Part shown: in pieces, positions 1 to 64,000 of the stretch
How positions within the stretch are numbered: the first letter of the stretch is position 1
Layout of the letters: every line of letters begins with the position of its first letter
NCBI GenBank assembly: GCA_900318175.1
Contig: ONJQ01000004.1
Span: forward strand, 1 to 64,000
DNA from: an uncultured Bacteroidales bacterium
GTDB taxonomy: Bacteria > Bacteroidota > Bacteroidia > Bacteroidales > P3
Direction: 5' to 3'
DNA length: 64,000 bases
Translations under genes and position numbers: made by a program
Notes under the pieces: generated by a model
The model's input: the letters and a program-made list of their open reading frames with translations, nothing else
Database searches by the model: none
What the model was told of the DNA's origin: nothing

Positions 1-184
1 GAAAACGCATTTTTTTTATTCATAACCTTTGAACGCCGCAACGCTCTGATTGTTATATGTACTACAGCAATTTCAGCCTACTTTTTGTCCATTAACCCGA
101 TTTTGTTGAATCATTTGAATGTATAAACAATCACAAGATTCACAACTATAAATAGTTATATTTAACAGAAAACAATTAAAGCGT

Positions 185-207
185 TCCTGTTCCGGGCACC
201 AAAGAGA
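185..207. repeat. Left copy of 23-bp direct repeat
   Basis: The 23 bases starting TCCTGTTCCGGGCACC recur exactly, in the same orientation, at 3653-3675. The two copies bracket the AbiL-type operon and the decayed ORF6N gene. They may be the edges of an inserted segment or two copies of a dispersed palindromic element, because the right copy is one arm of a perfect hairpin and the left copy is not. Confidence 0.6.
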
Positions 208-412
208 TTTTGCAAGTAACTCTAAATGAGCGAAAAAGCAAAATCTTTTTTCTTTTATGTCCCAAGTTTGGCCATAGTTTGGCCATATTTTCGGAAAAAC
301 ATACTTTAGTCTTTTGCACGAGGAAGGAACAGAACTCCCACAAACCACTTAGCAATTTTGATTGTTATGCCGCCATCGTGAAGGTCGTTTTCGAACACTC
401 CCAAATAGGGGG

Positions 413-527
413 TGTAAAACAAAACAGTGAAATTGTAAACCCAAACAGGCGAAAAAAACCGGAAAGTGTAAACCGAAACCATGATGGTGTAAACCAGAGT
501 AGGGCTATGAACTATACAATGTAAACC
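413..527. repeat. Array of five phased TGTAAAMC sites
   Basis: TGTAAAAC or TGTAAACC begins at 413, 434, 467, 488 and 520. The spacings are 21, 33, 21 and 32 bp, close to two and three helical turns, so all sites face one side of the DNA. Multiple terminal repeats of this type are known from IS21-family transposons, but no istA/istB is present here. A binding array for a regulator of the downstream operon is the alternative. Confidence 0.55.
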
Positions 528-663
528 AATTCAGTTTAAGTTTAATCTTCCCAAATCTGTCAACCATTTTCAGGGAAAGTCAAATTTGTCGTCATGTAAT
601 GGTTTAAACATACGCTATCTTACAAAAAATGCGTGAAAATTTCACGTATTCAAATAATAATTG

Positions 664-671
664 TATCTTTG
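664..671 (+). promoter_or_regulatory. -7 box of the AbiL-type operon promoter
   Basis: TATCTTTG matches the Bacteroidetes primary sigma consensus TAnnTTTG. It lies 34 bases before the ATG at 706. Confidence 0.6.
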
Positions 672-705
672 CATTACCATTTAATCATATGATAAAAGAT
701 GTATT

Positions 706-2007
706 ATGCTTTTAAGATTCTCTATATCAAATTTTTTATCCTTCTTTGAGAAGATAAGTTTTGATATGTTTCCCAATCAGAATCGTGTCAGATTCACGGA
801 ACATATATATCAACACGAAGTACCATTGCTGAAAGAAAGTGCCATCTATGGTTCTAATGGGTCCGGAAAGTCGAATTTTATTAAAGCAGTAGGATTCTTT
901 CGTCGTTTTCTTACTGAAAAGGACTTCATTAGAAAAGTTGATTTGTCGCGAATCAAATATAGACTGGTTGAGCAAAACAACAAACCCATTGTGATGGAAA
1001 TGGAGTTCACTGTACATGGAAAGTATTATCTGTACATAATCAGAATTGGAGAGGGTGTTAGCGAGGAATTATATCTGTCAGGGGTGGGTGAAAGAGAAGA
1101 TGTGCCGATATTCAAACGTGAAGGTGCCCATATTGCTTCTGATTATGTAGACAATCAGTCATCGGTAGAAAAACTGCTAGAAAAAAATCCGATGTCATCG
1201 GTATTAGCCCTTAACAATGAATTCCCTATACTTAACAATGAGGAAGTATCTATAGTATACCGATGGCTGAAAGACAAGATTGTTGTTGTGGACATTACAA
1301 GCAAGATACCTGTGTTAATTCACCTTATGTCGCAGGACAAGAAATTACAACAATTTGCCGATGAAATATTGAAAGGCGGCGACTTAAATATAAATAGATT
1401 CTCAGTGAAAGAACAATCTTTTGATGAGTGGATGATATGCCATCAATCCGACCAAATAAGAAGCATCATTGAACAGCATTTGAAAGATGCTGAGTCGGGT
1501 TTGGAGTTTGGGCATGATATGCGAAATGAGTTTAATGTGTATAAAGATAGTAACGGCAAAAGGAAAGTTCAGGAGTTTGCTTTCAGGCAGATGGGTGTTG
1601 ATGGATATGAGAAGGATATGGATATTCTGTCACAATCTGATGGAACGGTTCGCTTACTGACGCTTATACCAGCCTTTTATGATGCTCTATTCAATGAAAA
1701 AACCGTGTTCGTGGATGAAATAGAGAATAGTATGCATCCTAATCTTATATTTGAGATGGTAAAATACTACTCGTCCCACCGCTCAAATGGACAACTAATT
1801 TATACTACACACTTATCGAAACTGATGGACCAGCAACAGTTGCTGAGACTGGATGAATATTGGATTGCAGAAAAGGTGGGCGGTCAAACGAGGATGCGTT
1901 CATTGAGTGAATATGCAATCCACAACACAATAAAAATAGAACATGGTTACCTGCAGGGTAGGTATGGTGGAGTGCCGCGAGTTAAGCTAGAAAATAATGA
2001 TGCCTAA
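706..2007 (+). CDS. AAA15-type ATPase of an AbiL/RloAB-like defence pair
   Basis: A 433-aa ATPase of the AAA15/RloA kind (SMC-like head without a long coiled coil). The N-terminus has the family signature LRFSISNFLSF, the Walker A is GSNGSGKS (about residues 49-56), the Walker B is FVDEIENSMHP (about 335-345), and a TTHLSKLMD switch histidine follows near residue 367. The stop codon overlaps the start of the next gene by 11 bp, so the two are translationally coupled. In AbiL, PARIS and related phage-defence systems such an ATPase senses infection and controls a partner nuclease. The partner here has the RloB fold, so AbiL (AbiLi/AbiLii) is the closest named system. The region is AT-rich relative to the housekeeping genes. 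The family call is strong; the antiphage role is inferred. Confidence 0.85.
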   Translation: MLLRFSISNFLSFFEKISFDMFPNQNRVRFTEHIYQHEVPLLKESAIYGSNGSGKSNFIKAVGFFRRFLTEKDFIRKVDLSRIKYRLVEQNNKPIVMEMEFTVHGKYYLYIIRIGEGVSEELYLSGVGEREDVPIFKREGAHIASDYVDNQSSVEKLLEKNPMSSVLALNNEFPILNNEEVSIVYRWLKDKIVVVDITSKIPVLIHLMSQDKKLQQFADEILKGGDLNINRFSVKEQSFDEWMICHQSDQIRSIIEQHLKDAESGLEFGHDMRNEFNVYKDSNGKRKVQEFAFRQMGVDGYEKDMDILSQSDGTVRLLTLIPAFYDALFNEKTVFVDEIENSMHPNLIFEMVKYYSSHRSNGQLIYTTHLSKLMDQQQLLRLDEYWIAEKVGGQTRMRSLSEYAIHNTIKIEHGYLQGRYGGVPRVKLENNDA

Positions 2008-2785
2008 AAGACGTTATACGAAGCCAGATTCCATAGTGGAAGATGTTTCTGAAACTCCTAATGAGCCTCAGATAGAGGAATCTGATGCAGTTGAATTATT
2101 AGTACGGACATATGCCACAAAGTATTCTAAGGCTGAAAATTTGATTCAACCTGAAGCTTTCTTTGTGGTGTTTTCCAATGGTGAGGTAAGGGAGAAAAAC
2201 TACTTCCAATGGATGATGAATCACTGCGCAAAAATAAGGCTGGAGTTCTTTTCTAATCCAATTAGTCCGGATGACTTATTGGCAGATGTGTTAGCGAAAA
2301 AGAAGGAATATGACTCGACTGCCAGTGAAGAAGTGCCTGATACATATTATATGGTGACGGATGTGGATCATTTCTACAAAACTATTCTAAGGAGTAAGCC
2401 TGATTACGAAAAGGAGAATATCAGAATGGTCGTTAGCAACCCATGTTTCGAGGTTTGGCTTTATTATTCTAAGCGCAGTGATAAGTTTGATGGATTCGTG
2501 ATGCCAAAAGAATTGCTGAAATTGAGTCAAGAGGTAAAATATTTTTTGAATAAGCAGATTCCTGGCGGTTGTAATCCCAAAAAGGCAATCTTTGATATCA
2601 GAGAAAATATCATGAATGCGAGAAAGAACTATGACGAGGATGAAAATGGAATTCCAGTATTGTTTGCTACGAATATGTTCTTTTTGGCGGAAGATGTATT
2701 ACCGTACATAGTAGATGAACTGGAGCAAGAATCTGATGCTCGCAGGTTGGCTTCGTCAAGGAAAACAATAAAAGAGGCAACGTGA
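1997..2785 (+). CDS. RloB-like TOPRIM-type nuclease (AbiLii-like)
   Basis: A 262-aa RloB-family protein, the presumed effector of the pair. Seen in the sequence: a variant of the family's EGexTE motif (SNGEVREKNYF, residues 60-70, with E63 and E66), the acidic TDVDHF motif (D122, D124) and the hallmark SNPCFEVWL (147-155). RloB proteins are related to TOPRIM nucleases, which cut nucleic acid with acidic, metal-binding residues. The first glutamate motif is less canonical than usual (SNGE instead of EGEK), but the acidic positions are kept. The first 40 residues are a polar tail. A second ATG three bases downstream is an equally likely start. It follows the ATPase gene with an 11-bp overlap. 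Confidence 0.8.
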   Translation: MMPKRRYTKPDSIVEDVSETPNEPQIEESDAVELLVRTYATKYSKAENLIQPEAFFVVFSNGEVREKNYFQWMMNHCAKIRLEFFSNPISPDDLLADVLAKKKEYDSTASEEVPDTYYMVTDVDHFYKTILRSKPDYEKENIRMVVSNPCFEVWLYYSKRSDKFDGFVMPKELLKLSQEVKYFLNKQIPGGCNPKKAIFDIRENIMNARKNYDEDENGIPVLFATNMFFLAEDVLPYIVDELEQESDARRLASSRKTIKEAT

Positions 2786-2824
2786 CAATAAGGCTGAATA
2801 TAAGCACATACAAAAAGCCTTAAC

Positions 2825-2848
2825 GAGGGTGCCTTTTGAGACACCCTC
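2825..2848 (+). terminator. Hairpin after the defence operon
   Basis: GAGGGTG (2825-2831) pairs with CACCCTC (2842-2848) about 40 bases after the RloB stop. There is no clear T-run after it, so termination is only possible, not certain. Confidence 0.35.
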
Positions 2849-3513
2849 ACTGAATATCAAGTATTCACCAACGCTTCCTTACGTTTTTACCGATCAGGAT
2901 GTGGCGATGCTTGCATCAGTTCTTCATAGTGAAACTGCTGTTGATGTCAGTGTAAAAATTATGGATGCTTTTGTGGCTATGCGTCATTTTAGAGCATCCA
3001 GTGCACAGATGTTTCAACGGCTTGAAGTCATCGAACACCATCAGTTGGAGATGTCGTCCCACCTAAAAAAAGAACGACAATCAGATTGCTGAAATCTTCA
3101 AACGGCTCGACCAAGAAAAAACTCCCACACAAGGCATCTTCTTCGACGGACAGATTTTCAACACCTACCCCTTTGTTTCCGACCTCATCCGCTCGGCTCA
3201 AAAGAGCATTGTTCTCTTTGATAACTATGTTGATGATACTGTGCTGACGATGCTCGACAAGGGAAAGTCCAAGGAGACTGCCACCATTTACACATTGGAG
3301 ATAAAAAGGCAGCTTTTACTCGACTTGGAGAAGCACAATGCCCAATACCAGCCTATCGACGTGAAGCAGTATGACAAAGCCCACGACCGCTACCTCTGCA
3401 TTGACAACACCGTCTATCATATCGGTGCTTCATTGAAAGACCTCGGCAAACCATGGTTTTCATTCAACAAGATGGAGATGACAACGAAGGTACTGCTGGG
3501 GAATGTGAAATGA
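2829..3513 (+). pseudogene. Decayed ORF6N-domain (phage antirepressor-like) gene
   Basis: Two fragments in different frames together make the last two thirds of an ORF6N-domain protein. Fragment one (2829-3092) holds the domain end, YVFTDQDVAMLASVL, and the helix IMDAFVAMRHF. After a shift at the A-run near 3065-3072, the second frame continues with FKRLDQEKTPTQGIFFDGQI, DNYVDDTVLTML and YHIGASLKDLGKPWF, ending at 3513. The first 90 or so residues of the ORF6N domain are missing. Such genes are common phage and mobile-element cargo in Bacteroidetes. The loss of the 5' end, just after the defence pair, suggests a deletion fused the two. Confidence 0.8.
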
Positions 3514-3649
3514 TGAGGTGCGAATAAGTTGGTCATAATTTGGTCATATTATATAAGATTTGTTGGTCATGGTGACTATATTTAGAGTATTTCGAAAAAG
3601 ATAAAACGAACAATATCAACCAATAAGTACTAATTACGAATAATCAATT

Positions 3650-3719
3650 AAGTCCTGTTCCGGGCACCAAAGAGAGAAGTCCAAAAAGGTCTTCTTTTTT
3701 TATGCCCGGAACAGGACTT
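3650..3719. repeat. Perfect 17-bp inverted repeat forming a 70-bp hairpin element
   Basis: AAGTCCTGTTCCGGGCA (3650-3666) is the exact reverse complement of the bases at 3703-3719. The loop contains a smaller imperfect stem and a T-run. Part of this element recurs at 185-207. It interrupts the IS4-type transposase fragment, so it may be a small non-autonomous insertion or a terminator-like hairpin. Confidence 0.65.
3653..3675. repeat. Right copy of 23-bp direct repeat
   Basis: Identical to 185-207 and in the same orientation; the first 14 bases are also part of the hairpin arm at 3650-3666. Confidence 0.6.
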
Positions 3720-3937
3720 GAATAAAGGTTGACGGCATTCGCCGTCGCCTTCGGCTCAAGCCTGATATCTCGCAACGACACGTAATCAGCAAACTGGCAG
3801 AACACCAAGCTTACAAAGTGTGTCCACGTATTAAAGCCTTTGCTATGCTTATCGGTTCCGTGCTCTCGAATTGTCTTCTTTATCTCATCTTTTGGTAACC
3901 TTTGGAATATTTGAGAAAAAAGTGTTATCTTTGCCAT
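3720..3937 (-). pseudogene. N-terminal fragment of an IS4-family (DUF4372-type) transposase
   Basis: The minus-strand frame starts MAKITLFSQIFQRLPKDEIK and continues with DKHSKGFNTWTHFVSLVFCQ, the standard N-terminal DUF4372 region of Bacteroidetes IS4-family transposases. Similarity fades after about 60-70 residues, where the frame runs into the 70-bp hairpin element at 3650-3719. The DDE catalytic core is absent, so it cannot transpose. It marks the right side of the accessory island. Confidence 0.75.
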
Positions 3938-4352
3938 GGGATTTGTGTTTTTGGGTTACGTACTAAACGAAATATTTTCATTTAGTTATAAACAACTCCC
4001 TTTTTTTATTATTGGTGACTATTATATAAAAAAAACGTTTTGGACATTATTGAGACTGGTGTTTTCTTCGTAACTTTTCAACGAAATAATACATGATTAC
4101 TTTGTCTTTTTAGAAAAAGAGCGCACTTTTTTAGCGTAATCGAAAAATAATTGTATCTTTGTAAGTTCACTTGTAAAAGGACACAGCAATATATGAAAAC
4201 AAGAAGACGTTGATATGAAGAAGATTATAAGTGTGTCACGCGTCTCGGCAATTTAACTAAAATTAAAAAATGCAGCAATAAAGAAGTTAATAACACAATA
4301 TGAAATGATAATAACACTAACAATCAAATAATAACAATTAAATCCAACAACT
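3938..4352. other. Intergenic leader region of the DUF5692 gene
   Basis: About 415 AT-rich bases without a gene. A TATCTTTG promoter box lies at 4154-4161, giving a 5' untranslated leader of roughly 190 bases before the ATG at 4353. No riboswitch or other structured RNA was recognised. Confidence 0.5.
4154..4161 (+). promoter_or_regulatory. -7 box upstream of the DUF5692 gene
   Basis: TATCTTTG, the Bacteroidetes consensus, about 190 bases before the start codon. Confidence 0.55.
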
Positions 4353-5444
4353 ATGTTTTTTCAAGTTTATGGGGCTAATGCCCTTATTCAATGGGGAATG
4401 CTGCTTGTCGTATTGGCAGGCTTGATTCTATGGAACGAGTTTGCGCGTCGAACCAAAATGGGCGGTGCCATCACCTTCTTCGCCATCCCGGTGTTGCTGA
4501 CGGTCTATTTTGTGGCCATCGCCATTGGTGCACGTGCCGGGGCAGAATGGGCTGTGAACAATCAGACGCACATCTACATGAACGGATGGTTCCACTATGC
4601 CAAACTCTATGCCGCTCTCACCGGCTGCATCGGCTTTATGATGATTAAATACAAATGGGGTATTGGTGCCAAACACTGGTTCAAACCCTTCCCCTTCGTC
4701 ATCGTGGCCATCAACATTCTTATCGCTGTGGCCTCCGACTTCGAGAGTGCCGCCATGGGATGGAATAAATGGTGGCTCAGCAGCGAGGGTGTGTGGCTAT
4801 ATGGCGGCTGGCACAACATTTTCAATGGTGTTGCTGGTATCCTCAATATCTTTTGTATGACTGCATGGTGGAACGTCTATGCCTCCAAAGACAAGAAAGA
4901 CATGATCTGGGCCGACATGACGTGGGTCTATATCGTTATCTACGATATCTGGAACTTCGCCTACACATACAACTGCCTGCCCACACACAGCTGGTACTGT
5001 GGAATTGCCCTGCTGCTGGCTCCCACAGTGGCAGCCTTGTTGTGGAACCGCGGTGGCTGGATTCAGAACCGAGCCAACACCCTGGCCATCTGGTGCATGT
5101 TCGCACAGGTATTCCCTCTCTTCCAAGAGACCTTCAAGGACGGCCGCCAGTGGTTCAGTTGGGCAGTGCTGCCTGTGCAGTATCCTGATGGCGTGGAGAC
5201 CATCAAACAACTCTACGACGTCGCCGGTGGTGAGGCCGCCACTGTTGGAACAACTGTCAATACGGTGGCCGCCAACCCCACTATGATGACTGTCATCAGT
5301 GCCTTGGCCTTGGTGACCAACATCATTGCACTCGCTTACATCATTTGCGTTTCCAAGAAGCGTCACATCAATCCTTACAAGCAGGATGTCTTCGTCAACC
5401 AGAAGTACTACAAGGACGCTATGGCTCGCGCAGACGTGGCCTAA
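4353..5444 (+). CDS. DUF5692 family integral membrane protein
   Basis: A 363-aa, very hydrophobic protein with about nine predicted membrane segments spread over its whole length. The pattern matches DUF5692 as I know it: an N-terminal LILWNEFARRTK, a central HNIFNGVAGILNI, and DMIWADMTWVYIVIYDIWNFAYTYN. The function of this family is not known; multi-pass topology places it in the inner membrane. It stands alone, with its own promoter, a long leader and a strong terminator, so it is a single-gene transcript. The soluble C-terminal tail ends KYYKDAMARADVA. Confidence 0.8.
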   Translation: MFFQVYGANALIQWGMLLVVLAGLILWNEFARRTKMGGAITFFAIPVLLTVYFVAIAIGARAGAEWAVNNQTHIYMNGWFHYAKLYAALTGCIGFMMIKYKWGIGAKHWFKPFPFVIVAINILIAVASDFESAAMGWNKWWLSSEGVWLYGGWHNIFNGVAGILNIFCMTAWWNVYASKDKKDMIWADMTWVYIVIYDIWNFAYTYNCLPTHSWYCGIALLLAPTVAALLWNRGGWIQNRANTLAIWCMFAQVFPLFQETFKDGRQWFSWAVLPVQYPDGVETIKQLYDVAGGEAATVGTTVNTVAANPTMMTVISALALVTNIIALAYIICVSKKRHINPYKQDVFVNQKYYKDAMARADVA

Positions 5445-5458
5445 CCGTTGCTTTGTCA

Positions 5459-5501
5459 AATAAAAATGCCCTGGGGTTTTGTGCTCCGGGGCATTTTTAT
5501 T
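5459..5501 (+). terminator. Strong rho-independent terminator
   Basis: A long stem (AATAAAAATGCCC paired with GGGCATTTTTATT, with an inner GGGG/CTCC stretch) ends in a T-rich run directly after the DUF5692 gene. Confidence 0.85.
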
Positions 5502-5563
5502 CATTCTCCAAGGGAATGGTATCTTGTTTGACTCAAATTGGTCATTAGACTTTATAAGGTAGA

Positions 5564-6758
5564 TCAAAAAAAATTCAAGGCAGACCTTATTCCTTGGAAA
5601 TCAGTGCGGGTTTTCAGGAAACTCTTCTTTGGTGAGTTTACAAGAGCTGGGCGGAATAGGGAGAAGAAGTTGTAGGCAAGGACGATTAAGTTCCCGCAAG
5701 CCTCTGTGGTCCAAAAGTTGTGCGAGACGAAACTGTCAACGGAGAAGTCCGTCTTGAGTTCCTTAATGCAGTTCTTGGAGTCCACCCGTCCTCGGTAGGA
5801 GTCGTGAACCACTTTCATGGGGGCATGTCGAGATTGGTCACGAAACAGCTATATCGGTATTCCCCGAAATCCACTGGTCTTCGAGCAGGCAGAGCTGCTT
5901 TACCAACTTGCTGGCCGCAGCTGGTCGCTTTTCGATTTCCTGCCTGACCATCACAATCCTTCTCGGGGCAGTCCAACTTTGGGCCAGAAAGACGGTTTCC
6001 GTCATCTCGATGCCATCGGCCACTTCAACCCAGGCTTTCCCTCCAACCAGTTCCCGCTTGATCGGCCATGTGAACCTGTACGCCACTATGTATTCCAGAT
6101 AGTCGAGTGTCTCTTTGATGAAGAAACCGCTGTCCATGCGTATCGGATCGCCCCTCTTTCCGGAGATATTCTCCAGTGTGTCCTCCAAGAACGAGAGGTG
6201 TTTTGTCGATGCCGCGGTGTTGCCCGGACGCAGCCAGTAGTCGGCAATCATGCGGATGTCCGACACAAATGCTATCAACGGATGGTGTGAGTTGCGTCCC
6301 GGCCGCTTGGGGTTGTATCCCTTGACTTCTCCTTCCTGCACCCCCTCGCGCACCATCACAGTGGAGTCGGAATCCAATGTGTAGTTGTCGAATACAAGAT
6401 TGTCGAAGAACCACTTGTAGAGATTCCCCGAATGCCTCTTGGTTTGATGGCCTGTGTGAATTTGTTGAGGTAACACTGATAGAACCTGTGTCCCGCTCCC
6501 ATGTCCCATCCGACCTTTTTGCTCAGCACTTAGTCCTATCACACCAAGTCAAGGTGTCCGAACTTGCAAGCTCTGCACCATACTCCTGCAAACAGGTTGC
6601 CACGGCTTGTAGCCACGAATGGAACCCTGCTCCGGCAATCCGCACTCCTGTGGAGCCTACCCGAAATTGCGTCACTCAAGCATTTTGAAGAAAAGGGACA
6701 ATCCACCGAACGGTGTAATCTCCTTATCCACATACTTTATGTCTATGTCTTTGAACAT
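5564..6758 (-). pseudogene. Inactivated IS1380-family transposase
   Basis: Reading from ATG at 6758, the frame begins with KDIDIKYVDKEITPFGGLSL, a typical IS1380 N-terminus, then meets three in-frame stops (near 6700, 6685 and 6550). From 6542 it is open again through the first catalytic block LDSDSTVMVREG and NSHHPLIAFVSDIRMIADYW. A frameshift near 5820-5840 moves the C-terminal block YRGRVDSKNCIKELK into another frame. In that block the glutamate expected in the YREK-type signature is a lysine, so the catalytic triad is also lost. The element is dead on three counts. GGTCATTAG occurs on both sides (5540-5548 and 6834-6842) and could be a leftover target duplication, though it is long for this family. 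Confidence 0.85.
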
Positions 6759-6887
6759 TTGCACCTATTTTATTTCGATGTAAAGATGGCAAATATTTGT
6801 CATACAGCAGTATACGGGCTTGGTTTATATGTAGGTCATTAGGAAAACAGGCTTTTAAATCGATAGTCACCGATTTGGGGTAAAAGG

Positions 6888-6912
6888 CTCAATCGTTGAT
6901 TGGGTTTTTTTG
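6888..6912 (+). terminator. Small hairpin with T-run
   Basis: CTCAATC-GTT-GATTGGG followed by a run of Ts. There is no intact gene directly upstream; it may be left from the insertion element. Confidence 0.5.
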
Positions 6913-7024
6913 TTTGCGTTCTGATTTGTGCTATATGACCACTGTTTTTTTCAACATCTTTGGGGTGTAAGGTGTCCTTTTCTCTGTTTTTTTCAAAAAA
7001 AATTTCCATATCAAAAAAAATGTG

Positions 7025-7032
7025 TATCTTTG
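7025..7032 (+). promoter_or_regulatory. -7 box for the 53-aa peptide / lipoprotein transcript
   Basis: TATCTTTG about 255 bases before the ATG at 7288, preceded by an AT-rich stretch. It is the only good TAnnTTTG box upstream of the pair. Confidence 0.55.
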
Positions 7033-7287
7033 CATTTGAAATAGTTCGAGAAATATTAGTCGTTTTAGACTGTATTTTTTGAAGTGTTTTGTATGTAATT
7101 GAATGTGTAATAAGTGATTGTAAAGAGATAGAAAAACGTAGTAAAGTTAGAAAAAAGACGAGGAAAAACGACCGAAAAATGCAAAAAAATGTTTTTTGTC
7201 GGGTAATTATGGGTTAAAAAAAGCTGAATGAAACAATAAACTGAAAGAAATAATAATTATTAACTTTAAATTTTAATCAAAAAAATC

Positions 7288-7449
7288 ATGAAAGAAAATT
7301 TGAAAAAGGAGTATTATGCTCCTATGGTCGAAGTGCTGAACGCTCGTGTTGAAAAAGGTTTTCAGGCAAGCGGTGAACTGCTTCCTACTGGCGACACTGA
7401 GAATCTTGTTTCCAGCGGTGAATCTCACGATGGTAGCGACTTCGATTAA
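7288..7449 (+). CDS. Short peptide of the YxxPxVxVLxARVExGF family (copy 1)
   Basis: A 53-aa open frame starting MKENLKKEYYAPMVEVLNAR, then VEKGFQASGE and an acidic, serine-rich tail ending SHDGSDFD. Its first 25 residues match the N-termini of two other small genes in this window (48546-48725 and 46579-46761), while the tails differ. Each of the three directly precedes a lectin-like lipoprotein gene; here the gap is 40 bases. There is no signal peptide and no modification enzyme nearby. The function is unknown. The shared N-terminus, the AAAAATC-ATG context like that of neighbouring genes and the synteny make it a real gene. Confidence 0.8.
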   Translation: MKENLKKEYYAPMVEVLNARVEKGFQASGELLPTGDTENLVSSGESHDGSDFD

Positions 7450-7489
7450 TTATTAACCCTTAAAAAACATCAAAAAAACACACAAAAAA

Positions 7490-9070
7490 ATGAAAAGAAC
7501 TCTTATTTCCCTTTTCTCCCTTATGGGTCTCGCCTTGGCAGTAACTTCTTGCCAAAAGGATGAGGGCGTTGCTAAGTTCAATGCTGTTCAAGAGCCTTGC
7601 ACTTTCCAAGATGGCAAGACTGTTCTGAATGGTGAAGGTGTCGAATGGGTCTCTGGCGATCAGGTTGCCGTTTATGGTACCGCTGGTTGCGCCATCTACA
7701 GTGCCCAGCCGACAGCTGAAGCCACTTCCGCTACTTTCGCTCTCGTGAGCGGTAACGCTGGTGATGCTCCTTATTCTGCAATCTTCCCCGCTAGCATTGC
7801 AGTTGCTTCCTCCACAGTTAATCTCCCCGCTGTTCAGAACTCCGTGGATGGTTCTCTGGCTGGCTTCCCCATGTATGCTGTCTCCAATGATGAGAATCTT
7901 TCTTTCAAAAACCTCTGCGGTGCTTTGAAACTCTCTCTTCAGAAGAATGGTGTTAGCGTTTCTCGCATTGACGTTACCACCAATGCTGCCGTCAACGGTC
8001 AGTTCTCCATCGTTATGAATGGTGATGCTCCCACCATCAACCTCGTTTCTAATGGCTCCAACACCGCTTCTTTGGTCTGCGCTACCGCTCAGGACATCTC
8101 CAATGGTCACGATTTCTACATGTACCTGCCCCACAATACCTACACCTCTCTGACTATCACCATTACTGCTCAGGATGGTAGTGTTTGCACCAAGAACACC
8201 AATGACAACTTCATTGGCCTGAATATCTATCGTAGCCAGGTTTCTCAGATTTCTCTGGGTGAGAACTCTCTCAACTTCGTTCCCGCTGAGCCTAGTGACG
8301 TTCCCGCTGGTGCTGTTAATGGTCTTTTCTCCATCAGTGCAAGCAAGCAGATCTATTTTGCAAAAGGTAACCTTCAGTATGTTGGTACTACCGGTACTTG
8401 GCAGTTCGCCGAGCATCAGTATGACTATCTTGGAACCTCTAATGCCAACCCCAACGCTAACTCCACTATTGACCTCTTTGGTTGGGGTACCAGCGGTTTC
8501 GATGGCAAACTCCCTTACATGACCAACATCGACAACACCCAGTATGGTTTCGGTTATAATAGAAGTATCAACAGAACCAACTATGATTGGGGTCAGTACA
8601 ATCAAATTGCTAATGGTGGTAACCAAGCTGGTACTTGGAGACTTCTCAGTGTTGATGAACTCCGCTATCTCTTCATGAGCCGTGCTAACGCTACTGCAAA
8701 GCGTGGTATTGGTACTATCAATGGTATCCCTGGTCTGATTATCCTCCCCGATGATTGGACGATGCCTGCTGGTCTCCAGTTCACTCCTGGTGCTTCTACT
8801 TCTGCCAATAGAACTTGGGAAGTCAACAGCTATTCTTATGCTGATTGGGCTCGCATGGAAGCTAATGGTGCAGTCTTCCTGCCTGCTGCCGGTTGCCGTA
8901 TTGCTGAACTTACCGACAAGGTTGACATGGCCGGTTTCTACTGGAGCAACACAAGCAATAACATCAATGCTGCCGCTGCTACCTACTTCAATAATACCAA
9001 GATACTCGCCACCAACCAGTATCCCAAACATTATGGTAGCGCTGTCCGTTTAGCTCTCGTTGCTGAATAA
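7490..9070 (+). CDS. Fimbrillin/lectin-like surface lipoprotein (copy 1)
   Basis: A 526-aa lipoprotein: signal peptide with lipobox AVTSC (Cys21), then a beta-rich fimbrillin-like half (about residues 30-270), then a C-terminal domain of about 240 residues. The C-terminal domain has the marks of the Fibrobacter-paralogous/C-type-lectin-like fold: IYFAKGNLQY, IDLFGWGTSG, TWRLLSVDELRYLF, GAVFLPAAGCR, FYWSNTS and the closing SAVRLALV. It is most likely anchored in the outer membrane facing outside. It shares architecture with 44678-46567 and 46878-48473. No reverse transcriptase or template repeat is near, so it is not shown to be a diversity-generating target. Codon use is T-rich at third positions (GCT, GGT, AAT), unlike the GC-rich neighbours, which suggests high expression or foreign origin. 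Confidence 0.8.
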   Translation: MKRTLISLFSLMGLALAVTSCQKDEGVAKFNAVQEPCTFQDGKTVLNGEGVEWVSGDQVAVYGTAGCAIYSAQPTAEATSATFALVSGNAGDAPYSAIFPASIAVASSTVNLPAVQNSVDGSLAGFPMYAVSNDENLSFKNLCGALKLSLQKNGVSVSRIDVTTNAAVNGQFSIVMNGDAPTINLVSNGSNTASLVCATAQDISNGHDFYMYLPHNTYTSLTITITAQDGSVCTKNTNDNFIGLNIYRSQVSQISLGENSLNFVPAEPSDVPAGAVNGLFSISASKQIYFAKGNLQYVGTTGTWQFAEHQYDYLGTSNANPNANSTIDLFGWGTSGFDGKLPYMTNIDNTQYGFGYNRSINRTNYDWGQYNQIANGGNQAGTWRLLSVDELRYLFMSRANATAKRGIGTINGIPGLIILPDDWTMPAGLQFTPGASTSANRTWEVNSYSYADWARMEANGAVFLPAAGCRIAELTDKVDMAGFYWSNTSNNINAAAATYFNNTKILATNQYPKHYGSAVRLALVAE

Positions 9071-9091
9071 AAAGCATCACACTTAACAATC

Positions 9092-9126
9092 AAAGAGGAT
9101 GTCACTGAGTGGCATCCTCTTTTATT
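9092..9126 (+). terminator. Terminator of the first peptide/lipoprotein unit
   Basis: AAAGAGGATG pairs with CATCCTCTTT around a short loop, ending in TTTTATT, 20 bases after the lipoprotein stop. Confidence 0.8.
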
Positions 9127-9856
9127 GTTATAGGATTTGATAGTTTAGTCTGATACCACAAGGGTTTCGATTTATCCAAAATCGGTCATCAGAAAGATAC
9201 GTTCCATAGGCGACAATGAATAGGTAGCCATCTTTCTGCATACGGCTGTCACCGCGATATATACATGGGTAAGTGGAGCGTCGCCCCTGTATAGCCACGT
9301 CAGCGCACCACTACCCTACAATTATTGTATCGTCCAGCTATCCCTGTGGGGTTGATACCGCACCCATGGCTCGATTCTGGGGCTTTCAAGCTCTGCCTAT
9401 TTTCTGTTACTCCTTCGTGCTGGTGTGATGCACACACACAAATGCCATATGACCGATTCGGGTTTATCAGCAAATATTCATAACCGTTTTCACCCATTAA
9501 AACCGAACTATACTATTGGTAGATGTGGCTTTTTCGAGAGGGGAGAAGACTATTGAACCCCTTCAACTCTCCAATGGTTACCGGATGGCTGAAGCGGCAT
9601 GCTTTTGGCTTTGTTCCACTTGTCAATGTCTTTTTTGTCCTTTATGGGGACATATCGCCTCAGCATGATGCCCACATAATCCCGATGGCCGATTTGAGGT
9701 CAAAATCGTTCTACTATCGGCATTGGTATTTCTTGTACTTTCATATCCGTCAGTATTGTAGTGCTGCTATTGAGATGCAGTCGTTTTGCAGATAGGAAGA
9801 GTTTTGAAGAATGGGAAGCTATGGTTTATTGTGTGAGTGGGTGGAGGCTGGAAAGT
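9127..9856. other. Gene-free region with decayed sequence
   Basis: No gene is supported across 730 bases. Bases 9171-9190 and 9451-9468 carry an imperfect inverted repeat around ATCGGTCAT/ATGACCGAT and enclose about 300 bases that might be a small non-autonomous element. A third copy of the motif lies at 9687-9708. On the minus strand 9570-9700 there is a short coding-like stretch (VGIMLRRYVPIKDKKDID) broken by a stop, which may be the remnant of a lost gene. I do not recognise its parent. Confidence 0.4.
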
Positions 9857-10954
9857 CTATCTGAGAAGTGTGATGGTGCCAATGGCGGATTTGTTTCCGG
9901 TCGGTGTGATGGCATCACGATAGCGGTAGTAATAGGTATAAACCCCTTGGGGGCATTGCCGTCCGTTGGTGGCTGTGCCATCCCAGCTTTGGTGTTGGTT
10001 GTCAAAGTGGAAAATAAGTGTTCCATGGCGGTCGTAAATCCACATTTGGAAATCAGTGACTCCGGTGGTGATAGGCTGTATGGTGTTGTTCGTCTCGGCT
10101 CCAGGGGTGAAAACGTTTGGTATGTAGATGGCTACGCGCCTAAATGGAATGTCTCTGTATGCAGTGTCAAGGCATGTGGGTGAGTATGCTTCCATCATGA
10201 GATGAACCGTGTCACCCCAAGAGGGGTCTCCATAGAATTCCACCCATTCGCCGTTTTGTGGTTGGCGGACTCCGTTGATATACCAATTACGCCCAGCCCA
10301 TCTACCCCAGTGGTTCTCGCGGGTTCCTGTGCTAAAGTCTTCAGCAATGATGTGCATGTTGTCATAGGTTATTTCGTCGGGAATGACTTGCATGGCAGCT
10401 GTGACGGGTTCAATGGGAATGACCTCGATAGTGGATGTTCCTGGGCATTGAGGGGGAGATTCCCGATAGTCAAGATGGAGTGTATAAGTGGTTGGCTGTC
10501 GGGGGTTGACGCGAACCCTGCTAAGGTGTTCTTGCCATACAAGGGTGGAGTCAAACGGTTCTGAGGACCAATTGTAGTAAGTGATAAGTGGGTATCCGCC
10601 CAGTAGGTCGTAGGCTACGATGGGTGTGCAGTGCTTGATGGAGTGGATGGTGATTCGTGGGTATGTGAGGACGCTGAGTTTTAGGATGATGATGCTGTCG
10701 CAAATAGTGTCGGTGCGGGGAACAGTGTCGAAGAAGAGGCCAGAATGGTCAAGTGTTCGACCCCGGTAATAGAGCGTGTCGCCATCGCAGATGGTATCGT
10801 AAACACGTACGATGGTGTCACGGCATGGAAGTTGGGCATGGAGTGTGACAGGGAGGAGGCATAGGATAATCAAAAGCCCTAGTATACAGCTCCGTCGGAA
10901 AGGAGGCTGCGATGTGCTTTTATTGTGATTAGTTCTATGTCGGTATGTGGACAT
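9857..10954 (-). CDS. Secreted protein with T9SS type B sorting domain
   Basis: 365 aa. An N-terminal polar stretch precedes a signal peptide (LGLLIILCLLPVTLHAQ, about residues 25-41). The middle has cysteine-bearing segments and PKD/Ig-like strands. The last 90 residues form the gliding-motility-associated C-terminal domain of type B T9SS cargo: IPNVFTPGAETNN, DFQMWIYDRHGTLIF, SWDGTATNGRQCPQGVYTYY and AIGTITLLR. Such proteins cross the outer membrane through the type IX system; several in the type B class depend on PorP/SprF-like partners. It lies 36 bases after ddl on the same strand and may be the last gene of the dnaE run. The cargo function is unknown. Confidence 0.85.
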   Translation of the reverse strand: MSTYRHRTNHNKSTSQPPFRRSCILGLLIILCLLPVTLHAQLPCRDTIVRVYDTICDGDTLYYRGRTLDHSGLFFDTVPRTDTICDSIIILKLSVLTYPRITIHSIKHCTPIVAYDLLGGYPLITYYNWSSEPFDSTLVWQEHLSRVRVNPRQPTTYTLHLDYRESPPQCPGTSTIEVIPIEPVTAAMQVIPDEITYDNMHIIAEDFSTGTRENHWGRWAGRNWYINGVRQPQNGEWVEFYGDPSWGDTVHLMMEAYSPTCLDTAYRDIPFRRVAIYIPNVFTPGAETNNTIQPITTGVTDFQMWIYDRHGTLIFHFDNQHQSWDGTATNGRQCPQGVYTYYYRYRDAITPTGNKSAIGTITLLR

Positions 10955-10990
10955 GTTGAAAAGAGTTCTTCTCCCCCCGTAGTTGGCGGA

Positions 10991-11974
10991 TTATAGACTG
11001 CTCTCTATGACCATTTGATACAATTGGCGGGTGCTTATGCCCATGGCGCGTGCCTGTTTGGGGACGATGCTTTCGGCGCTCTGGCCTGGTATGGTATTGA
11101 CTTCAAGGAAGAAGAGCTGGTTGCGTGTGGTGTCATAGATGTAGTCGAAACGGCAGATACCACGGCAGTTGAGGAGGTCGTAGAGTTGTGACGATGTCTG
11201 TTGGATAAGGTTGGCAATGCTGTCTGGGCACTGTGCAGGGGTCACTTCGTTGCTGAAGCCTTGGTATTTGGCTTGGTAGTCGAAAAATTCGTGGTCGCCG
11301 AGGGGTATAATCTCTGTGATTGGGAAGACGAGTTTTTCGGTTTTCGTTCTGAATACTCCGCAGTCGAATTCACGGCCATTGATGCATTCTTCAACAAGCA
11401 CTTGGCTGTCTTCGGTGAATGCCTGTTGGATGGCAGGGAGAAGGTCTGTAGGGGTTTTGACTTTGGTTGTCGCCACACTGCTGCCTCCGGCAGCGGGTTT
11501 GACGAAAAGGGGATAGCGCATCTGCGCAGCTTCAATCTTTGCAAGGGAGGCCTGGCTGTCGTCATAGATAAGCACTGAGGGAGCCACATTGACGATGCCG
11601 AAGCTTTTGACCACAGGGTTGCAGTAGCCCTTGTGGAATGTGAGGGCGGAGGTGTAGTAGCCGCTGGTGGTGTAGGGGATTCTGAGCATGTCGAAATAAC
11701 CTTGCAGCACCCCGTTCTCGCCCGGGTTGCCGTGGATGATGATAAAGGCAAGTTGGAAGCGGTCGACGCCTGGGATGGTGAAGTTGTGTCGGTTGACGGG
11801 GATGCGGTCGCCATTGTCGGCAAGGCAGTACCAGCCTTCGCGGTCCACAACGATCTTGAAGATGTTGTATTTCTCGTGGTCAAGGTTTTCGTAGACTTGG
11901 CATCCGCTGAGGATGGAAATGTCGTGTTCGCCAGAGTATCCGCCCATTACAAGGGCTATATTAGGTTTGTTCAT
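10991..11974 (-). CDS. ddl: D-alanine--D-alanine ligase
   Basis: 327 aa, a usual length. It makes the D-Ala-D-Ala dipeptide for peptidoglycan in the cytoplasm, using ATP. The N-terminal signature GGYSGEHDIS is present, followed by the ATP-grasp core: LFVKPAAGGSSVATTKV, LVEECINGREFDCGV, and the metal and substrate site FLEVNTIPGQSAESIVPKQA near the C-terminus. The HGNPGENGVLQGYFDML motif carries Asn where Asp is common (GEDG), a mild variation. It sits between a GSCFA gene and a T9SS cargo gene on the minus strand, downstream of dnaE. Confidence 0.93.
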   Translation of the reverse strand: MNKPNIALVMGGYSGEHDISILSGCQVYENLDHEKYNIFKIVVDREGWYCLADNGDRIPVNRHNFTIPGVDRFQLAFIIIHGNPGENGVLQGYFDMLRIPYTTSGYYTSALTFHKGYCNPVVKSFGIVNVAPSVLIYDDSQASLAKIEAAQMRYPLFVKPAAGGSSVATTKVKTPTDLLPAIQQAFTEDSQVLVEECINGREFDCGVFRTKTEKLVFPITEIIPLGDHEFFDYQAKYQGFSNEVTPAQCPDSIANLIQQTSSQLYDLLNCRGICRFDYIYDTTRNQLFFLEVNTIPGQSAESIVPKQARAMGISTRQLYQMVIESSL

Positions 11975-12024
11975 GATATGTTGTATTTGTTTTCTGTGGT
12001 AAAATGATTATGCCCTGAACGACC

Positions 12025-12891
12025 TCAAATGGCTATTGGTCGGTGTAGGGTACGGAGATGTTGTTTCGTGTTGATGATGTTTTGTTGTTGTGTGGATGGT
12101 GACATGAAGGTGTCTTGCATATGTTGCCAGATGATGTCGACAGCCAGGTCAGAAGGGTGGCACATGTCACGTGCATAGAAGCGGTAGTCGCGCAGTTGGT
12201 CAAGGAGTATTTCGTAGGCGGGGAAGTAGTGTGCAGTGGGCGTCTGTTGCAGGAGGGTGTGGACTGCCAGCAGGAGGGTGCTTTTGCTGAGTTGGTTCTG
12301 GTGCAGCCCGTCTGCAATGTGGCGTATAGGGCTGACGGTGAATATAAAGGAGCAACCCAGTTCGGACAGTTCGCCGAGAAAGGGTTGCCATGTGTCGACG
12401 ATTTGGGGTACACTGAGTGGTGTGCGAGTAAATTGCTGTGGGGGCAGTTTGTGGCAGTTCGCAACGGTCCGTCCTTGGTGCGGCCCCGAGGCAAGCTGGT
12501 AGACAAAAATTGTGCCGAAGGTGATGAGGATTATGGGGCGCTGAAGGAGTTGCTGATGGGTTTGATGGATGGCCTGGTTGCAGCCCTGCAAGCAGGTGTC
12601 GGCGTCGGGGTGGGAGAACCGGGTGTGGTGCATCCATGAGTGCCATAAGCCTTGGTTTTGGACCAGCCATGTGGGGTCGATTTCACGGTCGGCAAGGGCG
12701 TAGTCGAGTGCCAAGGCGATGGAGAGGGGGTTGTAGAGTGTGCCGAAGGGGTTGCAGAGGATGTTGTGTCCTGCGTCGGACAGCTTTTGCCCTATGTTGT
12801 CGGCAAAACAGGAGCCAAGGGTGAGCAGGGGCGTCCCATGGCAGATGCGCAGTTGCGAAGGCTCGACAGGTACTGGGGTAGATAGTTGCAT
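12025..12891 (-). CDS. GSCFA domain protein
   Basis: 288 aa. The defining motif is visible in LLTLGSCFADNIGQKL (about residues 24-39), followed by NPFGTLYNPLSI, ILITFGTIFVYQL and TVSPIRHIADGLHQNQLSK. The fold is SGNH-hydrolase-like, with GSCFA as the presumed nucleophile block; substrates are not known. In Bacteroidetes it often lies beside cell-wall or DNA-replication genes, as here between dnaE (14-base gap) and ddl. No signal peptide, so it is cytoplasmic. Family call is secure, function is not. Confidence 0.88.
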   Translation of the reverse strand: MQLSTPVPVEPSQLRICHGTPLLTLGSCFADNIGQKLSDAGHNILCNPFGTLYNPLSIALALDYALADREIDPTWLVQNQGLWHSWMHHTRFSHPDADTCLQGCNQAIHQTHQQLLQRPIILITFGTIFVYQLASGPHQGRTVANCHKLPPQQFTRTPLSVPQIVDTWQPFLGELSELGCSFIFTVSPIRHIADGLHQNQLSKSTLLLAVHTLLQQTPTAHYFPAYEILLDQLRDYRFYARDMCHPSDLAVDIIWQHMQDTFMSPSTQQQNIINTKQHLRTLHRPIAI

Positions 12892-12905
12892 AGGGCGATG
12901 GGCTG

Positions 12906-15900
12906 TTAATAGGCTGTTGCGAGGGGTTTGATATTGGTGATGGAAGGCAGCTGGTTGAGTGCCTGCAGCATTTCGCGGGGGTTGACCAGGAGGTCTCGCG
13001 TTTTCATGGTTAGGCTGAGGCCTGTGGCGGGGTCTGTGACCAAGGCTTCCATGGGGACCTTCCCGCGGTGTTTCTTCGCAAGGGTCTGCAGCTGGTGGCA
13101 GAAAGGTTCGGTGATGTCGTTGAGGGCGATATTGAAGCGGATGAGTTTGGTTTTGCTGTCCAGCACCTCGCTCAGCAGCATGATGCTTGAGATTTTCAGT
13201 GTCGGCTTGGAGCTGTAGGTTGAGCCGTCCTCAAGGGTACGCGTAAATTGGCGGAAGGAACCTTGGATATAGATGAATTGGTCTTTCACAAAGAAGTTCT
13301 TATACTTCAGGTATTCGCCCTTGAAGAGGCGGAGGTTGTAGGCTCCGCTGTAGTCCTCGACGGTGAGAATTCCGTATGGGTCGCCGTTCTTGGGCGAAAT
13401 GCCGCTCTTGGCGTCGGTGACGATGCCGCCGAAGCGGAGCTCTTTGCCAATGAGGTTGCTGGGGTCGGCCAGCTCCGAGCATTGGGTGTTGACGTAGTTG
13501 GTCATTTCGAAGCTGTAGTCGTCAAGGGGATGCCCACTGAGGTAGAGCCCAATGACGCCAAATTCCTCACGGCAACGTTCCACCACAGTCCACTCTTCAC
13601 ACTGGGGTATGTCGGGGTGGGAATCCTGCTTTATCTCGTCGCACATGTCAAAGATAGACATCTGTGCATTGTCGGCGTTCTGGCGGTTGTGGAGGCTCCA
13701 GCGCATCAGTTTTTCCAGATAGGTGGGAGAGGTGAGAAGGCCGCCGTCTCGGTAGAAGTATTGAGCGCGGTGCATCTCCCCGATGCCGTCGAGTGCACCG
13801 GCCTTGACAAGGACTTCTATGTTCTTGCGGTTCACGGAGCGCAAGTCCACACGTTCCAGCAGGTTGAAGATGTCGGTATAAGGGCCGTTCTTTTCGCGTT
13901 CGGAGATGATGGCGTCGGCTGCTGCTTCGCCCATGCCGCTGATGGCTTTCAGTCCGAAACGTATCTGTCCTTTGCTGTTGACCGAAAAGTCCATGTCCGA
14001 CTCATTGATGGAGGGGGGCAGTATTTCCAGCCCATGGCGACGGCAGTCGTCCATCAGTTCCGTGGTGCGTTTTATGTCGCTCTGGCCGCTGGTCATTACG
14101 GCGGCCATATATTCGGCGGGGTAGTGGGCTTTGAGGTAGGCCGTCTGGTATGCAACCCACGAATAGCAGGTAGCGTGCGATTTGTTGAAGGCGTAGGAGG
14201 CAAACTTCTTCCAGTCCTCCCAAATCTTGTGGAGTTTGTCCTTTGGGTGGCCGTTGGCCTCGCCGCCTTTGTAGAAGAGCACCTCCAGCTCGTTCATCTT
14301 CTCAATCTGTTTTTTGCCCATGGCTTTGCGCAGGGTGTCGCTCTGTCCGCGGGTGAAACCGGCCAACTGGCGGCTCAGTAACATCACCTGCTCTTGGTAG
14401 ACGGTGATGCCGTAGGTGTCCTTCAGGTATTTCTCCATGCAGGGGATGTCATACTCGATGGGTTTGCGCCCCTGCTTGCGGTCGATGAAGTCGGGTATGT
14501 AGTCCATGGGACCCGGTCGGTAGAGGGCGTTCATAGCTATGAGGTCCTCAAACACGTGGGGCTCCAGCTCGCGGAGGTACTTCTGCATGCCGGCGGACTC
14601 AAACTGGAAGGTGCCGACGGTGTTGCCCTCGCAGAAGAGTTTGTATGTTGCCTCGTCGTCAATGGGCAGGTGGTCGATGTCTATGTCCACATCGTGGTTC
14701 TTCTTTATCATCTTGAGGGCATTCTTGATGATGGTGAGGTTCTTCAGCCCCAGAAAGTCCATCTTGATAAGCCCCACGGTTTCCACCACGTGCCCGTCGT
14801 ATTGTGTCACCAGTACGTCCTGCTTGCTTTCCTTATCGTAGATGGTGCAGACGGGGGCGATGTTGGTCAGGTCGTCCGCACCAATGATTACGCCGCATGC
14901 GTGGATGCCCACCTGTCGGTTGGTGTCCTCCAGTTCGGCGGCGTATGTCAGCATGTTCTTCAGCTCGTCGTTGCCCGGGTCCTCCATGATGTGGCGCAAC
15001 TCGGGGATATATTTGTAGCAGTTGGACAGGTTCACCTTGGGCGACTTGCCTTTCTCGTCCTTGATGTTGTCCGGGAAGGAGCGGTCGGGGATGTACTCCT
15101 TGAGCTTGTTGACGGTGGGGAGATCGATTTTCTCCACGCGTCCCACATCGGCAATGGCCGACTTGGTGGCCATGGTGCCGTAGGTGATGATGTGGGCCAC
15201 CTTCTCCTTGCCGTATTTATCGGTAATCCAGTCCAGCACGCGTCCGCGGCCCGCATCGTCGAAATCCACGTCAATATCGGGCAGCGAGATGCGGTCAGGA
15301 TTGAGGAAACGCTCAAACAGCAAGTCGTATTTCAAGGGGTCGATGTCGGTAATCCACAAGCAATAGGCCACCACACTTCCTGCTGCCGAGCCACGTCCGG
15401 GCCCCACGCTCACGCCCAGCTCCTCGCGGGCGCCCCGTATGTAGTCCGCCACGATGAGGAAGTAGCCGGGGAATCCCATGGTCTTGATGGTGTGCAGTTC
15501 GAAGATGATGCGCTCACGTTGCTCGTCGGTGAGGGCGGCCTTGATGGATGCTATGTCGGCGCCTTCGGTCAGGTCCTGTCTGTCGGTCAGGTACCTTTTC
15601 CTTGCGCCTTCCCATACCAGTTTCTCCAGATAGTCGGCCTCGAATTTGATGCGGTATAGCTTGTTGTATCCGCCCAGTTTCTTTATCTTCTTCTCGGCGT
15701 CGGCTTGGCTCAGCACCACCTCGTGCTTCTCGTTTTGGGTAAACTCGTCAAAGAGTTCCTGCTCCGTAATGCGGCTGCGGTACTCTGCCTCGCTCCCGAA
15801 GCTTTCGGGGATGTCGAAAACGGGCATGATGGGGTCGCTGTTTATGCTGTACACTTCCACCTTGTCCGCCACCTCCATGGTGTTCTCCAGCGCTTCCGGC

Positions 15901-16847
15901 ACGTCGGCAAAGATGGCGGCCATCTCGTCAGGCGTCTTCAGCCACTCCTGCTTGGTGTAGTGCATGCGGTCGGGGTCGGCATAGTCCTTTTGTGTGGCAA
16001 GGCAAATCAGGTGGTCGTGCGCCTCGCCGTGCTCCTCCTCCACAAAGTGCACATCGTTTGTGGCCACCAGCTTGATGTTGTGCTTCCGTGCCAGCTCTAT
16101 CAGTATCGGGTTCACCCTCTCCTGCAGGCGGTAAGTGTCGCGGTTGGAGTTGGGCTTGTCAGTCTTGTGGCGTTGCAGCTCGATGTAGTAGTCGTCGCCA
16201 AACACCCGTTTGAACCACAGCACGGCCCGCTCTGCCCCCTCGATGTCCCCCTTCATAATTAGCTGAGGGATCTCGCCGCCCAGACAGGCCGAACAGACTA
16301 TCAGCCCCTCGTGGTATTTCTCCAGCACATTGTGGTCTATTCGCGGGCGGCTATAGAAACCGTCTGTATAGGCTATGGAGGCAAGCTTGCACAGCGAGTG
16401 GTAGCCCTGCTTGTTCTTGGCCAGCAGGATGAGGTGGTAGCCGCTGCTGTCCACTATGCGGTCGCGCCCCGTCTCCGGGTTAATCTCCTTCACGTCCTTG
16501 TCCTTGTCATACAGGGTGCGTCGGGCGCAGTAGGCCTCTGTGCCGATGATGGGCTTGAACAGCTGCCCGCGCAGTTGGTCTATTTTGTATTCGGCCTCCT
16601 GCTTCTCCTCCGGTGTGGCCCCGTCGTTCTTCAGCACCGCCTCCTGCTCCTTTATCTGGTCCTTCACCTTGCCGTTCTCCTTCTCAATGGTGTCAACAAA
16701 GTCTTTGATACCGAACATATTGCCATGGTCTGTCAGGGCCATGGCATACATCCCGTTCTTTTTGGCCTTCTTTATCAAGTCGCCAATCTTCGACATGCCG
16801 TCAAGCATCGAATAGTGTGAGTGAACATGCAAGTGAGTAAAATTCAT
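12906..16847 (-). CDS. dnaE: DNA polymerase III subunit alpha
   Basis: 1313 aa, the replicative polymerase of the replisome. The N-terminal PHP domain begins FTHLHVHSHYSMLDGMSK and contains ALTDHGNMFG. The polymerase core has VGPGRGSAAGS and the catalytic PDIDVDFDDAGR (near residue 525), later YRPGPMDYIPDF and QEQVMLLSRQLAGF. A helix-hairpin-helix (VKAGALDGIG) and an OB-fold (RFGGIVTDAKSGISPKNGDP) follow. It is longer than the roughly 1160 aa of E. coli, as usual in Bacteroidetes. It is the first gene of a minus-strand run (dnaE, GSCFA, ddl, perhaps the T9SS cargo gene), with its promoter box at 16885-16892. Confidence 0.97.
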   Translation of the reverse strand: MNFTHLHVHSHYSMLDGMSKIGDLIKKAKKNGMYAMALTDHGNMFGIKDFVDTIEKENGKVKDQIKEQEAVLKNDGATPEEKQEAEYKIDQLRGQLFKPIIGTEAYCARRTLYDKDKDVKEINPETGRDRIVDSSGYHLILLAKNKQGYHSLCKLASIAYTDGFYSRPRIDHNVLEKYHEGLIVCSACLGGEIPQLIMKGDIEGAERAVLWFKRVFGDDYYIELQRHKTDKPNSNRDTYRLQERVNPILIELARKHNIKLVATNDVHFVEEEHGEAHDHLICLATQKDYADPDRMHYTKQEWLKTPDEMAAIFADVPEALENTMEVADKVEVYSINSDPIMPVFDIPESFGSEAEYRSRITEQELFDEFTQNEKHEVVLSQADAEKKIKKLGGYNKLYRIKFEADYLEKLVWEGARKRYLTDRQDLTEGADIASIKAALTDEQRERIIFELHTIKTMGFPGYFLIVADYIRGAREELGVSVGPGRGSAAGSVVAYCLWITDIDPLKYDLLFERFLNPDRISLPDIDVDFDDAGRGRVLDWITDKYGKEKVAHIITYGTMATKSAIADVGRVEKIDLPTVNKLKEYIPDRSFPDNIKDEKGKSPKVNLSNCYKYIPELRHIMEDPGNDELKNMLTYAAELEDTNRQVGIHACGVIIGADDLTNIAPVCTIYDKESKQDVLVTQYDGHVVETVGLIKMDFLGLKNLTIIKNALKMIKKNHDVDIDIDHLPIDDEATYKLFCEGNTVGTFQFESAGMQKYLRELEPHVFEDLIAMNALYRPGPMDYIPDFIDRKQGRKPIEYDIPCMEKYLKDTYGITVYQEQVMLLSRQLAGFTRGQSDTLRKAMGKKQIEKMNELEVLFYKGGEANGHPKDKLHKIWEDWKKFASYAFNKSHATCYSWVAYQTAYLKAHYPAEYMAAVMTSGQSDIKRTTELMDDCRRHGLEILPPSINESDMDFSVNSKGQIRFGLKAISGMGEAAADAIISEREKNGPYTDIFNLLERVDLRSVNRKNIEVLVKAGALDGIGEMHRAQYFYRDGGLLTSPTYLEKLMRWSLHNRQNADNAQMSIFDMCDEIKQDSHPDIPQCEEWTVVERCREEFGVIGLYLSGHPLDDYSFEMTNYVNTQCSELADPSNLIGKELRFGGIVTDAKSGISPKNGDPYGILTVEDYSGAYNLRLFKGEYLKYKNFFVKDQFIYIQGSFRQFTRTLEDGSTYSSKPTLKISSIMLLSEVLDSKTKLIRFNIALNDITEPFCHQLQTLAKKHRGKVPMEALVTDPATGLSLTMKTRDLLVNPREMLQALNQLPSITNIKPLATAY

Positions 16848-16884
16848 GACAGTATGGAGGACTTTATTTGTTTATTACAGAATG

Positions 16885-16892
16885 CAAAGGTA
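16885..16892 (-). promoter_or_regulatory. -7 box of dnaE
   Basis: On the minus strand this reads TACCTTTG, fitting TAnnTTTG, about 37 bases before the dnaE start. It is divergent from the box at 16976-16983. Confidence 0.55.
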
Positions 16893-16975
16893 CGAAAAAT
16901 ATTCCGAACAACTGTTAATAACAGTCATAAAAAAAGCGAGGGTTCTTTTTTCTATGTCAATTCGCGGATTATGCT

Positions 16976-16983
16976 TATTTTTG
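16976..16983 (+). promoter_or_regulatory. -7 box of the DUF3089 gene
   Basis: TATTTTTG, 23 bases before the ATG at 17007. Confidence 0.5.
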
Positions 16984-17006
16984 CATTCTTAATACAATAA
17001 TCGGTT

Positions 17007-17981
17007 ATGATTAGAAAATACTCTGCCACAATTATTTCTGTGGTTTTTGCCCTTGGCCTTTGCTGTGTCGTCGGGTCGGTTTCGTGTCGAAACAGTCGTG
17101 TCGCGCAGGCTGAAGATGTAATCCCTGCACAACCCGACTATGCCGACAGTACCCAATGGTATATCACCCAGCGCGATGCTCCAGTCGACCTTTTCTATAT
17201 CATCTCCACCGAGACGGGCGACTATACTATTGAAGGCATTCCCTGCCACTATGCCGACACCCGCAACGATAGCATCCGGCAGCTCCTCTTCGGCGAGATG
17301 CGACGAGTCGACCAGCTTCTTTCCGGCAGCCTTAACTACTACTCCCCCTACTACCGTCAGTGTACACTGCAGACCTTCACCTCCGACTCCCTTGTTGCCG
17401 CCCGCATGCCCATTGCCATGACCGACTGGCGCAAGGCCTTTGCCCACTATCTCGCTCACTTCAACCAAGGGCGTCCATTCATTCTGGCGGGCTTCAGTCA
17501 GGGGGCTCTTGCCGTGGTTGACCTCATCAAAAGCATGGATTCCTCGGTCTACAGCCGAATGGTGGCCGCCTATGTTATCGGCTGGCATGTCACCGACCGC
17601 GACCTTGCCGCCACGCCCTACCTCCGTCCGGCACAGGACAGTTCCGACCTCGGCGTCACCATCTGCTACAACACCGTCCGCGACAACAGCAGCGCCATCC
17701 CCATGATAAGCAACGGCAACCGTTTCGCCATCAATCCTGTGAACTGGAGCACTGACCCTAAACCCGCCACACTGGTCAGCCCCATCTCTCCTGACACCCT
17801 TACCGTCACTCTCGACACCGCCACCTTGCTATTGCAGGTTCTGGGCTACAGTGGAAAGGACTACATCATCCCCCTCATAGGCCGCGAAGGCAACTATCAC
17901 AGCCTCGAAATCTCCCTCTACCGGCAATCCCTCCGCCGTAACTTCGCCCTCCGCGCCAACGCCTTCATGGCGTTGCATTAA
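17007..17981 (+). CDS. DUF3089 alpha/beta-hydrolase-like lipoprotein or secreted protein
   Basis: 324 aa. The N-terminus has a membrane-spanning signal (SVVFALGLCCVVGSVSCRNS) whose final cysteine at about residue 27 could be lipidated. The family signature is clear: YYSPYYRQCTLQTF, then the nucleophile elbow RPFILAGFSQGALAVVDLI with Ser in GFSQG, and later VIGWHVTD. DUF3089 proteins are alpha/beta-hydrolases of unknown substrate. It is a single-gene unit on the plus strand, divergent from dnaE and convergent with the helicase gene. Confidence 0.85.
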   Translation: MIRKYSATIISVVFALGLCCVVGSVSCRNSRVAQAEDVIPAQPDYADSTQWYITQRDAPVDLFYIISTETGDYTIEGIPCHYADTRNDSIRQLLFGEMRRVDQLLSGSLNYYSPYYRQCTLQTFTSDSLVAARMPIAMTDWRKAFAHYLAHFNQGRPFILAGFSQGALAVVDLIKSMDSSVYSRMVAAYVIGWHVTDRDLAATPYLRPAQDSSDLGVTICYNTVRDNSSAIPMISNGNRFAINPVNWSTDPKPATLVSPISPDTLTVTLDTATLLLQVLGYSGKDYIIPLIGREGNYHSLEISLYRQSLRRNFALRANAFMALH

Positions 17982-17987
17982 TGCAGA

Positions 17988-18027
17988 AATGGGTTAATCC
18001 GTCAATCGATTCACGGATTAACCCATT
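17988..18027. repeat. Near-perfect palindrome, octamer-family intergenic repeat
   Basis: AATGGGTTAATCCGT pairs with ACGGATTAACCCATT around a 10-base loop, between two convergent gene ends. It may act as a two-way terminator. Its building block, TTAATCCG followed by TCAATC/TGAATC, also fits the octamer repeats at 28209-28285, 38216-38296 and 63562-63626. Confidence 0.75.
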
Positions 18028-18042
18028 GCCACACCAACGCGT

Positions 18043-20127
18043 TCAAAGGCGGCCAATTTTTCTCCCCAGCCGTGTGAAGGCTTTGCTCTCTTGGGGCGAC
18101 GCGCTCAGCATCTGCTCAAAGGCCTTTTCTGTGAGGTCCGTGTTGTTGAAGGCCATCACCAGCTTCTCATTCTCGTCCGTCTCGCTCTCCTCGGTGGTGG
18201 GCAAGGCCTTGCCGTTCTTCAGCGCCTCCGCCCTCAGCATGACGTATGCCGACAGGCATTCTGGGCATATCTTTATCAGCCGCTTGCAGATGGCCATGTT
18301 CGAGTTGCCAAGGCGCTCGTTGATTCTGGCCTCTAATAGAAGTTGCTTCATGTCGATGGTCTTCTTGTCGTCCGACTCCTGCGTCGCCATCATGATTTGA
18401 TAGTCCACATCGTAGGCATCTTCATAACGCTCCAAACAGTAGAGGGCGCGTTCCTTGACAAACATAGCCTCCAGACAGGCCTTCCGGTTCAGCACCATAT
18501 TGGCATACCCAATGGCATCCTCGTACCGCTCGCCGTACAGGCACAGCACGGCATTCAGGAAGTTGCACGTCATGCTGCAGTCCTTCAGCAGCTCCACCTC
18601 CTTCGTCTTGCCCATCAGACATCTGTCGTCCAGCATCACGTCGAACATCCTCTTGGCTACCAGAGCCGCGTTGCGGTAGTCGCCTTTACGGCACTTGTCC
18701 ACCACATATTTCAGGCAAGTGCCCACAGCACCATCATGGTCCTTGCTGGCAAGGTACTTGTATACCTCCTGCCCAATTTGCAACTCGTCGTCAATCATCT
18801 CAGTGTTGTTGTAGGAGTTGGCAAAAGCCCTGATTTCGGGATTCTGGATGATGTGGGAGGGTAGGAGAGGACGGCTCAGTGTCAGCCCTTCCAACGAGCG
18901 CATGCGGCTGATGGCCACGTATGCCTGACCTGGGGCAAAGGTGCCGCGCGTGAGGTCGAAGTGCATCCTGTCGAAGGTCATCCCCTGCGACTTGTGGATG
19001 GTGATAGCCCACGCCAGTTTCAACGGATACTGGGTAAACGTGCCCACCACCTGCGACTCCATCTTCTTTGTCTCTCTGTTATACACCCGCTCCAAACTCT
19101 CCCACACCGTCTGCGCCACATTCACCTCCGCGCCGTTCTCCAGTTTCACGGTGATGGTGTCCTCACTAAGGTTCGACACCTTGGCAATCGTGCCGTTGAT
19201 ACAATTATGTGAAATGTTCCGGCAGAACATCACCTGTGCACCCACCTTCAGTTTCAACTGTTCCGGCACGATAAAGTCTTTCGTGTTGAACTTGCCGTCC
19301 TTCTGACCCATATAGCAAAATTCTTCACCGTCCAACTCAGCCAGCTTCCGCTCATTCATCAGGTCTGCCCGCTTCCGATAAGCACTCAGAATAACCGAAT
19401 AGTCCTCTGTAGCATCTGAATAGTTCACGTGTTGGTTGAGCAGTTCAAGGTCTGCGGGGGTGCTCTCTCCGATTCGTAGCCGGTTCAGCACGTCAAGGAA
19501 TGCGCCATCCTTCTGGCGGTACACGGTACGAAACTCAATCTTGGGCAGGTTTATCCTCTTCAACACATGAGCCTTGTAGAAATAGGGTGTTCCCTTCTCC
19601 CACAAGTCGCACAACATGTCCTCGTCGGCAGGTTCCGACACCACAGGCGGCAGTTGGAACAGGTCGCCCACAAACACCACCTGCTTGCCGCCAAACGGCA
19701 TGTGGGTATGGAAGGCTGTGCGCAGAAACCTGTCCATCCCATCCACCAAGTCACATCGCACCATCGACACCTCGTCCACAATAATCGTGTCGATATGCTT
19801 CAACAGTATCTGCTTTTCCTCCGATACCCTCATCTGAGTATGGGGTCCTATCACCTCAAAAGGGAAGCCGAAAAACGAGTGTATCGTCTGCCCGCCTACA
19901 TTGATGGCGGCAATACCTGTCGGAGCCAGCACCAGGAAGTTCTTGTCTATCTCCTCCTGAATCATCTTGATGAAAGTGGACTTACCCGTACCCGCCTTAC
20001 CAGTGATAAACAGTGGTGTGTTGGTGTTAGCAATCAGGTCAAAAGCCTTCTGCTGGTCGGCATCCATCGTGAATGCCTTCTGCTCAACGACGTTAGTCTC
20101 GTCAACCTTAAATTCTGTATTTTCCAT
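18043..20127 (-). CDS. PIF1-like SF1B DNA helicase with C-terminal helical extension
   Basis: 694 aa. The helicase part covers about residues 20-430: Walker A FITGKAGTGKST (43-51), APTGIAAINVGGQTIHSFF, Walker B TIIVDEVSMV (113-122), the QLPPV motif, YRQKD, and the closing AWAITIHKSQGMTFDRMHFD and YVAISRMRSLEGL. The last 260 residues are a helical region rich in short repeats that looks TPR-like. PIF1 helicases unwind DNA 5' to 3'; this Bacteroidetes form is chromosomal and not linked to a mobile element here. A hairpin lies in its 5' leader at 20131-20186. The gene is GC-rich, unlike the block just upstream of it. Confidence 0.9.
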   Translation of the reverse strand: MENTEFKVDETNVVEQKAFTMDADQQKAFDLIANTNTPLFITGKAGTGKSTFIKMIQEEIDKNFLVLAPTGIAAINVGGQTIHSFFGFPFEVIGPHTQMRVSEEKQILLKHIDTIIVDEVSMVRCDLVDGMDRFLRTAFHTHMPFGGKQVVFVGDLFQLPPVVSEPADEDMLCDLWEKGTPYFYKAHVLKRINLPKIEFRTVYRQKDGAFLDVLNRLRIGESTPADLELLNQHVNYSDATEDYSVILSAYRKRADLMNERKLAELDGEEFCYMGQKDGKFNTKDFIVPEQLKLKVGAQVMFCRNISHNCINGTIAKVSNLSEDTITVKLENGAEVNVAQTVWESLERVYNRETKKMESQVVGTFTQYPLKLAWAITIHKSQGMTFDRMHFDLTRGTFAPGQAYVAISRMRSLEGLTLSRPLLPSHIIQNPEIRAFANSYNNTEMIDDELQIGQEVYKYLASKDHDGAVGTCLKYVVDKCRKGDYRNAALVAKRMFDVMLDDRCLMGKTKEVELLKDCSMTCNFLNAVLCLYGERYEDAIGYANMVLNRKACLEAMFVKERALYCLERYEDAYDVDYQIMMATQESDDKKTIDMKQLLLEARINERLGNSNMAICKRLIKICPECLSAYVMLRAEALKNGKALPTTEESETDENEKLVMAFNNTDLTEKAFEQMLSASPQESKAFTRLGRKIGRL

Positions 20128-20130
20128 TTT

Positions 20131-20186
20131 GTTAACCTTTTTGTTTGTTTCTATCCGTTAATGACAGAAACACACAAAAGGTTAAC
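20131..20186. repeat. Inverted repeat in the leader of the PIF1-like gene
   Basis: GTTAACCTTTTTGTTTGTTT (from 20131) pairs imperfectly with the bases ending AAAAGGTTAAC at 20186. It lies 4-59 bases before the start codon and could hide or expose the ribosome site. Confidence 0.5.
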
Positions 20187-20200
20187 AACTGGTACACATA

Positions 20201-20509
20201 TTAATCAATAGTATATGAAAAATAGCAGGTACTTTCCTTCAGTTCATCGCTATTCACCCCTGGACCAAATGCGATATTGTAAGGAAAGTAATGTACTTCG
20301 CACCAATGCTTTTGTTTTATCATCCTCTTTATTGACCTCACCCAATTCTCAACCATTTTTTTATCCATTGGAGGATTAATAAACACATCAAGATTCGCAC
20401 CTTTCCCTTCACTAATTACTTCATTAATCTTAGAACATAATACATCGCATTCTATAGGATTCCCTTGTTTACTCGTTGTGAACTTTATCGAAAAAACTAT
20501 ATCTTTCAT
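20201..20509 (-). CDS. Small protein of unknown function beside the CHAT operon
   Basis: 102 aa, not recognised. It begins MKDIVFSIKFTTSKQGNPIE, is soluble, and has no signal peptide; it looks like a mixed alpha/beta domain with the segments LDVFINPPMDKKMVENW and WCEVHYFPYNIAFGPG. Base composition matches the AT-rich caspase/CHAT block rather than the GC-rich helicase gene on its other side. It follows the CHAT gene by 154 bases and has its own TATCTTTG box at 20610-20617, so it is probably a separate transcript. Confidence 0.65.
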   Translation of the reverse strand: MKDIVFSIKFTTSKQGNPIECDVLCSKINEVISEGKGANLDVFINPPMDKKMVENWVRSIKRMIKQKHWCEVHYFPYNIAFGPGVNSDELKESTCYFSYTID

Positions 20510-20609
20510 CTTTGAAAAGTTTTAATTATTAATATTTTATTACTTTGTTTGTCATTTGGAGAAACACCTACTGCAGTAGTGTTTTGATTTTTGATTCCAA
20601 ATTCCAACG

Positions 20610-20617
20610 CAAAGATA
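20610..20617 (-). promoter_or_regulatory. -7 box of the 102-aa gene
   Basis: TATCTTTG on the minus strand, about 100 bases before the start at 20509. Confidence 0.5.
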
Positions 20618-20663
20618 TATTACTTTTTCAGAAACGACAAAAGATATTGTCTGATATATTATT

Positions 20664-23600
20664 CTAATCTAGCAAAACAAATGAAGCCCAGTAATTTGCA
20701 TCTTGATATTTTTCTTTCATCGTATGGGTTGCATAGGTATAGGATTCATGTTTCGAATAGCCTTTTACCAATTTCTCATAAAACAGATCCATGAACTCTG
20801 AAGTGGCTTTATCATCAATTTTCCAGAGACTCATTAAGATAGACCCAACACCAGCCTTTTTGAAAGCTCGTTGCAAGCCGAATATTCCATCAAGCATGTC
20901 ATCGCCAAGCCCTGTTTCGCAAGCAGACAATACAACAAGGTTAACATTATGTAAATCAAGCTTTGATATCTCATAGGCGGTTAATATTCCATCGTTTATA
21001 TCAACACCAAAAGTAGAATCAGTCCATGCATTTTGACCTCCAGACATAATTAAACCAGAGTAGAATAGTTCATCTTGAACATTCTTCGTACTCTCACTAT
21101 TAGCAAAATAAGGAATGGCTTCTCTTTGACCTCGAGGAATATAATAGCCGTGAGAAGCAACATGAATAATATCAGCATTTGTGCCATCAAGAGCCTTAAA
21201 TAGTGCTTCTGTAGCACCCTTCCCCACATTTGCTGTAATGCTTATATTGTTCTCTGAAAACAATTCTTTTAGTCGGTTGATTTCGTACTGGGTGTTTTTT
21301 AGATACGACCAATTGCCTCTTGTATTTAAACTATCCAATACAGTTTGGGCATTATCGTAGTCAATGTCACCAAAAGAAACTACATAGGCTGGCTTATATT
21401 CATTAGATGGGAAAAGAACATTTTTTGTTGAAGAAACCCGATACAAATTGAATCTTTGTAAAGCAGTCTGCCCCGTATTATCAGTAAGTAATTCAATATT
21501 CATTAGGTTCAATAAACCCATCGGAGAAAAAAAGATACTCTCTTTCCCATCCAAATATTGTTGAAGTTTGCCCCAAATCTTTGAATACAAAACCTTTCCT
21601 TGCTCTGTGTCATACGATTTAGGTTGATAATTATATACATCCAATAATTCTTCTTCATCAAACAAATCAACAAAAGATGGGGCATGGTTATTGTTGCTCA
21701 AAACAATTGCCCCATAATGTGGAATAAGGTCAGCATTACTCCAAGCATAACCATTTTTATAATACTTGACAAATTCTATGCAAGCTTCTTCTTTATGAAG
21801 CCCCCTCTGAACATCTTTCCAATGAACTCTTAACTGTTTTCTGTTGGTCTCTGCTAAAATCTGGCGTTCCAATTTCTCGTACTGATGTAAAGTTTGCCAC
21901 CTTTGAATGTCATCTGTTATATCATAAATACTATCACGTAATTGTTCTAATCTATGAATAACTATTGACTGATTTGAATCTCCATCTGTTTGTAAAATAT
22001 GTGCAGTGTGACTCAACAATAAACCTTTCATTAATAGGGCTGCATCATATGCAACACCACAACTGATCTCATCTTTAGGATTCCAAGATGTCCATTCGGG
22101 AATTTGATACAATGAACTCCCATGACTTGCCATATAATTGCTAGACTCAATTACCCCAAGGACAGGCAGTATTTCTATGATTTCTTTCTCCAACCTATTA
22201 TAAAATAGTGGCAGGTATCGGTGTAAGCCTACAGTATCACAAAGATATGATGATTTTAATACTAAACTTTCAAAATATGCACTCCCATAATGATTCCAAG
22301 TAGACTCATCTAATATATTCAACGCCTTTTGATCGTATTCATAAGACTTTTGTAATTGCCCCAACCTTTGGTAATAATTGGCCCAAGCAGCATAAAGACT
22401 TCTCAATAGTTCTGCATACGACTCATTTCTTTTAATAGTTTCTTTATAAGTAGTGATATAATTACCAGCACTAGTCAGATATGATTTTGCCGAATCCCTG
22501 TAATCAGTAATACTATCCATTAGCATTGAGTAGGCCTTCCCAATATCTAACAATAAGCTGGCATTTGATTCTGGTGAGCTTTCCTCGGAAAAATACAACG
22601 CTATATCCTTATATTCGAGAATTTTTTCTGGTTGATTGCAGAGTTCATATAGAAAATATACTGACCAGTCAGATTTGGTATGTTGCCATCCTAATTTAGC
22701 ACGAACAATAATTTCTCTAAGTCTTAACGCTGCTGCCAACTTAAATTGACCCGATTCAAAATAGTTAGAAGCTAACACGTCAATAATATCACAATAATCA
22801 AAGTCTTCTTTATAATTAAATAATACTCCGAATGCTTTGTCGCTATATTCTCTACACAATGCATACTCATGTATCATTGAATAATTCCGTCCAATGCCTG
22901 CATTACATGCAGCAATTTTTTGTGAAAGTGTATCATTTAATGCAAGTAGTGGTTGTAAAATATCTATTGCTTTCTTGTATAGTTCATTTGATTCCTTGTA
23001 TTCTTTCTTCTGAGCACTTATTGTTTGGGCAAAAGACATTAACTCGCCAACGTATTCTAACTCATATTCTAAAATCTGTGCCTTGTATTGGCTCGTATCT
23101 AAACTACAGACATATTGTCTATTGTTCAAATACCATTTTTCTATCTCGCCAATTTTATTTTCTACAAGATGTCCGTTATTATCTAAACTATTAAAAATTC
23201 GATTTGCTAAAAACCAATGACTAATTTTGTTATACTGAATAACCTGAACTTTTTCTACTGGTAGCCGTTTTATAACGTCAAGACTGTTTTGTAAGATGTA
23301 TATTGAATCTGCATATCCACCTACACCCCGACACTCTCCAAGAATATAGGCTAACTCAGTCGTATAATATGGTAGCATTTCTGGGAGTTTCTTCTCCATT
23401 TTTCTTAGAAAAGTCAAAAGAAATGGTACAGCCTCATCTGTCCTTTGAATACGCCTAGCCAAGCTAATGGCAACATACCAATGCTCAAAGTATCCTTCTG
23501 GGGTTAACCCATAGTCATAGAATTCGTCAATATGTTCATCTAATAACAAGCAACATCTTCGTTTCAGCTCATATGATACCGAAAAATCCTCTTGATCAAA

Positions 23601-23777
23601 ATAATAGTCACTCGCATTGGTAAGCAAATTGAACGCATTTACAAGTTGGCTATGTTCTAAATAATAATCAACTAAATCATTTACTTCTTTCAAGTCGTAT
23701 TGCTGAGCTTGTAAATAATGCCCACAACCAATTAGACTTAATAGACAAAATATGGTACGGATTTTTTTAATAATCAT
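20664..23777 (-). CDS. Secreted TPR protein with C-terminal CHAT protease domain
   Basis: 1037 aa from the chosen ATG (an ATG 33 bases upstream is possible but would put a polar segment before the signal peptide and overlap the previous gene). The signal peptide is IRTIFCLLSLIGCGHYLQAQ. Residues 25-650 are helical repeats of TPR type (for example AWANYYQRLGQLQKSYEYDQ). The last 300 residues are a CHAT domain, a clan CD cysteine protease related to caspases: the catalytic His lies in IIHVASHGYY (about residue 876), the Cys in LVVLSACETGLGDDM (about 953), and the typical end is VGSILMSLWKIDD with YWASFVLLD. It is the last gene of the caspase/sigma/anti-sigma operon, 10 bases after the anti-sigma-like gene. 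Both catalytic residues are intact. The substrate is unknown; a target cleaved in the periplasm or at the surface is inferred from the signal peptide. Confidence 0.88.
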   Translation of the reverse strand: MIIKKIRTIFCLLSLIGCGHYLQAQQYDLKEVNDLVDYYLEHSQLVNAFNLLTNASDYYFDQEDFSVSYELKRRCCLLLDEHIDEFYDYGLTPEGYFEHWYVAISLARRIQRTDEAVPFLLTFLRKMEKKLPEMLPYYTTELAYILGECRGVGGYADSIYILQNSLDVIKRLPVEKVQVIQYNKISHWFLANRIFNSLDNNGHLVENKIGEIEKWYLNNRQYVCSLDTSQYKAQILEYELEYVGELMSFAQTISAQKKEYKESNELYKKAIDILQPLLALNDTLSQKIAACNAGIGRNYSMIHEYALCREYSDKAFGVLFNYKEDFDYCDIIDVLASNYFESGQFKLAAALRLREIIVRAKLGWQHTKSDWSVYFLYELCNQPEKILEYKDIALYFSEESSPESNASLLLDIGKAYSMLMDSITDYRDSAKSYLTSAGNYITTYKETIKRNESYAELLRSLYAAWANYYQRLGQLQKSYEYDQKALNILDESTWNHYGSAYFESLVLKSSYLCDTVGLHRYLPLFYNRLEKEIIEILPVLGVIESSNYMASHGSSLYQIPEWTSWNPKDEISCGVAYDAALLMKGLLLSHTAHILQTDGDSNQSIVIHRLEQLRDSIYDITDDIQRWQTLHQYEKLERQILAETNRKQLRVHWKDVQRGLHKEEACIEFVKYYKNGYAWSNADLIPHYGAIVLSNNNHAPSFVDLFDEEELLDVYNYQPKSYDTEQGKVLYSKIWGKLQQYLDGKESIFFSPMGLLNLMNIELLTDNTGQTALQRFNLYRVSSTKNVLFPSNEYKPAYVVSFGDIDYDNAQTVLDSLNTRGNWSYLKNTQYEINRLKELFSENNISITANVGKGATEALFKALDGTNADIIHVASHGYYIPRGQREAIPYFANSESTKNVQDELFYSGLIMSGGQNAWTDSTFGVDINDGILTAYEISKLDLHNVNLVVLSACETGLGDDMLDGIFGLQRAFKKAGVGSILMSLWKIDDKATSEFMDLFYEKLVKGYSKHESYTYATHTMKEKYQDANYWASFVLLD

Positions 23778-23787
23778 AAAATAACCA

Positions 23788-24459
23788 TTAAATTTTGTGC
23801 AATAATTCATCTACTATATTGCATATCTGATTATCTGTAGAATAATCAGCCTTCATCCGTTCAAGTACCATCCTTGCCTCTTTCTTATCATATTTAAGTA
23901 GATATGCATTTGCAAGATTCCATCCAATATAAGGAGCATAGGTTGTGTATTCATTGTATGTATCACTTTGTGATTGTTGCCAGAGTACATCAAGCTGTTC
24001 AATGGTATTGTCTATATCTCTATTGTTGGCGACATTGTCAAAAAGCACGGTTAACTGTTCAAATACCTCATCATCTTCTTCTCCCCGGATTTCTGTTGAT
24101 AACGGAAATGCTGTTGCATATTCTTTACCTAAACTGACCGTGGAAGAGTAGTCATAAGTATAGTAACCTACCGTAATCAGCAACGCAAAACTTGCTGCAA
24201 TAGAAAGCCAACGCGTTGGTCGAGTCTTTTTCTTTGAGGAGCCTCTCATCTCCTCAACTAGTTTTCTGTCTTGTTCAGAACCTAAAGCATTCATTGCCTT
24301 GATGGTTCTTGCTATAGCCTCTGTTTGATTCCTCAGGGTCTCATCACTTTGTATATCCTTTTCAAATAGAGTCTCCTCATCAGGTGTCATCTCTCCATGA
24401 AGATAGCGAGTTATTCTCTCTTCATTCTCTTGCAGTATGTCATCCTTATTACTGTCCAT
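23788..24459 (-). CDS. Anti-sigma-factor-like single-pass membrane protein
   Basis: 223 aa. The cytoplasmic N-terminus (residues 1-80) has the layout common to anti-sigma proteins of this phylum: ERITRYLHGEMTPDEETLFE. A single membrane helix follows (WLSIAASFALLITVGYYTY, about 83-102). The periplasmic part is helical and TPR-like (YIGWNLANAYLLKYDKKEAR). It lies 20 bases after an ECF sigma gene and 10 bases before the CHAT gene. The inferred job is to hold the sigma factor at the membrane and release it on a periplasmic signal, possibly through cleavage. No zinc-binding HxxxCxxC motif is present, so the call rests on layout and context. Confidence 0.7.
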   Translation of the reverse strand: MDSNKDDILQENEERITRYLHGEMTPDEETLFEKDIQSDETLRNQTEAIARTIKAMNALGSEQDRKLVEEMRGSSKKKTRPTRWLSIAASFALLITVGYYTYDYSSTVSLGKEYATAFPLSTEIRGEEDDEVFEQLTVLFDNVANNRDIDNTIEQLDVLWQQSQSDTYNEYTTYAPYIGWNLANAYLLKYDKKEARMVLERMKADYSTDNQICNIVDELLHKI

Positions 24460-24479
24460 AGTTTTTTGCTTTTACCCAT

Positions 24480-25070
24480 TTATAATGCTTTCACTGCCAC
24501 CTCATAGTTCTTCCGGAATTTTTCTTGACAACGATGCTTGGTGACTTTGGCGACACTTTCACTGGCATAATGGAACATTTGTGCAATGACTTTCATTGAC
24601 AATGCATCACGATAGTATGACCAAAGCAATTTATCGCATGGCGGTGGCAATTGCTTCACCATATCCAGTACAATACCATCTCTTTTGTTTACTCTTTTTT
24701 CATCCTTGTCAATTATGTCAAGAAGTCTTTCTGCCTTATTCAATAACGTGTTATATCTTTCCCCATTTGCTTCAATTGAATAGTCTTCTATATACACTAT
24801 TTGTGCTTTCCCGTTTGCCCTAAGTTGTTCATGCGCCTTATTGTTGCAGATGCCAATAAAGTATGTGTATAGAGAGGATGTTAGATTGTCTAGTTTGCCA
24901 TCTATGGCAGCACGATATAGCACAATTGAAGCTTCTTGAAACACATCTTCACTATCTTCTTTGCTCAAAGAAAACGTTTTCTGCAAATAAGAGAGTGTAC
25001 GGCTCTGATACTCTTTGGCAAAGTCGTTTAATACCTTATCCTGTTTACGATTCAATGCAATTGTGGCCAT
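24480..25070 (-). CDS. ECF-type sigma-70 family RNA polymerase sigma factor
   Basis: 196 aa. Region 2 is visible as FSLSKEDSEDVFQEASIVLY and LTSSLYTYFIGICNNKAHEQ (about residues 34-85). Region 4 covers about 130-190: LDMVKQLPPPCDKLLWSYYR, then the helix-turn-helix SMKVIAQMFHYASESVAKVT. The linker is longer than usual for ECF factors. The start codon follows the caspase stop codon after a single base (TAG-T-ATG), so the two are translationally coupled. The sigma gene lies inside the operon it may control. No second, ECF-type promoter consensus was recognisable by eye. Confidence 0.85.
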   Translation of the reverse strand: MATIALNRKQDKVLNDFAKEYQSRTLSYLQKTFSLSKEDSEDVFQEASIVLYRAAIDGKLDNLTSSLYTYFIGICNNKAHEQLRANGKAQIVYIEDYSIEANGERYNTLLNKAERLLDIIDKDEKRVNKRDGIVLDMVKQLPPPCDKLLWSYYRDALSMKVIAQMFHYASESVAKVTKHRCQEKFRKNYEVAVKAL

Positions 25071-25071
25071 A

Positions 25072-25974
25072 CTATTTTGAACTTTCTACTACCATGTGTT
25101 GCCTAATCAGCCGCACATCCATATCCATAGCTTTCCGTACATTCTCTATCCAATTAATGTCATAGGATAGGGGCTGGGTTAACAATTGTTGGGAAATAAA
25201 ATACGATATTGGTCCATAATACTTGCCATCCTGTTTGATTTCAGTATTCACTTCATACGACCGACAGGCTTCTAACATATAAATTGGAGACAAACAGGCT
25301 GAATTCTTTATCCTAATGTTTCCTCGTTTGTCTATCCGTGGGGCATAGTTTTTGCCACTCTTACTAAAGCCTATATCGGTACCTCGAACAAAGATACTAT
25401 CTTCCACTGCATCACCCCGATAAGACGACCCTGCATGACAAGCATCAATAACAACATATAGGATTCCTCTTTGTCCAATCTTCTCTCGAATGGCATTTAG
25501 GTATTCATTAAGTTCATCATCAGGCAAATGTTTCTCTCCTGCGTAAACATTAATTTTATAGCGTCTTTGTGCGTCATAAGGTATAAACGCCTCATCCCAA
25601 CCATCCTCTTCATCTCCACTCTCATCCTCAACAGCTTGTCCATGCCCTGAAAAGTGGACATACACGATATCACCCTCTCGCACCTCATCCTTTAACTTGA
25701 CAAGACTCTTTGTAATGGCCTTATATGTCGCAGTCTTATCCTGCAATGTATTGATACGAAATCCCTGCTTCTTTAATATCGGTTTGATTAGCTGAACATC
25801 ATTTACGCCATGAATCTTTGGCCATGATGCATCATTGTCAGTATATTGCGGGTAATCCGAGATTCCAACCAACAAGGCATGTCTCTCTTGTGCCGTTAAT
25901 GTCAATGGCTGTGGCACTATACACGTCATTATCATGATTACCACGTTCAAGAGTATGGATCTATTTGAACTCAT
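25072..25974 (-). CDS. Secreted caspase-family (peptidase C14) protein
   Basis: 300 aa from the chosen start, which gives a clean signal peptide (SILLNVVIMIMTCIVPQPLT, cleaved near TAQ). The upstream in-frame codons reach 26091 but cross the promoter box. The p20-like fold is clear: RHALLVGISDYPQY, IVYVHFSGHGQAVED with His111, and ILYVVIDACHAGSSYRG with Cys179, forming the catalytic dyad. An acidic loop (EDESGDEEDGWDE) after the His resembles metal-binding acidic loops in metacaspase-like enzymes. The C-terminal part contains a conserved-looking SACLSPIYMLEACRSYEVN, a surface that may bind substrate. It is the first gene of the operon with the sigma factor, anti-sigma-like protein and CHAT protease. 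Bacterial caspases of this type cut after Arg/Lys or Asp; specificity here is not known. Confidence 0.88.
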   Translation of the reverse strand: MSSNRSILLNVVIMIMTCIVPQPLTLTAQERHALLVGISDYPQYTDNDASWPKIHGVNDVQLIKPILKKQGFRINTLQDKTATYKAITKSLVKLKDEVREGDIVYVHFSGHGQAVEDESGDEEDGWDEAFIPYDAQRRYKINVYAGEKHLPDDELNEYLNAIREKIGQRGILYVVIDACHAGSSYRGDAVEDSIFVRGTDIGFSKSGKNYAPRIDKRGNIRIKNSACLSPIYMLEACRSYEVNTEIKQDGKYYGPISYFISQQLLTQPLSYDINWIENVRKAMDMDVRLIRQHMVVESSK

Positions 25975-26049
25975 CTGGCTCGGATTGTTTGTTTCTGTTT
26001 TATTATCGGCAGTTCTCCAAATTGTTCTTCTATCTTTCAAAAGCAATTG

Positions 26050-26057
26050 CAAAGATA
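26050..26057 (-). promoter_or_regulatory. -7 box of the caspase/sigma/CHAT operon
   Basis: TATCTTTG on the minus strand, about 76 bases before the caspase ATG at 25974. It is the housekeeping type, so basal expression should not need the operon's own sigma factor. Confidence 0.6.
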
Positions 26058-26241
26058 CTAATATTTTTCCATTTGGCATAAAAAACATCAATCCCGGTCC
26101 CCAAAATTGATGGGTAGAACTAATGTGGATTAATCAGCTATTGGTCATGAATCTGTCTGAAAAAGAGTCTTAATACTGCTTGCGACACTTTCTCTTAACT
26201 ACAAGAATACACCCCAATTGCGCAACGCTAGTGCTTCTCAT

Positions 26242-27555
26242 TTACATATCTTCGAGTGACAGCCCAATTGTTTGTATTTTATATCGCGGAAACAGTGGTT
26301 TGATTTGTTTCGTCTTTTCGTTGAGGAGCCGGAGGTCGATTTTACTGCGGTTGCGCTTCACTTCGGCGACAGTCACTTGCCGGTCGAGACCATATACTGC
26401 TATCAAGTCTATCTCATTTTCACCACTGCGGTCCCACCACGATGAAACTTCCGTCACCCGTTCCTGCTCTGCATACTTTTGACGGAAGTATTTTTCAAGC
26501 ATTAAACCGCTATATTGCGTATAGCCATCTTCGATTATCTCTTGAAGAAGCTTCATATTGTCCATAGCCAGCATCTGGCTGTTTGGTGCAATAAAACGGA
26601 ACCAGAAAGCAAGGAAGTTGTCGTTCAGACGCCAGCGCACATTACGGCAACCCGGCTTGCTTCCATATGGCAGGTTACGCTGTATGAGTGAATACTCGTT
26701 TTCAAGCACCTGCATGTATTGTCCGGTACTTTTACCCACCACACTGTCGATTTCCTTTTGAGAAGTCATGCCAGAGGCTATGAGTTGTAGTATTCCGAAA
26801 TAATTGGTGTATTGCTTACCAAATTCCCCGATTAACATGTCCGGGGCTTCATTCAAGAAACGGGAACCGACAGAGCAAATGGCATTGAGCATACGTTCTT
26901 TAGTTGTAGCAGCTTGATCCATCAACAGGCTAACGTACATGGGCACTCCACCTGTGACGGTGTATAGAAAGAGCAGGTCCTCTGGTGAATACTGAGGATT
27001 GTGCTCTTGAAGTATTTGTTTCAAAGTATTGGTTCGGAATGGCTTAAGAATGATTTTGTGCGTCATACGCCCAAACAACGGCTCTTTGCTATTCTCAAAA
27101 ATACGCTTCATCATTGAGTATATGGAACCGCACACAATGAAATTGATTTTCGACCGCTGATGATACATGTCCCACAGGTATTGCAGTCTGCTAAAGAAGT
27201 CTGAACTGACATATTCCAATTCTTGGAACTCATCAATTACTAACGTCAGCTGTTCTTTCTCTGCATATTGAAACAGCTGCTCAATGAGTTCGTGTAGCTT
27301 CAGATTATGCCCAACAATGCGGATGTCGGTCTGTCGCTCGATGGATTGTTGAAACATCTGGCTGAGCACGCCCTCACTGGTACGATTGGCAAAGAGGTAA
27401 ACAAAGTTGCGCTTGTTGCCAAGGGCGTTTAATATTAACGATGTCTTACCGACACGTCGGCGACCTATCATCACCGTCATCGTTGCTGTGTGGAAGGACT
27501 GCGCCCATATTTTTTCCAGACTTTCCGATTCTTGCTCTCTACCGTAGAATTTCAT
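26242..27555 (-). CDS. AAA ATPase with C-terminal DUF234 nuclease-like domain
   Basis: 437 aa. It belongs to the archaeal-type ATPase family common in Bacteroidetes. The N-terminus MKFYGREQESESLEKIW leads to Walker A MIGRRRVGKTSLIL (about residues 30-43) and Walker B LTLVIDEFQELEY. A winged-helix region follows (GMTSQKEIDSVVGKSTGQYM). The C-terminal DUF234 part contains NEIDLIAVYGLDRQVTVAEVK, a PD-(D/E)XK-like pattern. The role is unknown; nucleic-acid binding is likely. A perfect palindrome lies exactly between its promoter box and start codon. It reads in the same direction as the caspase operon but has its own promoter. Confidence 0.82.
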   Translation of the reverse strand: MKFYGREQESESLEKIWAQSFHTATMTVMIGRRRVGKTSLILNALGNKRNFVYLFANRTSEGVLSQMFQQSIERQTDIRIVGHNLKLHELIEQLFQYAEKEQLTLVIDEFQELEYVSSDFFSRLQYLWDMYHQRSKINFIVCGSIYSMMKRIFENSKEPLFGRMTHKIILKPFRTNTLKQILQEHNPQYSPEDLLFLYTVTGGVPMYVSLLMDQAATTKERMLNAICSVGSRFLNEAPDMLIGEFGKQYTNYFGILQLIASGMTSQKEIDSVVGKSTGQYMQVLENEYSLIQRNLPYGSKPGCRNVRWRLNDNFLAFWFRFIAPNSQMLAMDNMKLLQEIIEDGYTQYSGLMLEKYFRQKYAEQERVTEVSSWWDRSGENEIDLIAVYGLDRQVTVAEVKRNRSKIDLRLLNEKTKQIKPLFPRYKIQTIGLSLEDM

Positions 27556-27572
27556 TGTATCAGCATTTTAAA

Positions 27573-27599
27573 TAATCGCCATTACCGTAATGGCGATTA
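27573..27599. promoter_or_regulatory. Perfect palindrome at the transcription start (probable operator)
   Basis: TAATCGCCATTAC and its exact reverse complement flank one central base. It begins on the base next to the minus-strand box TATCTTTG (27600-27607) and covers the expected start of transcription of the DUF234-type ATPase gene. A dimeric repressor bound here would block transcription. Confidence 0.65.
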
Positions 27600-27607
27600 C
27601 AAAGATA
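27600..27607 (-). promoter_or_regulatory. -7 box of the DUF234-type ATPase gene
   Basis: TATCTTTG on the minus strand, abutting the palindrome, 45 bases before the ATG at 27555. Confidence 0.6.
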
Positions 27608-27708
27608 CAAAATATTTTTGAATAGAGACTTACGAAGGCGATTTTTATGCAAAAATACAAATAATGCATACGAAAGGAGCCTCAGTTACTACCCCTCTTG
27701 GAAGTGAT

Positions 27709-27776
27709 TGCCGTTGCTCCTATTCAGTCGCGACGGCGAGGTGTATGCCGTTGCTCCTATTCAGTCGCGACGGCGA
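27709..27776. repeat. 31-bp tandem duplication at a gene end
   Basis: The 31 bases at 27709-27739 recur exactly at 27746-27776 (offset 37). The second copy holds the last codons and stop of the gene at 27757-28209; the first lies just downstream. This is a local duplication of the 3' end. Confidence 0.8.
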
Positions 27777-28209
27777 ATACTTCTTCGCCATTCATGCGCA
27801 TGGAGGTCAGTTTCCATGAGCCGTCGGGTTGCTTGCTGTAGCGGTATTTATATACCGTCTTGGTGGGCTTGCCATCCTCGTCGTAGGTGGTTTGGGTGCA
27901 GCGGATGCGGTTGCCGTGGCAGTCGTATTTGTTCTCTTCGGTGTAGAGAAGATACTCGTCGGCGGTGTAGATCTCTTTGCGTTCGGGACGCCCTTGGCTG
28001 TCGTAGCTTTGCAAGGTGCGGGTCTCCACCACGCCGGTACTGTCGTATGTGTAGGTGATGAGCACCGCCAGTCGGTCGTTGGCGTCCACCACACCGTGCG
28101 ACGAACTGACCACACGGCCATGCTCGTCATATTTCACCCCAATCTCTTGGCCCGAGGCAACAAAGGCAAGAACTAACAAATAAAAACTAAGAGCAAAAAA
28201 GTGTCGCAT
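27757..28209 (-). CDS. Secreted YD-repeat-like small protein
   Basis: 150 aa with a signal peptide (FFALSFYLLVLAFVASGQ). The mature part has repeated beta-hairpin units of RHS/YD-like appearance: VKYDEHGRVV, YTYDSTGVV, QSYDSQGRPERKE, NKYDCHGNRI and TYDEDGKPTKTV. Such short proteins in Bacteroidetes are periplasmic or surface proteins of unknown role. It stands alone. Its end carries a 31-bp tandem duplication. There is no lipobox. Confidence 0.65.
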   Translation of the reverse strand: MRHFFALSFYLLVLAFVASGQEIGVKYDEHGRVVSSSHGVVDANDRLAVLITYTYDSTGVVETRTLQSYDSQGRPERKEIYTADEYLLYTEENKYDCHGNRIRCTQTTYDEDGKPTKTVYKYRYSKQPDGSWKLTSMRMNGEEVFAVATE

Positions 28210-28285
28210 ATCTGTGTTAATTCGTTAATATGGGAATGAGTAAATCAGATTCACGAATTAACACATTCCCTTATTGACACATTCA
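28209..28285. repeat. Octamer-family intergenic repeat, inverted arrangement
   Basis: On the minus strand 28285-28248 is a 38-base unit made of four degenerate octamers and a closing TGAATC: TGAATGTG, TCAATAAG, GGAATGTG, TTAATTCG. A plus-strand partial unit (TTAATTCG, TTAATATG, GGAATGAG, TAAATC) faces it from about 28216, so GTGTTAATTCGT and ACGAATTAACAC can form a stem. It lies between ettA and the gene at 27757. Confidence 0.65.
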
Positions 28286-28289
28286 AGTA

Positions 28290-29960
28290 TTACTTCATCA
28301 GTTTCTTGTAGCGTAGGCGGTGTGGGGTGTCGTCGCCGAGGCGTTTGCGGCGGTTCTCCTCATATTCGCTGTAGCTTCCCTCAAAGAAATAGACTTGCGA
28401 GTCGCCCTCGAAGGCCAGGATATGGGTACAGATGCGGTCGAGAAACCAGCGGTCGTGGCTGATGACCACGGCGCAGCCGGCAAAATTCTCCAAGCCTTCT
28501 TCCAAGGCGCGCATGGTGTTCACGTCAATGTCGTTGGTGGGCTCGTCAAGCAGCAGCACATTGGCTTCGCTCTTCAGCGTCAAGGCCAAGTGCAGACGGT
28601 TGCGCTCGCCACCACTCAGCACACCCGCTTTCTTGCTCTGGTCGGTGCCGGTGAAGTTGAAACGCGACAGGTAGGCGCGGGCGTTCACCAGACGGCCGCC
28701 CATAGGTATGAGCTCGTTGCCCTCTGACACCACATCATAGACGCTCTTCTCGGGGTCTATCTGCACGTGTTGCTGGTCCACATAGCCTATCTTTACGGTC
28801 TCGCCCACGGTGAAGGTCCCCGTGTCGGGTTTCTCCAATCCCATGATAAGGCGGAAGAGGGTCGTCTTGCCGCATCCGTTGGGGCCGATGATGCCCACGA
28901 TGCCCGCAGGGGGCAGACTGAACGTGAGGTTCTCGTATAGAAGTTTGTCGCCGTAGGCCTTGCTGACGCCCTCCACCTCCAGCACCTTGTTGCCCAGTCG
29001 TGGGCCGTTGGGGATGAAGATTTCGAGGTTCTGCTCCTTCTCCTTCACGTCCTCGTTCATCATACGGTCGTAGGCTGCCAGACGGGCCTTGCCCTTGGCA
29101 TGACGGGCTTTTGGGGCCATACGCACCCATTCCAGCTCGCGCTGCAGGGTCTTGCGGCGTTTGCTCTCCTGTTTCTCCTCCATGGCCAGACGCTGCGTCT
29201 TCTGGTCCAGCCAGCTGCTGTAGTTGCCCTGCCAGGGGATACCCTCGCCGCGGTCCAGCTCCAGGATCCAGCCCGCCACGTTGTCGAGGAAGTAGCGGTC
29301 GTGGGTGACGGCAATCACCGTGCCTTTGTACTGGCGCAGATGCTGCTCCAGCCAGTCAATGCTCTCTGCATCCAGATGGTTGGTGGGCTCGTCCAGCAGC
29401 AGGATGTCAGGCTCCTGCAACAGCAAACGACACAGGGCGACACGTCTCCGCTCACCGCCGCTGAGGTTCTTGACGGGGGTATCCTCGTCGGGGCAGCGCA
29501 GGGCATCCATGGCGCGCTCCAAGCGGCTGTCCAAGTTCCAGGCATCGTATTGCTCCAACAGTTCTGTCAGCTCGCCCTGCCTTTGGCACAGCTTGTCAAA
29601 GTCGGCGTCGGGTTCGGCAAAGGCGTTGTTCACCTCCTCATACTCCTTCAGCGCATCCACCACGGGCTGCACGGCTTCCTGCACCACCTCTTTGACGGTC
29701 TTGCTGTCGTCCAGCTTGGGCTCCTGTTCCAGATACCCCACGCTGTAGCCGGGAGCGAAGACCACCTCGCCTTGGTAGTCCTTGTCCACGCCCGCAATGA
29801 TTTTGAGCAACGAGGACTTGCCTGAGCCGTTCAAGCCGATAATGCCGATTTTGGCCCCGTAAAAGAAGGAGAGGTAGATGTCCTTCAATATCTGGCGGGA
29901 AGGGGGTATCAGCTTGCCCACGCCCACCATGGAGAATATGATTTTCTTGTCGTCAGCCAT
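28290..29960 (-). CDS. ettA: Energy-dependent translational throttle protein EttA (ABC-F)
   Basis: 556 aa, the expected length. Two ABC domains without membrane segments: first Walker A GLNGSGKSS and signature LSGGERRRVAL with LLLDEPTNHLD; second Walker A GPNGCGKTT and LSGGERNRLHL with LLLDEPTNDID. The linker between them is the P-site tRNA interaction motif region (AMEEKQESKRRKTLQRELEW). EttA binds the ribosomal E site and gates the first peptide bond according to the ATP/ADP ratio. It lies 80 bases after recJ on the same strand, with a hairpin between. Confidence 0.93.
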   Translation of the reverse strand: MADDKKIIFSMVGVGKLIPPSRQILKDIYLSFFYGAKIGIIGLNGSGKSSLLKIIAGVDKDYQGEVVFAPGYSVGYLEQEPKLDDSKTVKEVVQEAVQPVVDALKEYEEVNNAFAEPDADFDKLCQRQGELTELLEQYDAWNLDSRLERAMDALRCPDEDTPVKNLSGGERRRVALCRLLLQEPDILLLDEPTNHLDAESIDWLEQHLRQYKGTVIAVTHDRYFLDNVAGWILELDRGEGIPWQGNYSSWLDQKTQRLAMEEKQESKRRKTLQRELEWVRMAPKARHAKGKARLAAYDRMMNEDVKEKEQNLEIFIPNGPRLGNKVLEVEGVSKAYGDKLLYENLTFSLPPAGIVGIIGPNGCGKTTLFRLIMGLEKPDTGTFTVGETVKIGYVDQQHVQIDPEKSVYDVVSEGNELIPMGGRLVNARAYLSRFNFTGTDQSKKAGVLSGGERNRLHLALTLKSEANVLLLDEPTNDIDVNTMRALEEGLENFAGCAVVISHDRWFLDRICTHILAFEGDSQVYFFEGSYSEYEENRRKRLGDDTPHRLRYKKLMK

Positions 29961-29989
29961 AGTTGTTGGTTTTTATGTTGGTTTATAAT

Positions 29990-30025
29990 GATGGCCTATG
30001 TGTTCGTGTGAAGACATAGGCCATC
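29990..30025. repeat. Hairpin between recJ and ettA
   Basis: GATGGCCTATGT pairs exactly with ACATAGGCCATC around a 12-base loop. No T-run follows on either strand, so it may be an mRNA processing or stabilising element rather than a terminator. Confidence 0.65.
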
Positions 30026-30041
30026 CGATGATTATTACTGT

Positions 30042-31880
30042 TTAGTCTTCGTCGAAGCGGAGGTCCTTGACGTTGATTTGTATCTCGGTCTTGCCGTTCC
30101 AGTAGTTCTCTTCGAGGGTGTAGCAGATGGTGAAGGGGTCGCCCTTCTTTACTCGGGGATAGCAGTGCCCCAGCTGGAAGCCGATGGCGGGAAAGGTCTT
30201 GGAGCGGGACAGCAGGGAGATGACATTGAATTTAAGGTGGTTGGTGCCCACTATGCGGGGGTAGCCGGTGTCGACAAGGCTGTGCGACATAAACACCGGC
30301 ACGTTGTTCTCCGGCCCGAAAGGCCCGAACTGCTTCAGGATGCGCAGGAATTTGGGCGTGATGTGCTGGCCGAAGTCTATCTCGGCATCAATCTCTATCT
30401 CGGGCACCATGCTCTCCTTGGGCAGGTTTTGGTTTACCACCTCCTCAAAGCGCAGAATGAAGGCGTCGAGGTTCTCGGGCTTTACGGAGACACCTGCCGC
30501 ACAGCGGTGACCGCCGAAGTGCTCCAGCAGGTCGCTGCACTGCTCCAGTGCGGCATGCACATCGAACTCCTTGATGCTGCGGGCCGACCCGGTGAAGAGG
30601 TCGTCGGTGGAGCGAGTGAAAATGACTGTGGGCTTGTAGTAGGCCTCCACCAGACGCGATGCCACGATGCCCACCACGCCTTTGTGCCAGTTCTCGTCGA
30701 AGAGGACAATGCTTTTGCGTCCCCGCATGACGGGGTTGCTCTCTATGCGGCGTTTGGCCTCCTCGGTGGCAGAGCTGTCCAAGTCCTTGCGTTGCAGGTT
30801 GTACTGGTTGATTTCCTCGGCCAGGAGGTGTGCCTGTTCGGGGTTGTCGCTCAGCAGCAGTCGAACCGAGTCGAAGGCACTGCGGATACGCCCTGCGGCA
30901 TTGATGCGGGGCCCCACCAGGAAGACGAGGTCGGTGATGTTCAGTTCCTTGCGGAAATACGACTTATCCTCAGGGTGTTGGCGCTGTTCCTCGTCGGTAC
31001 GGCGCTCGATGTGGCCGTAGGTGAGGATGGCCTCGATGCCGGGACGGGGATGGGTGTTGATGACCTTCAGCCCAAAAGCCGCCAGCACGCGGTTCTCGCC
31101 CATGATGGGCACAATGTCCGAAGCAATGCTCACGGCCACCAGGTCCAGGTATTTCAGCAGACGCAGCTGCAGGGCATCGCGCTTCTCGCGCCGGGAGTCG
31201 TCCAAACTGTCGGGTGGGTCACACAGGCGCACGCCTACGCGCTGCTCCTGGTGTGCCTCGACAATCTTGAACCCGATGCCGCAGCCCGAAAGCTCCTTGT
31301 AGGGATAGGGACAGTCCACGCGCTTGGGGTCCAGCACGGCCACTGCCGCGGGGATGTTCTCGCCGTCGGGCAGATGGTGGTCGCCAATGATGAAGTCGAT
31401 GCCGAAGGAACTGGCATATTCGACCTGCTCCATGGCCTTGATGCCGCAGTCCAAGGCTATGATGAGCCGTACACCCGTCTCGCGGGCATAGTCTATGCCC
31501 TGAAACGAGATGCCATAGCCCTCGCTGTCGCGGTCGGGAATATAAAAATCAATGTTGCGGTGGAATGTACTGAGGTAGGAGTACACCAAGGCAACAGCCG
31601 ATGTGCCGTCCACGTCGTAGTCCCCATAGATGAGGATTCGCTCGTGTCGGCGGACCGCCTCGTTGATACGAGCTATAGCGCGGTCCATGTCCTTCATGAG
31701 GAAAGGATCATGCAACTGGTCCAAGCTTGGTCGGAAGAAACACCGTGCCTCTTCGAATGTAGTGACACCACGTTCTACGAGTAACGTGGCGATAATTTCA
31801 TCAACGCCTATTGCTTCCGCAAGTTTTTTAACTACCTCTTTGTCATAATCTTTCCTTAATATCCAACGTTTTTCTTTCAT
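30042..31880 (-). CDS. recJ: Single-stranded-DNA-specific exonuclease RecJ
   Basis: 612 aa. RecJ degrades single-stranded DNA 5' to 3' in recombination and repair. The DHH phosphoesterase motifs are intact: ILIYGDYDVDGTSA (about residues 82-95), the ALDCGIK motif, DFIIGDHHLP and GCGIGFKIVEA. The DHHA1 motif is present as HFGGHRCAAGVSV, followed by the OB-fold. The promoter box reads TATCTTTA, a slightly weaker match, about 12 bases before the start codon. Confidence 0.95.
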   Translation of the reverse strand: MKEKRWILRKDYDKEVVKKLAEAIGVDEIIATLLVERGVTTFEEARCFFRPSLDQLHDPFLMKDMDRAIARINEAVRRHERILIYGDYDVDGTSAVALVYSYLSTFHRNIDFYIPDRDSEGYGISFQGIDYARETGVRLIIALDCGIKAMEQVEYASSFGIDFIIGDHHLPDGENIPAAVAVLDPKRVDCPYPYKELSGCGIGFKIVEAHQEQRVGVRLCDPPDSLDDSRREKRDALQLRLLKYLDLVAVSIASDIVPIMGENRVLAAFGLKVINTHPRPGIEAILTYGHIERRTDEEQRQHPEDKSYFRKELNITDLVFLVGPRINAAGRIRSAFDSVRLLLSDNPEQAHLLAEEINQYNLQRKDLDSSATEEAKRRIESNPVMRGRKSIVLFDENWHKGVVGIVASRLVEAYYKPTVIFTRSTDDLFTGSARSIKEFDVHAALEQCSDLLEHFGGHRCAAGVSVKPENLDAFILRFEEVVNQNLPKESMVPEIEIDAEIDFGQHITPKFLRILKQFGPFGPENNVPVFMSHSLVDTGYPRIVGTNHLKFNVISLLSRSKTFPAIGFQLGHCYPRVKKGDPFTICYTLEENYWNGKTEIQINVKDLRFDED

Positions 31881-32016
31881 TTTTTACTGGTTGTAAAGAT
31901 ACAACTATTTTTTGAATTGGATGAAAAAAAACTTGTTTTTTGGGATATTTTTATATTAAAAGGCCTGATAACTATTGTTTTCGCAGTTGAAATCCTGCTC
32001 CAGGCTCAGTACAGCA

Positions 32017-32097
32017 ACGTTCGTTCAACCCCAGTTCAATATTAGTTCATTATTCATTCAATATTGAACTAATATTGAACGGGCGTTGAAAGAACGT
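32017..32097. repeat. 81-bp palindromic element
   Basis: GTTCAATATTAGTTCA (32034-32049) is the exact reverse complement of 32065-32080. Outside it ACGTTCGTTCAACCCC (32017-32032) pairs with the bases ending at 32097 with few mismatches, giving a stem of about 32 bp. The element lies between the end of the gene at 32121 and the recJ promoter and may be a small mobile repeat or a terminator-like structure. Confidence 0.7.
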
Positions 32098-32120
32098 AGA
32101 TGTAGCTATGAATGAGTGGA

Positions 32121-33311
32121 TTATTCGACAGTCAGGTAGCGCCCGCCAAAAGCAATGCCCACTTGGGCCATCAGATTGAGACCTGCGGGGCTGCCCTCAA
32201 TGCGTGGAAATGAGGAGTATGAGAGCATCACTTTACTATGCAGCGATATGCGGTTGCGCTCGGAGATGCGCTTGCTGCCAAAGAGGGCGCTGTAGTGCGG
32301 GAATGAATGCTGTTGCCAGAAGTGGTAGCGGAACATGAGGCCCACGGCGGGTTCGAGACGGGTGTAGGAGAATCGGTCGGCGTAGTTGCGGAGCGTGCTG
32401 AGTTCGCGGAAGCTGAGAGAGACGACGGGAGCCAGCTGCATGTGGGTGTTGTCGATGAGCAGGTGGCCATAGCCAAAGTTGATGACGGTGAGGTGATAGG
32501 CTTGCCCTTTGACAAAATGGTAGGGCACAGGGAGTATGCTGTGTGAGCCATAGAAGTCTAACTGCTTGCGTGCATCAAGACCGCCCATGTAGGCCTCGGC
32601 ATTGAAGAAATGGCGTCGCCAAAAGAAGTCGAACCCGTAGCCGATAGTGAAACCGGGTGTGAAGGCCTGGCCCATGGAGCCGAAGGGGAAGGCTGCGCCT
32701 AAGGAGAAATAGGCGCTGTAGGCGAAGGGATGGGGAGTGTAGGAGGGTTGGTAGGTGGCCGGGAGCAGGGCAAGCTCGTGGCGCAACTGTTGTTCGAAGG
32801 CGGCGAGTTCGGTGGTGTCGGCACCGTTGTGAGTACGGCTGCGGAAGCTGGCAATGCGGGTGTTGAGCCTGTCGCTGGCTGCATAAAGCATGTTCTGGAA
32901 GGCACGGGGTTCGTCGGCGGTATTAAGTGCCCGTTGCAGGGTACGGCGTTCCACTTCGAGCATGTCGAAAACCACTTGGTGGTAGCGCAGCAGTTCCGCT
33001 GTGCGATGGTCGGCAGAGACCCATGAGGAGCCGGGAATCATGCGCGCAGTGGCAAGGTAGTAGTGCGACAGGATGTTGTCGATGGTGTCGTGTACGGGGG
33101 CAAAGCCGAGTTCATATTGCAGCAAGGACGGTTCAGCACTGCCAGCGGGCATGAGGGTGAAGTCGTCCCAGGTAAGGGGGCCTTGGTCCCAGGTGCGGTT
33201 GTCGGTCTGGGCAGTGGCCGTTGTGAGGGTTGTCGAGAGGACGAAGAAGGCTGTAAGAAGCAGCGGGGTAACAAGTCTCAACATGTTGCAGTGGGATGTT
33301 TTAGTTGTCAT
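32121..33311 (-). CDS. Secreted or outer-membrane protein of unknown function
   Basis: 396 aa with a signal peptide (MLRLVTPLLLTAFFVLSTTL, cleaved near TATAQ; ATG at residue 10 is a likely alternative start). The N-terminal half is helical, begins NRTWDQGPLTWDDFTLMPAG, and has the length and WDDF pattern of DUF922-like periplasmic domains. The second half (about 215-396) shows alternating amphipathic strands and ends GIAFGGRYLTVE, as expected for an outer-membrane beta-barrel or a barrel-like domain. I do not recognise a named family. It is followed by the large palindromic element. Confidence 0.6.
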   Translation of the reverse strand: MTTKTSHCNMLRLVTPLLLTAFFVLSTTLTTATAQTDNRTWDQGPLTWDDFTLMPAGSAEPSLLQYELGFAPVHDTIDNILSHYYLATARMIPGSSWVSADHRTAELLRYHQVVFDMLEVERRTLQRALNTADEPRAFQNMLYAASDRLNTRIASFRSRTHNGADTTELAAFEQQLRHELALLPATYQPSYTPHPFAYSAYFSLGAAFPFGSMGQAFTPGFTIGYGFDFFWRRHFFNAEAYMGGLDARKQLDFYGSHSILPVPYHFVKGQAYHLTVINFGYGHLLIDNTHMQLAPVVSLSFRELSTLRNYADRFSYTRLEPAVGLMFRYHFWQQHSFPHYSALFGSKRISERNRISLHSKVMLSYSSFPRIEGSPAGLNLMAQVGIAFGGRYLTVE

Positions 33312-33386
33312 GACAATCTGTTTTTTGGAGTTAACGTCGCAGGAGCGTATTTATTGTGTGGCAGGAGGAAGGCTGTGGATGGAAGG

Positions 33387-34757
33387 TCAAGCTTTGGAAC
33401 CTGGGCGGAGAAAACGCCAAACGTCGCGCCAGGAGGCTTTCTGGCCATAGCGGAGAATGGCGGAGCGGTAGACCTTGGCGGCGGCCCAGATGCAGAGTGG
33501 GAAGGTGACCAGGAGCAGCAGGGTGGAGAGCAGCACCTGCCAGACGGGGACACCGAAGGGAATGCGCAGCAGCATGGCTACGGGAGAGGTGAAGGGGATG
33601 ATGGAGAGCCAGACGCTGAGGCTGCCGGAGGGCTGGCTGACCATGGAGGGGAGGAGCAGGAGGGTCAGTATCAAGGGGATGGTGAGGGGCAGGGTGAACT
33701 GCTGCGAGTCGGTCTCGTTGTCGACCAGCGAGCCCGCCGCGGCAAAGAGGGAGGCATAGAGCAGGTAGCCAAAAACGAAATAGAAGACAAAGAGGAGGAT
33801 GAGCATGGCAAAGTTGATGCCCGTGAGACCTTCGATGAGGTCCTGGATGCTGTTGTCTATGCCTTGGCCGGCTTGGTATTGCGCGGCACGCTCCTGTTCA
33901 GTCTGGTATTGGTAGGTGGCTTCGGAGCCTTTGGAGGCGATCTCGGTCTGGCTGTGGCGGGCGGAGGCCTGCTCGAAAAGGTCGGCATGGGTGAGCTGGA
34001 CACCCGTAACCAGTGCACAGGCCAGAAGCACCCACAGGGCGAACTGTGTAAGGCCCACAAGCCCTATGCCCACCACCTTTCCCATCATGAGTTGGAAGGG
34101 CTTGACGCTACAGACAATGACTTCGACAATGCGGCTGGTTTTCTCCTCCATGACGCCGCGCATCACCTGTGAGCCGAACATGAAGACAGCCATAAAAACA
34201 AGAATGGCAAGGAGTGCGCCCACGACTATCTTGACCTGCAGGAAACCGTCGCGACCGGTCTCTATGTCCTGTGTGCGGAGCTGGATGTGGGTGGAGGTGA
34301 GGAGGGCATAATCGTCGGGCGTGAGGCCGTGGACGTCGAGGAGTATGCGGTTGCGGAGAATTTCTTGCAGCTGGTTTTGGGCATCGGTCTGGACGGTGAG
34401 CGAGGGCGCGTCGGAACGATAAAAGAGGTATGCGTCACGCGGCAGGGTGGTTTCTCGTGCGGGGATGTAGACGATGGCATCGAGGCTGTCGTGTTGTTGC
34501 AGTTGACGACGGGCGTAGTCGATGCTGCCGGCCTCGTAATAGGTGATGTCGCGACCAGAACGGAACTGCCCTTGGAAAAGACCTGTGTCGTCGACCACAA
34601 GGACATGGGCATGCTCAAGAGGGCGGGAAGCCAGGATAATGGGGATGGCGTAGACCACGGCCAAGAGGACTGGCACAACAATGGTGAGCACCCAGAAAGA
34701 GGGCTTCTTGACGCGGGTGAGGTATTCGCGCTGTATGACGAGGGGTATCTTGTTCAT
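33387..34757 (-). CDS. ABC-2 type transporter permease (NatB-like)
   Basis: 456 aa. N-terminal membrane helix (SFWVLTIVVPVLLAVVYAIP), a large external domain (about residues 50-185), then five more helices in the C-terminal half, with the family signature VMRGVMEEKTSRIVEVIVCSV at about 215-235. This is the layout of Na+ or drug exporters of the NatB/ABC-2 group. The C-terminus ends with a short basic tail. It forms an exporter with the ATPase gene lying 18 bases upstream. The substrate cannot be told from sequence. Confidence 0.85.
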   Translation of the reverse strand: MNKIPLVIQREYLTRVKKPSFWVLTIVVPVLLAVVYAIPIILASRPLEHAHVLVVDDTGLFQGQFRSGRDITYYEAGSIDYARRQLQQHDSLDAIVYIPARETTLPRDAYLFYRSDAPSLTVQTDAQNQLQEILRNRILLDVHGLTPDDYALLTSTHIQLRTQDIETGRDGFLQVKIVVGALLAILVFMAVFMFGSQVMRGVMEEKTSRIVEVIVCSVKPFQLMMGKVVGIGLVGLTQFALWVLLACALVTGVQLTHADLFEQASARHSQTEIASKGSEATYQYQTEQERAAQYQAGQGIDNSIQDLIEGLTGINFAMLILLFVFYFVFGYLLYASLFAAAGSLVDNETDSQQFTLPLTIPLILTLLLLPSMVSQPSGSLSVWLSIIPFTSPVAMLLRIPFGVPVWQVLLSTLLLLVTFPLCIWAAAKVYRSAILRYGQKASWRDVWRFLRPGSKA

Positions 34758-34775
34758 AGGCTGGGGAGGCGAGGG

Positions 34776-35483
34776 TTATTGTTGGACGGTGTCGATGAAA
34801 ATGCGGTCGAGGGGGGCGTTGTTGTGCCGTGCCTTGATGTCGGCAAGGGGGCCGCTGAGCACAACGCGGGCGTGGTTGATGAGGGCTATGTCGTCGCAGA
34901 GCTCTTCGGCGGAGGGCATGTTGTGGGTGGAGAAGATGATGGTGGCACCCTGCTCTTTGAGATGGAGGATTTCGCGCTTCAAGAGGTCGGCATTGACGGG
35001 GTCGAAACCGCTGAAAGGCTCGTCGAAGATGAGCAGACGGGGGTTGTGGAGCACGGTGACCACAAACTGTACCTTCTGCTGCATGCCCTTGGAGAGCTCC
35101 TCGACACGGCGGTTCCACCACGAGTCGATTTCAAGACGGTCGAACCACTGGTGTAGCCGCTGCTCGGCAGTGGCCTTGTCGAGCCCTTTGAGTCGCGCCA
35201 GGTAAACGGCTTGTTCGCCAACGCGCATCTTCTTGTAAAGGCCGCGTTCCTCGGGCAGGTAGCCTATCTGAACAACGTCGGAGGAGGTCATGGGATGACC
35301 ATCGAAGGCGAGGGTGCCGCTGTCCGGGGCGATAATGTGGTTGATGATGCGGATGAGGGTGGTCTTTCCGGCGCCATTGGGACCAAGGAGGCCAAACACT
35401 GTGCCTCGGCGCACATGGAGGTTGATGTCGTCGAGGGCGTGGAAGGTGCCGTAGGTTTTAGATATATTGTTGATGACTAACAT
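34776..35483 (-). CDS. ABC transporter ATP-binding protein (NatA-like)
   Basis: 235 aa from ATG at 35483; the open frame extends 31 codons upstream but those lie in the previous gene and lack family similarity. Walker A GLLGPNGAGKTTLIR, signature LSKGMQQKVQFV, Walker B LLIFDEPFSGFDPVN and the switch H in FSTHNM are intact. It energises the permease encoded next. It follows the BatA-type gene by 19 bases, so the run nth, BatA gene, ATPase, permease may be one operon. Confidence 0.9.
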   Translation of the reverse strand: MLVINNISKTYGTFHALDDINLHVRRGTVFGLLGPNGAGKTTLIRIINHIIAPDSGTLAFDGHPMTSSDVVQIGYLPEERGLYKKMRVGEQAVYLARLKGLDKATAEQRLHQWFDRLEIDSWWNRRVEELSKGMQQKVQFVVTVLHNPRLLIFDEPFSGFDPVNADLLKREILHLKEQGATIIFSTHNMPSAEELCDDIALINHARVVLSGPLADIKARHNNAPLDRIFIDTVQQ

Positions 35484-35502
35484 GCTTGATAGAGGATGGG
35501 TG

Positions 35503-37557
35503 TTAAGCCTTCTTGTTGCGACGGGGTAGGCGGATGAGAAGTGTCTCGGCCAAAAGAGCCAAAAGGGCCAGCACAATGCACCAGCGCCAAAGGGGAGTGC
35601 CCTGGTTGCGGGAACGGATGTAGTCCGTCATGGATTTGGCGGCGGAGGGCGTCATGCTGTAGTTGGAGAGATTGGCATCGGAAAGTAGTTGTTTGATGTC
35701 GCTCGTAGAGAGGCAGGAGAGGTCGGACTCGCGGCGGCTGTAGTTGAAAGCAAGCCCTTCGAACGGGGCAGGGGAGAGGAGGAAGTTGCCAGCATAGGTG
35801 ATTTCGCCGTGAGGAATAATATAGCTGCGGGAGCCTATACGACGTATGTCGGGAATGAAGTCTGTGTGAGGCTCGGAGGGGATGACGTTGACAACATGAC
35901 GCGGGGAGACGGTGGAAGAGGAGGCACTGACGGGAATGGGGTCCGTGGCAGTGAGGAGATGGTAGGGGAGGGGCTGCGGAGTGCTGAAAAGGGCCATGTT
36001 ATAGATGGTGGGAACAAAAAGGGCTTGGTTGACAAGGTCCGTGTACTCAGGACGCAAGGGCGTGGAGAAGAGATAGAGGCGGCCTTCGCCCATGGGGGTC
36101 TCGCTGAGGAGGTTGCTGCCGTCGACAAGGCTTATCACCGCCTGCGCCACGGTGCCAGCAGATTGCTGCAGGAGGTAGTGCCCATTGGCAGTGGGCATTT
36201 CCATCTCCTCATTCCGACTGCTGAAAACGCCGTGGTAGAGATTGTGGTCGTATTGCAAACTGAGGGCGCGAGCGGGACGGGGCCTGTAGGAGCCAAGGAG
36301 CGGGGCACGAAGGGTTGAGAGGAACTGATTGTAGGAGGAGGTCTCGGCATCGGCGGGAGGGACGATGAGCAGGGTGCCTCCATCGGTGACAAATTGGGTC
36401 AAGGTCTGCGCCAACCCGGAGGGGATGGAGTGAAGCTCGTCGAGGATGATGAAATTGCTCTCGGTAAGGTGGGTGTAGTCAAGACTGCTGTAGGACTCTT
36501 GGCGGTAGCGCGTAAGGGAGTCTGTGGCAAAGAGCTTGCGGATAAAGGGGTTTTCGGCCTTGCCGCTGACCACCAGCAGGGGAATGCGTGAAGTGACGGG
36601 CAGGGAGAAGTAGAGGCGGTCGTCGAAGGTGACGGGATAGTCGGTAGTCTCAACATAGCCTGCCATTATGCTGTCGTCTTGGATGGTGAAGGAGAGGGAG
36701 GCTGTGGCGGTGCTGTTGGCAGGGATGTCGACGGAGGTGACGGCTCGTTGCTGGTTGCCTACATAGAGGCGCAGAGGCTGCTTCTCGATGGGTTTGTCGC
36801 TCCCATTGTGTACGTGCACTTCCACTTGGACCGTGGCTCCAGGGAAATAGGCCGGACTGTTGAACAGTAGGCTGTCGAGATAGACATTGGCCAGTGCACT
36901 GCCCCCAAGAGGAATGAGGGTGGTGAGGATGGCAGTGTCCGTCGGGCAGTCGGCAAGGTCTGCGGTGGTGCGCTGAAAGTCACTGATGATATAGGCGTGG
37001 CGGTTTGTAGCCGAGGAGGAATGAAGGAACTCGTTTTGTCGCAAGGTGATGGAGGAGAGAGGGGTGGTGACGGCTCCGGCCTGAATGTCGTCGACGGCGG
37101 AGAGGAATTCCTCACGGCTGAGCCAGCGGAACTGACTTCCCGAGGCATTGTTGGTGAGCAGCTGGAAGGAGATGGAGGGGTCGTAGGCGGCGGCAATCTC
37201 ACGGGCTTTCTGCTTGGCCGTCTCGATGAGGCTTCCTTCCATGCCGCCACATTCCATGCTGTAGGAATTGTCTACGTAGACGCTCACCACCGTGCCACCG
37301 GATTGCAGCCGGGAGTCCTTGTGGGGGATGACGGGCTGGCAGAAGGCAAGGACAATGAAAAGGATGGCGAGGATGCGGGCGGCAAGGATGAGCAACTGGC
37401 GCAGGTTGCGCTGACGGCGATTTTCGTTCTCCAGCTCCTGCAACATGTCCACATTGCTGAAGTAGACTTTGCGGTAGCGGCGCAGCTGCAAGAGGTGGAT
37501 GGCAATGGGGATGGCAATGGCTGCGAGACCAATCAGGAATAGCGGTTGGGTTAGCAT
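35503..37557 (-). CDS. BatA-domain (aerotolerance-type) membrane protein with VWA-like domain
   Basis: 684 aa. The first 75 residues are the BatA N-terminal domain with two membrane helices: LFLIGLAAIAIPIAIHLLQL, RKVYFSNVDMLQELENENRR, LLILAARILAILFIVLAFCQ. A VWA-like domain follows with VVSVYVDNSYSM (about 90-101), a DxSxS-type metal site in which the spacing fits, and IISDFQRTTADL. A long beta-rich periplasmic part comes next, and a last helix (LWRWCIVLALLALLAETLLI). Similar genes in Bacteroidetes are labelled aerotolerance or BatA-containing; their role is envelope-related but unproven. The start overlaps the nth stop by 7 bp. Confidence 0.85.
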   Translation of the reverse strand: MLTQPLFLIGLAAIAIPIAIHLLQLRRYRKVYFSNVDMLQELENENRRQRNLRQLLILAARILAILFIVLAFCQPVIPHKDSRLQSGGTVVSVYVDNSYSMECGGMEGSLIETAKQKAREIAAAYDPSISFQLLTNNASGSQFRWLSREEFLSAVDDIQAGAVTTPLSSITLRQNEFLHSSSATNRHAYIISDFQRTTADLADCPTDTAILTTLIPLGGSALANVYLDSLLFNSPAYFPGATVQVEVHVHNGSDKPIEKQPLRLYVGNQQRAVTSVDIPANSTATASLSFTIQDDSIMAGYVETTDYPVTFDDRLYFSLPVTSRIPLLVVSGKAENPFIRKLFATDSLTRYRQESYSSLDYTHLTESNFIILDELHSIPSGLAQTLTQFVTDGGTLLIVPPADAETSSYNQFLSTLRAPLLGSYRPRPARALSLQYDHNLYHGVFSSRNEEMEMPTANGHYLLQQSAGTVAQAVISLVDGSNLLSETPMGEGRLYLFSTPLRPEYTDLVNQALFVPTIYNMALFSTPQPLPYHLLTATDPIPVSASSSTVSPRHVVNVIPSEPHTDFIPDIRRIGSRSYIIPHGEITYAGNFLLSPAPFEGLAFNYSRRESDLSCLSTSDIKQLLSDANLSNYSMTPSAAKSMTDYIRSRNQGTPLWRWCIVLALLALLAETLLIRLPRRNKKA

Positions 37558-38210
37558 GGGGCGTTCTTTTTAGAGGCTGATTTCTGGTACCATAGGCACA
37601 GCTCGGTCAGGCCGCATTCGGTACAGTGAGGTTTGCGCGCCTGGCATACGTAGCGGCCATGAAGGATGAGCCAGTGGTGGGCTATGGGTATCTTGTCTTC
37701 GGGTATGTGTTTGACCAGCTCGCGTTCGGTTTGCAGGGGATTCTTGCTGTTGCGTGTAAGCCCGATGCGGTTGGCCACGCGGAACACATGTGTGTCCACC
37801 GCCAAGGCGGGCAGGTTGAAGACAACGGACGCAATGACATTGGCCGTCTTGCGACCCACACCGGGAAGGGTTTGCAGTTCGTCGACATCGCTGGGCACCT
37901 CGCCCCCAAAGTCGGACATTAGCTTTCGGGCCATTCCGGCAAGATGCTTGCTCTTGTTGTGGGGGTAGGAAATGGAATGGATGTATTCGAAAAGCTCCTC
38001 TGGGGTGGCTTGAGCCATTGCGGCTGCGTCCGGATAGGCTGCAAAGAGGGCAGGGGTGGTCATGTTGACACGTTTATCGGTGCACTGAGCGGACAGAATC
38101 ACAGCAACCAACAGTTGGAAAGGATTCTCATATTTCAGCTCGGACTGTGCCGTGGGCCTTGCCTCCTCGAAATAGGCTATCATGCGTTCGTATCGCTCTT
38201 TCTGGGTCAT
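37551..38210 (-). CDS. nth: Endonuclease III (DNA glycosylase/AP lyase)
   Basis: 219 aa. It removes oxidised pyrimidines and cuts at abasic sites in base-excision repair. Seen: LLVAVILSAQCTDKRVN, the helix-hairpin-helix LQTLPGVGRKTANVI with the catalytic Lys, the catalytic Asp in LAVDTHVFRVANR, and the C-terminal [4Fe-4S] cysteine loop CQARKPHCTECGLTELC. It is complete. Its 3' end overlaps the BatA-type gene. Two copies of an octamer-built repeat lie directly upstream. Confidence 0.95.
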   Translation of the reverse strand: MTQKERYERMIAYFEEARPTAQSELKYENPFQLLVAVILSAQCTDKRVNMTTPALFAAYPDAAAMAQATPEELFEYIHSISYPHNKSKHLAGMARKLMSDFGGEVPSDVDELQTLPGVGRKTANVIASVVFNLPALAVDTHVFRVANRIGLTRNSKNPLQTERELVKHIPEDKIPIAHHWLILHGRYVCQARKPHCTECGLTELCLWYQKSASKKNAPC

Positions 38211-38215
38211 CGCTT

Positions 38216-38296
38216 TGAATGCGTTTATGTGTAAACGAGTGAATGTGTGAATCCTTTTTGAATGCGTTAATGTGTAAACGAGTGAATGTGTGAATC
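38216..38296. repeat. Two tandem copies of a 38-bp octamer-built repeat
   Basis: Units at 38216-38253 and 38259-38296 differ at one base. Each reads as four octamers plus six bases: TGAATGCG, TTAATGTG (TTTATGTG in the first), TAAACGAG, TGAATGTG, TGAATC. The 38-base unit at 63562-63599 matches with four mismatches, and similar units occur at 28248-28285 and 17988-18027. They lie between the nth start and the end of the next gene. Confidence 0.85.
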
Positions 38297-38301
38297 TTTG
38301 A

Positions 38302-39360
38302 TTAATGAATTCTCAAGTCCACCACAATGGGGTAGTGGTCGGAAATGGGCGTGGAGATGCGTTTGTAGGACAGGGCTTCCATGTCCGGGCTGTGGAGGAT
38401 ATAGTCAATGCGGAATGCGGGGAATGGACCGTGGTAGGTGGTGCCAAAGCCACGCCCCTGCTCAACGTAAGAGTCTTTGAGCAGTTTGGAGGCTTGCTGA
38501 TAGAAGTAGGAGGCAGGTGTGTCGTTGAAGTCGCCGGCAATCACAAAGGGGATGCCTGTAGACTCGATCAACGGCAGCAGCTCCTCCTTCCATTCTTGCT
38601 CGTGCTGACGGGTGGTCTGGGTGAACTTGTGGAGCAACTTGTGGGTGGAACTGTCGGTCTTGGCGTGGGTGAGCCGTTCAAGGCTTTCGTAGTCGTCCTC
38701 GTTCAGCTCGTAGGAGTCTAAATGCACACAACATAAGCGAACCAGATTGTCGCCCTTTTTTAGGTCGACATAGAACTTGGTCCTCTCGTTCATCTCATCT
38801 CCCCGCACAATGGGCAGCCTTGTGAAGAGGATGTTTTGCGCCATCTTCTTTTCGCCGTGAACGCTGTAGTGGTTGGTGTATCCCAATGCTGCAAGTGAGT
38901 CTTTGAGGCCCAATTTGCGTCGGGCATTGTACTCCTGTATGCAAATCACGTCAGGTTGTTCCTCGTTCAGCATGCGGAGAAACAGCACTGCCCCGGAGTC
39001 GGCTTCCATCAGGGTGTCACTGTCAAGGCCATTGAGGTCGTGCATGTTGAAAGTCATCACTCGCAACACGTCCTCATCCTGGACGGCCTCAGTGGTTCCA
39101 CCGATTTGGAAGAAAAGGGGGATGAAAGATATTCGGGACACGATGGCGGCCACGGAGATGAGGAATTCCCATCGCGAGAAACAAAGCCACATGATAATGA
39201 ACAACACGTTGGCCAGTACAAATATTACATAGCCATAGCTCAGTATCGAAACGACAGCCATGCGGCTGGGTTCGATACTTCCCGCCAGTGTGGAAACAAT
39301 CAATGCACCGGCAAAAAGCAGATTGATTATTAGCATTATAACGCGAAACAGTCCCTTCAT
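38302..39360 (-). CDS. Endonuclease/exonuclease/phosphatase family membrane protein
   Basis: 352 aa. Three N-terminal membrane helices (about residues 5-90) are followed by an EEP catalytic domain: LRVMTFNMHDL, DVICIQEYNARR with the metal-binding Glu, NILFTRLPIV, CCVHLDSYEL, FVIAGDFNDTPASYFY and the closing FRIDYILHS and ISDHYPIVVDL. All catalytic motifs are kept. The domain should face the periplasm. Members of this membrane-anchored group are frequent in Bacteroidetes; the substrate (nucleic acid, phospholipid or sugar phosphate) is not known. Promoter box at 39383-39390. Confidence 0.88.
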   Translation of the reverse strand: MKGLFRVIMLIINLLFAGALIVSTLAGSIEPSRMAVVSILSYGYVIFVLANVLFIIMWLCFSRWEFLISVAAIVSRISFIPLFFQIGGTTEAVQDEDVLRVMTFNMHDLNGLDSDTLMEADSGAVLFLRMLNEEQPDVICIQEYNARRKLGLKDSLAALGYTNHYSVHGEKKMAQNILFTRLPIVRGDEMNERTKFYVDLKKGDNLVRLCCVHLDSYELNEDDYESLERLTHAKTDSSTHKLLHKFTQTTRQHEQEWKEELLPLIESTGIPFVIAGDFNDTPASYFYQQASKLLKDSYVEQGRGFGTTYHGPFPAFRIDYILHSPDMEALSYKRISTPISDHYPIVVDLRIH

Positions 39361-39765
39361 AAGAGCTTAGTACTTGAAATTGCAAAGATACGAATAAAAA
39401 TTGAGAAATGAAGAACAGAAATGCATACCTGCCTTTTATGGCTTCCAACCTACGCCTCCTTTAGCTTTTGTATGTTGCTGCCATGCCCGAAGGAGCCATT
39501 TCGAATAGAAAAGGAGTGCGCTCCCAGATTGCGGAGGCTCCTCGTTACAGACCCATTCCTTCCTTGGAGCGGTACATTGTGTTGCGCCCTATGATATAAT
39601 GGTCGCAGCTTGCAGTAGGCATGTATTGCAGGTTGCCCCATGGCAAGTTCGTAGTCATAGTGAGAACCATGGTAACGGCCTGTCGCCAGGTTTGTCTTGC
39701 CCTCCTGAGCGTATTTTTTGGGGGCGTCGTGTTGAGATTAGAAAAATAAAGTGTATCTTTGCATC
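39361..39765. other. Gene-poor intergenic region
   Basis: About 400 bases. The two ends hold promoter boxes: TATCTTTG on the minus strand at 39383-39390 for the EEP gene, and on the plus strand at 39754-39761 for aroE. Between them 39430-39720 is GC-richer and on the minus strand gives short coding-like stretches in two frames, such as NLPWGNLQYMPTASCDHY, broken by stops. It may be the remnant of a lost gene, but I do not recognise it. Confidence 0.45.
39754..39761 (+). promoter_or_regulatory. -7 box of aroE, four bases from the start codon
   Basis: TATCTTTG ends four bases before ATG at 39766, so the transcript should begin at or next to the start codon (leaderless). Confidence 0.6.
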
Positions 39766-40509
39766 ATGAAAAAATATGGTCTGATAGGCAAAAGCCTCAC
39801 GCACTCATGGTCTCCCAAGTGGTTTGCCGAGAAGTTTGCCCACCTTGGCATCACCAATGCCGAGTACCGGCTTTACGAAATGGACAGCGTGGCGAACCTT
39901 CGCCAGTGGGCAATCGAGAATCAGATTGATGGATTCAATGTTACCATCCCCTACAAGGAGTCGGTCATGGAATTTCTCGATGTTGTAGACCCCTCCGCTC
40001 GGACTATCGGTGCTGTCAATTGTGTGGTGAGGGAGGGCACGTGTCTTGTCGGCCACAATACCGACGCTCCTGCCTTCGCCCAGACCCTCGCGCCCCTTCT
40101 GCGCCCATGGCACACCCAAGCTCTCGTCCTCGGCACTGGTGGCGCCGCCAAGGCCGTCACGTATGCGTTGGGGACCTTGGGCATCGAGGCCACACTCGTC
40201 TCTCGCACACCCCAATCCCATCCGGGTGCCATCACCTATTCGCAGGCTTCCCAGCGTTCCTCAACCCATCTTCTTATCGTCAATGCAACCCCAGTGGGCA
40301 TGTCACGCCTGGCTGGACTGTCGCCGTGGCCGTATCCCCACATGCTCACCCCACGCCATCTCTGCTACGACCTCGTCTACAATCCATCCCCCACGGCCTT
40401 CCTCATCCAGGCTGCTCAGGCAGGTGCCACAGTCTGCGACGGCCTTGCCATGCTCCACACTCAGGCCGAGCTTAGCTGGCAGCTTTGGACGGCATCCAGC
40501 CCGCAATAG
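39766..40509 (+). CDS. aroE: Shikimate dehydrogenase
   Basis: 247 aa; an upstream GTG at 39751 would lie inside the promoter box, so ATG at 39766 is chosen. It reduces 3-dehydroshikimate to shikimate with NADPH in aromatic amino-acid synthesis. Seen: YGLIGKSLTHSWSPKWF (substrate-binding Ser residues), FNVTIPYKESVMEFL with the catalytic Lys, GAVNCVV, GHNTDAPAF with the catalytic Asp, the nucleotide loop VLGTGGAAKAVTYAL, and NATPVGM. It is a little shorter than the E. coli enzyme, as is usual in Bacteroidetes. Single-gene unit. Confidence 0.95.
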   Translation: MKKYGLIGKSLTHSWSPKWFAEKFAHLGITNAEYRLYEMDSVANLRQWAIENQIDGFNVTIPYKESVMEFLDVVDPSARTIGAVNCVVREGTCLVGHNTDAPAFAQTLAPLLRPWHTQALVLGTGGAAKAVTYALGTLGIEATLVSRTPQSHPGAITYSQASQRSSTHLLIVNATPVGMSRLAGLSPWPYPHMLTPRHLCYDLVYNPSPTAFLIQAAQAGATVCDGLAMLHTQAELSWQLWTASSPQ

Positions 40510-40573
40510 CCCAAAAACAATTAAACCGCTCGCAATCCAGCGGCGGCAGATGTGAATCGATAATCGGGAAGAA

Positions 40574-41797
40574 TTAGTGCTTCGAATGCGATGCGGGCAG
40601 TTTCCTCACTTTGCGTGTTACCACCTCGCCCTTTTGTGTGGTCATCCGTACCACATAGATGCCTGCAGGTTGTCTGCTAAGGTCTATCGTCAAGCCTCTC
40701 ACCACTTGCTTCAGCATACGGCCTTGCGAGTCCCACACCTCCACCTTCAGTTCCTGTTCGGCGCTGGGCTCGGTGTACACCAGTTGCACAATCCCATGGG
40801 TGGGGTTTGGGGCCAGCGTAGGCCAGTTGTTTTCGGGCTCTTGGCAGTCCATCGTCGCTACTGAGGGATGCAGGTACTCTGCCAGATATTCCGAAAGGTT
40901 GAGAGCTATTAGCCGTGGGGGATTGTTCATGCCTATACTGCTGAACTTTTCGCTCGTTACCCAATAGTGCACACCGTCCGCCGTGGCTATGGCCTCGGTC
41001 TGCCATCCTATCTTGTTGCAGTAGAGTATCTTTTCTCGTTTGCTGTGGGTGAAATCCGTGCCGCTGAACCCATACACCAGATACACGAACGGCTGTGCCA
41101 GTGTGCTGTAGCCGCACAATGCCAGCACGCACTGCTCCTCCTCCAACTGTTGGCTATAGTAGCACGCACCCGTTATCAAGCCGTTCACATTCAGTCGGAA
41201 CTTAGGCAGGGCCATATAATTGCCGGGCGTTTTTGGCAGGGCATAGCAGGTTGTCTGTTGTGAGGTCCATTGCTTGGTGAAGAGATACAGGCTGTCGCCC
41301 ACTGCCACCATCGCCTCGCAGTCATAGTCGGTCGTGGGCAGTCCCTTGCTCCGCGATCCGTCAGGGTCGTAGCCGTAGTAGGTGAAGCGGATGGTGTCCA
41401 GCTGGCATGTGCCATTTTCGATGGACAGTTTAGGCATGCGGTAGATACAAAAGTCGTGTCGCAGATAGGCGTTGCTGTTACCGAAATCCCCGAAATAGAA
41501 ATAGTTCTCATCCTGAGTTACTTCCTCCATGTCGTAATACTGTAACCCGCACCCTATGCTGTCCTTTGACGCACCATTGGTTGTGTCCAAACTGAAGAGC
41601 TTCATCTGCCCATGGTCATTGCTGGTCCACAGCTCTCCTTCCCAGTACAATAATGCGGAAGTTCCGGACAGCCCGCTGTCCAAAATGCCGGCCACGGTGA
41701 CATATTCAAATTCATTACCGTCATTCCGAGTTTGTGAGAATGACGGTAATGAATTTAAAATCAGTAATATGAGCAATTTTATCGCTCTGTTTTTCAT
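40574..41797 (-). CDS. Secreted beta-propeller-like protein with T9SS type A sorting domain
   Basis: 407 aa. Signal peptide LLILLILNSLPSFSQ. Residues 30-320 have repeated strands typical of a beta-propeller: TSALLYWEGELWTSNDHGQM, DMEEVTQDENYFYFGDFGN, DCEAMVAVGDSLYLFTKQW, QTEAIATADGVHYWVTSEKF. The last 75 residues are a Por-type (type A) T9SS domain: LAPNPTHGIVQLVY, KVEVWDSQGRMLKQV and QPAGIYVVRM, ending in a lysine-rich tail. It is exported across the outer membrane and its sorting domain is probably removed. The ligand is unknown. Its promoter box lies four bases from the ATG. Confidence 0.85.
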   Translation of the reverse strand: MKNRAIKLLILLILNSLPSFSQTRNDGNEFEYVTVAGILDSGLSGTSALLYWEGELWTSNDHGQMKLFSLDTTNGASKDSIGCGLQYYDMEEVTQDENYFYFGDFGNSNAYLRHDFCIYRMPKLSIENGTCQLDTIRFTYYGYDPDGSRSKGLPTTDYDCEAMVAVGDSLYLFTKQWTSQQTTCYALPKTPGNYMALPKFRLNVNGLITGACYYSQQLEEEQCVLALCGYSTLAQPFVYLVYGFSGTDFTHSKREKILYCNKIGWQTEAIATADGVHYWVTSEKFSSIGMNNPPRLIALNLSEYLAEYLHPSVATMDCQEPENNWPTLAPNPTHGIVQLVYTEPSAEQELKVEVWDSQGRMLKQVVRGLTIDLSRQPAGIYVVRMTTQKGEVVTRKVRKLPASHSKH

Positions 41798-41801
41798 GGT
41801 G

Positions 41802-41809
41802 CAAAGATA
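41802..41809 (-). promoter_or_regulatory. -7 box of the T9SS type A cargo gene
   Basis: TATCTTTG on the minus strand, ending four bases before the ATG at 41797; predicted leaderless transcript. Confidence 0.6.
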
Positions 41810-42216
41810 ATTATTTTTTTTTGATTATTAATAGCAAAAAATAAAAAAAATTATCACCCCTTGTTTTTATCTTATTTCGAGAAGTAATAATAGTAAGCTT
41901 TTCGGCACCTTTTATTGGCATGACTTTTTTATGGGAGACCGCTTTGTCAACAGAGCCGGAGTGGCTGAATCCTACCGTCCCATGCAAGGAGCCGATAGGT
42001 TCCGCAGTTTAGGGTGGTGAGATACCCCCATGTTTCGGGTGACGAACAGGTGCGGTGATGGTCCTGCTTGACAAAAGTCAATCAAGCATAGTGATGGGGT
42101 GTTTCTATTCTGCATACATTCCTTTTTGTACCCGTTTCGCACCCCCGTAGCGCAAACGCGGTTCGGACCCAATCAAAATATCCCTTTCAAAACTTCATTG
42201 AATCAAATAAAATTCG

Positions 42217-42224
42217 TATCTTTG
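42217..42224 (+). promoter_or_regulatory. -7 box of the acyltransferase gene
   Basis: TATCTTTG ends nine bases before ATG at 42234; the predicted leader is about five bases. This box lies inside the upstream extension of the open frame and so decides the start. Confidence 0.6.
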
Positions 42225-42233
42225 CCAATTACT

Positions 42234-43307
42234 ATGGAATTGAACGAAGAACAATATTCTTGTCAAGGACAGGAATTTAAGTCTATTATGGCTGCCTTGG
42301 CCGACCACCCGCTGGCCGCAAAACTCTTTCCTGACCTTTCCGCCGAGGCCGTGAAACAGCGTTTCCTGTCCTACGACGGTGTGCGTTCATTCCAGTCCGA
42401 CGCCATGTATCGTGCTTGTCAATTCCTTATTCAGTCTACCTTCACCGACTTCTCCTGCTCCGGCACGCAATACCTCGACGGAAAACCCACCCTCTTCATC
42501 TCCAACCATCGCGACATTGTTGTCGACAGCCTCCTGCTGCAATACCAACTCGTCTCCCAAGGACTCGACACCTCCTACATCGTCATCGGTGCCAACCTCT
42601 TCGAGATGCCCCTGATGACCCAAATGGCCAAAGTCAACAAGATGATTGGCATACCCCGTGTCAGTGGCGGCAAGGCTTTTTACAACAGCATGATGCAGCT
42701 CTCCCATCTGCTGCGCACACTGGTGGTGCAGCGTGGACAAAGCGTATGGATTGCCCAGCGCAATGGCCGCACTAAAGACGGCATTGACCATACCGACCCT
42801 GCCCTCATCAAGATGATCTCCCGCTCAGACCCCGACCCTGTCCGCGCACTCGACTCCCTGCACATTGTCCCCCTCAGCATCTCATACGAGTGGGAACCCT
42901 GTGCTCCGCAAAAAGCCCGCGAGCTCGTACTTCGCGCCCAAGGCCCCTACACCAAGCAGCCCGGCGAGGACACGCAGAGCATCCTCAGCGGCCTCAGCGG
43001 CCACAAAGGTCATGTCCACCTCACCGTCTGCCCTCCGCTCACCCGTGATGAACTGGACCAACTGCACGGCGACACTGACGGCGTGGCTGCCCTCATCGAC
43101 AGCCGCATAGCCCAGGGCTACACCATCTTCGACAACAGCCGCCTTGCTGCAGCCCTCCTTTCCGGAAGCCCCATCAAGCACAGCCCCCAGCTACTGCGTT
43201 TTGAACACTACCTCGACGAAGCCTGCTCCCGCTACCCCCTCGGCCCCGAATTCCGCCAAACCCTCCTCAGCATCTACGCTGCCCCGCTGATGCAGTCGAA
43301 AAAGTGA
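42234..43307 (+). CDS. PlsC-like acyltransferase family protein
   Basis: 357 aa from ATG at 42234; the open frame reaches 42099 but would cross the promoter box. It resembles glycerophosphate-type acyltransferases of Bacteroidetes: TLFISNHRDIVVDSLLLQYQ supplies the catalytic His/Asp pair (spacing HX5D, one more than the classic HX4D), then MAKVNKMIGIPRVSGGKAFY, and VWIAQRNGRTKDGIDHTDPA in the place of the substrate-binding EGR block. The likely role is acyl transfer to a lipid precursor at the membrane, but it has no obvious membrane helix and the exact acceptor is unknown. It is 91 bases before prfA. Confidence 0.8.
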   Translation: MELNEEQYSCQGQEFKSIMAALADHPLAAKLFPDLSAEAVKQRFLSYDGVRSFQSDAMYRACQFLIQSTFTDFSCSGTQYLDGKPTLFISNHRDIVVDSLLLQYQLVSQGLDTSYIVIGANLFEMPLMTQMAKVNKMIGIPRVSGGKAFYNSMMQLSHLLRTLVVQRGQSVWIAQRNGRTKDGIDHTDPALIKMISRSDPDPVRALDSLHIVPLSISYEWEPCAPQKARELVLRAQGPYTKQPGEDTQSILSGLSGHKGHVHLTVCPPLTRDELDQLHGDTDGVAALIDSRIAQGYTIFDNSRLAAALLSGSPIKHSPQLLRFEHYLDEACSRYPLGPEFRQTLLSIYAAPLMQSKK

Positions 43308-43398
43308 TAACAGCCGGCTCCCGCGGATGATTTACACTATTCGCGAAGATAGATGTTGATTATAGATAGTTATTTTTTAATTGTTAATAGAAACCCAC

Positions 43399-44469
43399 AT
43401 GTTAGACAAACTCGAAGCCATCTACGCCCGTTACCAGGAAATCGAACAGCAGATGAATGACCCTCAGGTCACATCCGACATGAAACGCTACGTCAAACTC
43501 AGCAAGGACTACAAAGACCTGCAGCCTGTAGTCAAGGCCTACCACGACTACAAGACCCTCCTTGACACCATAGCCGAGTGCAAGGAGCTCCTCAGCACCG
43601 AGAAAGACGAAGAACTGCGCGAAATGGCCAAAACCGAACTCGCCGAATGCTCCGAACGCCGAGATAAGATGGAAGAGGAAATCCGCATCCTCCTCATCCC
43701 CGAAGACCCCACCGACAGCAAAAACGCCGTGGTGGAAATCCGTGGCGGCACCGGTGGCGACGAAGCCTGTATCTTTGCTGGCGACCTCTTCCGCATGTAT
43801 ACCCGCTTCTGTGAGAAGAAACACTGGAAAATCGAGGTCGTCGACTTCAACGAAGGCCCCTCTGGCGGCTACAAGGACATCACCTTCAATGTCACTGGCG
43901 AGAAGGTCTACGGCATGCTCAAATATGAAAGCGGCGTCCACCGTGTGCAGCGTGTCCCCGCAACCGAGACCCAAGGCCGTGTCCACACCTCTGCCGCCGG
44001 TGTCGTCGTCCTGCCCGAAGCCGAGGAACTCGATGTCGAACTTAACATGTCCGACGTCAAGAAGGAGACCTTCTGCGCCTCCGGCCCCGGTGGCCAATGC
44101 GTCAACACCACCTACTCCGCCGTCCGCCTCACCCACATCCCTACCGGTATCGTCGTCTCCATGCAGGATCAAAAGTCCCAGATCAAGAACATGGAAAAGG
44201 CCATCTCCATCCTCCGCACCCGTCTCTACGAGCGCGAATACAACAAATACATGGAAGAACTTTCCACCAAGCGCAAGACCATGGTGGCCACAGGCGACCG
44301 CAGCGAGAAGGTACGCACTTACAATTACCCGCAGAGCCGCGTCACCGACCACCGCATCGGCTATACCATGTACAACCTTCCCGCCTTTATGGATGGCGAC
44401 ATCGAGGACCTTATCGATGCCCTCCAACTGGCCGAAAACGCCGAGAAACTCAAAGAGAGTGTGGGCTAA
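43399..44469 (+). CDS. prfA: Peptide chain release factor 1
   Basis: 356 aa from ATG at 43399 (a TTG six codons earlier is open but unlikely). RF1 ends translation at UAA and UAG. The anticodon-like tripeptide PAT is visible in VQRVPATETQGRVHTSAAG, and the catalytic GGQ in CASGPGGQCVNTTYSAVRLT. Release factor 2 would have SPF, so the assignment to RF1 is firm. After GGQ the usual His-Val-Asn is Cys-Val-Asn, and Thr-Tyr stands where Thr-Asp is common, both conservative for the family in this phylum as far as I know. Confidence 0.96.
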   Translation: MLDKLEAIYARYQEIEQQMNDPQVTSDMKRYVKLSKDYKDLQPVVKAYHDYKTLLDTIAECKELLSTEKDEELREMAKTELAECSERRDKMEEEIRILLIPEDPTDSKNAVVEIRGGTGGDEACIFAGDLFRMYTRFCEKKHWKIEVVDFNEGPSGGYKDITFNVTGEKVYGMLKYESGVHRVQRVPATETQGRVHTSAAGVVVLPEAEELDVELNMSDVKKETFCASGPGGQCVNTTYSAVRLTHIPTGIVVSMQDQKSQIKNMEKAISILRTRLYEREYNKYMEELSTKRKTMVATGDRSEKVRTYNYPQSRVTDHRIGYTMYNLPAFMDGDIEDLIDALQLAENAEKLKESVG

Positions 44470-44530
44470 CTCCACTCCTTTTTGCTCAGTCCGTCCTCAC
44501 TCGTTGTACCATTTATCCAATCATATTGGG

Positions 44531-44590
44531 AGAAATGTTAGAGAAATGACGAAGAAATGACATATAAGAAGCGAACGAGCAGCGTAAAAT
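44531..44590. repeat. Intergenic repeat related to 61161-61274
   Basis: AGAAATGTTAGA (44531-44542) recurs exactly at 61225-61236; in both places the block GCGAA with purine flanks follows about 30-35 bases later, and related AGAAATGA-type units surround it. The two sites lie in intergenic spaces. Confidence 0.45.
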
Positions 44591-44596
44591 GAGACA

Positions 44597-44622
44597 GAGG
44601 CTCCCCCAAGCAGGGGAGCCTC
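44597..44622. terminator. Hairpin between convergent prfA and lipoprotein gene
   Basis: GAGGCTCCCC pairs exactly with GGGGAGCCTC around a six-base loop. It lies about 130 bases after prfA and 56 bases after the lipoprotein stop on the other strand; there is no long T-run. Confidence 0.6.
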
Positions 44623-44677
44623 CGTTCGTATAAAATGATTCTGAAGAAACAGCAGTTTTTCAAAGAGTGCAGCACAA

Positions 44678-46567
44678 CTACTTAGCACTGCCGGGAACGA
44701 CATCGCGCACCAAACGCACAGCGCTTTTAACGTTGGGCGACATGGGCAGCATAATGGCATAGAATCCATCGGAAATATAGATGCCCATTTCCTCTGCATC
44801 TTGCATTACTCCTTCGGCATCGGGGTGACTGAAGATGTCATTATACAGGCCAGTCTGTGAGAATGCCCCTGCATAAGCGCCAGTTGAGTTATTTGTATTG
44901 TTTAATGAAAGGTATTCATTTCCAGAAGGTGTGGCAGACCAATAAAAGTTGGCCTTTTCTTCAAGCTGTATTATTAGCCAGAATAAAGGAGCCAGCATAC
45001 CTCCTTCTGCTTCCTCCCAACTGGTTCCTAAACGAGGCCATTCCTCGCTATGGGTATACATCCATTGTACGCTCCTGTTATTATCCGTAGCAGTAGTCTC
45101 AGAAACGTTCATGGTTCCCATTGCTCCAGCAGCGGGCAGGAAGATGGCTCCAGCAGCTTCCATTAATTGGGCCTGGGCGGCAGTGTAAGTGTTGCGGCTG
45201 TAGAAGTCGTTCCAGCCAAAACCGGGGACAAAAGTGGTCCCTGCAGGCTGGTGCCATACATCGGGTAGGAAGATGAAACCGTTTACACCTGCAATGTTGG
45301 CTCCGCCTACCTTTTGGAATGCGTCGGGACGACCTGCTGCCAGGTAAGTCCATTGGTCTCTGGTAAGTGTGCGCCAGGTGTAGTCACCACCATTGGAAAT
45401 GGTGTTGTTACCCCAGTCGTTGAAAGTGGAGTAATCGGCATCGTCTGTTGAGCAGAAGGTGGGGTTATTGCCTGTTCCCCAGCCAAAGAGGTCTATCCAG
45501 TCAATGGACGATACCTCTCCACGGAAATAGGCTCCTTGGCTTTCGCCCACAAAGTCGAGCTGTGTCGGGGCAAAACGCCAGATGTGGTTTGAGGGGCTGT
45601 ATTGCAGGTTGCCGGGGGCGAACTTGATGTACTGGTTGGGAGCAATGGAGAAGAGGCCGCTGATGTCGCGGAAGACCAACAGCTCGTCGGTGGGGTCGTT
45701 GTCGCGGAGGTCGAAGGCTGTGTACTGGCTGCGGACAATGGTGGTGGAGGTGTTTTTGCCGAGGGTGCAGTAGCCGCCCTCATCGTTGCTGAAAGTGAAG
45801 GTGAGGCTATTGTAGGTTCCCGGAGGCAGGCAGATATAGAAATCTTTCTCGGTGCTGATGGAAATGCCTTGGCCATTGGTACCGAGGTTGAGGATGGTGG
45901 TGTTGCTGCCGTTGCTGCTGTAGACCAGCGGGGGGACGACAACCTGTCCGACGGTCCAGTCTGCGGTTTGATCGATGACAAAGAGGCCGTTGATGGGTTG
46001 GTCGGCAGTGACGGAGATGGAGGTGATAGTGGTGTTGGCTTTCTGCATGGTGAGCTTGATGAGGCCGAATGCATTCTTGAAGTTGAGCCTGTTGTTAGTG
46101 GAATAGGCGTACATGGGGAAGCCGTGCAGGTTGCCGTCGGGGCTGTTGTAGGTGGCAGGGAGATTGACACCACCGGATTGGATGTCGACAATTTCGGCAG
46201 GGTAGATGGCTTGGAAGAAATTGGCTTCGGGGTAGCCGTCGGTGTAGCAGGAGGCTCCGGGATTGCCCACATCGATGTCCATGCCAGTGCCGGAGGCATT
46301 AGCCACATAGGTGAAGTCGGTGGTGACTTCGCCGCCATTGTTGGCAGCGTAGATGCCGAAGTTCATGTTGTCGTTCAGGACAATGATATGGTCGGAGGCG
46401 TCCCATTTGAGGCGGTTGCCGTCGAGGTAGGTCTTGGTGTTGATGTCGGCATATCGCTCAAGGGTGGCGGTGAAGGTGCTGCCCGCAAGGTTGTCTTTCT
46501 GGCATGAACCGAAGGCAAGCGTCATAAGGGCTGCGCAAAGGGTAAGGAGTGTATGTTGTCTCTTCAT
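44678..46567 (-). CDS. Fimbrillin/lectin-like surface lipoprotein (copy 3)
   Basis: 629 aa. Signal peptide with lipobox LAFGSC (Cys22), followed by QKDN as in copy 1 (QKDE). The fimbrillin-like half (about 30-290) contains TYLDGNRLKWDASDHIIVLN and NRLNFKNAFGLIKLTM. The C-terminal lectin-like half contains YIKFAPGNLQYSPSNHIWRF, IDLFGWGTGN, YTWRTLTRDQWTYLAAGR, GVNGFIFLPDVW, GAIFLPAAGAMG, and ends SAVRLVRDVVPGSAK. The domain order equals the proteins at 7490 and 46878. It is longer because of inserts around residues 530-600. It is preceded by a 60-aa peptide gene (12-base gap). The probable site is the outer-membrane surface; the ligand is not known. Confidence 0.8.
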   Translation of the reverse strand: MKRQHTLLTLCAALMTLAFGSCQKDNLAGSTFTATLERYADINTKTYLDGNRLKWDASDHIIVLNDNMNFGIYAANNGGEVTTDFTYVANASGTGMDIDVGNPGASCYTDGYPEANFFQAIYPAEIVDIQSGGVNLPATYNSPDGNLHGFPMYAYSTNNRLNFKNAFGLIKLTMQKANTTITSISVTADQPINGLFVIDQTADWTVGQVVVPPLVYSSNGSNTTILNLGTNGQGISISTEKDFYICLPPGTYNSLTFTFSNDEGGYCTLGKNTSTTIVRSQYTAFDLRDNDPTDELLVFRDISGLFSIAPNQYIKFAPGNLQYSPSNHIWRFAPTQLDFVGESQGAYFRGEVSSIDWIDLFGWGTGNNPTFCSTDDADYSTFNDWGNNTISNGGDYTWRTLTRDQWTYLAAGRPDAFQKVGGANIAGVNGFIFLPDVWHQPAGTTFVPGFGWNDFYSRNTYTAAQAQLMEAAGAIFLPAAGAMGTMNVSETTATDNNRSVQWMYTHSEEWPRLGTSWEEAEGGMLAPLFWLIIQLEEKANFYWSATPSGNEYLSLNNTNNSTGAYAGAFSQTGLYNDIFSHPDAEGVMQDAEEMGIYISDGFYAIMLPMSPNVKSAVRLVRDVVPGSAK

Positions 46568-46578
46568 GGCTGTGGGTT

Positions 46579-46761
46579 TTAATAACGGGTAAGATCATCA
46601 CGGCCGATAACATCACCGTTTTGCGAAACGGCTTCGGTGGCGAACAGGTTGACGTCGGTGGTACTGCTTTCTGCAGCTTCGAAAGGGGATCCGGCAAAGC
46701 CGTGCTCCACGCAGAAGTGTACCACTTTGATGCGGGGTGTTGTGTATGACTCTTTTTCCAT
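46579..46761 (-). CDS. Short peptide of the YxxPxVxVLxARVExGF family (copy 3)
   Basis: 60 aa. It begins MEKESYTTPRIKVVHFCVEH and then GFAGSPFEAAESSTTDVNLF. The first 25 residues align with the other two copies (YxTPRIKVV, CVEHGFAGS); the tail is different. The open frame continues upstream to 46839, but those codons lie in a terminator hairpin, so the ATG at 46761, the one that gives the family N-terminus, is chosen. It lies 12 bases before the lipoprotein gene and is almost surely co-translated. Role unknown. Confidence 0.75.
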   Translation of the reverse strand: MEKESYTTPRIKVVHFCVEHGFAGSPFEAAESSTTDVNLFATEAVSQNGDVIGRDDLTRY

Positions 46762-46812
46762 AAGTTGTGTTGTTATTATTGTTTCTTGTGTTGATGATTT
46801 GCCGAATGGCAG

Positions 46813-46857
46813 AAAAAAACTTATTTGCCCACCACGCAAAGAGGGTGGGCAAATAAG
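46813..46857 (-). terminator. Hairpin with T-run between two peptide/lipoprotein units
   Basis: CTTATTTGCCCAC pairs with GTGGGCAAATAAG (46820-46857); on the minus strand seven Ts follow (46819-46813). It ends the transcript of copy 2. No TAnnTTTG box is seen between it and the next start at 46761, so copy 3 may rely on read-through. Confidence 0.8.
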
Positions 46858-46877
46858 TTGGATGTCAACTGAATTGT

Positions 46878-48473
46878 TTAGTTGGCATATTGCACCAGAC
46901 GGACGTTGATCTTACCGGGACGGTTGCCATTGTTCAAAGCGGTGCGACACATGGACTCGACGGCGATGGTGGGGCTGCCGCTGTTGCTGTTGGGCAGACT
47001 TACGTGGTATGCCTTGCGGTAGTCAAAAGATTCGCCTGAGACAGGTGTGCTCGTCCAGTAACCGTTGACTTCTTGGCTGAAGCCCCATGAGTGGTTGACA
47101 TTGGCCAAATAGTTCATGTGGCCGCCAGCGGGCAAGAATACCACACCTTTTTTCTGATAGTTGTTGACAAAGTCGGTAGAAGAGATGGTCTGGGGGAGTG
47201 ACTGGTTGAAATCATCGGGAGCAATGATAAGGCCGTTGACACCGTTGACAGAACCGATACGGCATTTGCCACTGCGTTTGTCGTTGCTGGTGAGGTTGAG
47301 GAGGTAGCTCCATTGAGTGCGGCTCAGGGTGAACCAAGAACCAACACAATGGGAGTTGTTGTTCAGTTTGTCGCCATAGAATGTGCCCCAATCGTTAAAC
47401 TGGTCATATCCGATGGTTGCACTCGTCGAAGCGGCATCGGCGCGGTTGTAGCCAGGAATGGTGCCAGTGCCCCAGCCGAAGAGGTCAATCCAAGTGTTGG
47501 TGGCAGGTACAGCACGTGTGATAAGGCCATATCGTCCTTCTTGACGGTTGGCAGCTAATTTACGGTCCCACTGGTTGGGAGAGAAACGGGCACAGTCTGC
47601 TCTGTCGTCAGTGTAGAAGTTACCCATATCGCCACCCCAGTTAGCAATGCTGCCGTAGTCACTTCTGTTGTAGTACTCGAAGTTGCCAGGAGAGAAGAAT
47701 ACTTGTCTGGAAGCAGAGACGGAGAATTTGTGGGCGCACTTGATGGCATAAAATACGCCTTTCTGCATGTTGACTGTTTGGTTCATGACCTTAGTGAAGG
47801 TCTTGCCAGTGATGGTCAGCTTATGTTGGCCAGCGGGAAGGGGAACATACATGACGGAGGCATAGTTGGGATTGGATATGGTGAGAGTCTTGTTAGCCGA
47901 TGTGGCAGTGGGAGCAGTGAGGGTCCATTCACCATTGGCATAGGTCTCTGTAAACACACCAGCAAGGGCAGAATTCTCAGATGTGATGGTCACTTGGTCG
48001 GGGATGACTACGAATTCGAGCTTCAGCAGAGTGCAGATGTTGGAGTAGATAATAGTGTGCACTGCATTGGGGCCGATGTAAGAGCACTGACCCACCATGG
48101 GAGCTTGCAGTTGGTTGGCAGTGTAGGTGTAGGAGGTTGGCATTGTGAAAGTGTAGCTGCAATTGGTTTCATTGAATGAAGGATCGGTGGCACGACCAGC
48201 ATAGAATGAGTAGAACATATTGTTGATAGGGGAGATGGGGGAGCTGAAAGAGATGCTGCTACTGCTCTGGACGTTGCCAGAAGTGCTGTTGATAAGCACG
48301 GGGTCACCTGCAGTCCAAAGGGTGGTGTTGCCAGCGCCGAAGGTGGTTTTGTCTTCACCAGTGTACTCGGGCATTTCGAGTTTGAAAACTTGTTCGGTCT
48401 CGTTTTTGCAGCCAACCATAAACAGGGCAGCGGCAAAGAGGACAATAGATGTCTTGCTTATTATTTTTCTCAT
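46878..48473 (-). CDS. Fimbrillin/lectin-like surface lipoprotein (copy 2)
   Basis: 531 aa with lipobox FMVGC (Cys22). The fimbrillin-like half has TLWTAGDPVLINSTSGNVQS and VMYVPLPAGQHKLTI. The lectin-like half includes QVFFSPGNFEYYN, WIDLFGWGTGTIPGYN, YDQFNDWGTFYGDKL, SWFTLSRTQWSYLLNL, GVNGLIIAPDDF, KGVVFLPAGGHMNYL, GYWTSTPVSG and the closing GKINVRLVQYAN. It follows a 59-aa peptide gene by 72 bases and is followed by a terminator. The N-terminal half is more divergent from copies 1 and 3 than those are from each other. Confidence 0.8.
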   Translation of the reverse strand: MRKIISKTSIVLFAAALFMVGCKNETEQVFKLEMPEYTGEDKTTFGAGNTTLWTAGDPVLINSTSGNVQSSSSISFSSPISPINNMFYSFYAGRATDPSFNETNCSYTFTMPTSYTYTANQLQAPMVGQCSYIGPNAVHTIIYSNICTLLKLEFVVIPDQVTITSENSALAGVFTETYANGEWTLTAPTATSANKTLTISNPNYASVMYVPLPAGQHKLTITGKTFTKVMNQTVNMQKGVFYAIKCAHKFSVSASRQVFFSPGNFEYYNRSDYGSIANWGGDMGNFYTDDRADCARFSPNQWDRKLAANRQEGRYGLITRAVPATNTWIDLFGWGTGTIPGYNRADAASTSATIGYDQFNDWGTFYGDKLNNNSHCVGSWFTLSRTQWSYLLNLTSNDKRSGKCRIGSVNGVNGLIIAPDDFNQSLPQTISSTDFVNNYQKKGVVFLPAGGHMNYLANVNHSWGFSQEVNGYWTSTPVSGESFDYRKAYHVSLPNSNSGSPTIAVESMCRTALNNGNRPGKINVRLVQYAN

Positions 48474-48545
48474 TGTATGGTTTTGATTTTTAATTTTGAT
48501 TAATAAAGTGATAGTTTGAAGATGTTTGCGAGGGGCATAGAGTTA

Positions 48546-48725
48546 TCAAGTGAACCATCCGTTGGTATTGCCACCATCGGTCCAACCGGTATAACCACCA
48601 GCGTTGAAGCCACCTTCTTCAGGGGTCACGGGAGTAGGGGGTACTTCTGATGATTGATAACCTCTTTCAACTCTTGCATCGAGCACCTCAACGATGGGGG
48701 TGCAATAGTTTTTGTTTTCTTTCAT
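48546..48725 (-). CDS. Short peptide of the YxxPxVxVLxARVExGF family (copy 2)
   Basis: 59 aa starting MKENKNYCTPIVEVLDARVE, then RGYQSSEVPPTPVTPEEGGF and a glycine/tryptophan-rich end (GYTGWTDGG, GWFT). An AAAGGAAAA ribosome site lies just before the ATG at 48725. The frame stays open to 48833 but the family N-terminus starts at 48725. It is closest to copy 1 in its first 20 residues. It lies 72 bases before the lipoprotein gene. No role is known. Confidence 0.78.
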   Translation of the reverse strand: MKENKNYCTPIVEVLDARVERGYQSSEVPPTPVTPEEGGFNAGGYTGWTDGGNTNGWFT

Positions 48726-48862
48726 TTTTCCTTTCGATTTTTTAATGATTATTATTGGGTTTATAACTGCTTTGTGTTGTCTTGGAAAGGATACGGGCGG
48801 AGGGGAAGAGAGGGCGGAGGTTGTAGGATGCAAAAAGGCGGCATTCCGCTTTTTTTCGGGTG

Positions 48863-48870
48863 CAAAAGTA
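48863..48870 (-). promoter_or_regulatory. -7 box of the copy-2 peptide/lipoprotein transcript
   Basis: TACTTTTG on the minus strand, fitting TAnnTTTG, about 137 bases before the start at 48725. Confidence 0.5.
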
Positions 48871-48874
48871 CTCT

Positions 48875-48903
48875 TTTTTGGACAATCGTAGGGTGTCCAA
48901 AAA
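48875..48903. promoter_or_regulatory. Inverted repeat at the promoter (possible operator)
   Basis: TTTTTGGACA (48875-48884) is the exact reverse complement of 48894-48903. It lies just upstream of the minus-strand -7 box, covering the -33 region, where a regulator would act. Confidence 0.5.
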
Positions 48904-49086
48904 GGGCATGTGTTAGAATTGTAAACAGTTGATAAGAGGTGTAGTTACATACTGATATTGGGGCATGGCTGTTGGAAAATGGGGCGAAGATGGTCTACGG
49001 TTAAGAGGCTGCTAAAGGGTGTCGGCAGCGTGATGTGAATAAAAATGGTAATGGATAAGGAAGAGAAAAATGGTTTTCGCGACTGC

Positions 49087-49122
49087 AAAAAAGCAGTTTT
49101 GGGGTGGCGTTTCTGCTTTTTT
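49087..49122 (-). terminator. Terminator of the XRE regulator gene
   Basis: AAAAAAGCAG pairs with CTGCTTTTTT; on the minus strand the stem is followed by a T-run, 20 bases after the XRE stop codon. Confidence 0.7.
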
Positions 49123-49142
49123 GGCTTCCTGCGAGGGGCAGA

Positions 49143-49367
49143 TTATTGGTTTGCGAGGAGGTCGGAGTAGAGTCGGAAGAGGTCGGTGTGGAGGATGGCG
49201 CAGATGGTGATGAGTTGCTGTGTGTCGATGGATTGCTTGTTGAAGATTTTTTGCAGTGTACGCGGGGTGATGCCGATTTGCTCGGCAAGCCAGGCGTTGG
49301 TCTTCCCTTGTCGGCGCAACTCATTGCGGATGGCGGCGCCTATGTGTATCTGCATGTTGTTGGGCAT
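49143..49367 (-). CDS. Small XRE-type helix-turn-helix regulator
   Basis: 74 aa from ATG at 49367 (an internal ATG at 49355 is the other choice; the open frame to 49445 crosses the promoter). It is almost only an HTH domain: IRNELRRQGKTNAWLAEQIG, ITPRTLQKIFNKQSIDTQQL, ILHTDLFRLYSDLLANQ. It binds DNA as a dimer by family. The promoter box TATCTTTG is at 49402-49409. Neighbours are the peptide/lipoprotein transcript, starting 270 bases away and reading away from the regulator's terminator, and rpsA. Control of the lipoprotein promoter is possible but not shown. Confidence 0.75.
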   Translation of the reverse strand: MPNNMQIHIGAAIRNELRRQGKTNAWLAEQIGITPRTLQKIFNKQSIDTQQLITICAILHTDLFRLYSDLLANQ

Positions 49368-49401
49368 TTGTGGGTGTTTGTTTGTTGTTGCTAATTGGGT
49401 G

Positions 49402-49409
49402 CAAAGATA
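49402..49409 (-). promoter_or_regulatory. -7 box of the XRE regulator
   Basis: TATCTTTG on the minus strand, 35 bases before the ATG at 49367. Confidence 0.55.
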
Positions 49410-49443
49410 CATAAAAAAAATGAATTGATGTGTTAGGAGGTGC

Positions 49444-49483
49444 AAAAAAAATAAGGGGCTCGGTCAGAGCCCCTTATTTTTTG
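49444..49483 (-). terminator. Terminator of rpsA
   Basis: AATAAGGGGCTC pairs exactly with GAGCCCCTTATT around GGTCA, with A-run and T-run at the two ends, so it can stop transcription in both directions. It lies about 25 bases after the rpsA stop. Confidence 0.85.
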
Positions 49484-49506
49484 ATTGAGTGACGAGAGTG
49501 TGAGGT

Positions 49507-51306
49507 TTATTCGCCTCTTTCTTCTTTCTCGATTTCCTCTTTCAGGTTGGCAAGAACGCTGAGGTCGCCAAGGGTGGTCTTCTCAAGAGATTCGGTGATC
49601 TTTTTGACGGTCTTCTTGGTGGCGCGCTCTTTCTTTGCATCCTCGTTCTCGTTCTTCTGGCGCTCGTTGTCGAGGGCATCCTGGAAGACGCGGGTGTGGG
49701 AGACAATGATTTTCTTGTTCTCCTTGGAGAATTCGATGACCTTGAAGTCGAGGGTTTCACCCTGACGAGCTTTGGTCTTGTCTTCCTTGTCGAGGTGACG
49801 CATGGGAGCGAAGCCTTCAACACCATAGGGGAGAGCAACGGTGGCGCCCTTGTCGTTGATGTTGGAGATGGTGCCTTGGTGGACAGTGCCTACGCCAAAG
49901 AGTGACTCGTAGACATCCCAAGGATTCTCTTCGAGCTGCTTGTGGCCGAGGCTGAGACGACGGTTTTCGGCATCGACTTCGAGGACGACGACATCAATGC
50001 TGTCGCCAATCTTGGTGAACTCGGCGGGGTGCTTGATTTTCTTGCTCCAGCTGAGGTCGCTGATGTGGATGAGACCGTCGACGCCTTCCTCAAGCTCGAC
50101 AAAGATGCCGAAGTTGGTGAAGTTGCGGACAACAGCGGTGTGCTTGCTGCCGACGGGATATTTCTCGGTGATGGACAGCCAAGGATCGGGCATGAGCTGC
50201 TTGATGCCGAGGGACATCTTGCGCTGCTCGCGGTCGAGGGTGAGGACCACTGCTTCGACCTCTTGTCCCACTTTGAGGAAGTCCTGAGCGCTGCGGAGGT
50301 GCTGGCTCCAGCTCATCTCGCTGACGTGGATGAGACCTTCGACACCGGGAACAACTTCGACAAATGCACCGTAGTCGGCGATGACAACGACTTTACCGTG
50401 GACGTGGTCGCCTTCCTTGAGGTTAGGATCGAGAGCATCCCAGGGGTGAGGAGTGAGCTGCTTGAGACCGAGGGCGATGCGGTGCTTGGCCTCGTCAAAG
50501 TCGAGGATGACGACGTTGATTTTCTGGTCGAGCTCGACAATGTCCTTAGGATCGGAGACACGGCCCCAGCTGAGGTCGGTGATGTGGATAAGACCGTCGA
50601 CACCACCAAGGTCGATGAAGACACCATAGGGGGTGATGTTCTTGACGGTGCCTTCGAGCACCTGGCCTTTTTCGAGGTGGCTGATGATTTCGGCCTTCTG
50701 GGCTTCGATCTCGTCCTCGATGAGGGCTTTGTGGGAGACTACCACATTCTTGTATTCGTGATTGATTTTGACGACTTTGAACTCCATGCTCTTGTCGACA
50801 AACACGTCGTAGTCGCGGATGGGTTTGACATCGATTTGCGAACCGGGAAGGAAGGCTTCGATGTTGTCGAAAACGGTGACAATGAGACCGCCCTTGGTGC
50901 GGCTCTTGACATAACCGGTAATGATTTCCTGATTCTCGTAAGCCTGGTTGACACGCTCCCAGCTCTTGAGGATGCGGGCTTTCTTGTGGGAGAGAAGCAG
51001 CTGGCCGTTGGAGTCTTCCTGGCTCTCGACGTAGACTTCAATCTTGTCGCCCACTTTGAAATCGGGGTTGTAGCGGAGTTCGGAGGCGGGGATGACACCG
51101 TCGCTCTTGAATCCGATGTTGACAACGGCCTCACGGTCGCTGATGCTGACGATGGTACCTTCGATAACTTCTTGTTCGGTGAATGATTTGAAGGTCTGCT
51201 CGTACTGCTCGGTCATTTGTTTGACCTTTTCGCTGTTGACTTCTTCTTTTTTATCGATAGCACTCCAGTCAAAATCTGCTATCGGCTGCACATTTTTATA
51301 ATCCAT
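49507..51306 (-). CDS. rpsA: 30S ribosomal protein S1
   Basis: 599 aa from ATG at 51306; the open frame continues 37 codons upstream across the leader, without family similarity. Six S1 RNA-binding repeats can be followed, for example EGTIVSISDREAVVNIGFKS, TGYVKSRTKGGLIVTVFDNI, EGTVKNITPYGVFIDLGGVD, HGKVVVIADYGAFVEVVPGV, AVVRNFTNFGIFVELEEGVD and QGTISNINDKGATVALPYGV. The acidic/basic C-terminal tail follows. S1 recruits mRNA to the 30S subunit. Promoter box at 51415-51422 gives a leader of about 105 bases, room for autoregulation. Confidence 0.95.
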   Translation of the reverse strand: MDYKNVQPIADFDWSAIDKKEEVNSEKVKQMTEQYEQTFKSFTEQEVIEGTIVSISDREAVVNIGFKSDGVIPASELRYNPDFKVGDKIEVYVESQEDSNGQLLLSHKKARILKSWERVNQAYENQEIITGYVKSRTKGGLIVTVFDNIEAFLPGSQIDVKPIRDYDVFVDKSMEFKVVKINHEYKNVVVSHKALIEDEIEAQKAEIISHLEKGQVLEGTVKNITPYGVFIDLGGVDGLIHITDLSWGRVSDPKDIVELDQKINVVILDFDEAKHRIALGLKQLTPHPWDALDPNLKEGDHVHGKVVVIADYGAFVEVVPGVEGLIHVSEMSWSQHLRSAQDFLKVGQEVEAVVLTLDREQRKMSLGIKQLMPDPWLSITEKYPVGSKHTAVVRNFTNFGIFVELEEGVDGLIHISDLSWSKKIKHPAEFTKIGDSIDVVVLEVDAENRRLSLGHKQLEENPWDVYESLFGVGTVHQGTISNINDKGATVALPYGVEGFAPMRHLDKEDKTKARQGETLDFKVIEFSKENKKIIVSHTRVFQDALDNERQKNENEDAKKERATKKTVKKITESLEKTTLGDLSVLANLKEEIEKEERGE

Positions 51307-51414
51307 GTGTGCGGTTTTTTTTGTTTTTGTGGCCCCTGCCAGCCGGGTGAAACTTAGGTTAACACATTGGGTTCTATCGCATTGGCAGGAATGCGAACGC
51401 CGCAATATGAGTAG

Positions 51415-51422
51415 CAAAGATA
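51415..51422 (-). promoter_or_regulatory. -7 box of rpsA
   Basis: TATCTTTG on the minus strand, about 108 bases before the rpsA ATG at 51306. Confidence 0.55.
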
Positions 51423-51547
51423 AGCCTTTTTTTTGAATTACAAAGTTTTATGTCGAAAAAAAGTTCCTAAGAAAAATTGTCATGATGGCAAATAATAACT
51501 TAGATTTTTTCCCGTTAATGATGTCAGAACAAATTATTTATTTTATT

Positions 51548-52063
51548 ATGAGTAAACCCGTATTATCTACTCCCGTTAAGTTGGCATTGTTGACGCTGGC
51601 CTTTCTTGTTATTATTTTTTTGGGATTGGTGCCATTATGGATTGTCCATTACATGTATCAATCACTTTTCATTAGAGTGATTATCGCTGTTGCAGGTATC
51701 TTGTGGGGAATAGGTACGCTGATCGGCTTTTGGATTCATTTCAAGTATGTCGACCTTTGGCGCCAGTGGTTCAAGGAGATTCGCAAGAAAAAAAGAAAGC
51801 GTGAATTCCAGAGCGATGATAGATACGTGGCGTTACTTGAAAAGTATCCCATCTCGGTCAAGCATCACGAATTGCACTACAGGAATCACCATCCCGAGAT
51901 GTCTCCAAAGGAGGTGATAGCAAAGGCGTTGGAGATTAGCAATGAGGAGTGGGCAGAGCGTGAGGCATTCCACGTCAGGAATCACAATGAGCGCAAGGTT
52001 TTTAAAGAGCATAAGCCTCCGACGCTGAGCAGAGGGGAATCTGGTTCGAGTCAGAGGCTTTAG
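51548..52063 (+). CDS. Two-helix membrane protein of unknown function
   Basis: 171 aa from ATG at 51548 (MSKPVLSTPVKLALLTLAFL); an ATG at 51482 gives 22 more residues with little sign of selection. Two membrane helices (about 10-33 and 40-65: LALLTLAFLVIIFLGLVPLW and VIIAVAGILWGIGTLIGFW) are followed by a basic, helical cytoplasmic tail with RKKKRKREF and HHELHYRNHHPEMSPKEVI. I do not recognise the family. It is divergent from rpsA and convergent with the MFS gene. Confidence 0.6.
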   Translation: MSKPVLSTPVKLALLTLAFLVIIFLGLVPLWIVHYMYQSLFIRVIIAVAGILWGIGTLIGFWIHFKYVDLWRQWFKEIRKKKRKREFQSDDRYVALLEKYPISVKHHELHYRNHHPEMSPKEVIAKALEISNEEWAEREAFHVRNHNERKVFKEHKPPTLSRGESGSSQRL

Positions 52064-52096
52064 GATGCTTTGGGGCTTGCAGCCCCGAACGAAATG

Positions 52097-53359
52097 CTAT
52101 TCGGTGGGAATGTCTTTGTTGACGTTCTTGCTGCCCCAGAGAGCATAGAAGAGGATGTAGGCGAAGCCGGCAATGACAATCCAGTAGCTGCCCACATAGC
52201 CTACGCTGTCAGCAACATAATTCTGTATGAACGGCAGGATGCCGCCACCGCAGACCAGTGCCATGAAGATGCCACTGGCCATGGGTGTGTATTTGCCCAA
52301 GCCTTCGGCGGAGAGGTTGAAAATGGCTCCCCACATAACGGAGGTGCAGAGACCACAGAGGGTGGCAAAGGCAATCTTCAGGGGCACTTCGGAACCGTGG
52401 AGGTGGACGGTGGCCGTGGTGGGGATGAAGATGAGGCAGAGCAGGAAGAGGATAGCTATGGAGGCCGTGGTGGAGAGCATGGCTTTGGAGGAGACTTTGC
52501 TGCCCAGCAAGCCACCGATGAATCGTCCGCAAAGCATCAGGAACCAGTAGGCTCCGATGAACCAGCCTGCGAGGTCGGCACCAAGTCCCAATCCGCCGCC
52601 TTCGGCACCGGTAGTCATGTAGAGATTGGCAGTGTTGGGGATTCCCACCTCAACACCTACATAGAAGAAAATGGCGATGGCTCCAAGCACAAAATGGCGG
52701 AAACTTAGCGGGGAATGAGCGTCTTTCTGTTTGGCGGCACGCATCTCTTTGGTCTCCAGATGAGGCTCAGGGATTTTGGTGAGCACGATGACCACAAAGG
52801 CAACAGCGAAGATGGCCATGGCGATAATCATGGCGGGAGCAGCGTCGCTGACGGATGCCTGGCTGGCGGCTCCTCCGATAAGGTAGCCCAGCAGGATGGG
52901 AGCAATGGTACCACCTGTTGAGTTGATGGTGCCTCCCCACTGAATGAGCTGGTTGCCACGATTGCCACCACCGCCAAGGGTGTTGAGCATGGGGTTGACA
53001 ACGATGTTGAGCAGGCACATGGAGAATCCGGCGACAAGGGCACCGGCAACATAGACGGCAAAACTCTCGGCATAGCCGGAGAGGAACTGGATGCCCACAC
53101 CGATGAAACCGACAGTGACTGCAAGCAGGGAGGTGAATTTGTACCCCTTGCGACGCAGTATGATGCCGGCCGGGATGCCCATGCAGGCGTAGGCTATAAA
53201 GTTGGCCAGAGTGCCGAGCTGTGCGACGGCATTGCTGGTGCCGAACTGGTTCTTAACAATGACTCCCATGGAGCCAGCGAAGTTGGTGACGAATGCTATC
53301 ATGAAGAACAGCAGAAACATCACAATAATGGGGATAGTGTAGTTTTGTTTCTTTTCCAT
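52097..53359 (-). CDS. MFS sugar transporter (FHS family, fucose/glucose permease type)
   Basis: 420 aa from ATG at 53359 (nine codons after the first possible start). Twelve membrane helices by hydropathy. Family marks are FVTNFAGSMGVIVKNQF in helix 1, AYACMGIPAGIILRRKGYK between helices 2 and 3, and the LNIVVNPMLNTLGGGGNRGNQ region typical of FHS sugar/H+ symporters. Sugar uptake across the inner membrane is inferred; the exact sugar cannot be read from sequence. The central loop carries KIPEPHLETKEMRAAK. It follows the atp genes on the same strand but behind a terminator. Confidence 0.87.
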   Translation of the reverse strand: MEKKQNYTIPIIVMFLLFFMIAFVTNFAGSMGVIVKNQFGTSNAVAQLGTLANFIAYACMGIPAGIILRRKGYKFTSLLAVTVGFIGVGIQFLSGYAESFAVYVAGALVAGFSMCLLNIVVNPMLNTLGGGGNRGNQLIQWGGTINSTGGTIAPILLGYLIGGAASQASVSDAAPAMIIAMAIFAVAFVVIVLTKIPEPHLETKEMRAAKQKDAHSPLSFRHFVLGAIAIFFYVGVEVGIPNTANLYMTTGAEGGGLGLGADLAGWFIGAYWFLMLCGRFIGGLLGSKVSSKAMLSTTASIAILFLLCLIFIPTTATVHLHGSEVPLKIAFATLCGLCTSVMWGAIFNLSAEGLGKYTPMASGIFMALVCGGGILPFIQNYVADSVGYVGSYWIVIAGFAYILFYALWGSKNVNKDIPTE

Positions 53360-53393
53360 ATTGATAATACTATTTGTTTGTTGCAAAAAACAT

Positions 53394-53427
53394 ACAGCGC
53401 ATGGGGGCTTGCGTCCCCATGCGCTGT
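53394..53427 (-). terminator. Terminator after the atp genes
   Basis: ACAGCGCATGGGG pairs with CCCCATGCGCTGT; on the minus strand ATGTTTTTTG follows. It lies 28 bases after the atpG stop. Confidence 0.85.
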
Positions 53428-53454
53428 TAATTGATGCTCAAAGCACACATAAGT

Positions 53455-54342
53455 CTACCCTTTTAGAGCCTCGGAGCCGCTAACGATTTCAATAATCTCG
53501 TTGGTGATGGCAGCCTGACGGGCCTTGTTGTAGCTGAGGCGCAACTCCTTGAGCAGTTCGGTGGCATTGTCGGTGGCTTTCTGCATGGCATTCATGCGGG
53601 CACCATGTTCGGAAGCCAGAGAATCGAGGATGACACGATAGAAGTGGGACCTGAGCGTGAGGGGAATCATCTCGCGGAGGATGGCCTCCTTTGAGGGCTC
53701 GTAGATATAGTCGTTCGCCATGCCCTTGTTTGCCTCCTTGGAGGACTCGGTGGGGACAATGGGAAGGAACTGTTCAGTGCTGAGAATCTGCACTAACGAG
53801 TTCTTGAACTGGTTGTATATCAACTCTACTCGGTCGTACTTCTTGTCGCAGAACTGCTGCATAACTTCATCGGCCAACTTGGCAACGGCATCGAACGTGG
53901 CATTGTCAAGCATGTCGTCATAAGTGCCTACGACATTGTCGAATCGCTTGCCGAAATACTCGCTGCAGCGTTTGCCGATGGTTATCATGGACAGCCGTGC
54001 GGGTTGCTCAGCCGTAGCTGTGGAGTGGTAGTAGTCTATCCTTGCCTGGGCCTGTTTGATGACGTTGCTGTTGAACGCGCCGCACAACCCTTTGTTGGAT
54101 GTCACCACCACCAGCAGCACATTGTCCAGCCGACGCACCTCGTGGTAGGGGGTCTGTATGCCGTCGCCCGTATCAATATCGGCTGCTATGGCCCCAAGCT
54201 GGTTGGCATAGGGGCGCATGCCGACAATGGCATTTTGTGCACGGCGGAACTTTGCAGCCGAGACCATCTTCATGGCCGAAGTGATCTGCTGCGTAGAGCT
54301 GACCGATGCAATACGGGTTCTGACTTCTTTTAAGTTTGCCAT
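53455..54342 (-). CDS. atpG: ATP synthase F1 subunit gamma
   Basis: 295 aa. The gamma subunit is the rotor shaft that couples proton flow to catalysis. The long N-terminal helix MANLKEVRTRIASVSSTQQI, the block TSNKGLCGAFNSNVIK and the C-terminal helix ARMNAMQKATDNATELLKEL are typical. It is the last gene of the run atpE-F-H-A-G, six bases after atpA. The length fits the family. Confidence 0.96.
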   Translation of the reverse strand: MANLKEVRTRIASVSSTQQITSAMKMVSAAKFRRAQNAIVGMRPYANQLGAIAADIDTGDGIQTPYHEVRRLDNVLLVVVTSNKGLCGAFNSNVIKQAQARIDYYHSTATAEQPARLSMITIGKRCSEYFGKRFDNVVGTYDDMLDNATFDAVAKLADEVMQQFCDKKYDRVELIYNQFKNSLVQILSTEQFLPIVPTESSKEANKGMANDYIYEPSKEAILREMIPLTLRSHFYRVILDSLASEHGARMNAMQKATDNATELLKELRLSYNKARQAAITNEIIEIVSGSEALKG

Positions 54343-54348
54343 ACTTTA

Positions 54349-55929
54349 TTATTTTGCGTATTTCTCAGCCATGTCGAGTGCAACGCTCTTGAGGGTTGCA
54401 AGGTCTTCGTCCACGAGTTTCCCCTTGTGGAGGTTCTCAAGGATTCCGGCATGGTTCTGATGGAGGAAGAAGAGGAACTCGCTCTCGAAGTTGCGAACCT
54501 TGTCGATGGGCACTTTCTGGAGCAGACCGTTGGTTCCGCAATAGATAATGGCCACCTGGTCCTCGACGGGCATGGGGCTGTATTGCGGCTGCTTGAGGAT
54601 TTCCACGTTGCGGGCACCCTTGTCCAGCACTGCCTTCGTGGCAGCATCGAGGTCGGAGCCGAACTTGGAGAAAGCCTCCAACTCGCGGTACTGAGCTTGG
54701 TCCAGCTTCAGCGTACCGGCAATCTTCTTCATCGATTTAATCTGAGCCTTACCACCCACGCGCGACACCGAGATACCCACATTAATAGCGGGACGTATGC
54801 CGGAGTTGAAGAGGTTGGTCTCAAGGAATATCTGTCCGTCGGTAATCGAAATGACATTGGTGGGGATGTAAGCCGACACGTCGCCAGCTTGGGTCTCGAT
54901 GATAGGAAGGGCTGTCAACGAACCGCCACCTTTCACCTTGTCTTTCAAGCAGGCGGGAAGGTCGTTCATCTGGCGGGCAATCTCGTCGCTCTGGATGATG
55001 CGGGCGGCACGCTCCAGCAGACGGCTGTGCAGGTAGAACACATCGCCAGGGTATGCCTCACGTCCCGGCGGGCGACGGAGAAGCAGCGAGACTTCGCGGT
55101 ATGCCACTGCCTGTTTGCTGAGATCGTCGTAGATGACCAGTGCGTTGCGGCCTGTGTCGCGGAAATACTCTCCGATGGCGGCACCGGCAAAGGGGGCGTA
55201 GAACTGCATGGCTGCCGGGTCGGAAGCTGTGGCGGCCACCACAATGGTGTAGTCCATGGCACCTTTCTCCTCCAGATTCTTGACCATATTGGCGACGGTA
55301 GAACCTTTCTGACCACAAGCAACATAGATGCAATACACGGGGTCGCCAGCGTCATAGAAATTCTTCTGATTGATGATGGTGTCGATAGCAATAGCTGTTT
55401 TACCTGTCTGACGGTCGCCGATGATGAGCTCGCGCTGTCCGCGTCCGATAGGAATCATGGAGTCGATAGCCTTGATGCCGGTCTGCAGGGGCTGCTCGAC
55501 GGGCTGACGGAAGATGACGCCGGGAGCCTTGCGCTCAATGGGCATCTCGAAGAGCTCGCCTTCGATGGTACCCTTACCGTCGATGGGCTCGCCGATGGTG
55601 TTGATGACGCGGCCCACAAGCCCCTCGCCCACACGGATGGAGGCAATGCGCTTGGTGCGTTTCACCGTGTCGCCTTCATTGATGGTGCTGGCCTCGGCCA
55701 ACATCACCACGCCGACATTGTCTTCTTCGAGGTTCTGGACGATGCCCTGCTCGCCTGAGGCGAACTCGACCAGCTCGCCAGCCTGTGCGTTGTTCAATCC
55801 ATAGACGCGGGCAATGCCGTCGCCTACGGTGAGGACGGTTCCTACCTCCTCCAGCGCAACATCCAGATTGACATCGGCCAATTGTTTCTTCAGAATCGCC
55901 GATACTTCGGCAGGTTTAATTTCTGACAT
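54349..55929 (-). CDS. atpA: ATP synthase F1 subunit alpha
   Basis: 526 aa. The non-catalytic nucleotide-binding subunit of F1. Walker [16 protein letters not shown] (about residue 170), [20 protein letters not shown], and the signature [17 protein letters not shown] are present. Its start follows atpH by 24 bases. Usual length (about 500-525). Confidence 0.97.
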
Positions 55930-55953
55930 ATATCTTTTGTATTAGTTTATTGC

Positions 55954-56511
55954 TTACAATTTGCTCTCATACACATTCTTGTCGAACTGCTGACGGAGCT
56001 TCACCAGTTTGGTGCTGAGACGGGCGTCGTAGATGTTGTTGTCGTACTCTATGGCGAAACCTCCAATAATCTTGGGGTCCGTCTTTGTTATCAGTTCCAC
56101 CTCCTTGCCAGTGTGGCGGGCAACAGTCTGAATGACGGTCTCGCTGATGGTGGCATCCACCTCGGTTGCCGTGGTGAACTTGGACAACACAATATTGTGA
56201 CTTTCGCGATAGAGGTCCAGATACGAAGCGCTGATTCCGCTCAGGTTCACCGAGCGGCTCTTCCGCACCACAAACTCCAAGAAAGCCATGGTTGTCTTGC
56301 CGACATGCTGGGCAAAGATGTCCCGCACGATGGCAATCTTCCTCGACTCCTTGATCACCGGATTACGGAAGACGGTGCTGAACACCCTGTTCTCCGAGCT
56401 GACGGCATACACCAGTCTCATGTCCTGAGCCACTTGGTCCTGCTCGCCCAACTCGTCAGCCAGCATAAAGAGAGCCTTTGCGTAATTTATATTGATTCTA
56501 TAGTCTTGCAC
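55954..56511 (-). CDS. atpH: ATP synthase F1 subunit delta
   Basis: 185 aa. The peripheral stalk cap that holds F1 to subunit b. The N-terminal helix bundle begins YRININYAKALFMLADELGE and the family signature GGFAIEYDNNIYDARLSTKL lies near the C-terminus. It lies between atpF (42-base gap) and atpA. Confidence 0.93.
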   Translation of the reverse strand: MQDYRININYAKALFMLADELGEQDQVAQDMRLVYAVSSENRVFSTVFRNPVIKESRKIAIVRDIFAQHVGKTTMAFLEFVVRKSRSVNLSGISASYLDLYRESHNIVLSKFTTATEVDATISETVIQTVARHTGKEVELITKTDPKIIGGFAIEYDNNIYDARLSTKLVKLRQQFDKNVYESKL

Positions 56512-56553
56512 GGTGACAGTATTCTGATGGTTGTTTTCAAAAACGGGTTACAA

Positions 56554-57054
56554 CTAATTGAGGTGTGCATGCTCAAGCTCACGCTGAATCAGCTTATCGG
56601 CGTTCTGCTTGTCGGAGAGCTCTGCTTTCATCAGCTTCTCGGCTATCTCTATCGAGAGATTGGCAATCTGGTTCTTCAAGTCGTGCATGGCTTTCAGTTT
56701 CTCGTAGTTGATGCTTTCACGGGCATTCTCCACGATGCGGTCGGCCTCCTCGGTAGCCTTGATGCGGGCGTCCTCGACAATTTTCTCGCTGGTCAAGCGG
56801 GCGTTGCGCAGCAGTTCGTCGCGCTCCATCTTGGCCTCCCTCAGCAGGTCTTCATTGTGAGCCGTGAGTTGGCGCATCTCCTCGCGGGCCTTTTCGGCGG
56901 CGTTCAGCGAGTCGGCAATAGCCTTTTCACGTTTTCGCAATGCCTTCAGCAGCATCGGCCAGCCCCATTTGCCAAGGATGAAGACCAGCACACCGAACGA
57001 GACAAGCATCCAGAAAAACGTACCTAAACCGGGATTAATTAACGGGTTATTCAT
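56554..57054 (-). CDS. atpF: ATP synthase F0 subunit b
   Basis: 166 aa. One N-terminal membrane helix (GTFFWMLVSFGVLVFILGKW) and a long charged coiled coil (KREKAIADSLNAAEKAREEM and onwards) that forms the stator stalk. It lies about 95 bases after atpE. Normal length. Confidence 0.94.
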   Translation of the reverse strand: MNNPLINPGLGTFFWMLVSFGVLVFILGKWGWPMLLKALRKREKAIADSLNAAEKAREEMRQLTAHNEDLLREAKMERDELLRNARLTSEKIVEDARIKATEEADRIVENARESINYEKLKAMHDLKNQIANLSIEIAEKLMKAELSDKQNADKLIQRELEHAHLN

Positions 57055-57148
57055 TTATTACTATTGTTTAAGTTTCTGTTGTGATGGTGAATAGGAAGGG
57101 ATGTCGGTGCCAATCGCGCCGGCACCCCTTTCTCCTGTTGTGTCGGAA

Positions 57149-57403
57149 CTACTTGAGGACAACCAGCAAGCAGACAACCACTGCGAAGAAGGCAACACCT
57201 TCAACCAGTGCGGCGGCAATAATCATGGTAGAACGGATGTCGCCACCAGCCTCGGGCTGACGGGCCATACCTTCCATTGCACCCTGACCAATTTTACCGA
57301 TGCCGAGACCAGCACCGATAGTTGCCAAACCTGCTCCGACTGCTGCGCCGAAATAACCCCAGGCCATTTGGGCAGCTGCTTGTAATAAAATGAGTAATGA
57401 CAT
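57149..57403 (-). CDS. atpE: ATP synthase F0 subunit c
   Basis: 84 aa from ATG at 57403; the longer open frame includes leader sequence. Two membrane helices; the glycine-rich first helix FGAAVGAGLATIGAGLGIGK, the polar loop ARQPEAGGD, and the ion-binding Glu in IAAALVEGVAFFAVVV. The first residues MSLLILLQAAAQMAWGYF are unusual for E. coli but standard in Bacteroidetes. It is the first atp gene here: no atpB lies upstream, where the neighbour is a terminator and an aminotransferase gene. Confidence 0.95.
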   Translation of the reverse strand: MSLLILLQAAAQMAWGYFGAAVGAGLATIGAGLGIGKIGQGAMEGMARQPEAGGDIRSTMIIAAALVEGVAFFAVVVCLLVVLK

Positions 57404-57500
57404 AGTTGTGTTTTTTATGTGTTTTATTAATGTATTTTTCTGTATTTCAGTGTTATAAATCTGTTCTTCGGCATTGGCACATGCCCCACTTTTGAACACG

Positions 57501-57508
57501 CAAAATTA
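57501..57508 (-). promoter_or_regulatory. -7 box of the atpEFHAG transcript
   Basis: TAATTTTG on the minus strand, about 97 bases before the atpE ATG; it fits TAnnTTTG and supports atpE as the first gene of the transcript. Confidence 0.5.
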
Positions 57509-57625
57509 GATAAAAAAATTCATTTACACAAGTTTTTAACACTATATTCTTTCATATTTTTTTCAAAATGCTGATTTGCAATTATATTAACAAGACCCCA
57601 TGTGACGCGGCTTCCACCTGAAAAA

Positions 57626-57673
57626 AAACCTCCCTGCAGTCCGCTCATTCGAGGCCGGGAGACAGGGAGGTTT
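57626..57673 (-). terminator. Terminator of the aminotransferase gene
   Basis: AAACCTCCCTG pairs with CAGGGAGGTTT with an inner stem; on the minus strand eight Ts follow. It separates the aminotransferase gene from atpE. Confidence 0.85.
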
Positions 57674-57695
57674 GTATTGTTAAACTGCTTGTAAT

Positions 57696-58865
57696 TTACT
57701 CTAACGAGGCACTGATACGCTCCAGGCAATCGCCGAGCACCGAGCGGGGACAACCCAGATTCAGCCTGAAACGGCAACGGTAGTTGCTCCCTCCAAATGT
57801 GGTGCCATCATTCATTGCCACGTGTGCGCGGTTGAGGAAACGGTCTTTCAACTCGTCATGCTGGAGGCCCATGTCGCTGAAATCAAGCCATGCCAGATAG
57901 GACGCTTCGGGCAGCACAGCCTTCACTTGCGGCAGGTGCTCGCGCAGATAGTTCTGAAGAAACTCCACGTTGCCCTCAAGATAGTGCAGCATTTGCTTCA
58001 ACCACTCTTCGCCTTGGCTGAACGCCGCCTCGGCCCCGACAAAAGCGAATATATTTCCCATCGCCACCTCGTAGCCGTCCAAGTAGCCGAAAAACCTCTT
58101 CCTCAGCGAGGGATTGGGGCAATAGCACACGGAGCTGCCCAGCCCTGCCATGTTGAAGGTTTTGCTGGGGGCCATGAATGTGATGGAAATATCCTTGGCA
58201 TGCTGACTCACCGTACTGAAGCTTACGTGCTTGTGTCCGGCAAGTGTCATGTCGGCATGTATCTCGTCCGAAATCACGTTCACATTATTTCTGTAGCAGA
58301 TGTCAGCCAGCCGCCTCAGCACCTCCTCGCCCCACACTGTGCCTCCGGGGTTGTGCGGGTTGCTCAGTATCATCCAGCGGCACTGCCGTGCACGCCATTC
58401 AAGGTCCTCAAAGTCGATGGCAAAACGGCCGTCCTCAATCTTCAGCGGACTGCACACCAATTGGCGGTGCCCGCCTTGCGGCAGATCAAGAAAAGGGGGA
58501 TAAACCGGCGTGGTGACCAGCACCCCGTCGCCGGGTTCCGTCAACGCTTGCAGCACAAATGAGATGCCGGAGACAATACCGGGGATGAAGTGCAGCTCCT
58601 CGCGCTCGCTTTCAATGGCGTAGTGGTTTTTAAGCCACCCGCGCACAGCGTTCCAATAGCTCTCCGGTGGCATGGCGTAGCCCAGCACCTCGTGCTCGCA
58701 GCGTTGCCGCAGGGCGTCCATGATGAAATCGGGCGTGCGGAAATCCATATCTGCCACCCACATGGGTGTCAAATCCTCACGGCCAAAGAATAGTTTCAAA
58801 CCGTCATGCTTCACGCAGTTTGTTCCCTTGCGTGGGATGACTTCATCGAAATTGTATTGTTTCAC
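57696..58865 (-). CDS. PatB/MalY-family PLP-dependent aminotransferase / C-S lyase
   Basis: 389 aa, fold type I. N-terminal MKQYNFDEVIPRKGTNCVKH and PMWVADMDFRTPDFIMDALR are typical of the MalY/PatB group. The PLP lysine lies in TFMAPSKTFNMAGLGSS, and the Asn/Asp pair that holds PLP in ILSNPHNPGGTVW and VISDEIHADM. These enzymes split cystathionine or related C-S bonds, giving pyruvate and ammonia, and a few regulate maltose genes in enterics. A lyase role is likely here. Own promoter (TACATTTG at 58910-58917, minus strand). Confidence 0.9.
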   Translation of the reverse strand: MKQYNFDEVIPRKGTNCVKHDGLKLFFGREDLTPMWVADMDFRTPDFIMDALRQRCEHEVLGYAMPPESYWNAVRGWLKNHYAIESEREELHFIPGIVSGISFVLQALTEPGDGVLVTTPVYPPFLDLPQGGHRQLVCSPLKIEDGRFAIDFEDLEWRARQCRWMILSNPHNPGGTVWGEEVLRRLADICYRNNVNVISDEIHADMTLAGHKHVSFSTVSQHAKDISITFMAPSKTFNMAGLGSSVCYCPNPSLRKRFFGYLDGYEVAMGNIFAFVGAEAAFSQGEEWLKQMLHYLEGNVEFLQNYLREHLPQVKAVLPEASYLAWLDFSDMGLQHDELKDRFLNRAHVAMNDGTTFGGSNYRCRFRLNLGCPRSVLGDCLERISASLE

Positions 58866-58909
58866 AGAGTTGATAGTATTAGTAGGCTAATTACAATAAC
58901 TGTCAAGTG

Positions 58910-58917
58910 CAAATGTA
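58910..58917 (-). promoter_or_regulatory. -7 box of the aminotransferase gene
   Basis: TACATTTG on the minus strand, about 45 bases before ATG at 58865. Confidence 0.5.
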
Positions 58918-58966
58918 AATGTTGAGAGGATGAGAGTTGATGGCTTGTCAGCGAAACACCAACCGC

Positions 58967-60544
58967 TCAATTCTCAACTTTCATCTTGGTTAAGTCAATG
59001 GAGTAGTGCAACCCTACATTCTCGCGGCGTGCCCTTGCCATCTTGATAATCAGGTAGGCACAGGCTATCAGGTTGCGCAGTTCGCTCAGTTCCTCGGTCA
59101 GCACCGAACGGTTGTAGAGATCCTCCGTCTCGCGGAATATGAGGTTGAGGCGGTCAAACGCTCGTTGCAGACGCAGGTCGCTGCGCACTATGCCGACATA
59201 GTTCCACATCAGTTCTTGCAGTTCGCGTTTGGTCTGGGTTATGAGTACCATCTCCTCGTTCAGCACCATGCCCTCGGCGTTCCAGTCGGGCACAGCGTGG
59301 CATATCTCGCGGGTCTTCACCCGTTCGATGGCGCTCATGGCGGCGTTGTGGGCGTATACCACAGCCTCAAGCAACGAGTTGCTGGCCAATCGGTTGCCAC
59401 CATGCAGACCAGTGCACGAACATTCGCCGGCGGCATACAGGTGGTGGATGGACGACTCGCCGTTCTTGTCCACCTTGATGCCTCCGCACTGGTAGTGTGC
59501 TGCCGGGCGGATGGGAATCATGTCCTTGGTGATATTGATGCCCAGCTCCAAGCACTTGGCGTAGATGGTCGGGAAGCCGTTGATGAGCTCGTTCTTGTCT
59601 ATCCCGCGGGCGTCGAGGTACAAGTGGTCCACACCCGCAATCTTCATCTCGTTGTCGATGGCTCGGGCAACGATGTCGCGTGGGGCAAGGGACAGGCGTT
59701 TGTCGTACTTGTGCATAAACTCGTTGCCCTTGAAGTCCTTCAGGATGGCCCCTGCGCCGCGCATGGCCTCGGTGATGAGGAAGGCGGGTTTCTCGGCAGG
59801 GTTGTACAGCGAGGTGGGATGGAACTGCATGAATTCCAAATCGCTCAGCACTCCGCGGGCACGATGCACCATGGCCACCCCGTCGCCCGTCGAGATGATA
59901 GGGGTCGTTGTGGTGGTGTACACGTTGCCCATGCCGCCGGTGGCAAGCAGCGTCACCTTGGCCAGATAGGTGTCAATCTGGTTGGTACGGCAATCAAGGG
60001 CGTAGACACCGTAGCATTCGATGTCCGGCGTGTGTTTCGTCACCCGCTGCCCCAGATGGTGCTGTGTGATGATGTCGATGGCAAACTGATGCTCTTTCAG
60101 TTCGATGTTGGGGTGGTTGTGCACCGCTTCCAGCAATCCGCGTTCGATTTCGGCACCGGTGTTGTCCTTGTGGTGCAGGATGCGGAACTCCGAATGGCCC
60201 CCCTCGCGGTGCAGGTCGTAGCGGTCGCCCGCGCGGCTCATGTCAAAGTTGACACCGTATTGCACCAACTCGCGTATGCGGTCAGGAGCCTCGCGGATGG
60301 TCATCTCCACCACTTCGCGGTCGCAGATGCCGTCGCCGGCCACCAGTGTGTCCTGTATGTGTTTGTCGAAGCTGTCGCTGTCGTACATCACTGCCGCAAT
60401 GCCGCCCTGGGCATAGCGCGTCGAGCCTTCAGCGGCCTCGCCTTTACAGAGAATGCATACTTTGCCGTAGGGGGCCACTTTGAGCGCGTAGCTCAACCCT
60501 GCAATTCCCGATCCGATGACCAGAAAATCGACTTCAAATCTCAT
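58967..60544 (-). CDS. nadB: L-aspartate oxidase
   Basis: 525 aa flavoenzyme, the first step of NAD synthesis (aspartate to iminoaspartate). FAD-binding motif VDFLVIGSGIAGLSYAL at residues 5-21, then GEAAEGSTRYAQGGIAAVMY, the succinate-dehydrogenase-like active region REGGHSEFRILHHKDNTG, and PAAHYQCGGIKVDKNGESSI with the catalytic His/Arg region, YAAGECSCTGLHGGNRLASN. The C-terminal helical domain is complete. nadA and nadC are not in the window. Confidence 0.95.
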   Translation of the reverse strand: MRFEVDFLVIGSGIAGLSYALKVAPYGKVCILCKGEAAEGSTRYAQGGIAAVMYDSDSFDKHIQDTLVAGDGICDREVVEMTIREAPDRIRELVQYGVNFDMSRAGDRYDLHREGGHSEFRILHHKDNTGAEIERGLLEAVHNHPNIELKEHQFAIDIITQHHLGQRVTKHTPDIECYGVYALDCRTNQIDTYLAKVTLLATGGMGNVYTTTTTPIISTGDGVAMVHRARGVLSDLEFMQFHPTSLYNPAEKPAFLITEAMRGAGAILKDFKGNEFMHKYDKRLSLAPRDIVARAIDNEMKIAGVDHLYLDARGIDKNELINGFPTIYAKCLELGINITKDMIPIRPAAHYQCGGIKVDKNGESSIHHLYAAGECSCTGLHGGNRLASNSLLEAVVYAHNAAMSAIERVKTREICHAVPDWNAEGMVLNEEMVLITQTKRELQELMWNYVGIVRSDLRLQRAFDRLNLIFRETEDLYNRSVLTEELSELRNLIACAYLIIKMARARRENVGLHYSIDLTKMKVEN

Positions 60545-60580
60545 CGAACTATTGCCTTATTGTTTTCTATATTAAAAGAG

Positions 60581-60595
60581 GCGGAGAACCTCCGC
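60581..60595 (-). terminator. Small hairpin terminator
   Basis: GCGGAG-AAC-CTCCGC; on the minus strand a short T-run (TCTTTT) follows. It is 10 bases after the stop at 60605. Confidence 0.55.
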
Positions 60596-60604
60596 ACAAT
60601 AGAA

Positions 60605-61045
60605 TTACATGTTTCTAACCATGGGGAGCAGGTAGATGGCTGCAATAATCATTGCCACCACGCCCACCACCAGCAGGATGTAAAGCAGTGTGGTCAAATA
60701 GCGCCACATCTTGTGCGACTCGCGTAGGAAATTCACTACAGGATATATCTCTTGGGTGGCTCTAAGCTCATTGGCCATACGCATAGCACGGCGCATATAA
60801 ACAACTGCCGGCACAATGGCTACGGCCAGCACCAGCAAGCCCAAGCCTGCCAGACCCATGATGTTGTCAATGTAGAAAGGCGTATCCTCGGGAAGCATGT
60901 TGCTCATAAATAGCAAAGCAATACCACCTACTGCCAAAAAGAGTGTACCAATGACTGTGAGAATCGAAAAAACATTCATCCTATTACCAACGCGGGTAAC
61001 ATACATTTTGCTATTTTTCAACAGCATAATTTCGTTTTCTTCCAT
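60605..61045 (-). CDS. Small multi-pass membrane protein of unknown function
   Basis: 146 aa. Three likely membrane helices: FSILTVIGTLFLAVGGIALL, IMGLAGLGLLVLAVAIVPAV and TTLLYILLVVGVVAMIIAAI. The central cytoplasmic stretch is basic (YMRRAMRMANELRATQ). Not recognised as a named family. Own promoter box TATATTTG at 61070-61077 (minus strand), 25 bases before the start, and its own terminator, so it is a single-gene unit. Confidence 0.65.
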   Translation of the reverse strand: MEENEIMLLKNSKMYVTRVGNRMNVFSILTVIGTLFLAVGGIALLFMSNMLPEDTPFYIDNIMGLAGLGLLVLAVAIVPAVVYMRRAMRMANELRATQEIYPVVNFLRESHKMWRYLTTLLYILLVVGVVAMIIAAIYLLPMVRNM

Positions 61046-61160
61046 ATTGAGTTATTTTTATTTCTTTTGCAAATATAGCATTTTTTTTTTAAATGCAATA
61101 CAAAATCCTTCAATAAGTGCTTTTTTTTTAACCCGCCTTTTTACTTTGTCTGCATTCGTT

Positions 61161-61274
61161 CTTCCTTCGCTCCTTGTACCTCACTTCTTCCTCATTTGTT
61201 CCTCATTTCTCTAAGGTTCATTAGAGAAATGTTAGATAACTGGGTTCAAAGAGTACAACAAGGAGCGAAGGAAG
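61161..61274. repeat. Nested inverted-repeat element
   Basis: Outer arms CTTCCTTCGCTCCTTGT (61161-61177) and its exact complement at 61258-61274; inner arms CATTTCTCTAA (61204-61214) and TTAGAGAAATG (61221-61231). A related piece lies at 44531-44590. It may be a non-coding mobile repeat. Confidence 0.7.
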
Positions 61275-61375
61275 AGTGGGGGAGGGCCAAGGCATGAGCG
61301 TTGCGTAGTTGTCGCGAAAAGGGGGCGTTCCGTCACCGTGGAGGAGCGCATTCTTTATAATTAGAGTTTTTTTTG

Positions 61376-61383
61376 TATTTTTG
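61376..61383 (+). promoter_or_regulatory. -7 box of the sensor kinase gene
   Basis: TATTTTTG ends nine bases before ATG at 61393, leaving a leader of about five bases. It rules out the upstream start at 61309. Confidence 0.55.
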
Positions 61384-61392
61384 CATTTTGTT

Positions 61393-63564
61393 ATGAGGCA
61401 CTTCGTATGGTGTATAGGCATGATGGCAATTGCCATGGCATTGGCCACCGGCTGCAGCAACAGGCAGTCGGGCGGAAAGGTGGACCTGCGGCTCCGCGCA
61501 CGGATAGACCGCCTGAACAAAGAGGCCTTTATGGATCGCTTTGACAATCCCCATCGCTCCCTCTATTATTCTTACAATGCTGTACGCCTTGTGCAGGACT
61601 CGCTGCCCAGTTATGATGACGGTCTGATGCGGGCGTATAACAATCTGGCCTTCGGCTATTACATGGTGGCTGAGCACGATTCGGCCGCCGCCTATACGGA
61701 CAGCGTTACCGCTGTGGGGAGCCGCTCACCGGTCCGATGGCACAGCTCCCTGCGCCGCAATGTCGAAGTGGAGCGGGTCATAGCCCAGCTGATGCAGGTG
61801 CGCCTGTTGCAGCGCAGTTGCCACATTGCCGACTCCTACCAGCTGCTCTACGATATCAACCAGTCAAAAGTGCTGAAACGCCAGCCGGACAACTATCTCT
61901 ATTCCTATGCACAGATGGAGTATTTCATCACCTCGCTGACGCTGAACTACCACTATCGGAACAGCGCGGTGGCCTCGTCGTCCGGCACCACCCTCTCCGC
62001 CGACACCAAAGCGGTGATGAAGGACTTGCTGGCCGATGTGGAGCAGGCGCGCCAGGGTCTGCGATGCGATTATGCCGAGGAGATGTCGCTCAACTATGCT
62101 TTGGCACACAGCTATTACCGCTTGGCGGCGGCTTCGGGCAGCGATGCACGTCTGCTGGGCCGTGCCTACGACTATCTCTACGCCAACGCCAAGATGCTGG
62201 CCATACCGGGGCAGTTTTGCATCTACCATCTGGCCAACGTGTTCCAGCTGCAAGCCTTCATTGCCGCCGACACCAATATCACCCGCGACACATATATAAG
62301 CAAACCCCTGTGCAGCACCAAGCTGCAACGGCTCATGCAAGCCACTCAGGCGGTCTACCGGACCGATACCACGCTGGCCGACCCGGACTATGGGATGAAC
62401 ATGTTCGACGTCTCCACCGACCTCTTTTTCCAGACTGTTGACCCTTATCAGCACCTCGGAGCCGTGGTGGCTGCGGCGGAGTACTGTCTGCACATCGGTG
62501 AACTGGACGAGGCTTACGACTATTACACCATGGCCCTGACGGACACTTCGTGGCACGACGACATGGCCCCGAAGTTCGAGTCCATGCTCTACGATGGTTT
62601 GATACGGATGGGCTATTCCCAGTCGGCTGAGGACAATGCCCGCTGGTATGCCCGCGAAATGGAGCTGCTGAGTCTCATCAACCGCAACGAGAGTGCCGAC
62701 CTCAAGCTGCAGGACCGCCTCTTCCAATCCGAGTCGCGAAACCGCTACTACACAGTCGCCATCTGTGTAGGGGCTCTCTTCCTCATTGCTTTGGCCACCT
62801 TAGTGGTGTTGCTGCGCCGCCGCTCAAAGGTTCTGCGGGCTGAGAAACAGGCTTTGCAACTGGCCAAGCGGCAAGATGTCGAGCGCATTGCCAATGTGGA
62901 GACCTGTCTCTCCGTCATGCGGCATGACATCAATCCCTTCCTCTCCTACCTTACCGCCAAAAACCTCAGCCCCGAGATGCGGCAGGAGGTGCTTGACCAA
63001 CTGCTGCGCACCTTTGCCAATATAAAGAACTGGACCAATCTCTCCATCCCTGCTGGCCTCCAGTTCCAGCTCTCCGACTTCCCCCTGTCCGAGGTGTTTG
63101 ACAGCGTCGCCGCCTCGTGTGTGAGGTTGCAGCCGGAGGTGGAGCTCCTCATCCATCCCACGCCGCTCCGTCTAAAAGGCGACCGGCAACTGACCGAAAT
63201 CCTGTTGCGCAACTTGGTGAACAACGCTTTGCAGCACACCGCCAAGGGCGAGGTGACGGTCTCCGCCGAGCCCTACAAAACCGACAACCGTTTTGTGCAC
63301 ATCACCGTCAGCGACACCGGTACGGGAATGGACGGCGAGACACTTGAGAACCTGTTCCGCACAGACAAGAAGCCAAGCGTCAATGTGGATACAGGAGCCC
63401 CGCACGGCACAGGTTTCGGGCTCATACTCTGCAAGTACATCATCAAGCGGCACGACGACAACACCCTGCGTGGCTGCCGTATCTGGGCGGAGAGCGAGAT
63501 GGGCAAAGGGAGCACCTTCCACTGCCTCATGGCTCTTGGAGACATGAAAAGTGAACCTTTTTGA
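61393..63564 (+). CDS. Lipoprotein-type sensor histidine kinase with TPR-like sensor
   Basis: 723 aa from ATG at 61393, which gives a lipoprotein signal peptide (MMAIAMALATGCSNRQSGG, lipobox ATGC). The periplasmic sensor (about 30-450) is helical and TPR-like. One membrane helix follows (VAICVGALFLIALATLVVLL). The kinase core has a non-standard H-box VMRHDINPFLSYLTAKNLSP, the N-box EILLRNLVNNALQHT, G1 VSDTGTGMDG and G2 HGTGFGLILCK. Similar Bacteroidetes kinases are annotated with DUF5112/DUF5113 sensors; that match is from memory. A response-regulator gene follows 120 bases downstream. Being both lipidated and membrane-spanning is odd: lipidation would tether the sensor's N-terminus as well. 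Confidence 0.82.
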   Translation: MRHFVWCIGMMAIAMALATGCSNRQSGGKVDLRLRARIDRLNKEAFMDRFDNPHRSLYYSYNAVRLVQDSLPSYDDGLMRAYNNLAFGYYMVAEHDSAAAYTDSVTAVGSRSPVRWHSSLRRNVEVERVIAQLMQVRLLQRSCHIADSYQLLYDINQSKVLKRQPDNYLYSYAQMEYFITSLTLNYHYRNSAVASSSGTTLSADTKAVMKDLLADVEQARQGLRCDYAEEMSLNYALAHSYYRLAAASGSDARLLGRAYDYLYANAKMLAIPGQFCIYHLANVFQLQAFIAADTNITRDTYISKPLCSTKLQRLMQATQAVYRTDTTLADPDYGMNMFDVSTDLFFQTVDPYQHLGAVVAAAEYCLHIGELDEAYDYYTMALTDTSWHDDMAPKFESMLYDGLIRMGYSQSAEDNARWYAREMELLSLINRNESADLKLQDRLFQSESRNRYYTVAICVGALFLIALATLVVLLRRRSKVLRAEKQALQLAKRQDVERIANVETCLSVMRHDINPFLSYLTAKNLSPEMRQEVLDQLLRTFANIKNWTNLSIPAGLQFQLSDFPLSEVFDSVAASCVRLQPEVELLIHPTPLRLKGDRQLTEILLRNLVNNALQHTAKGEVTVSAEPYKTDNRFVHITVSDTGTGMDGETLENLFRTDKKPSVNVDTGAPHGTGFGLILCKYIIKRHDDNTLRGCRIWAESEMGKGSTFHCLMALGDMKSEPF

Positions 63565-63660
63565 ATGTGTTAATGAGTAAAGGAGTGAATGTGTGAGTCT
63601 TTTTGAATGTGTTAATGTGTGAATTCTCTTTCACTTTTCACTTTATTGAATGCGTGAATC
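63562..63660. repeat. Octamer-built intergenic repeat
   Basis: The 38 bases at 63562-63599 match the 38-bp units at 38216-38296 with four differences; a partial unit follows at 63604-63626 and a last fragment (TGAATGCGTGAATC) at 63646-63659. They fill the gap between the kinase and response-regulator genes. Confidence 0.8.
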
Positions 63661-63684
63661 AATTATAATTGTTTATTTGAACCT

Positions 63685-64000
63685 ATGGATCCCATAAAGA
63701 TTATCATTGTCGACGACGAGCCTATCATCCGCAAGGCTCTCAAAACAGAACTGAACAACCCATCCACCACCGTGGCCTGTGGCATGAATGACGACGGCGA
63801 GATAGAATATCGCGGTGTCGAGGTGCTGGACACCTTCGCCAACGGGGCGCAGCTTATGGCCGCCCTCGACAGCCCCGCCGAGCACCCCATGCCGGACTAT
63901 CTCCTCCTCGACATGGAGTTCCAGGGCGAGCCCACCGGCGGCATCTTCCTTGCCGACCGGGTCCACCGCAAATACCCCGACATCAAGATTGCCATCCTCT
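63685..64000 (+). CDS. Response regulator, partial (cut by window end)
   Basis: At least 105 residues, open at the window end. The receiver domain starts IKIIIVDDEPIIRKALKTEL (acidic pair DD/E) and has the phospho-acceptor Asp in YLLLDMEFQGEPTGGIFLAD. The final residues (KYPDIKIAIL) belong to receiver strand 4. An insertion of about 20 residues between helix 1 and strand 2 (NDDGEIEYRGVEVLDTF) is longer than in CheY. The output domain lies outside the window. It is the partner of the upstream kinase. Confidence 0.85.
   Translation, partial: MDPIKIIIVDDEPIIRKALKTELNNPSTTVACGMNDDGEIEYRGVEVLDTFANGAQLMAALDSPAEHPMPDYLLLDMEFQGEPTGGIFLADRVHRKYPDIKIAIL

Follow-up and report, generated by a model that had tools for sequence, protein, structure and literature searches.

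Organization and conservation of the locus

Analysis of the 64,000-nucleotide stretch of DNA (referred to as the window) revealed a block of four open reading frames on the minus strand (20664-25974), which encode in order a caspase, an ECF sigma factor, an anti-sigma-like protein and a TPR-CHAT protein and are separated by gaps of 1, 20 and 10 bases (Table 1). These coordinates agree with the first-pass annotation of four same-strand genes, the observations of which are confirmed and the interpretation partly supported. That annotation had also placed a promoter ahead of the block, where TATCTTTG is present, which we take to be a box of the Bacteroidetes -7 type (taken here as TAnnTTTG). In a comparison of 12 loci, for which some caspase starts were estimated, TATCTTTG was present in five (the window, L017, L018, L019 and L021) and replaced by TATATTTG in L023 and L024. 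A different TAnnTTTG occurred at roughly the same position in L028 and L029, and L020, L022 and L025 had only a match nearer the start. The arrangement suggests that all four genes are carried on one transcript.

Table 1. Positions of genes and features at the locus
Feature	Position in window	Strand	Evidence or remark
Promoter -7-type box TATCTTTG	26050..26057	-	83 bases before caspase ATG
Caspase / metacaspase-type peptidase C14, predicted secreted, 300 aa	25072..25974	-	Pfam Peptidase_C14 E 3e-15
Caspase catalytic H111, C179	25642-25644, 25438-25440	-	D177 two residues ahead of Cys
ECF sigma factor, 196 aa	24480..25070	-	TIGR02937 (sigma70-ECF) E 2.6e-13, over cut-off
Single-pass anti-sigma-like protein, 223 aa	23788..24459	-	alignment A1, weak anti-sigma family matches, low-confidence model (pLDDT 59.8)
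Arg125 codon of linker Arg-Gly-Glu, putative cut site	24085..24087	-	invariance
TPR-CHAT protease, predicted secreted, 1037 aa	20664..23777	-	Pfam CHAT E 1.9e-43; exchangeable gene cassette
CHAT catalytic H876, C953	21150-21152, 20919-20921	-	invariant in 12 of 12 rows
102-aa ORF, variable fifth slot	20201..20509	-	154-base gap; operon membership uncertain
PIF1-like helicase, fixed flank, outside system	18043..20127	-	Pfam PIF1 E 4.6e-32

Of the 13 other genomes of the family in which the sigma factor was found, 9 had the same gene order. At the level of the order, 24 of 27 caspase places other than the window's own were fetched, several of them ended by contig ends, and all four components were clustered in four of the 24, each from another family. 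Conservation in relatives is seen within the family, as a shared order, and in four further families, as clustering of the four components, supporting the gene set as a conserved unit. Across the phylum, an ECF sigma factor with this type of anti-sigma protein was present in 16 of 36 CHAT regions and in 3 of 40 other regions from the same genomes (p 3.6e-4). The 36 regions are mostly the top of the score list and include two or three from some genomes; profile A4, built on anti-sigma proteins from CHAT/caspase loci, is biased towards finding more of the kind; one of the three control regions (L173) itself holds CHAT; and one of the seven cases within 300 bp (L119) is a doubtful match to a 937-aa protein.

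That the core and the CHAT and Abi genes are unrelated passengers, brought together by chance in a defence island, is very improbable. The site is indeed a hotspot with varied cargo, but the intergenic gaps are so short, the gene order is kept across genera and families, and CHAT, sigma factor and anti-sigma protein are associated throughout the phylum.

The two proteases, the sigma factor and the anti-sigma-like protein

The caspase contains the C14 fold and the His/Cys dyad of metacaspases and orthocaspases, and in a profile search of the PDB its nearest chains were metacaspases and GSU0716. H111, D177 and C179 were invariant in all 12 alignment rows. The aspartate ahead of the catalytic cysteine presumably fits cleavage after Arg or Lys, the specificity given for orthocaspases in the accessible text of PMC6426788. 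At E 0.1, PADLOC assigned the caspase to its generic caspase model only (E 1.1e-12) and returned no match for the sigma, anti-sigma and TPR-CHAT proteins; the EACC1-associated caspase model scored far under cut-off (E 0.00096, 18.7 of 140 bits).

The TPR-CHAT protein consists of a TPR half at approximately residues 25-545 (an extent taken from the model, the Pfam TPR match being under cut-off) and a CHAT domain at residues 725-1035. H876 and C953 were invariant in 12 of 12 rows among proteins down to 21% identity with that of the window; the catalytic His and Cys are thus kept in both proteases, as first annotated. Signal peptides had likewise been assigned to both, and N-termini resembling signal peptides, judged by eye, are repeated among the aligned caspase and CHAT proteins. 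The motif LIGC in the N terminus of the window's CHAT protein is taken as a possible lipobox. Both proteases are probably exported from the cytosol.

The presence of a sigma factor and a single-pass protein of anti-sigma layout between the proteases was borne out by the TIGR02937 match, Pfam sigma70 region 2 being matched under cut-off only, and by layout and gene position. The anti-sigma-like protein comprises a cytosolic helical part (residues ~1-83), a membrane helix (~84-102), a linker and a TPR-like outer part (130-222). Matches to anti-sigma families were weak (NF052375, E 0.0024, far under cut-off), and Foldseek with the model found no match at E 0.001. The anti-sigma assignment is made because of the layout (cytosolic helices, a positive stretch, one membrane helix and a helical outer part) and the position after the sigma factor.

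In the linker, R125, G126 and E127, a motif overlooked in the first-pass annotation, were invariant in 13 of 13 sequences, two of which are from loci without CHAT within ~8 kb. In the wider family, Arg followed by Gly, Ser or Ala occurred in the linker of 24 of 39 proteins, against a mean of 9.0 in shuffles. Met before the same residues (7 of 39, P 0.25) was not above shuffles, and a division of the linker site into Arg and Met types by partner was dropped.

CHAT kinship with DdvA and Csx29

A phmmer search of the PDB with the single query P0004 returned no relative; relatives were found only with profiles. The CHAT profile matched residues 833-975 of DdvA from Myxococcus xanthus (E 1.4e-9), a region in which the catalytic His and Cys are present, as indicated by the motifs ATHG and AACE. 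Foldseek with the CHAT model gave DdvA as first match (6.9e-11), followed by separase (7.8e-11) and the Craspase TPR-CHAT protein (1.8e-10). By profile, DdvA and Craspase Csx29 are the closest solved CHAT relatives.

DdvS-DdvA (DdvA structures 8rot and 8rw5) resembles the present locus in having an ECF sigma factor under a transmembrane anti-sigma factor and a TPR-CHAT protein with His and Cys, the CHAT domain being at the C-terminal end. It differs in that DdvA is a single 991-residue chain, whereas the anti-sigma and TPR-CHAT parts are two separate proteins here. We know of no caspase or swapped cassette for DdvA. A corresponding fusion in Bacteroidia was considered and rejected: CHAT was absent from all 14 long proteins of anti-sigma type in 13 regions, one being truncated at a contig end. 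The first-pass annotation had stated that known CHAT and caspase systems are cytoplasmic; this premise is not supported, as DdvA, the first Foldseek match, was deposited as a transmembrane anti-sigma factor and itself carries TPR-CHAT. DdvS becomes active once DdvA is inactivated, according to the accessible text of PMC4374960.

Craspase (type III-E CASP: Cas7-11, Csx29, Csx30 and CASP-sigma) likewise combines a TPR-CHAT protease, an inhibitor of an ECF-like sigma factor and a transcriptional output, and the available part of PMC10028731 describes cleavage of Csx30 by Csx29, proposed to relieve the sigma factor. In contrast to the present system it is cytosolic and RNA-guided. A CRISPR-linked Craspase was rejected for this locus: PF03787 at E 0.001 found no RAMP gene in the genome, which is 91.8% complete (among 14 control genomes, 4 matched), and the 20 kb around the operon (14000-34000) held no CRISPR-like array, containing two 2-copy repeats of at least 22 bases within 120 bases, neither array-like.

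The kind of anti-sigma protein bears on whether the sigma factor merely controls expression of two secreted proteases with extracellular targets, the anti-sigma protein being no substrate. CHAT lay near anti-sigma proteins of a short type, whose outer part is mostly TPR-like and no longer than 175 residues, in 10 of 24 cases and near the long type in 0 of 16 (p 0.0026); among the 24 short ones, L237 and L245 do not look TPR-like. With CHAT or caspase counted, the values were 10 of 24 and 1 of 16 (p 0.027). These counts left out L103, L116, L119, L138 and L141, whose rows were poor, cut or odd, L225, which duplicates the gene of L154, and A4 matches under 150 aa; for CHAT alone a further 15 near-duplicates were removed (54 to 39), and L250 and L262 were scored without CHAT, their CHAT gene being ~6 kb off, beyond the fetched stretch. 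This difference, the union of anti-sigma factor and TPR-CHAT in one DdvA chain and the Craspase precedent in PMC10028731, as far as its text was available, make control of expression alone unlikely.

Cleavage by the caspase alone was also considered, with a non-proteolytic TPR-CHAT protein that would bind ligand and the outer part of the anti-sigma protein and alter its shape. L028 and L029, in which no CHAT was found, keep caspase, sigma factor and an anti-sigma protein with Arg-Gly-Glu, as this proposal would have it, but invariance of the CHAT dyad at such low identity renders it quite improbable.

Exchange of the TPR-CHAT gene and a proposed signalling model

Between the window, L017 and L018 the other three proteins are 83-97% identical and the CHAT proteins 26-28%, and the trees conflict. 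Between L022 and L021 the difference is confined to the TPR half, the protease half being 68-99% identical. In the window and L017 the operon lies inside the same colinear chromosome stretch, with CHAT and the next gene replaced in place. On these alignments the CHAT gene is a swapped cassette, a point missed in the first-pass annotation, which had taken the whole block as probably acquired: this stands for CHAT and the following gene but not for the operon itself. The AT-rich composition on which it had remarked (GC 35% for CHAT and 38-40.5% for the other three genes, against 53-59% for the helicase, YD and ABC-F genes) is seen, except that the ATPase gene adjoining the caspase is at 45%.

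The fifth slot is variable. Proteins of 102, 116, 226 and 238 aa at this position matched no family above any cut-off; relatives carry AbiH, DUF3800, ExoVII-large-like or unknown proteins. AbiH is the fifth gene in two loci, overlapping CHAT by 8 bases or lying 3 bases from it, and AbiE occupies the corresponding site in two other genomes tested. The PIF1-like helicase adjoins the operon in 8 of 22 genus genomes where the helicase was found.

These neighbours weigh against an ordinary signalling pair for envelope stress or the cell surface, comparable to DdvS-DdvA, having no immune role and with CHAT swapping as general hotspot exchange. Such a pair is somewhat unlikely, given the AbiH and AbiE genes and the replacement of a TPR half beside a retained protease half. 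On the other side, many ECF/anti-sigma pairs without CHAT have the same layout, L025 continues with secreted TPR, PPC-like and HtrA-like genes and not with Abi genes, and nothing in the accessible text of PMC4374960 links the DdvA trigger to phage. A phage-borne system was rejected after a viral-contig pattern scan, which reaches close relatives only, gave no caspase relative and phage records gave no match; a plasmid-borne system was rejected on 78 plasmid records, all below 60% identity.

The best reading is putative proteolysis of the anti-sigma protein linked to transcription, and a membrane-spanning, protease-gated sigma switch with an exchangeable sensor, like a split DdvS-DdvA, is on balance probable. 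In the resting state, the anti-sigma protein would keep the ECF sigma factor at the inner membrane through its cytosolic N-terminal part. On the outer side, the TPR half of the secreted TPR-CHAT protein would sense a fast-changing ligand, upon which the exposed segment of the anti-sigma protein may be cut by CHAT, the secreted caspase or both; the likeliest position is the disordered linker, at Arg125-Gly126. Additional proteolysis would release the sigma factor for transcription of its own operon and a response. A relay from caspase to CHAT, also proposed in the first-pass annotation, is neither favoured nor disfavoured by the data. Caspase, sigma factor and anti-sigma protein form the stable core, around which recombination trades the TPR-CHAT gene, or its TPR half, and the following effector-type gene (AbiH and others). 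Exchange of sensor and effector around a stable core is what an arms race over recognition would be expected to produce, and a role in defence or conflict, taken alone, has a little less than an even chance. Cassette exchange beside anti-virus-type genes is a hint that this may be an immune sensor of a kind new for bacteria. The fuller proposal, a non-CRISPR envelope counterpart of Craspase serving Bacteroidales as an innate immune sensor, is tentative and rather unlikely as a whole; in it, exchangeable periplasmic TPR-CHAT receptors would sense phage or competitor molecules at the cell surface, and cleavage of the anti-sigma factor at Arg125 by caspase or CHAT would raise a transcriptional alarm alongside exchangeable Abi-type effectors.

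No description of this four-component set was found in the literature searched, and the earlier statement that no such system is described can apply to nothing broader than the exact set. PMC3501461 describes operons, in Myxococcus and others, that join metacaspases to sigma-70 factors; they share one operon for caspase and sigma factor but differ in that the word CHAT is absent from the main text of the paper. EACC2-caspase neighbourhoods, in the available part of PMC8195603, hold ECF sigma and TPR (DUF1822) genes beside the caspase and, by description, a constant and a variable part, the latter fused to the caspase and not, as here, a separate TPR-CHAT gene.

If the switch operates as proposed, the guarding of a sigma factor by TPR-CHAT proteases would reach far beyond CRISPR, into a widespread phylum, and Craspase would represent a single branch of an older theme that pairs proteases with anti-sigma factors. 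Swapping of sensor and effector cassettes round a fixed signalling core would then amount to bacterial receptor diversification at the envelope. Through the conserved Arg-Gly linker, the substrate of each protease could be tested directly.

The last 41 aligned residues of the anti-sigma protein were identical between the window and L019, which have the same CHAT (41/41), and diverged from L017 (21/41) and L018 (18/41), which have different CHAT, the remainder being 89-97% identical; L023 and L024, also with different CHAT, shared 29/41. Against co-variation, L020 shared 38/41 with each of L021 and L022 (different CHAT) and 36/41 with L023 (same CHAT), barely above the 35/41 of L021-L023 and L022-L023 (different CHAT). 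With L020 against L021 and L022 as counter-examples, co-variation of the tail with the CHAT allele was rejected as proof of contact, and the tail is read as a probable recombination edge.

Gene order of the caspase-sigma-anti-sigma-CHAT unit

Positions 20664-25974 of the minus strand hold a tight unit of four genes (table), as the first-pass annotation had described, and domain scans confirmed its identification of the caspase, the CHAT protein and the sigma factor. The anti-sigma assignment is made from the layout of the single-pass protein and the place of its gene, family matches being weak. The nearest sigma factors among named genomes (95-97% identity) were those of uncultured Bacteroidales RUG264, RUG348 (RUG, rumen uncultured genome) and an SRR8387717 bin. 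The genome of the host, itself an uncultured Bacteroidales (2.9 Mb, 91.8% complete), contains one further CHAT match and one further C14 match (E 0.001). In its second CHAT locus (L030, contig C36), a CHASE2 membrane protein gene starts 11 bases after the gene for a 779-aa CHAT protein and appears to encode another membrane partner of CHAT; sigma or caspase matches were absent from the 18 kb fetched.

Features of the operon, its surroundings and related loci
Feature	Locus	Position	Strand	Evidence
Caspase	window	25072-25974	-	C14, E 3e-15
ECF sigma	window	24480-25070	-	TIGR02937, E 2.6e-13
Single-pass anti-sigma-like protein	window	23788-24459	-	layout and place; weak by family
TPR-CHAT protein, 1037 aa	window	20664-23777	-	CHAT, E 1.9e-43
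AbiLi/AbiLii pair	window	706-2785	+	E 6e-66 and E 9e-14
ATPase_2/DUF234 protein	window	26242-27555	-	PDC-S27, E 1.6e-49
37-base tandem repeat	window	27701-27774
YD-repeat gene	window	27757-28209
Second CHAT gene and CHASE2 gene	L030	8692-12239		CHASE2, E 1e-18
Caspase and tandem CHAT genes	L095	7912-15592
CHAT surroundings	L025	3335-9293

With the sigma protein as query, 14 of the family's 190 genomes gave a match, the window's own among them, and the order caspase-sigma-anti-sigma-CHAT was kept in nine of the 13 others (L017-L025), with one TPR gene inserted ahead of CHAT in L025. In L026, the contig end falls inside the sigma gene, and anti-sigma and CHAT are present; L028 and L029 have caspase, sigma and anti-sigma, with CHAT not found; L027 has a sigma fragment only. 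In the order-level set of 295 genomes, the caspase profile matched in 26 (own counted), and 24 regions were fetched from 27 places. All four components were present in four regions, each from another family, arranged as in the window in L097 and L098 and otherwise in L096 and L116 (anti-sigma cut by the contig end in the latter). Three regions (L102, L105 and L117) carry sigma and anti-sigma beside the caspase with CHAT absent, and the remaining 17 are without sigma, anti-sigma or both.

The caspases of L028 and L029 are 99% identical, their sigma factors 49% and their anti-sigmas 79%, and the sigma/anti-sigma part may have been exchanged at these loci. In L095, a caspase is followed by two tandem CHAT genes, sigma or anti-sigma matches being absent from the 18 kb fetched. 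L025, a distant relative, has additional genes around CHAT: one for a TPR protein that looks secreted, one whose product matches PPC weakly, and one for a serine protease of the HtrA type, possibly a further site-1 protease.

The anti-sigma link and a candidate cut site

Of the 148 genomes sampled from the phylum, 70 have CHAT matches (E 1e-15). An ECF sigma with this anti-sigma type was present in 16/36 CHAT regions versus 3/40 regions elsewhere in those genomes (p 3.6e-4, Fisher's test); the caspase profile matched in none of the 36. Searching 198 genomes of the class with the N-terminal part of the anti-sigma alone gave matches in 113. In the 40 regions fetched, CHAT lay within about 5 kb of 10/24 anti-sigmas with a short outer part versus 0/16 with a long one (p 0.0026); the corresponding figures for caspases counted alongside CHAT were 10 and 1 (p 0.027). 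The anti-sigma profile was made from proteins linked to CHAT or caspase, a bias towards finding the link.

Arg125-Gly126-Glu127 of the anti-sigma-like protein, invariant in 13/13 aligned anti-sigma proteins, is a candidate cut site. It lies 23-29 residues past the membrane helix in the 12 relatives (by a simple hydropathy rule) and, in the anti-sigma model (pLDDT 59.8), falls within a low-confidence stretch that separates a juxtamembrane helix from the TPR-like helices. Arg directly before Gly, Ser or Ala was present in the linker of 24 of 39 non-redundant short anti-sigmas; over 2000 shuffles the count averaged 9.0 and peaked at 18. No such enrichment was seen for Lys, Glu, Gln, Leu, Asp or Asn. 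The motif may instead be structural. If it is cut, analogy favors the caspase as the cutter because orthocaspases cleave after positively charged residues (PMC6426788) and the sites of Craspase, a CRISPR-linked TPR-CHAT protease, vary among orthologs (M|K, L|D and A|S; PMC11106740). Counting against the caspase, the motif is also present at loci without one nearby.

Exchange of the CHAT cassette

Exchange of the CHAT gene was missing from the first-pass annotation. Pairwise identity among the window, L017, L018 and L019 is 87-94% for the caspase, 92-97% for sigma and 78-91% for anti-sigma; for CHAT it is 98% between the window and L019 only, and 26-28% in the other pairs. At the DNA level, the window and L017 are colinear (89%) from the upstream flank up to a point 72 bases short of the anti-sigma gene's end, beyond which there is no alignment until the helicase (81%): CHAT and the ORF after it were swapped in situ. 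Elsewhere, L020 and L023 are 87% identical in CHAT and 75% in sigma, L020 and L022 97% in sigma and 30% in CHAT, and L023 and L024 96% in sigma and 32% in CHAT.

Trees agree with exchange. CHAT data reject the core (caspase, sigma and anti-sigma) groups L023+L024 (p 0.001), L020+L021+L022 (p 4e-60) and window+L017+L018+L019 (p 2e-6), and core data reject the CHAT group L020+L023 (p 6e-5); with long CHAT branches, the deeper CHAT tree is unsure. The TPR half of CHAT is 21-36% identical per 100 residues between L021 and L022 and the protease half 68-99%, and L022 and L026 show the same pattern. That the TPR halves differ while the protease halves agree indicates that the putative sensor part alone was exchanged in both pairs.

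In the accessible parts of the open-licence literature on CHAT or caspases with sigma/anti-sigma, DdvA and Craspase, neither the four-gene unit nor cassette exchange of such a unit was found, the nearest being Craspase, EACC2-caspase/ECF neighborhoods and metacaspase/sigma-70 operons. DdvA (a Myxococcus transmembrane anti-sigma factor with TPR-CHAT), Craspase and EACC2 (caspase-associated domain neighborhoods) share kinds of parts and principle with the unit, which are already known from them; the four-gene combination and the cassette exchange would be the new aspect.

Flanks, setting and function

The gene after CHAT is variable. In L017 this fifth slot holds AbiH, overlapping CHAT by 8 bases, and L023 has AbiH at a distance of 3 bases. 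The slot is taken by a DUF3800/PDC-S51 protein in L018, an exonuclease VII large-subunit-like protein in L024 and small ORFs in the window, L022 and L026; the proteins in L019 and L020 (226 and 238 aa) look alike and matched no family. L020 and L023 have CHAT in common and different fifth genes. Of 120 genomes of the genus, 22 have the PIF1-like helicase of the right flank, and in eight it adjoins the operon. At the same upstream site in operon-free genomes, a PADLOC scan of eight loci (E 0.001) identified AbiEii and AbiEi in L269 and AbiEi in L273, and nothing, at one protein per locus, in L268, L276, L277, L280, L281 and L285; L271, L272, L274 and L275 looked AbiEi-like by eye only. The operon site is a defence-type setting, which is no proof of defence.

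N-termini resembling signal peptides, together with one membrane helix preceded by a positive stretch, would place the system in the envelope. The swap pattern and the Abi neighbors favor a defence role; the competing reading of an ordinary envelope response is less likely but must be taken seriously.

The window also contains an AT-rich (38% GC) pair matching abortive-infection AbiLi and AbiLii, about 15 kb from the helicase flank. An ATPase_2/DUF234 protein matching a candidate defence model lies immediately upstream of the operon; L017 has a near-identical start at the equivalent place, and L020 another PDC-S27 match ahead of the caspase (E 1.9e-47). The 37-base repeat, in two tandem copies 92% identical, lies at the 3' end of the YD-repeat gene.
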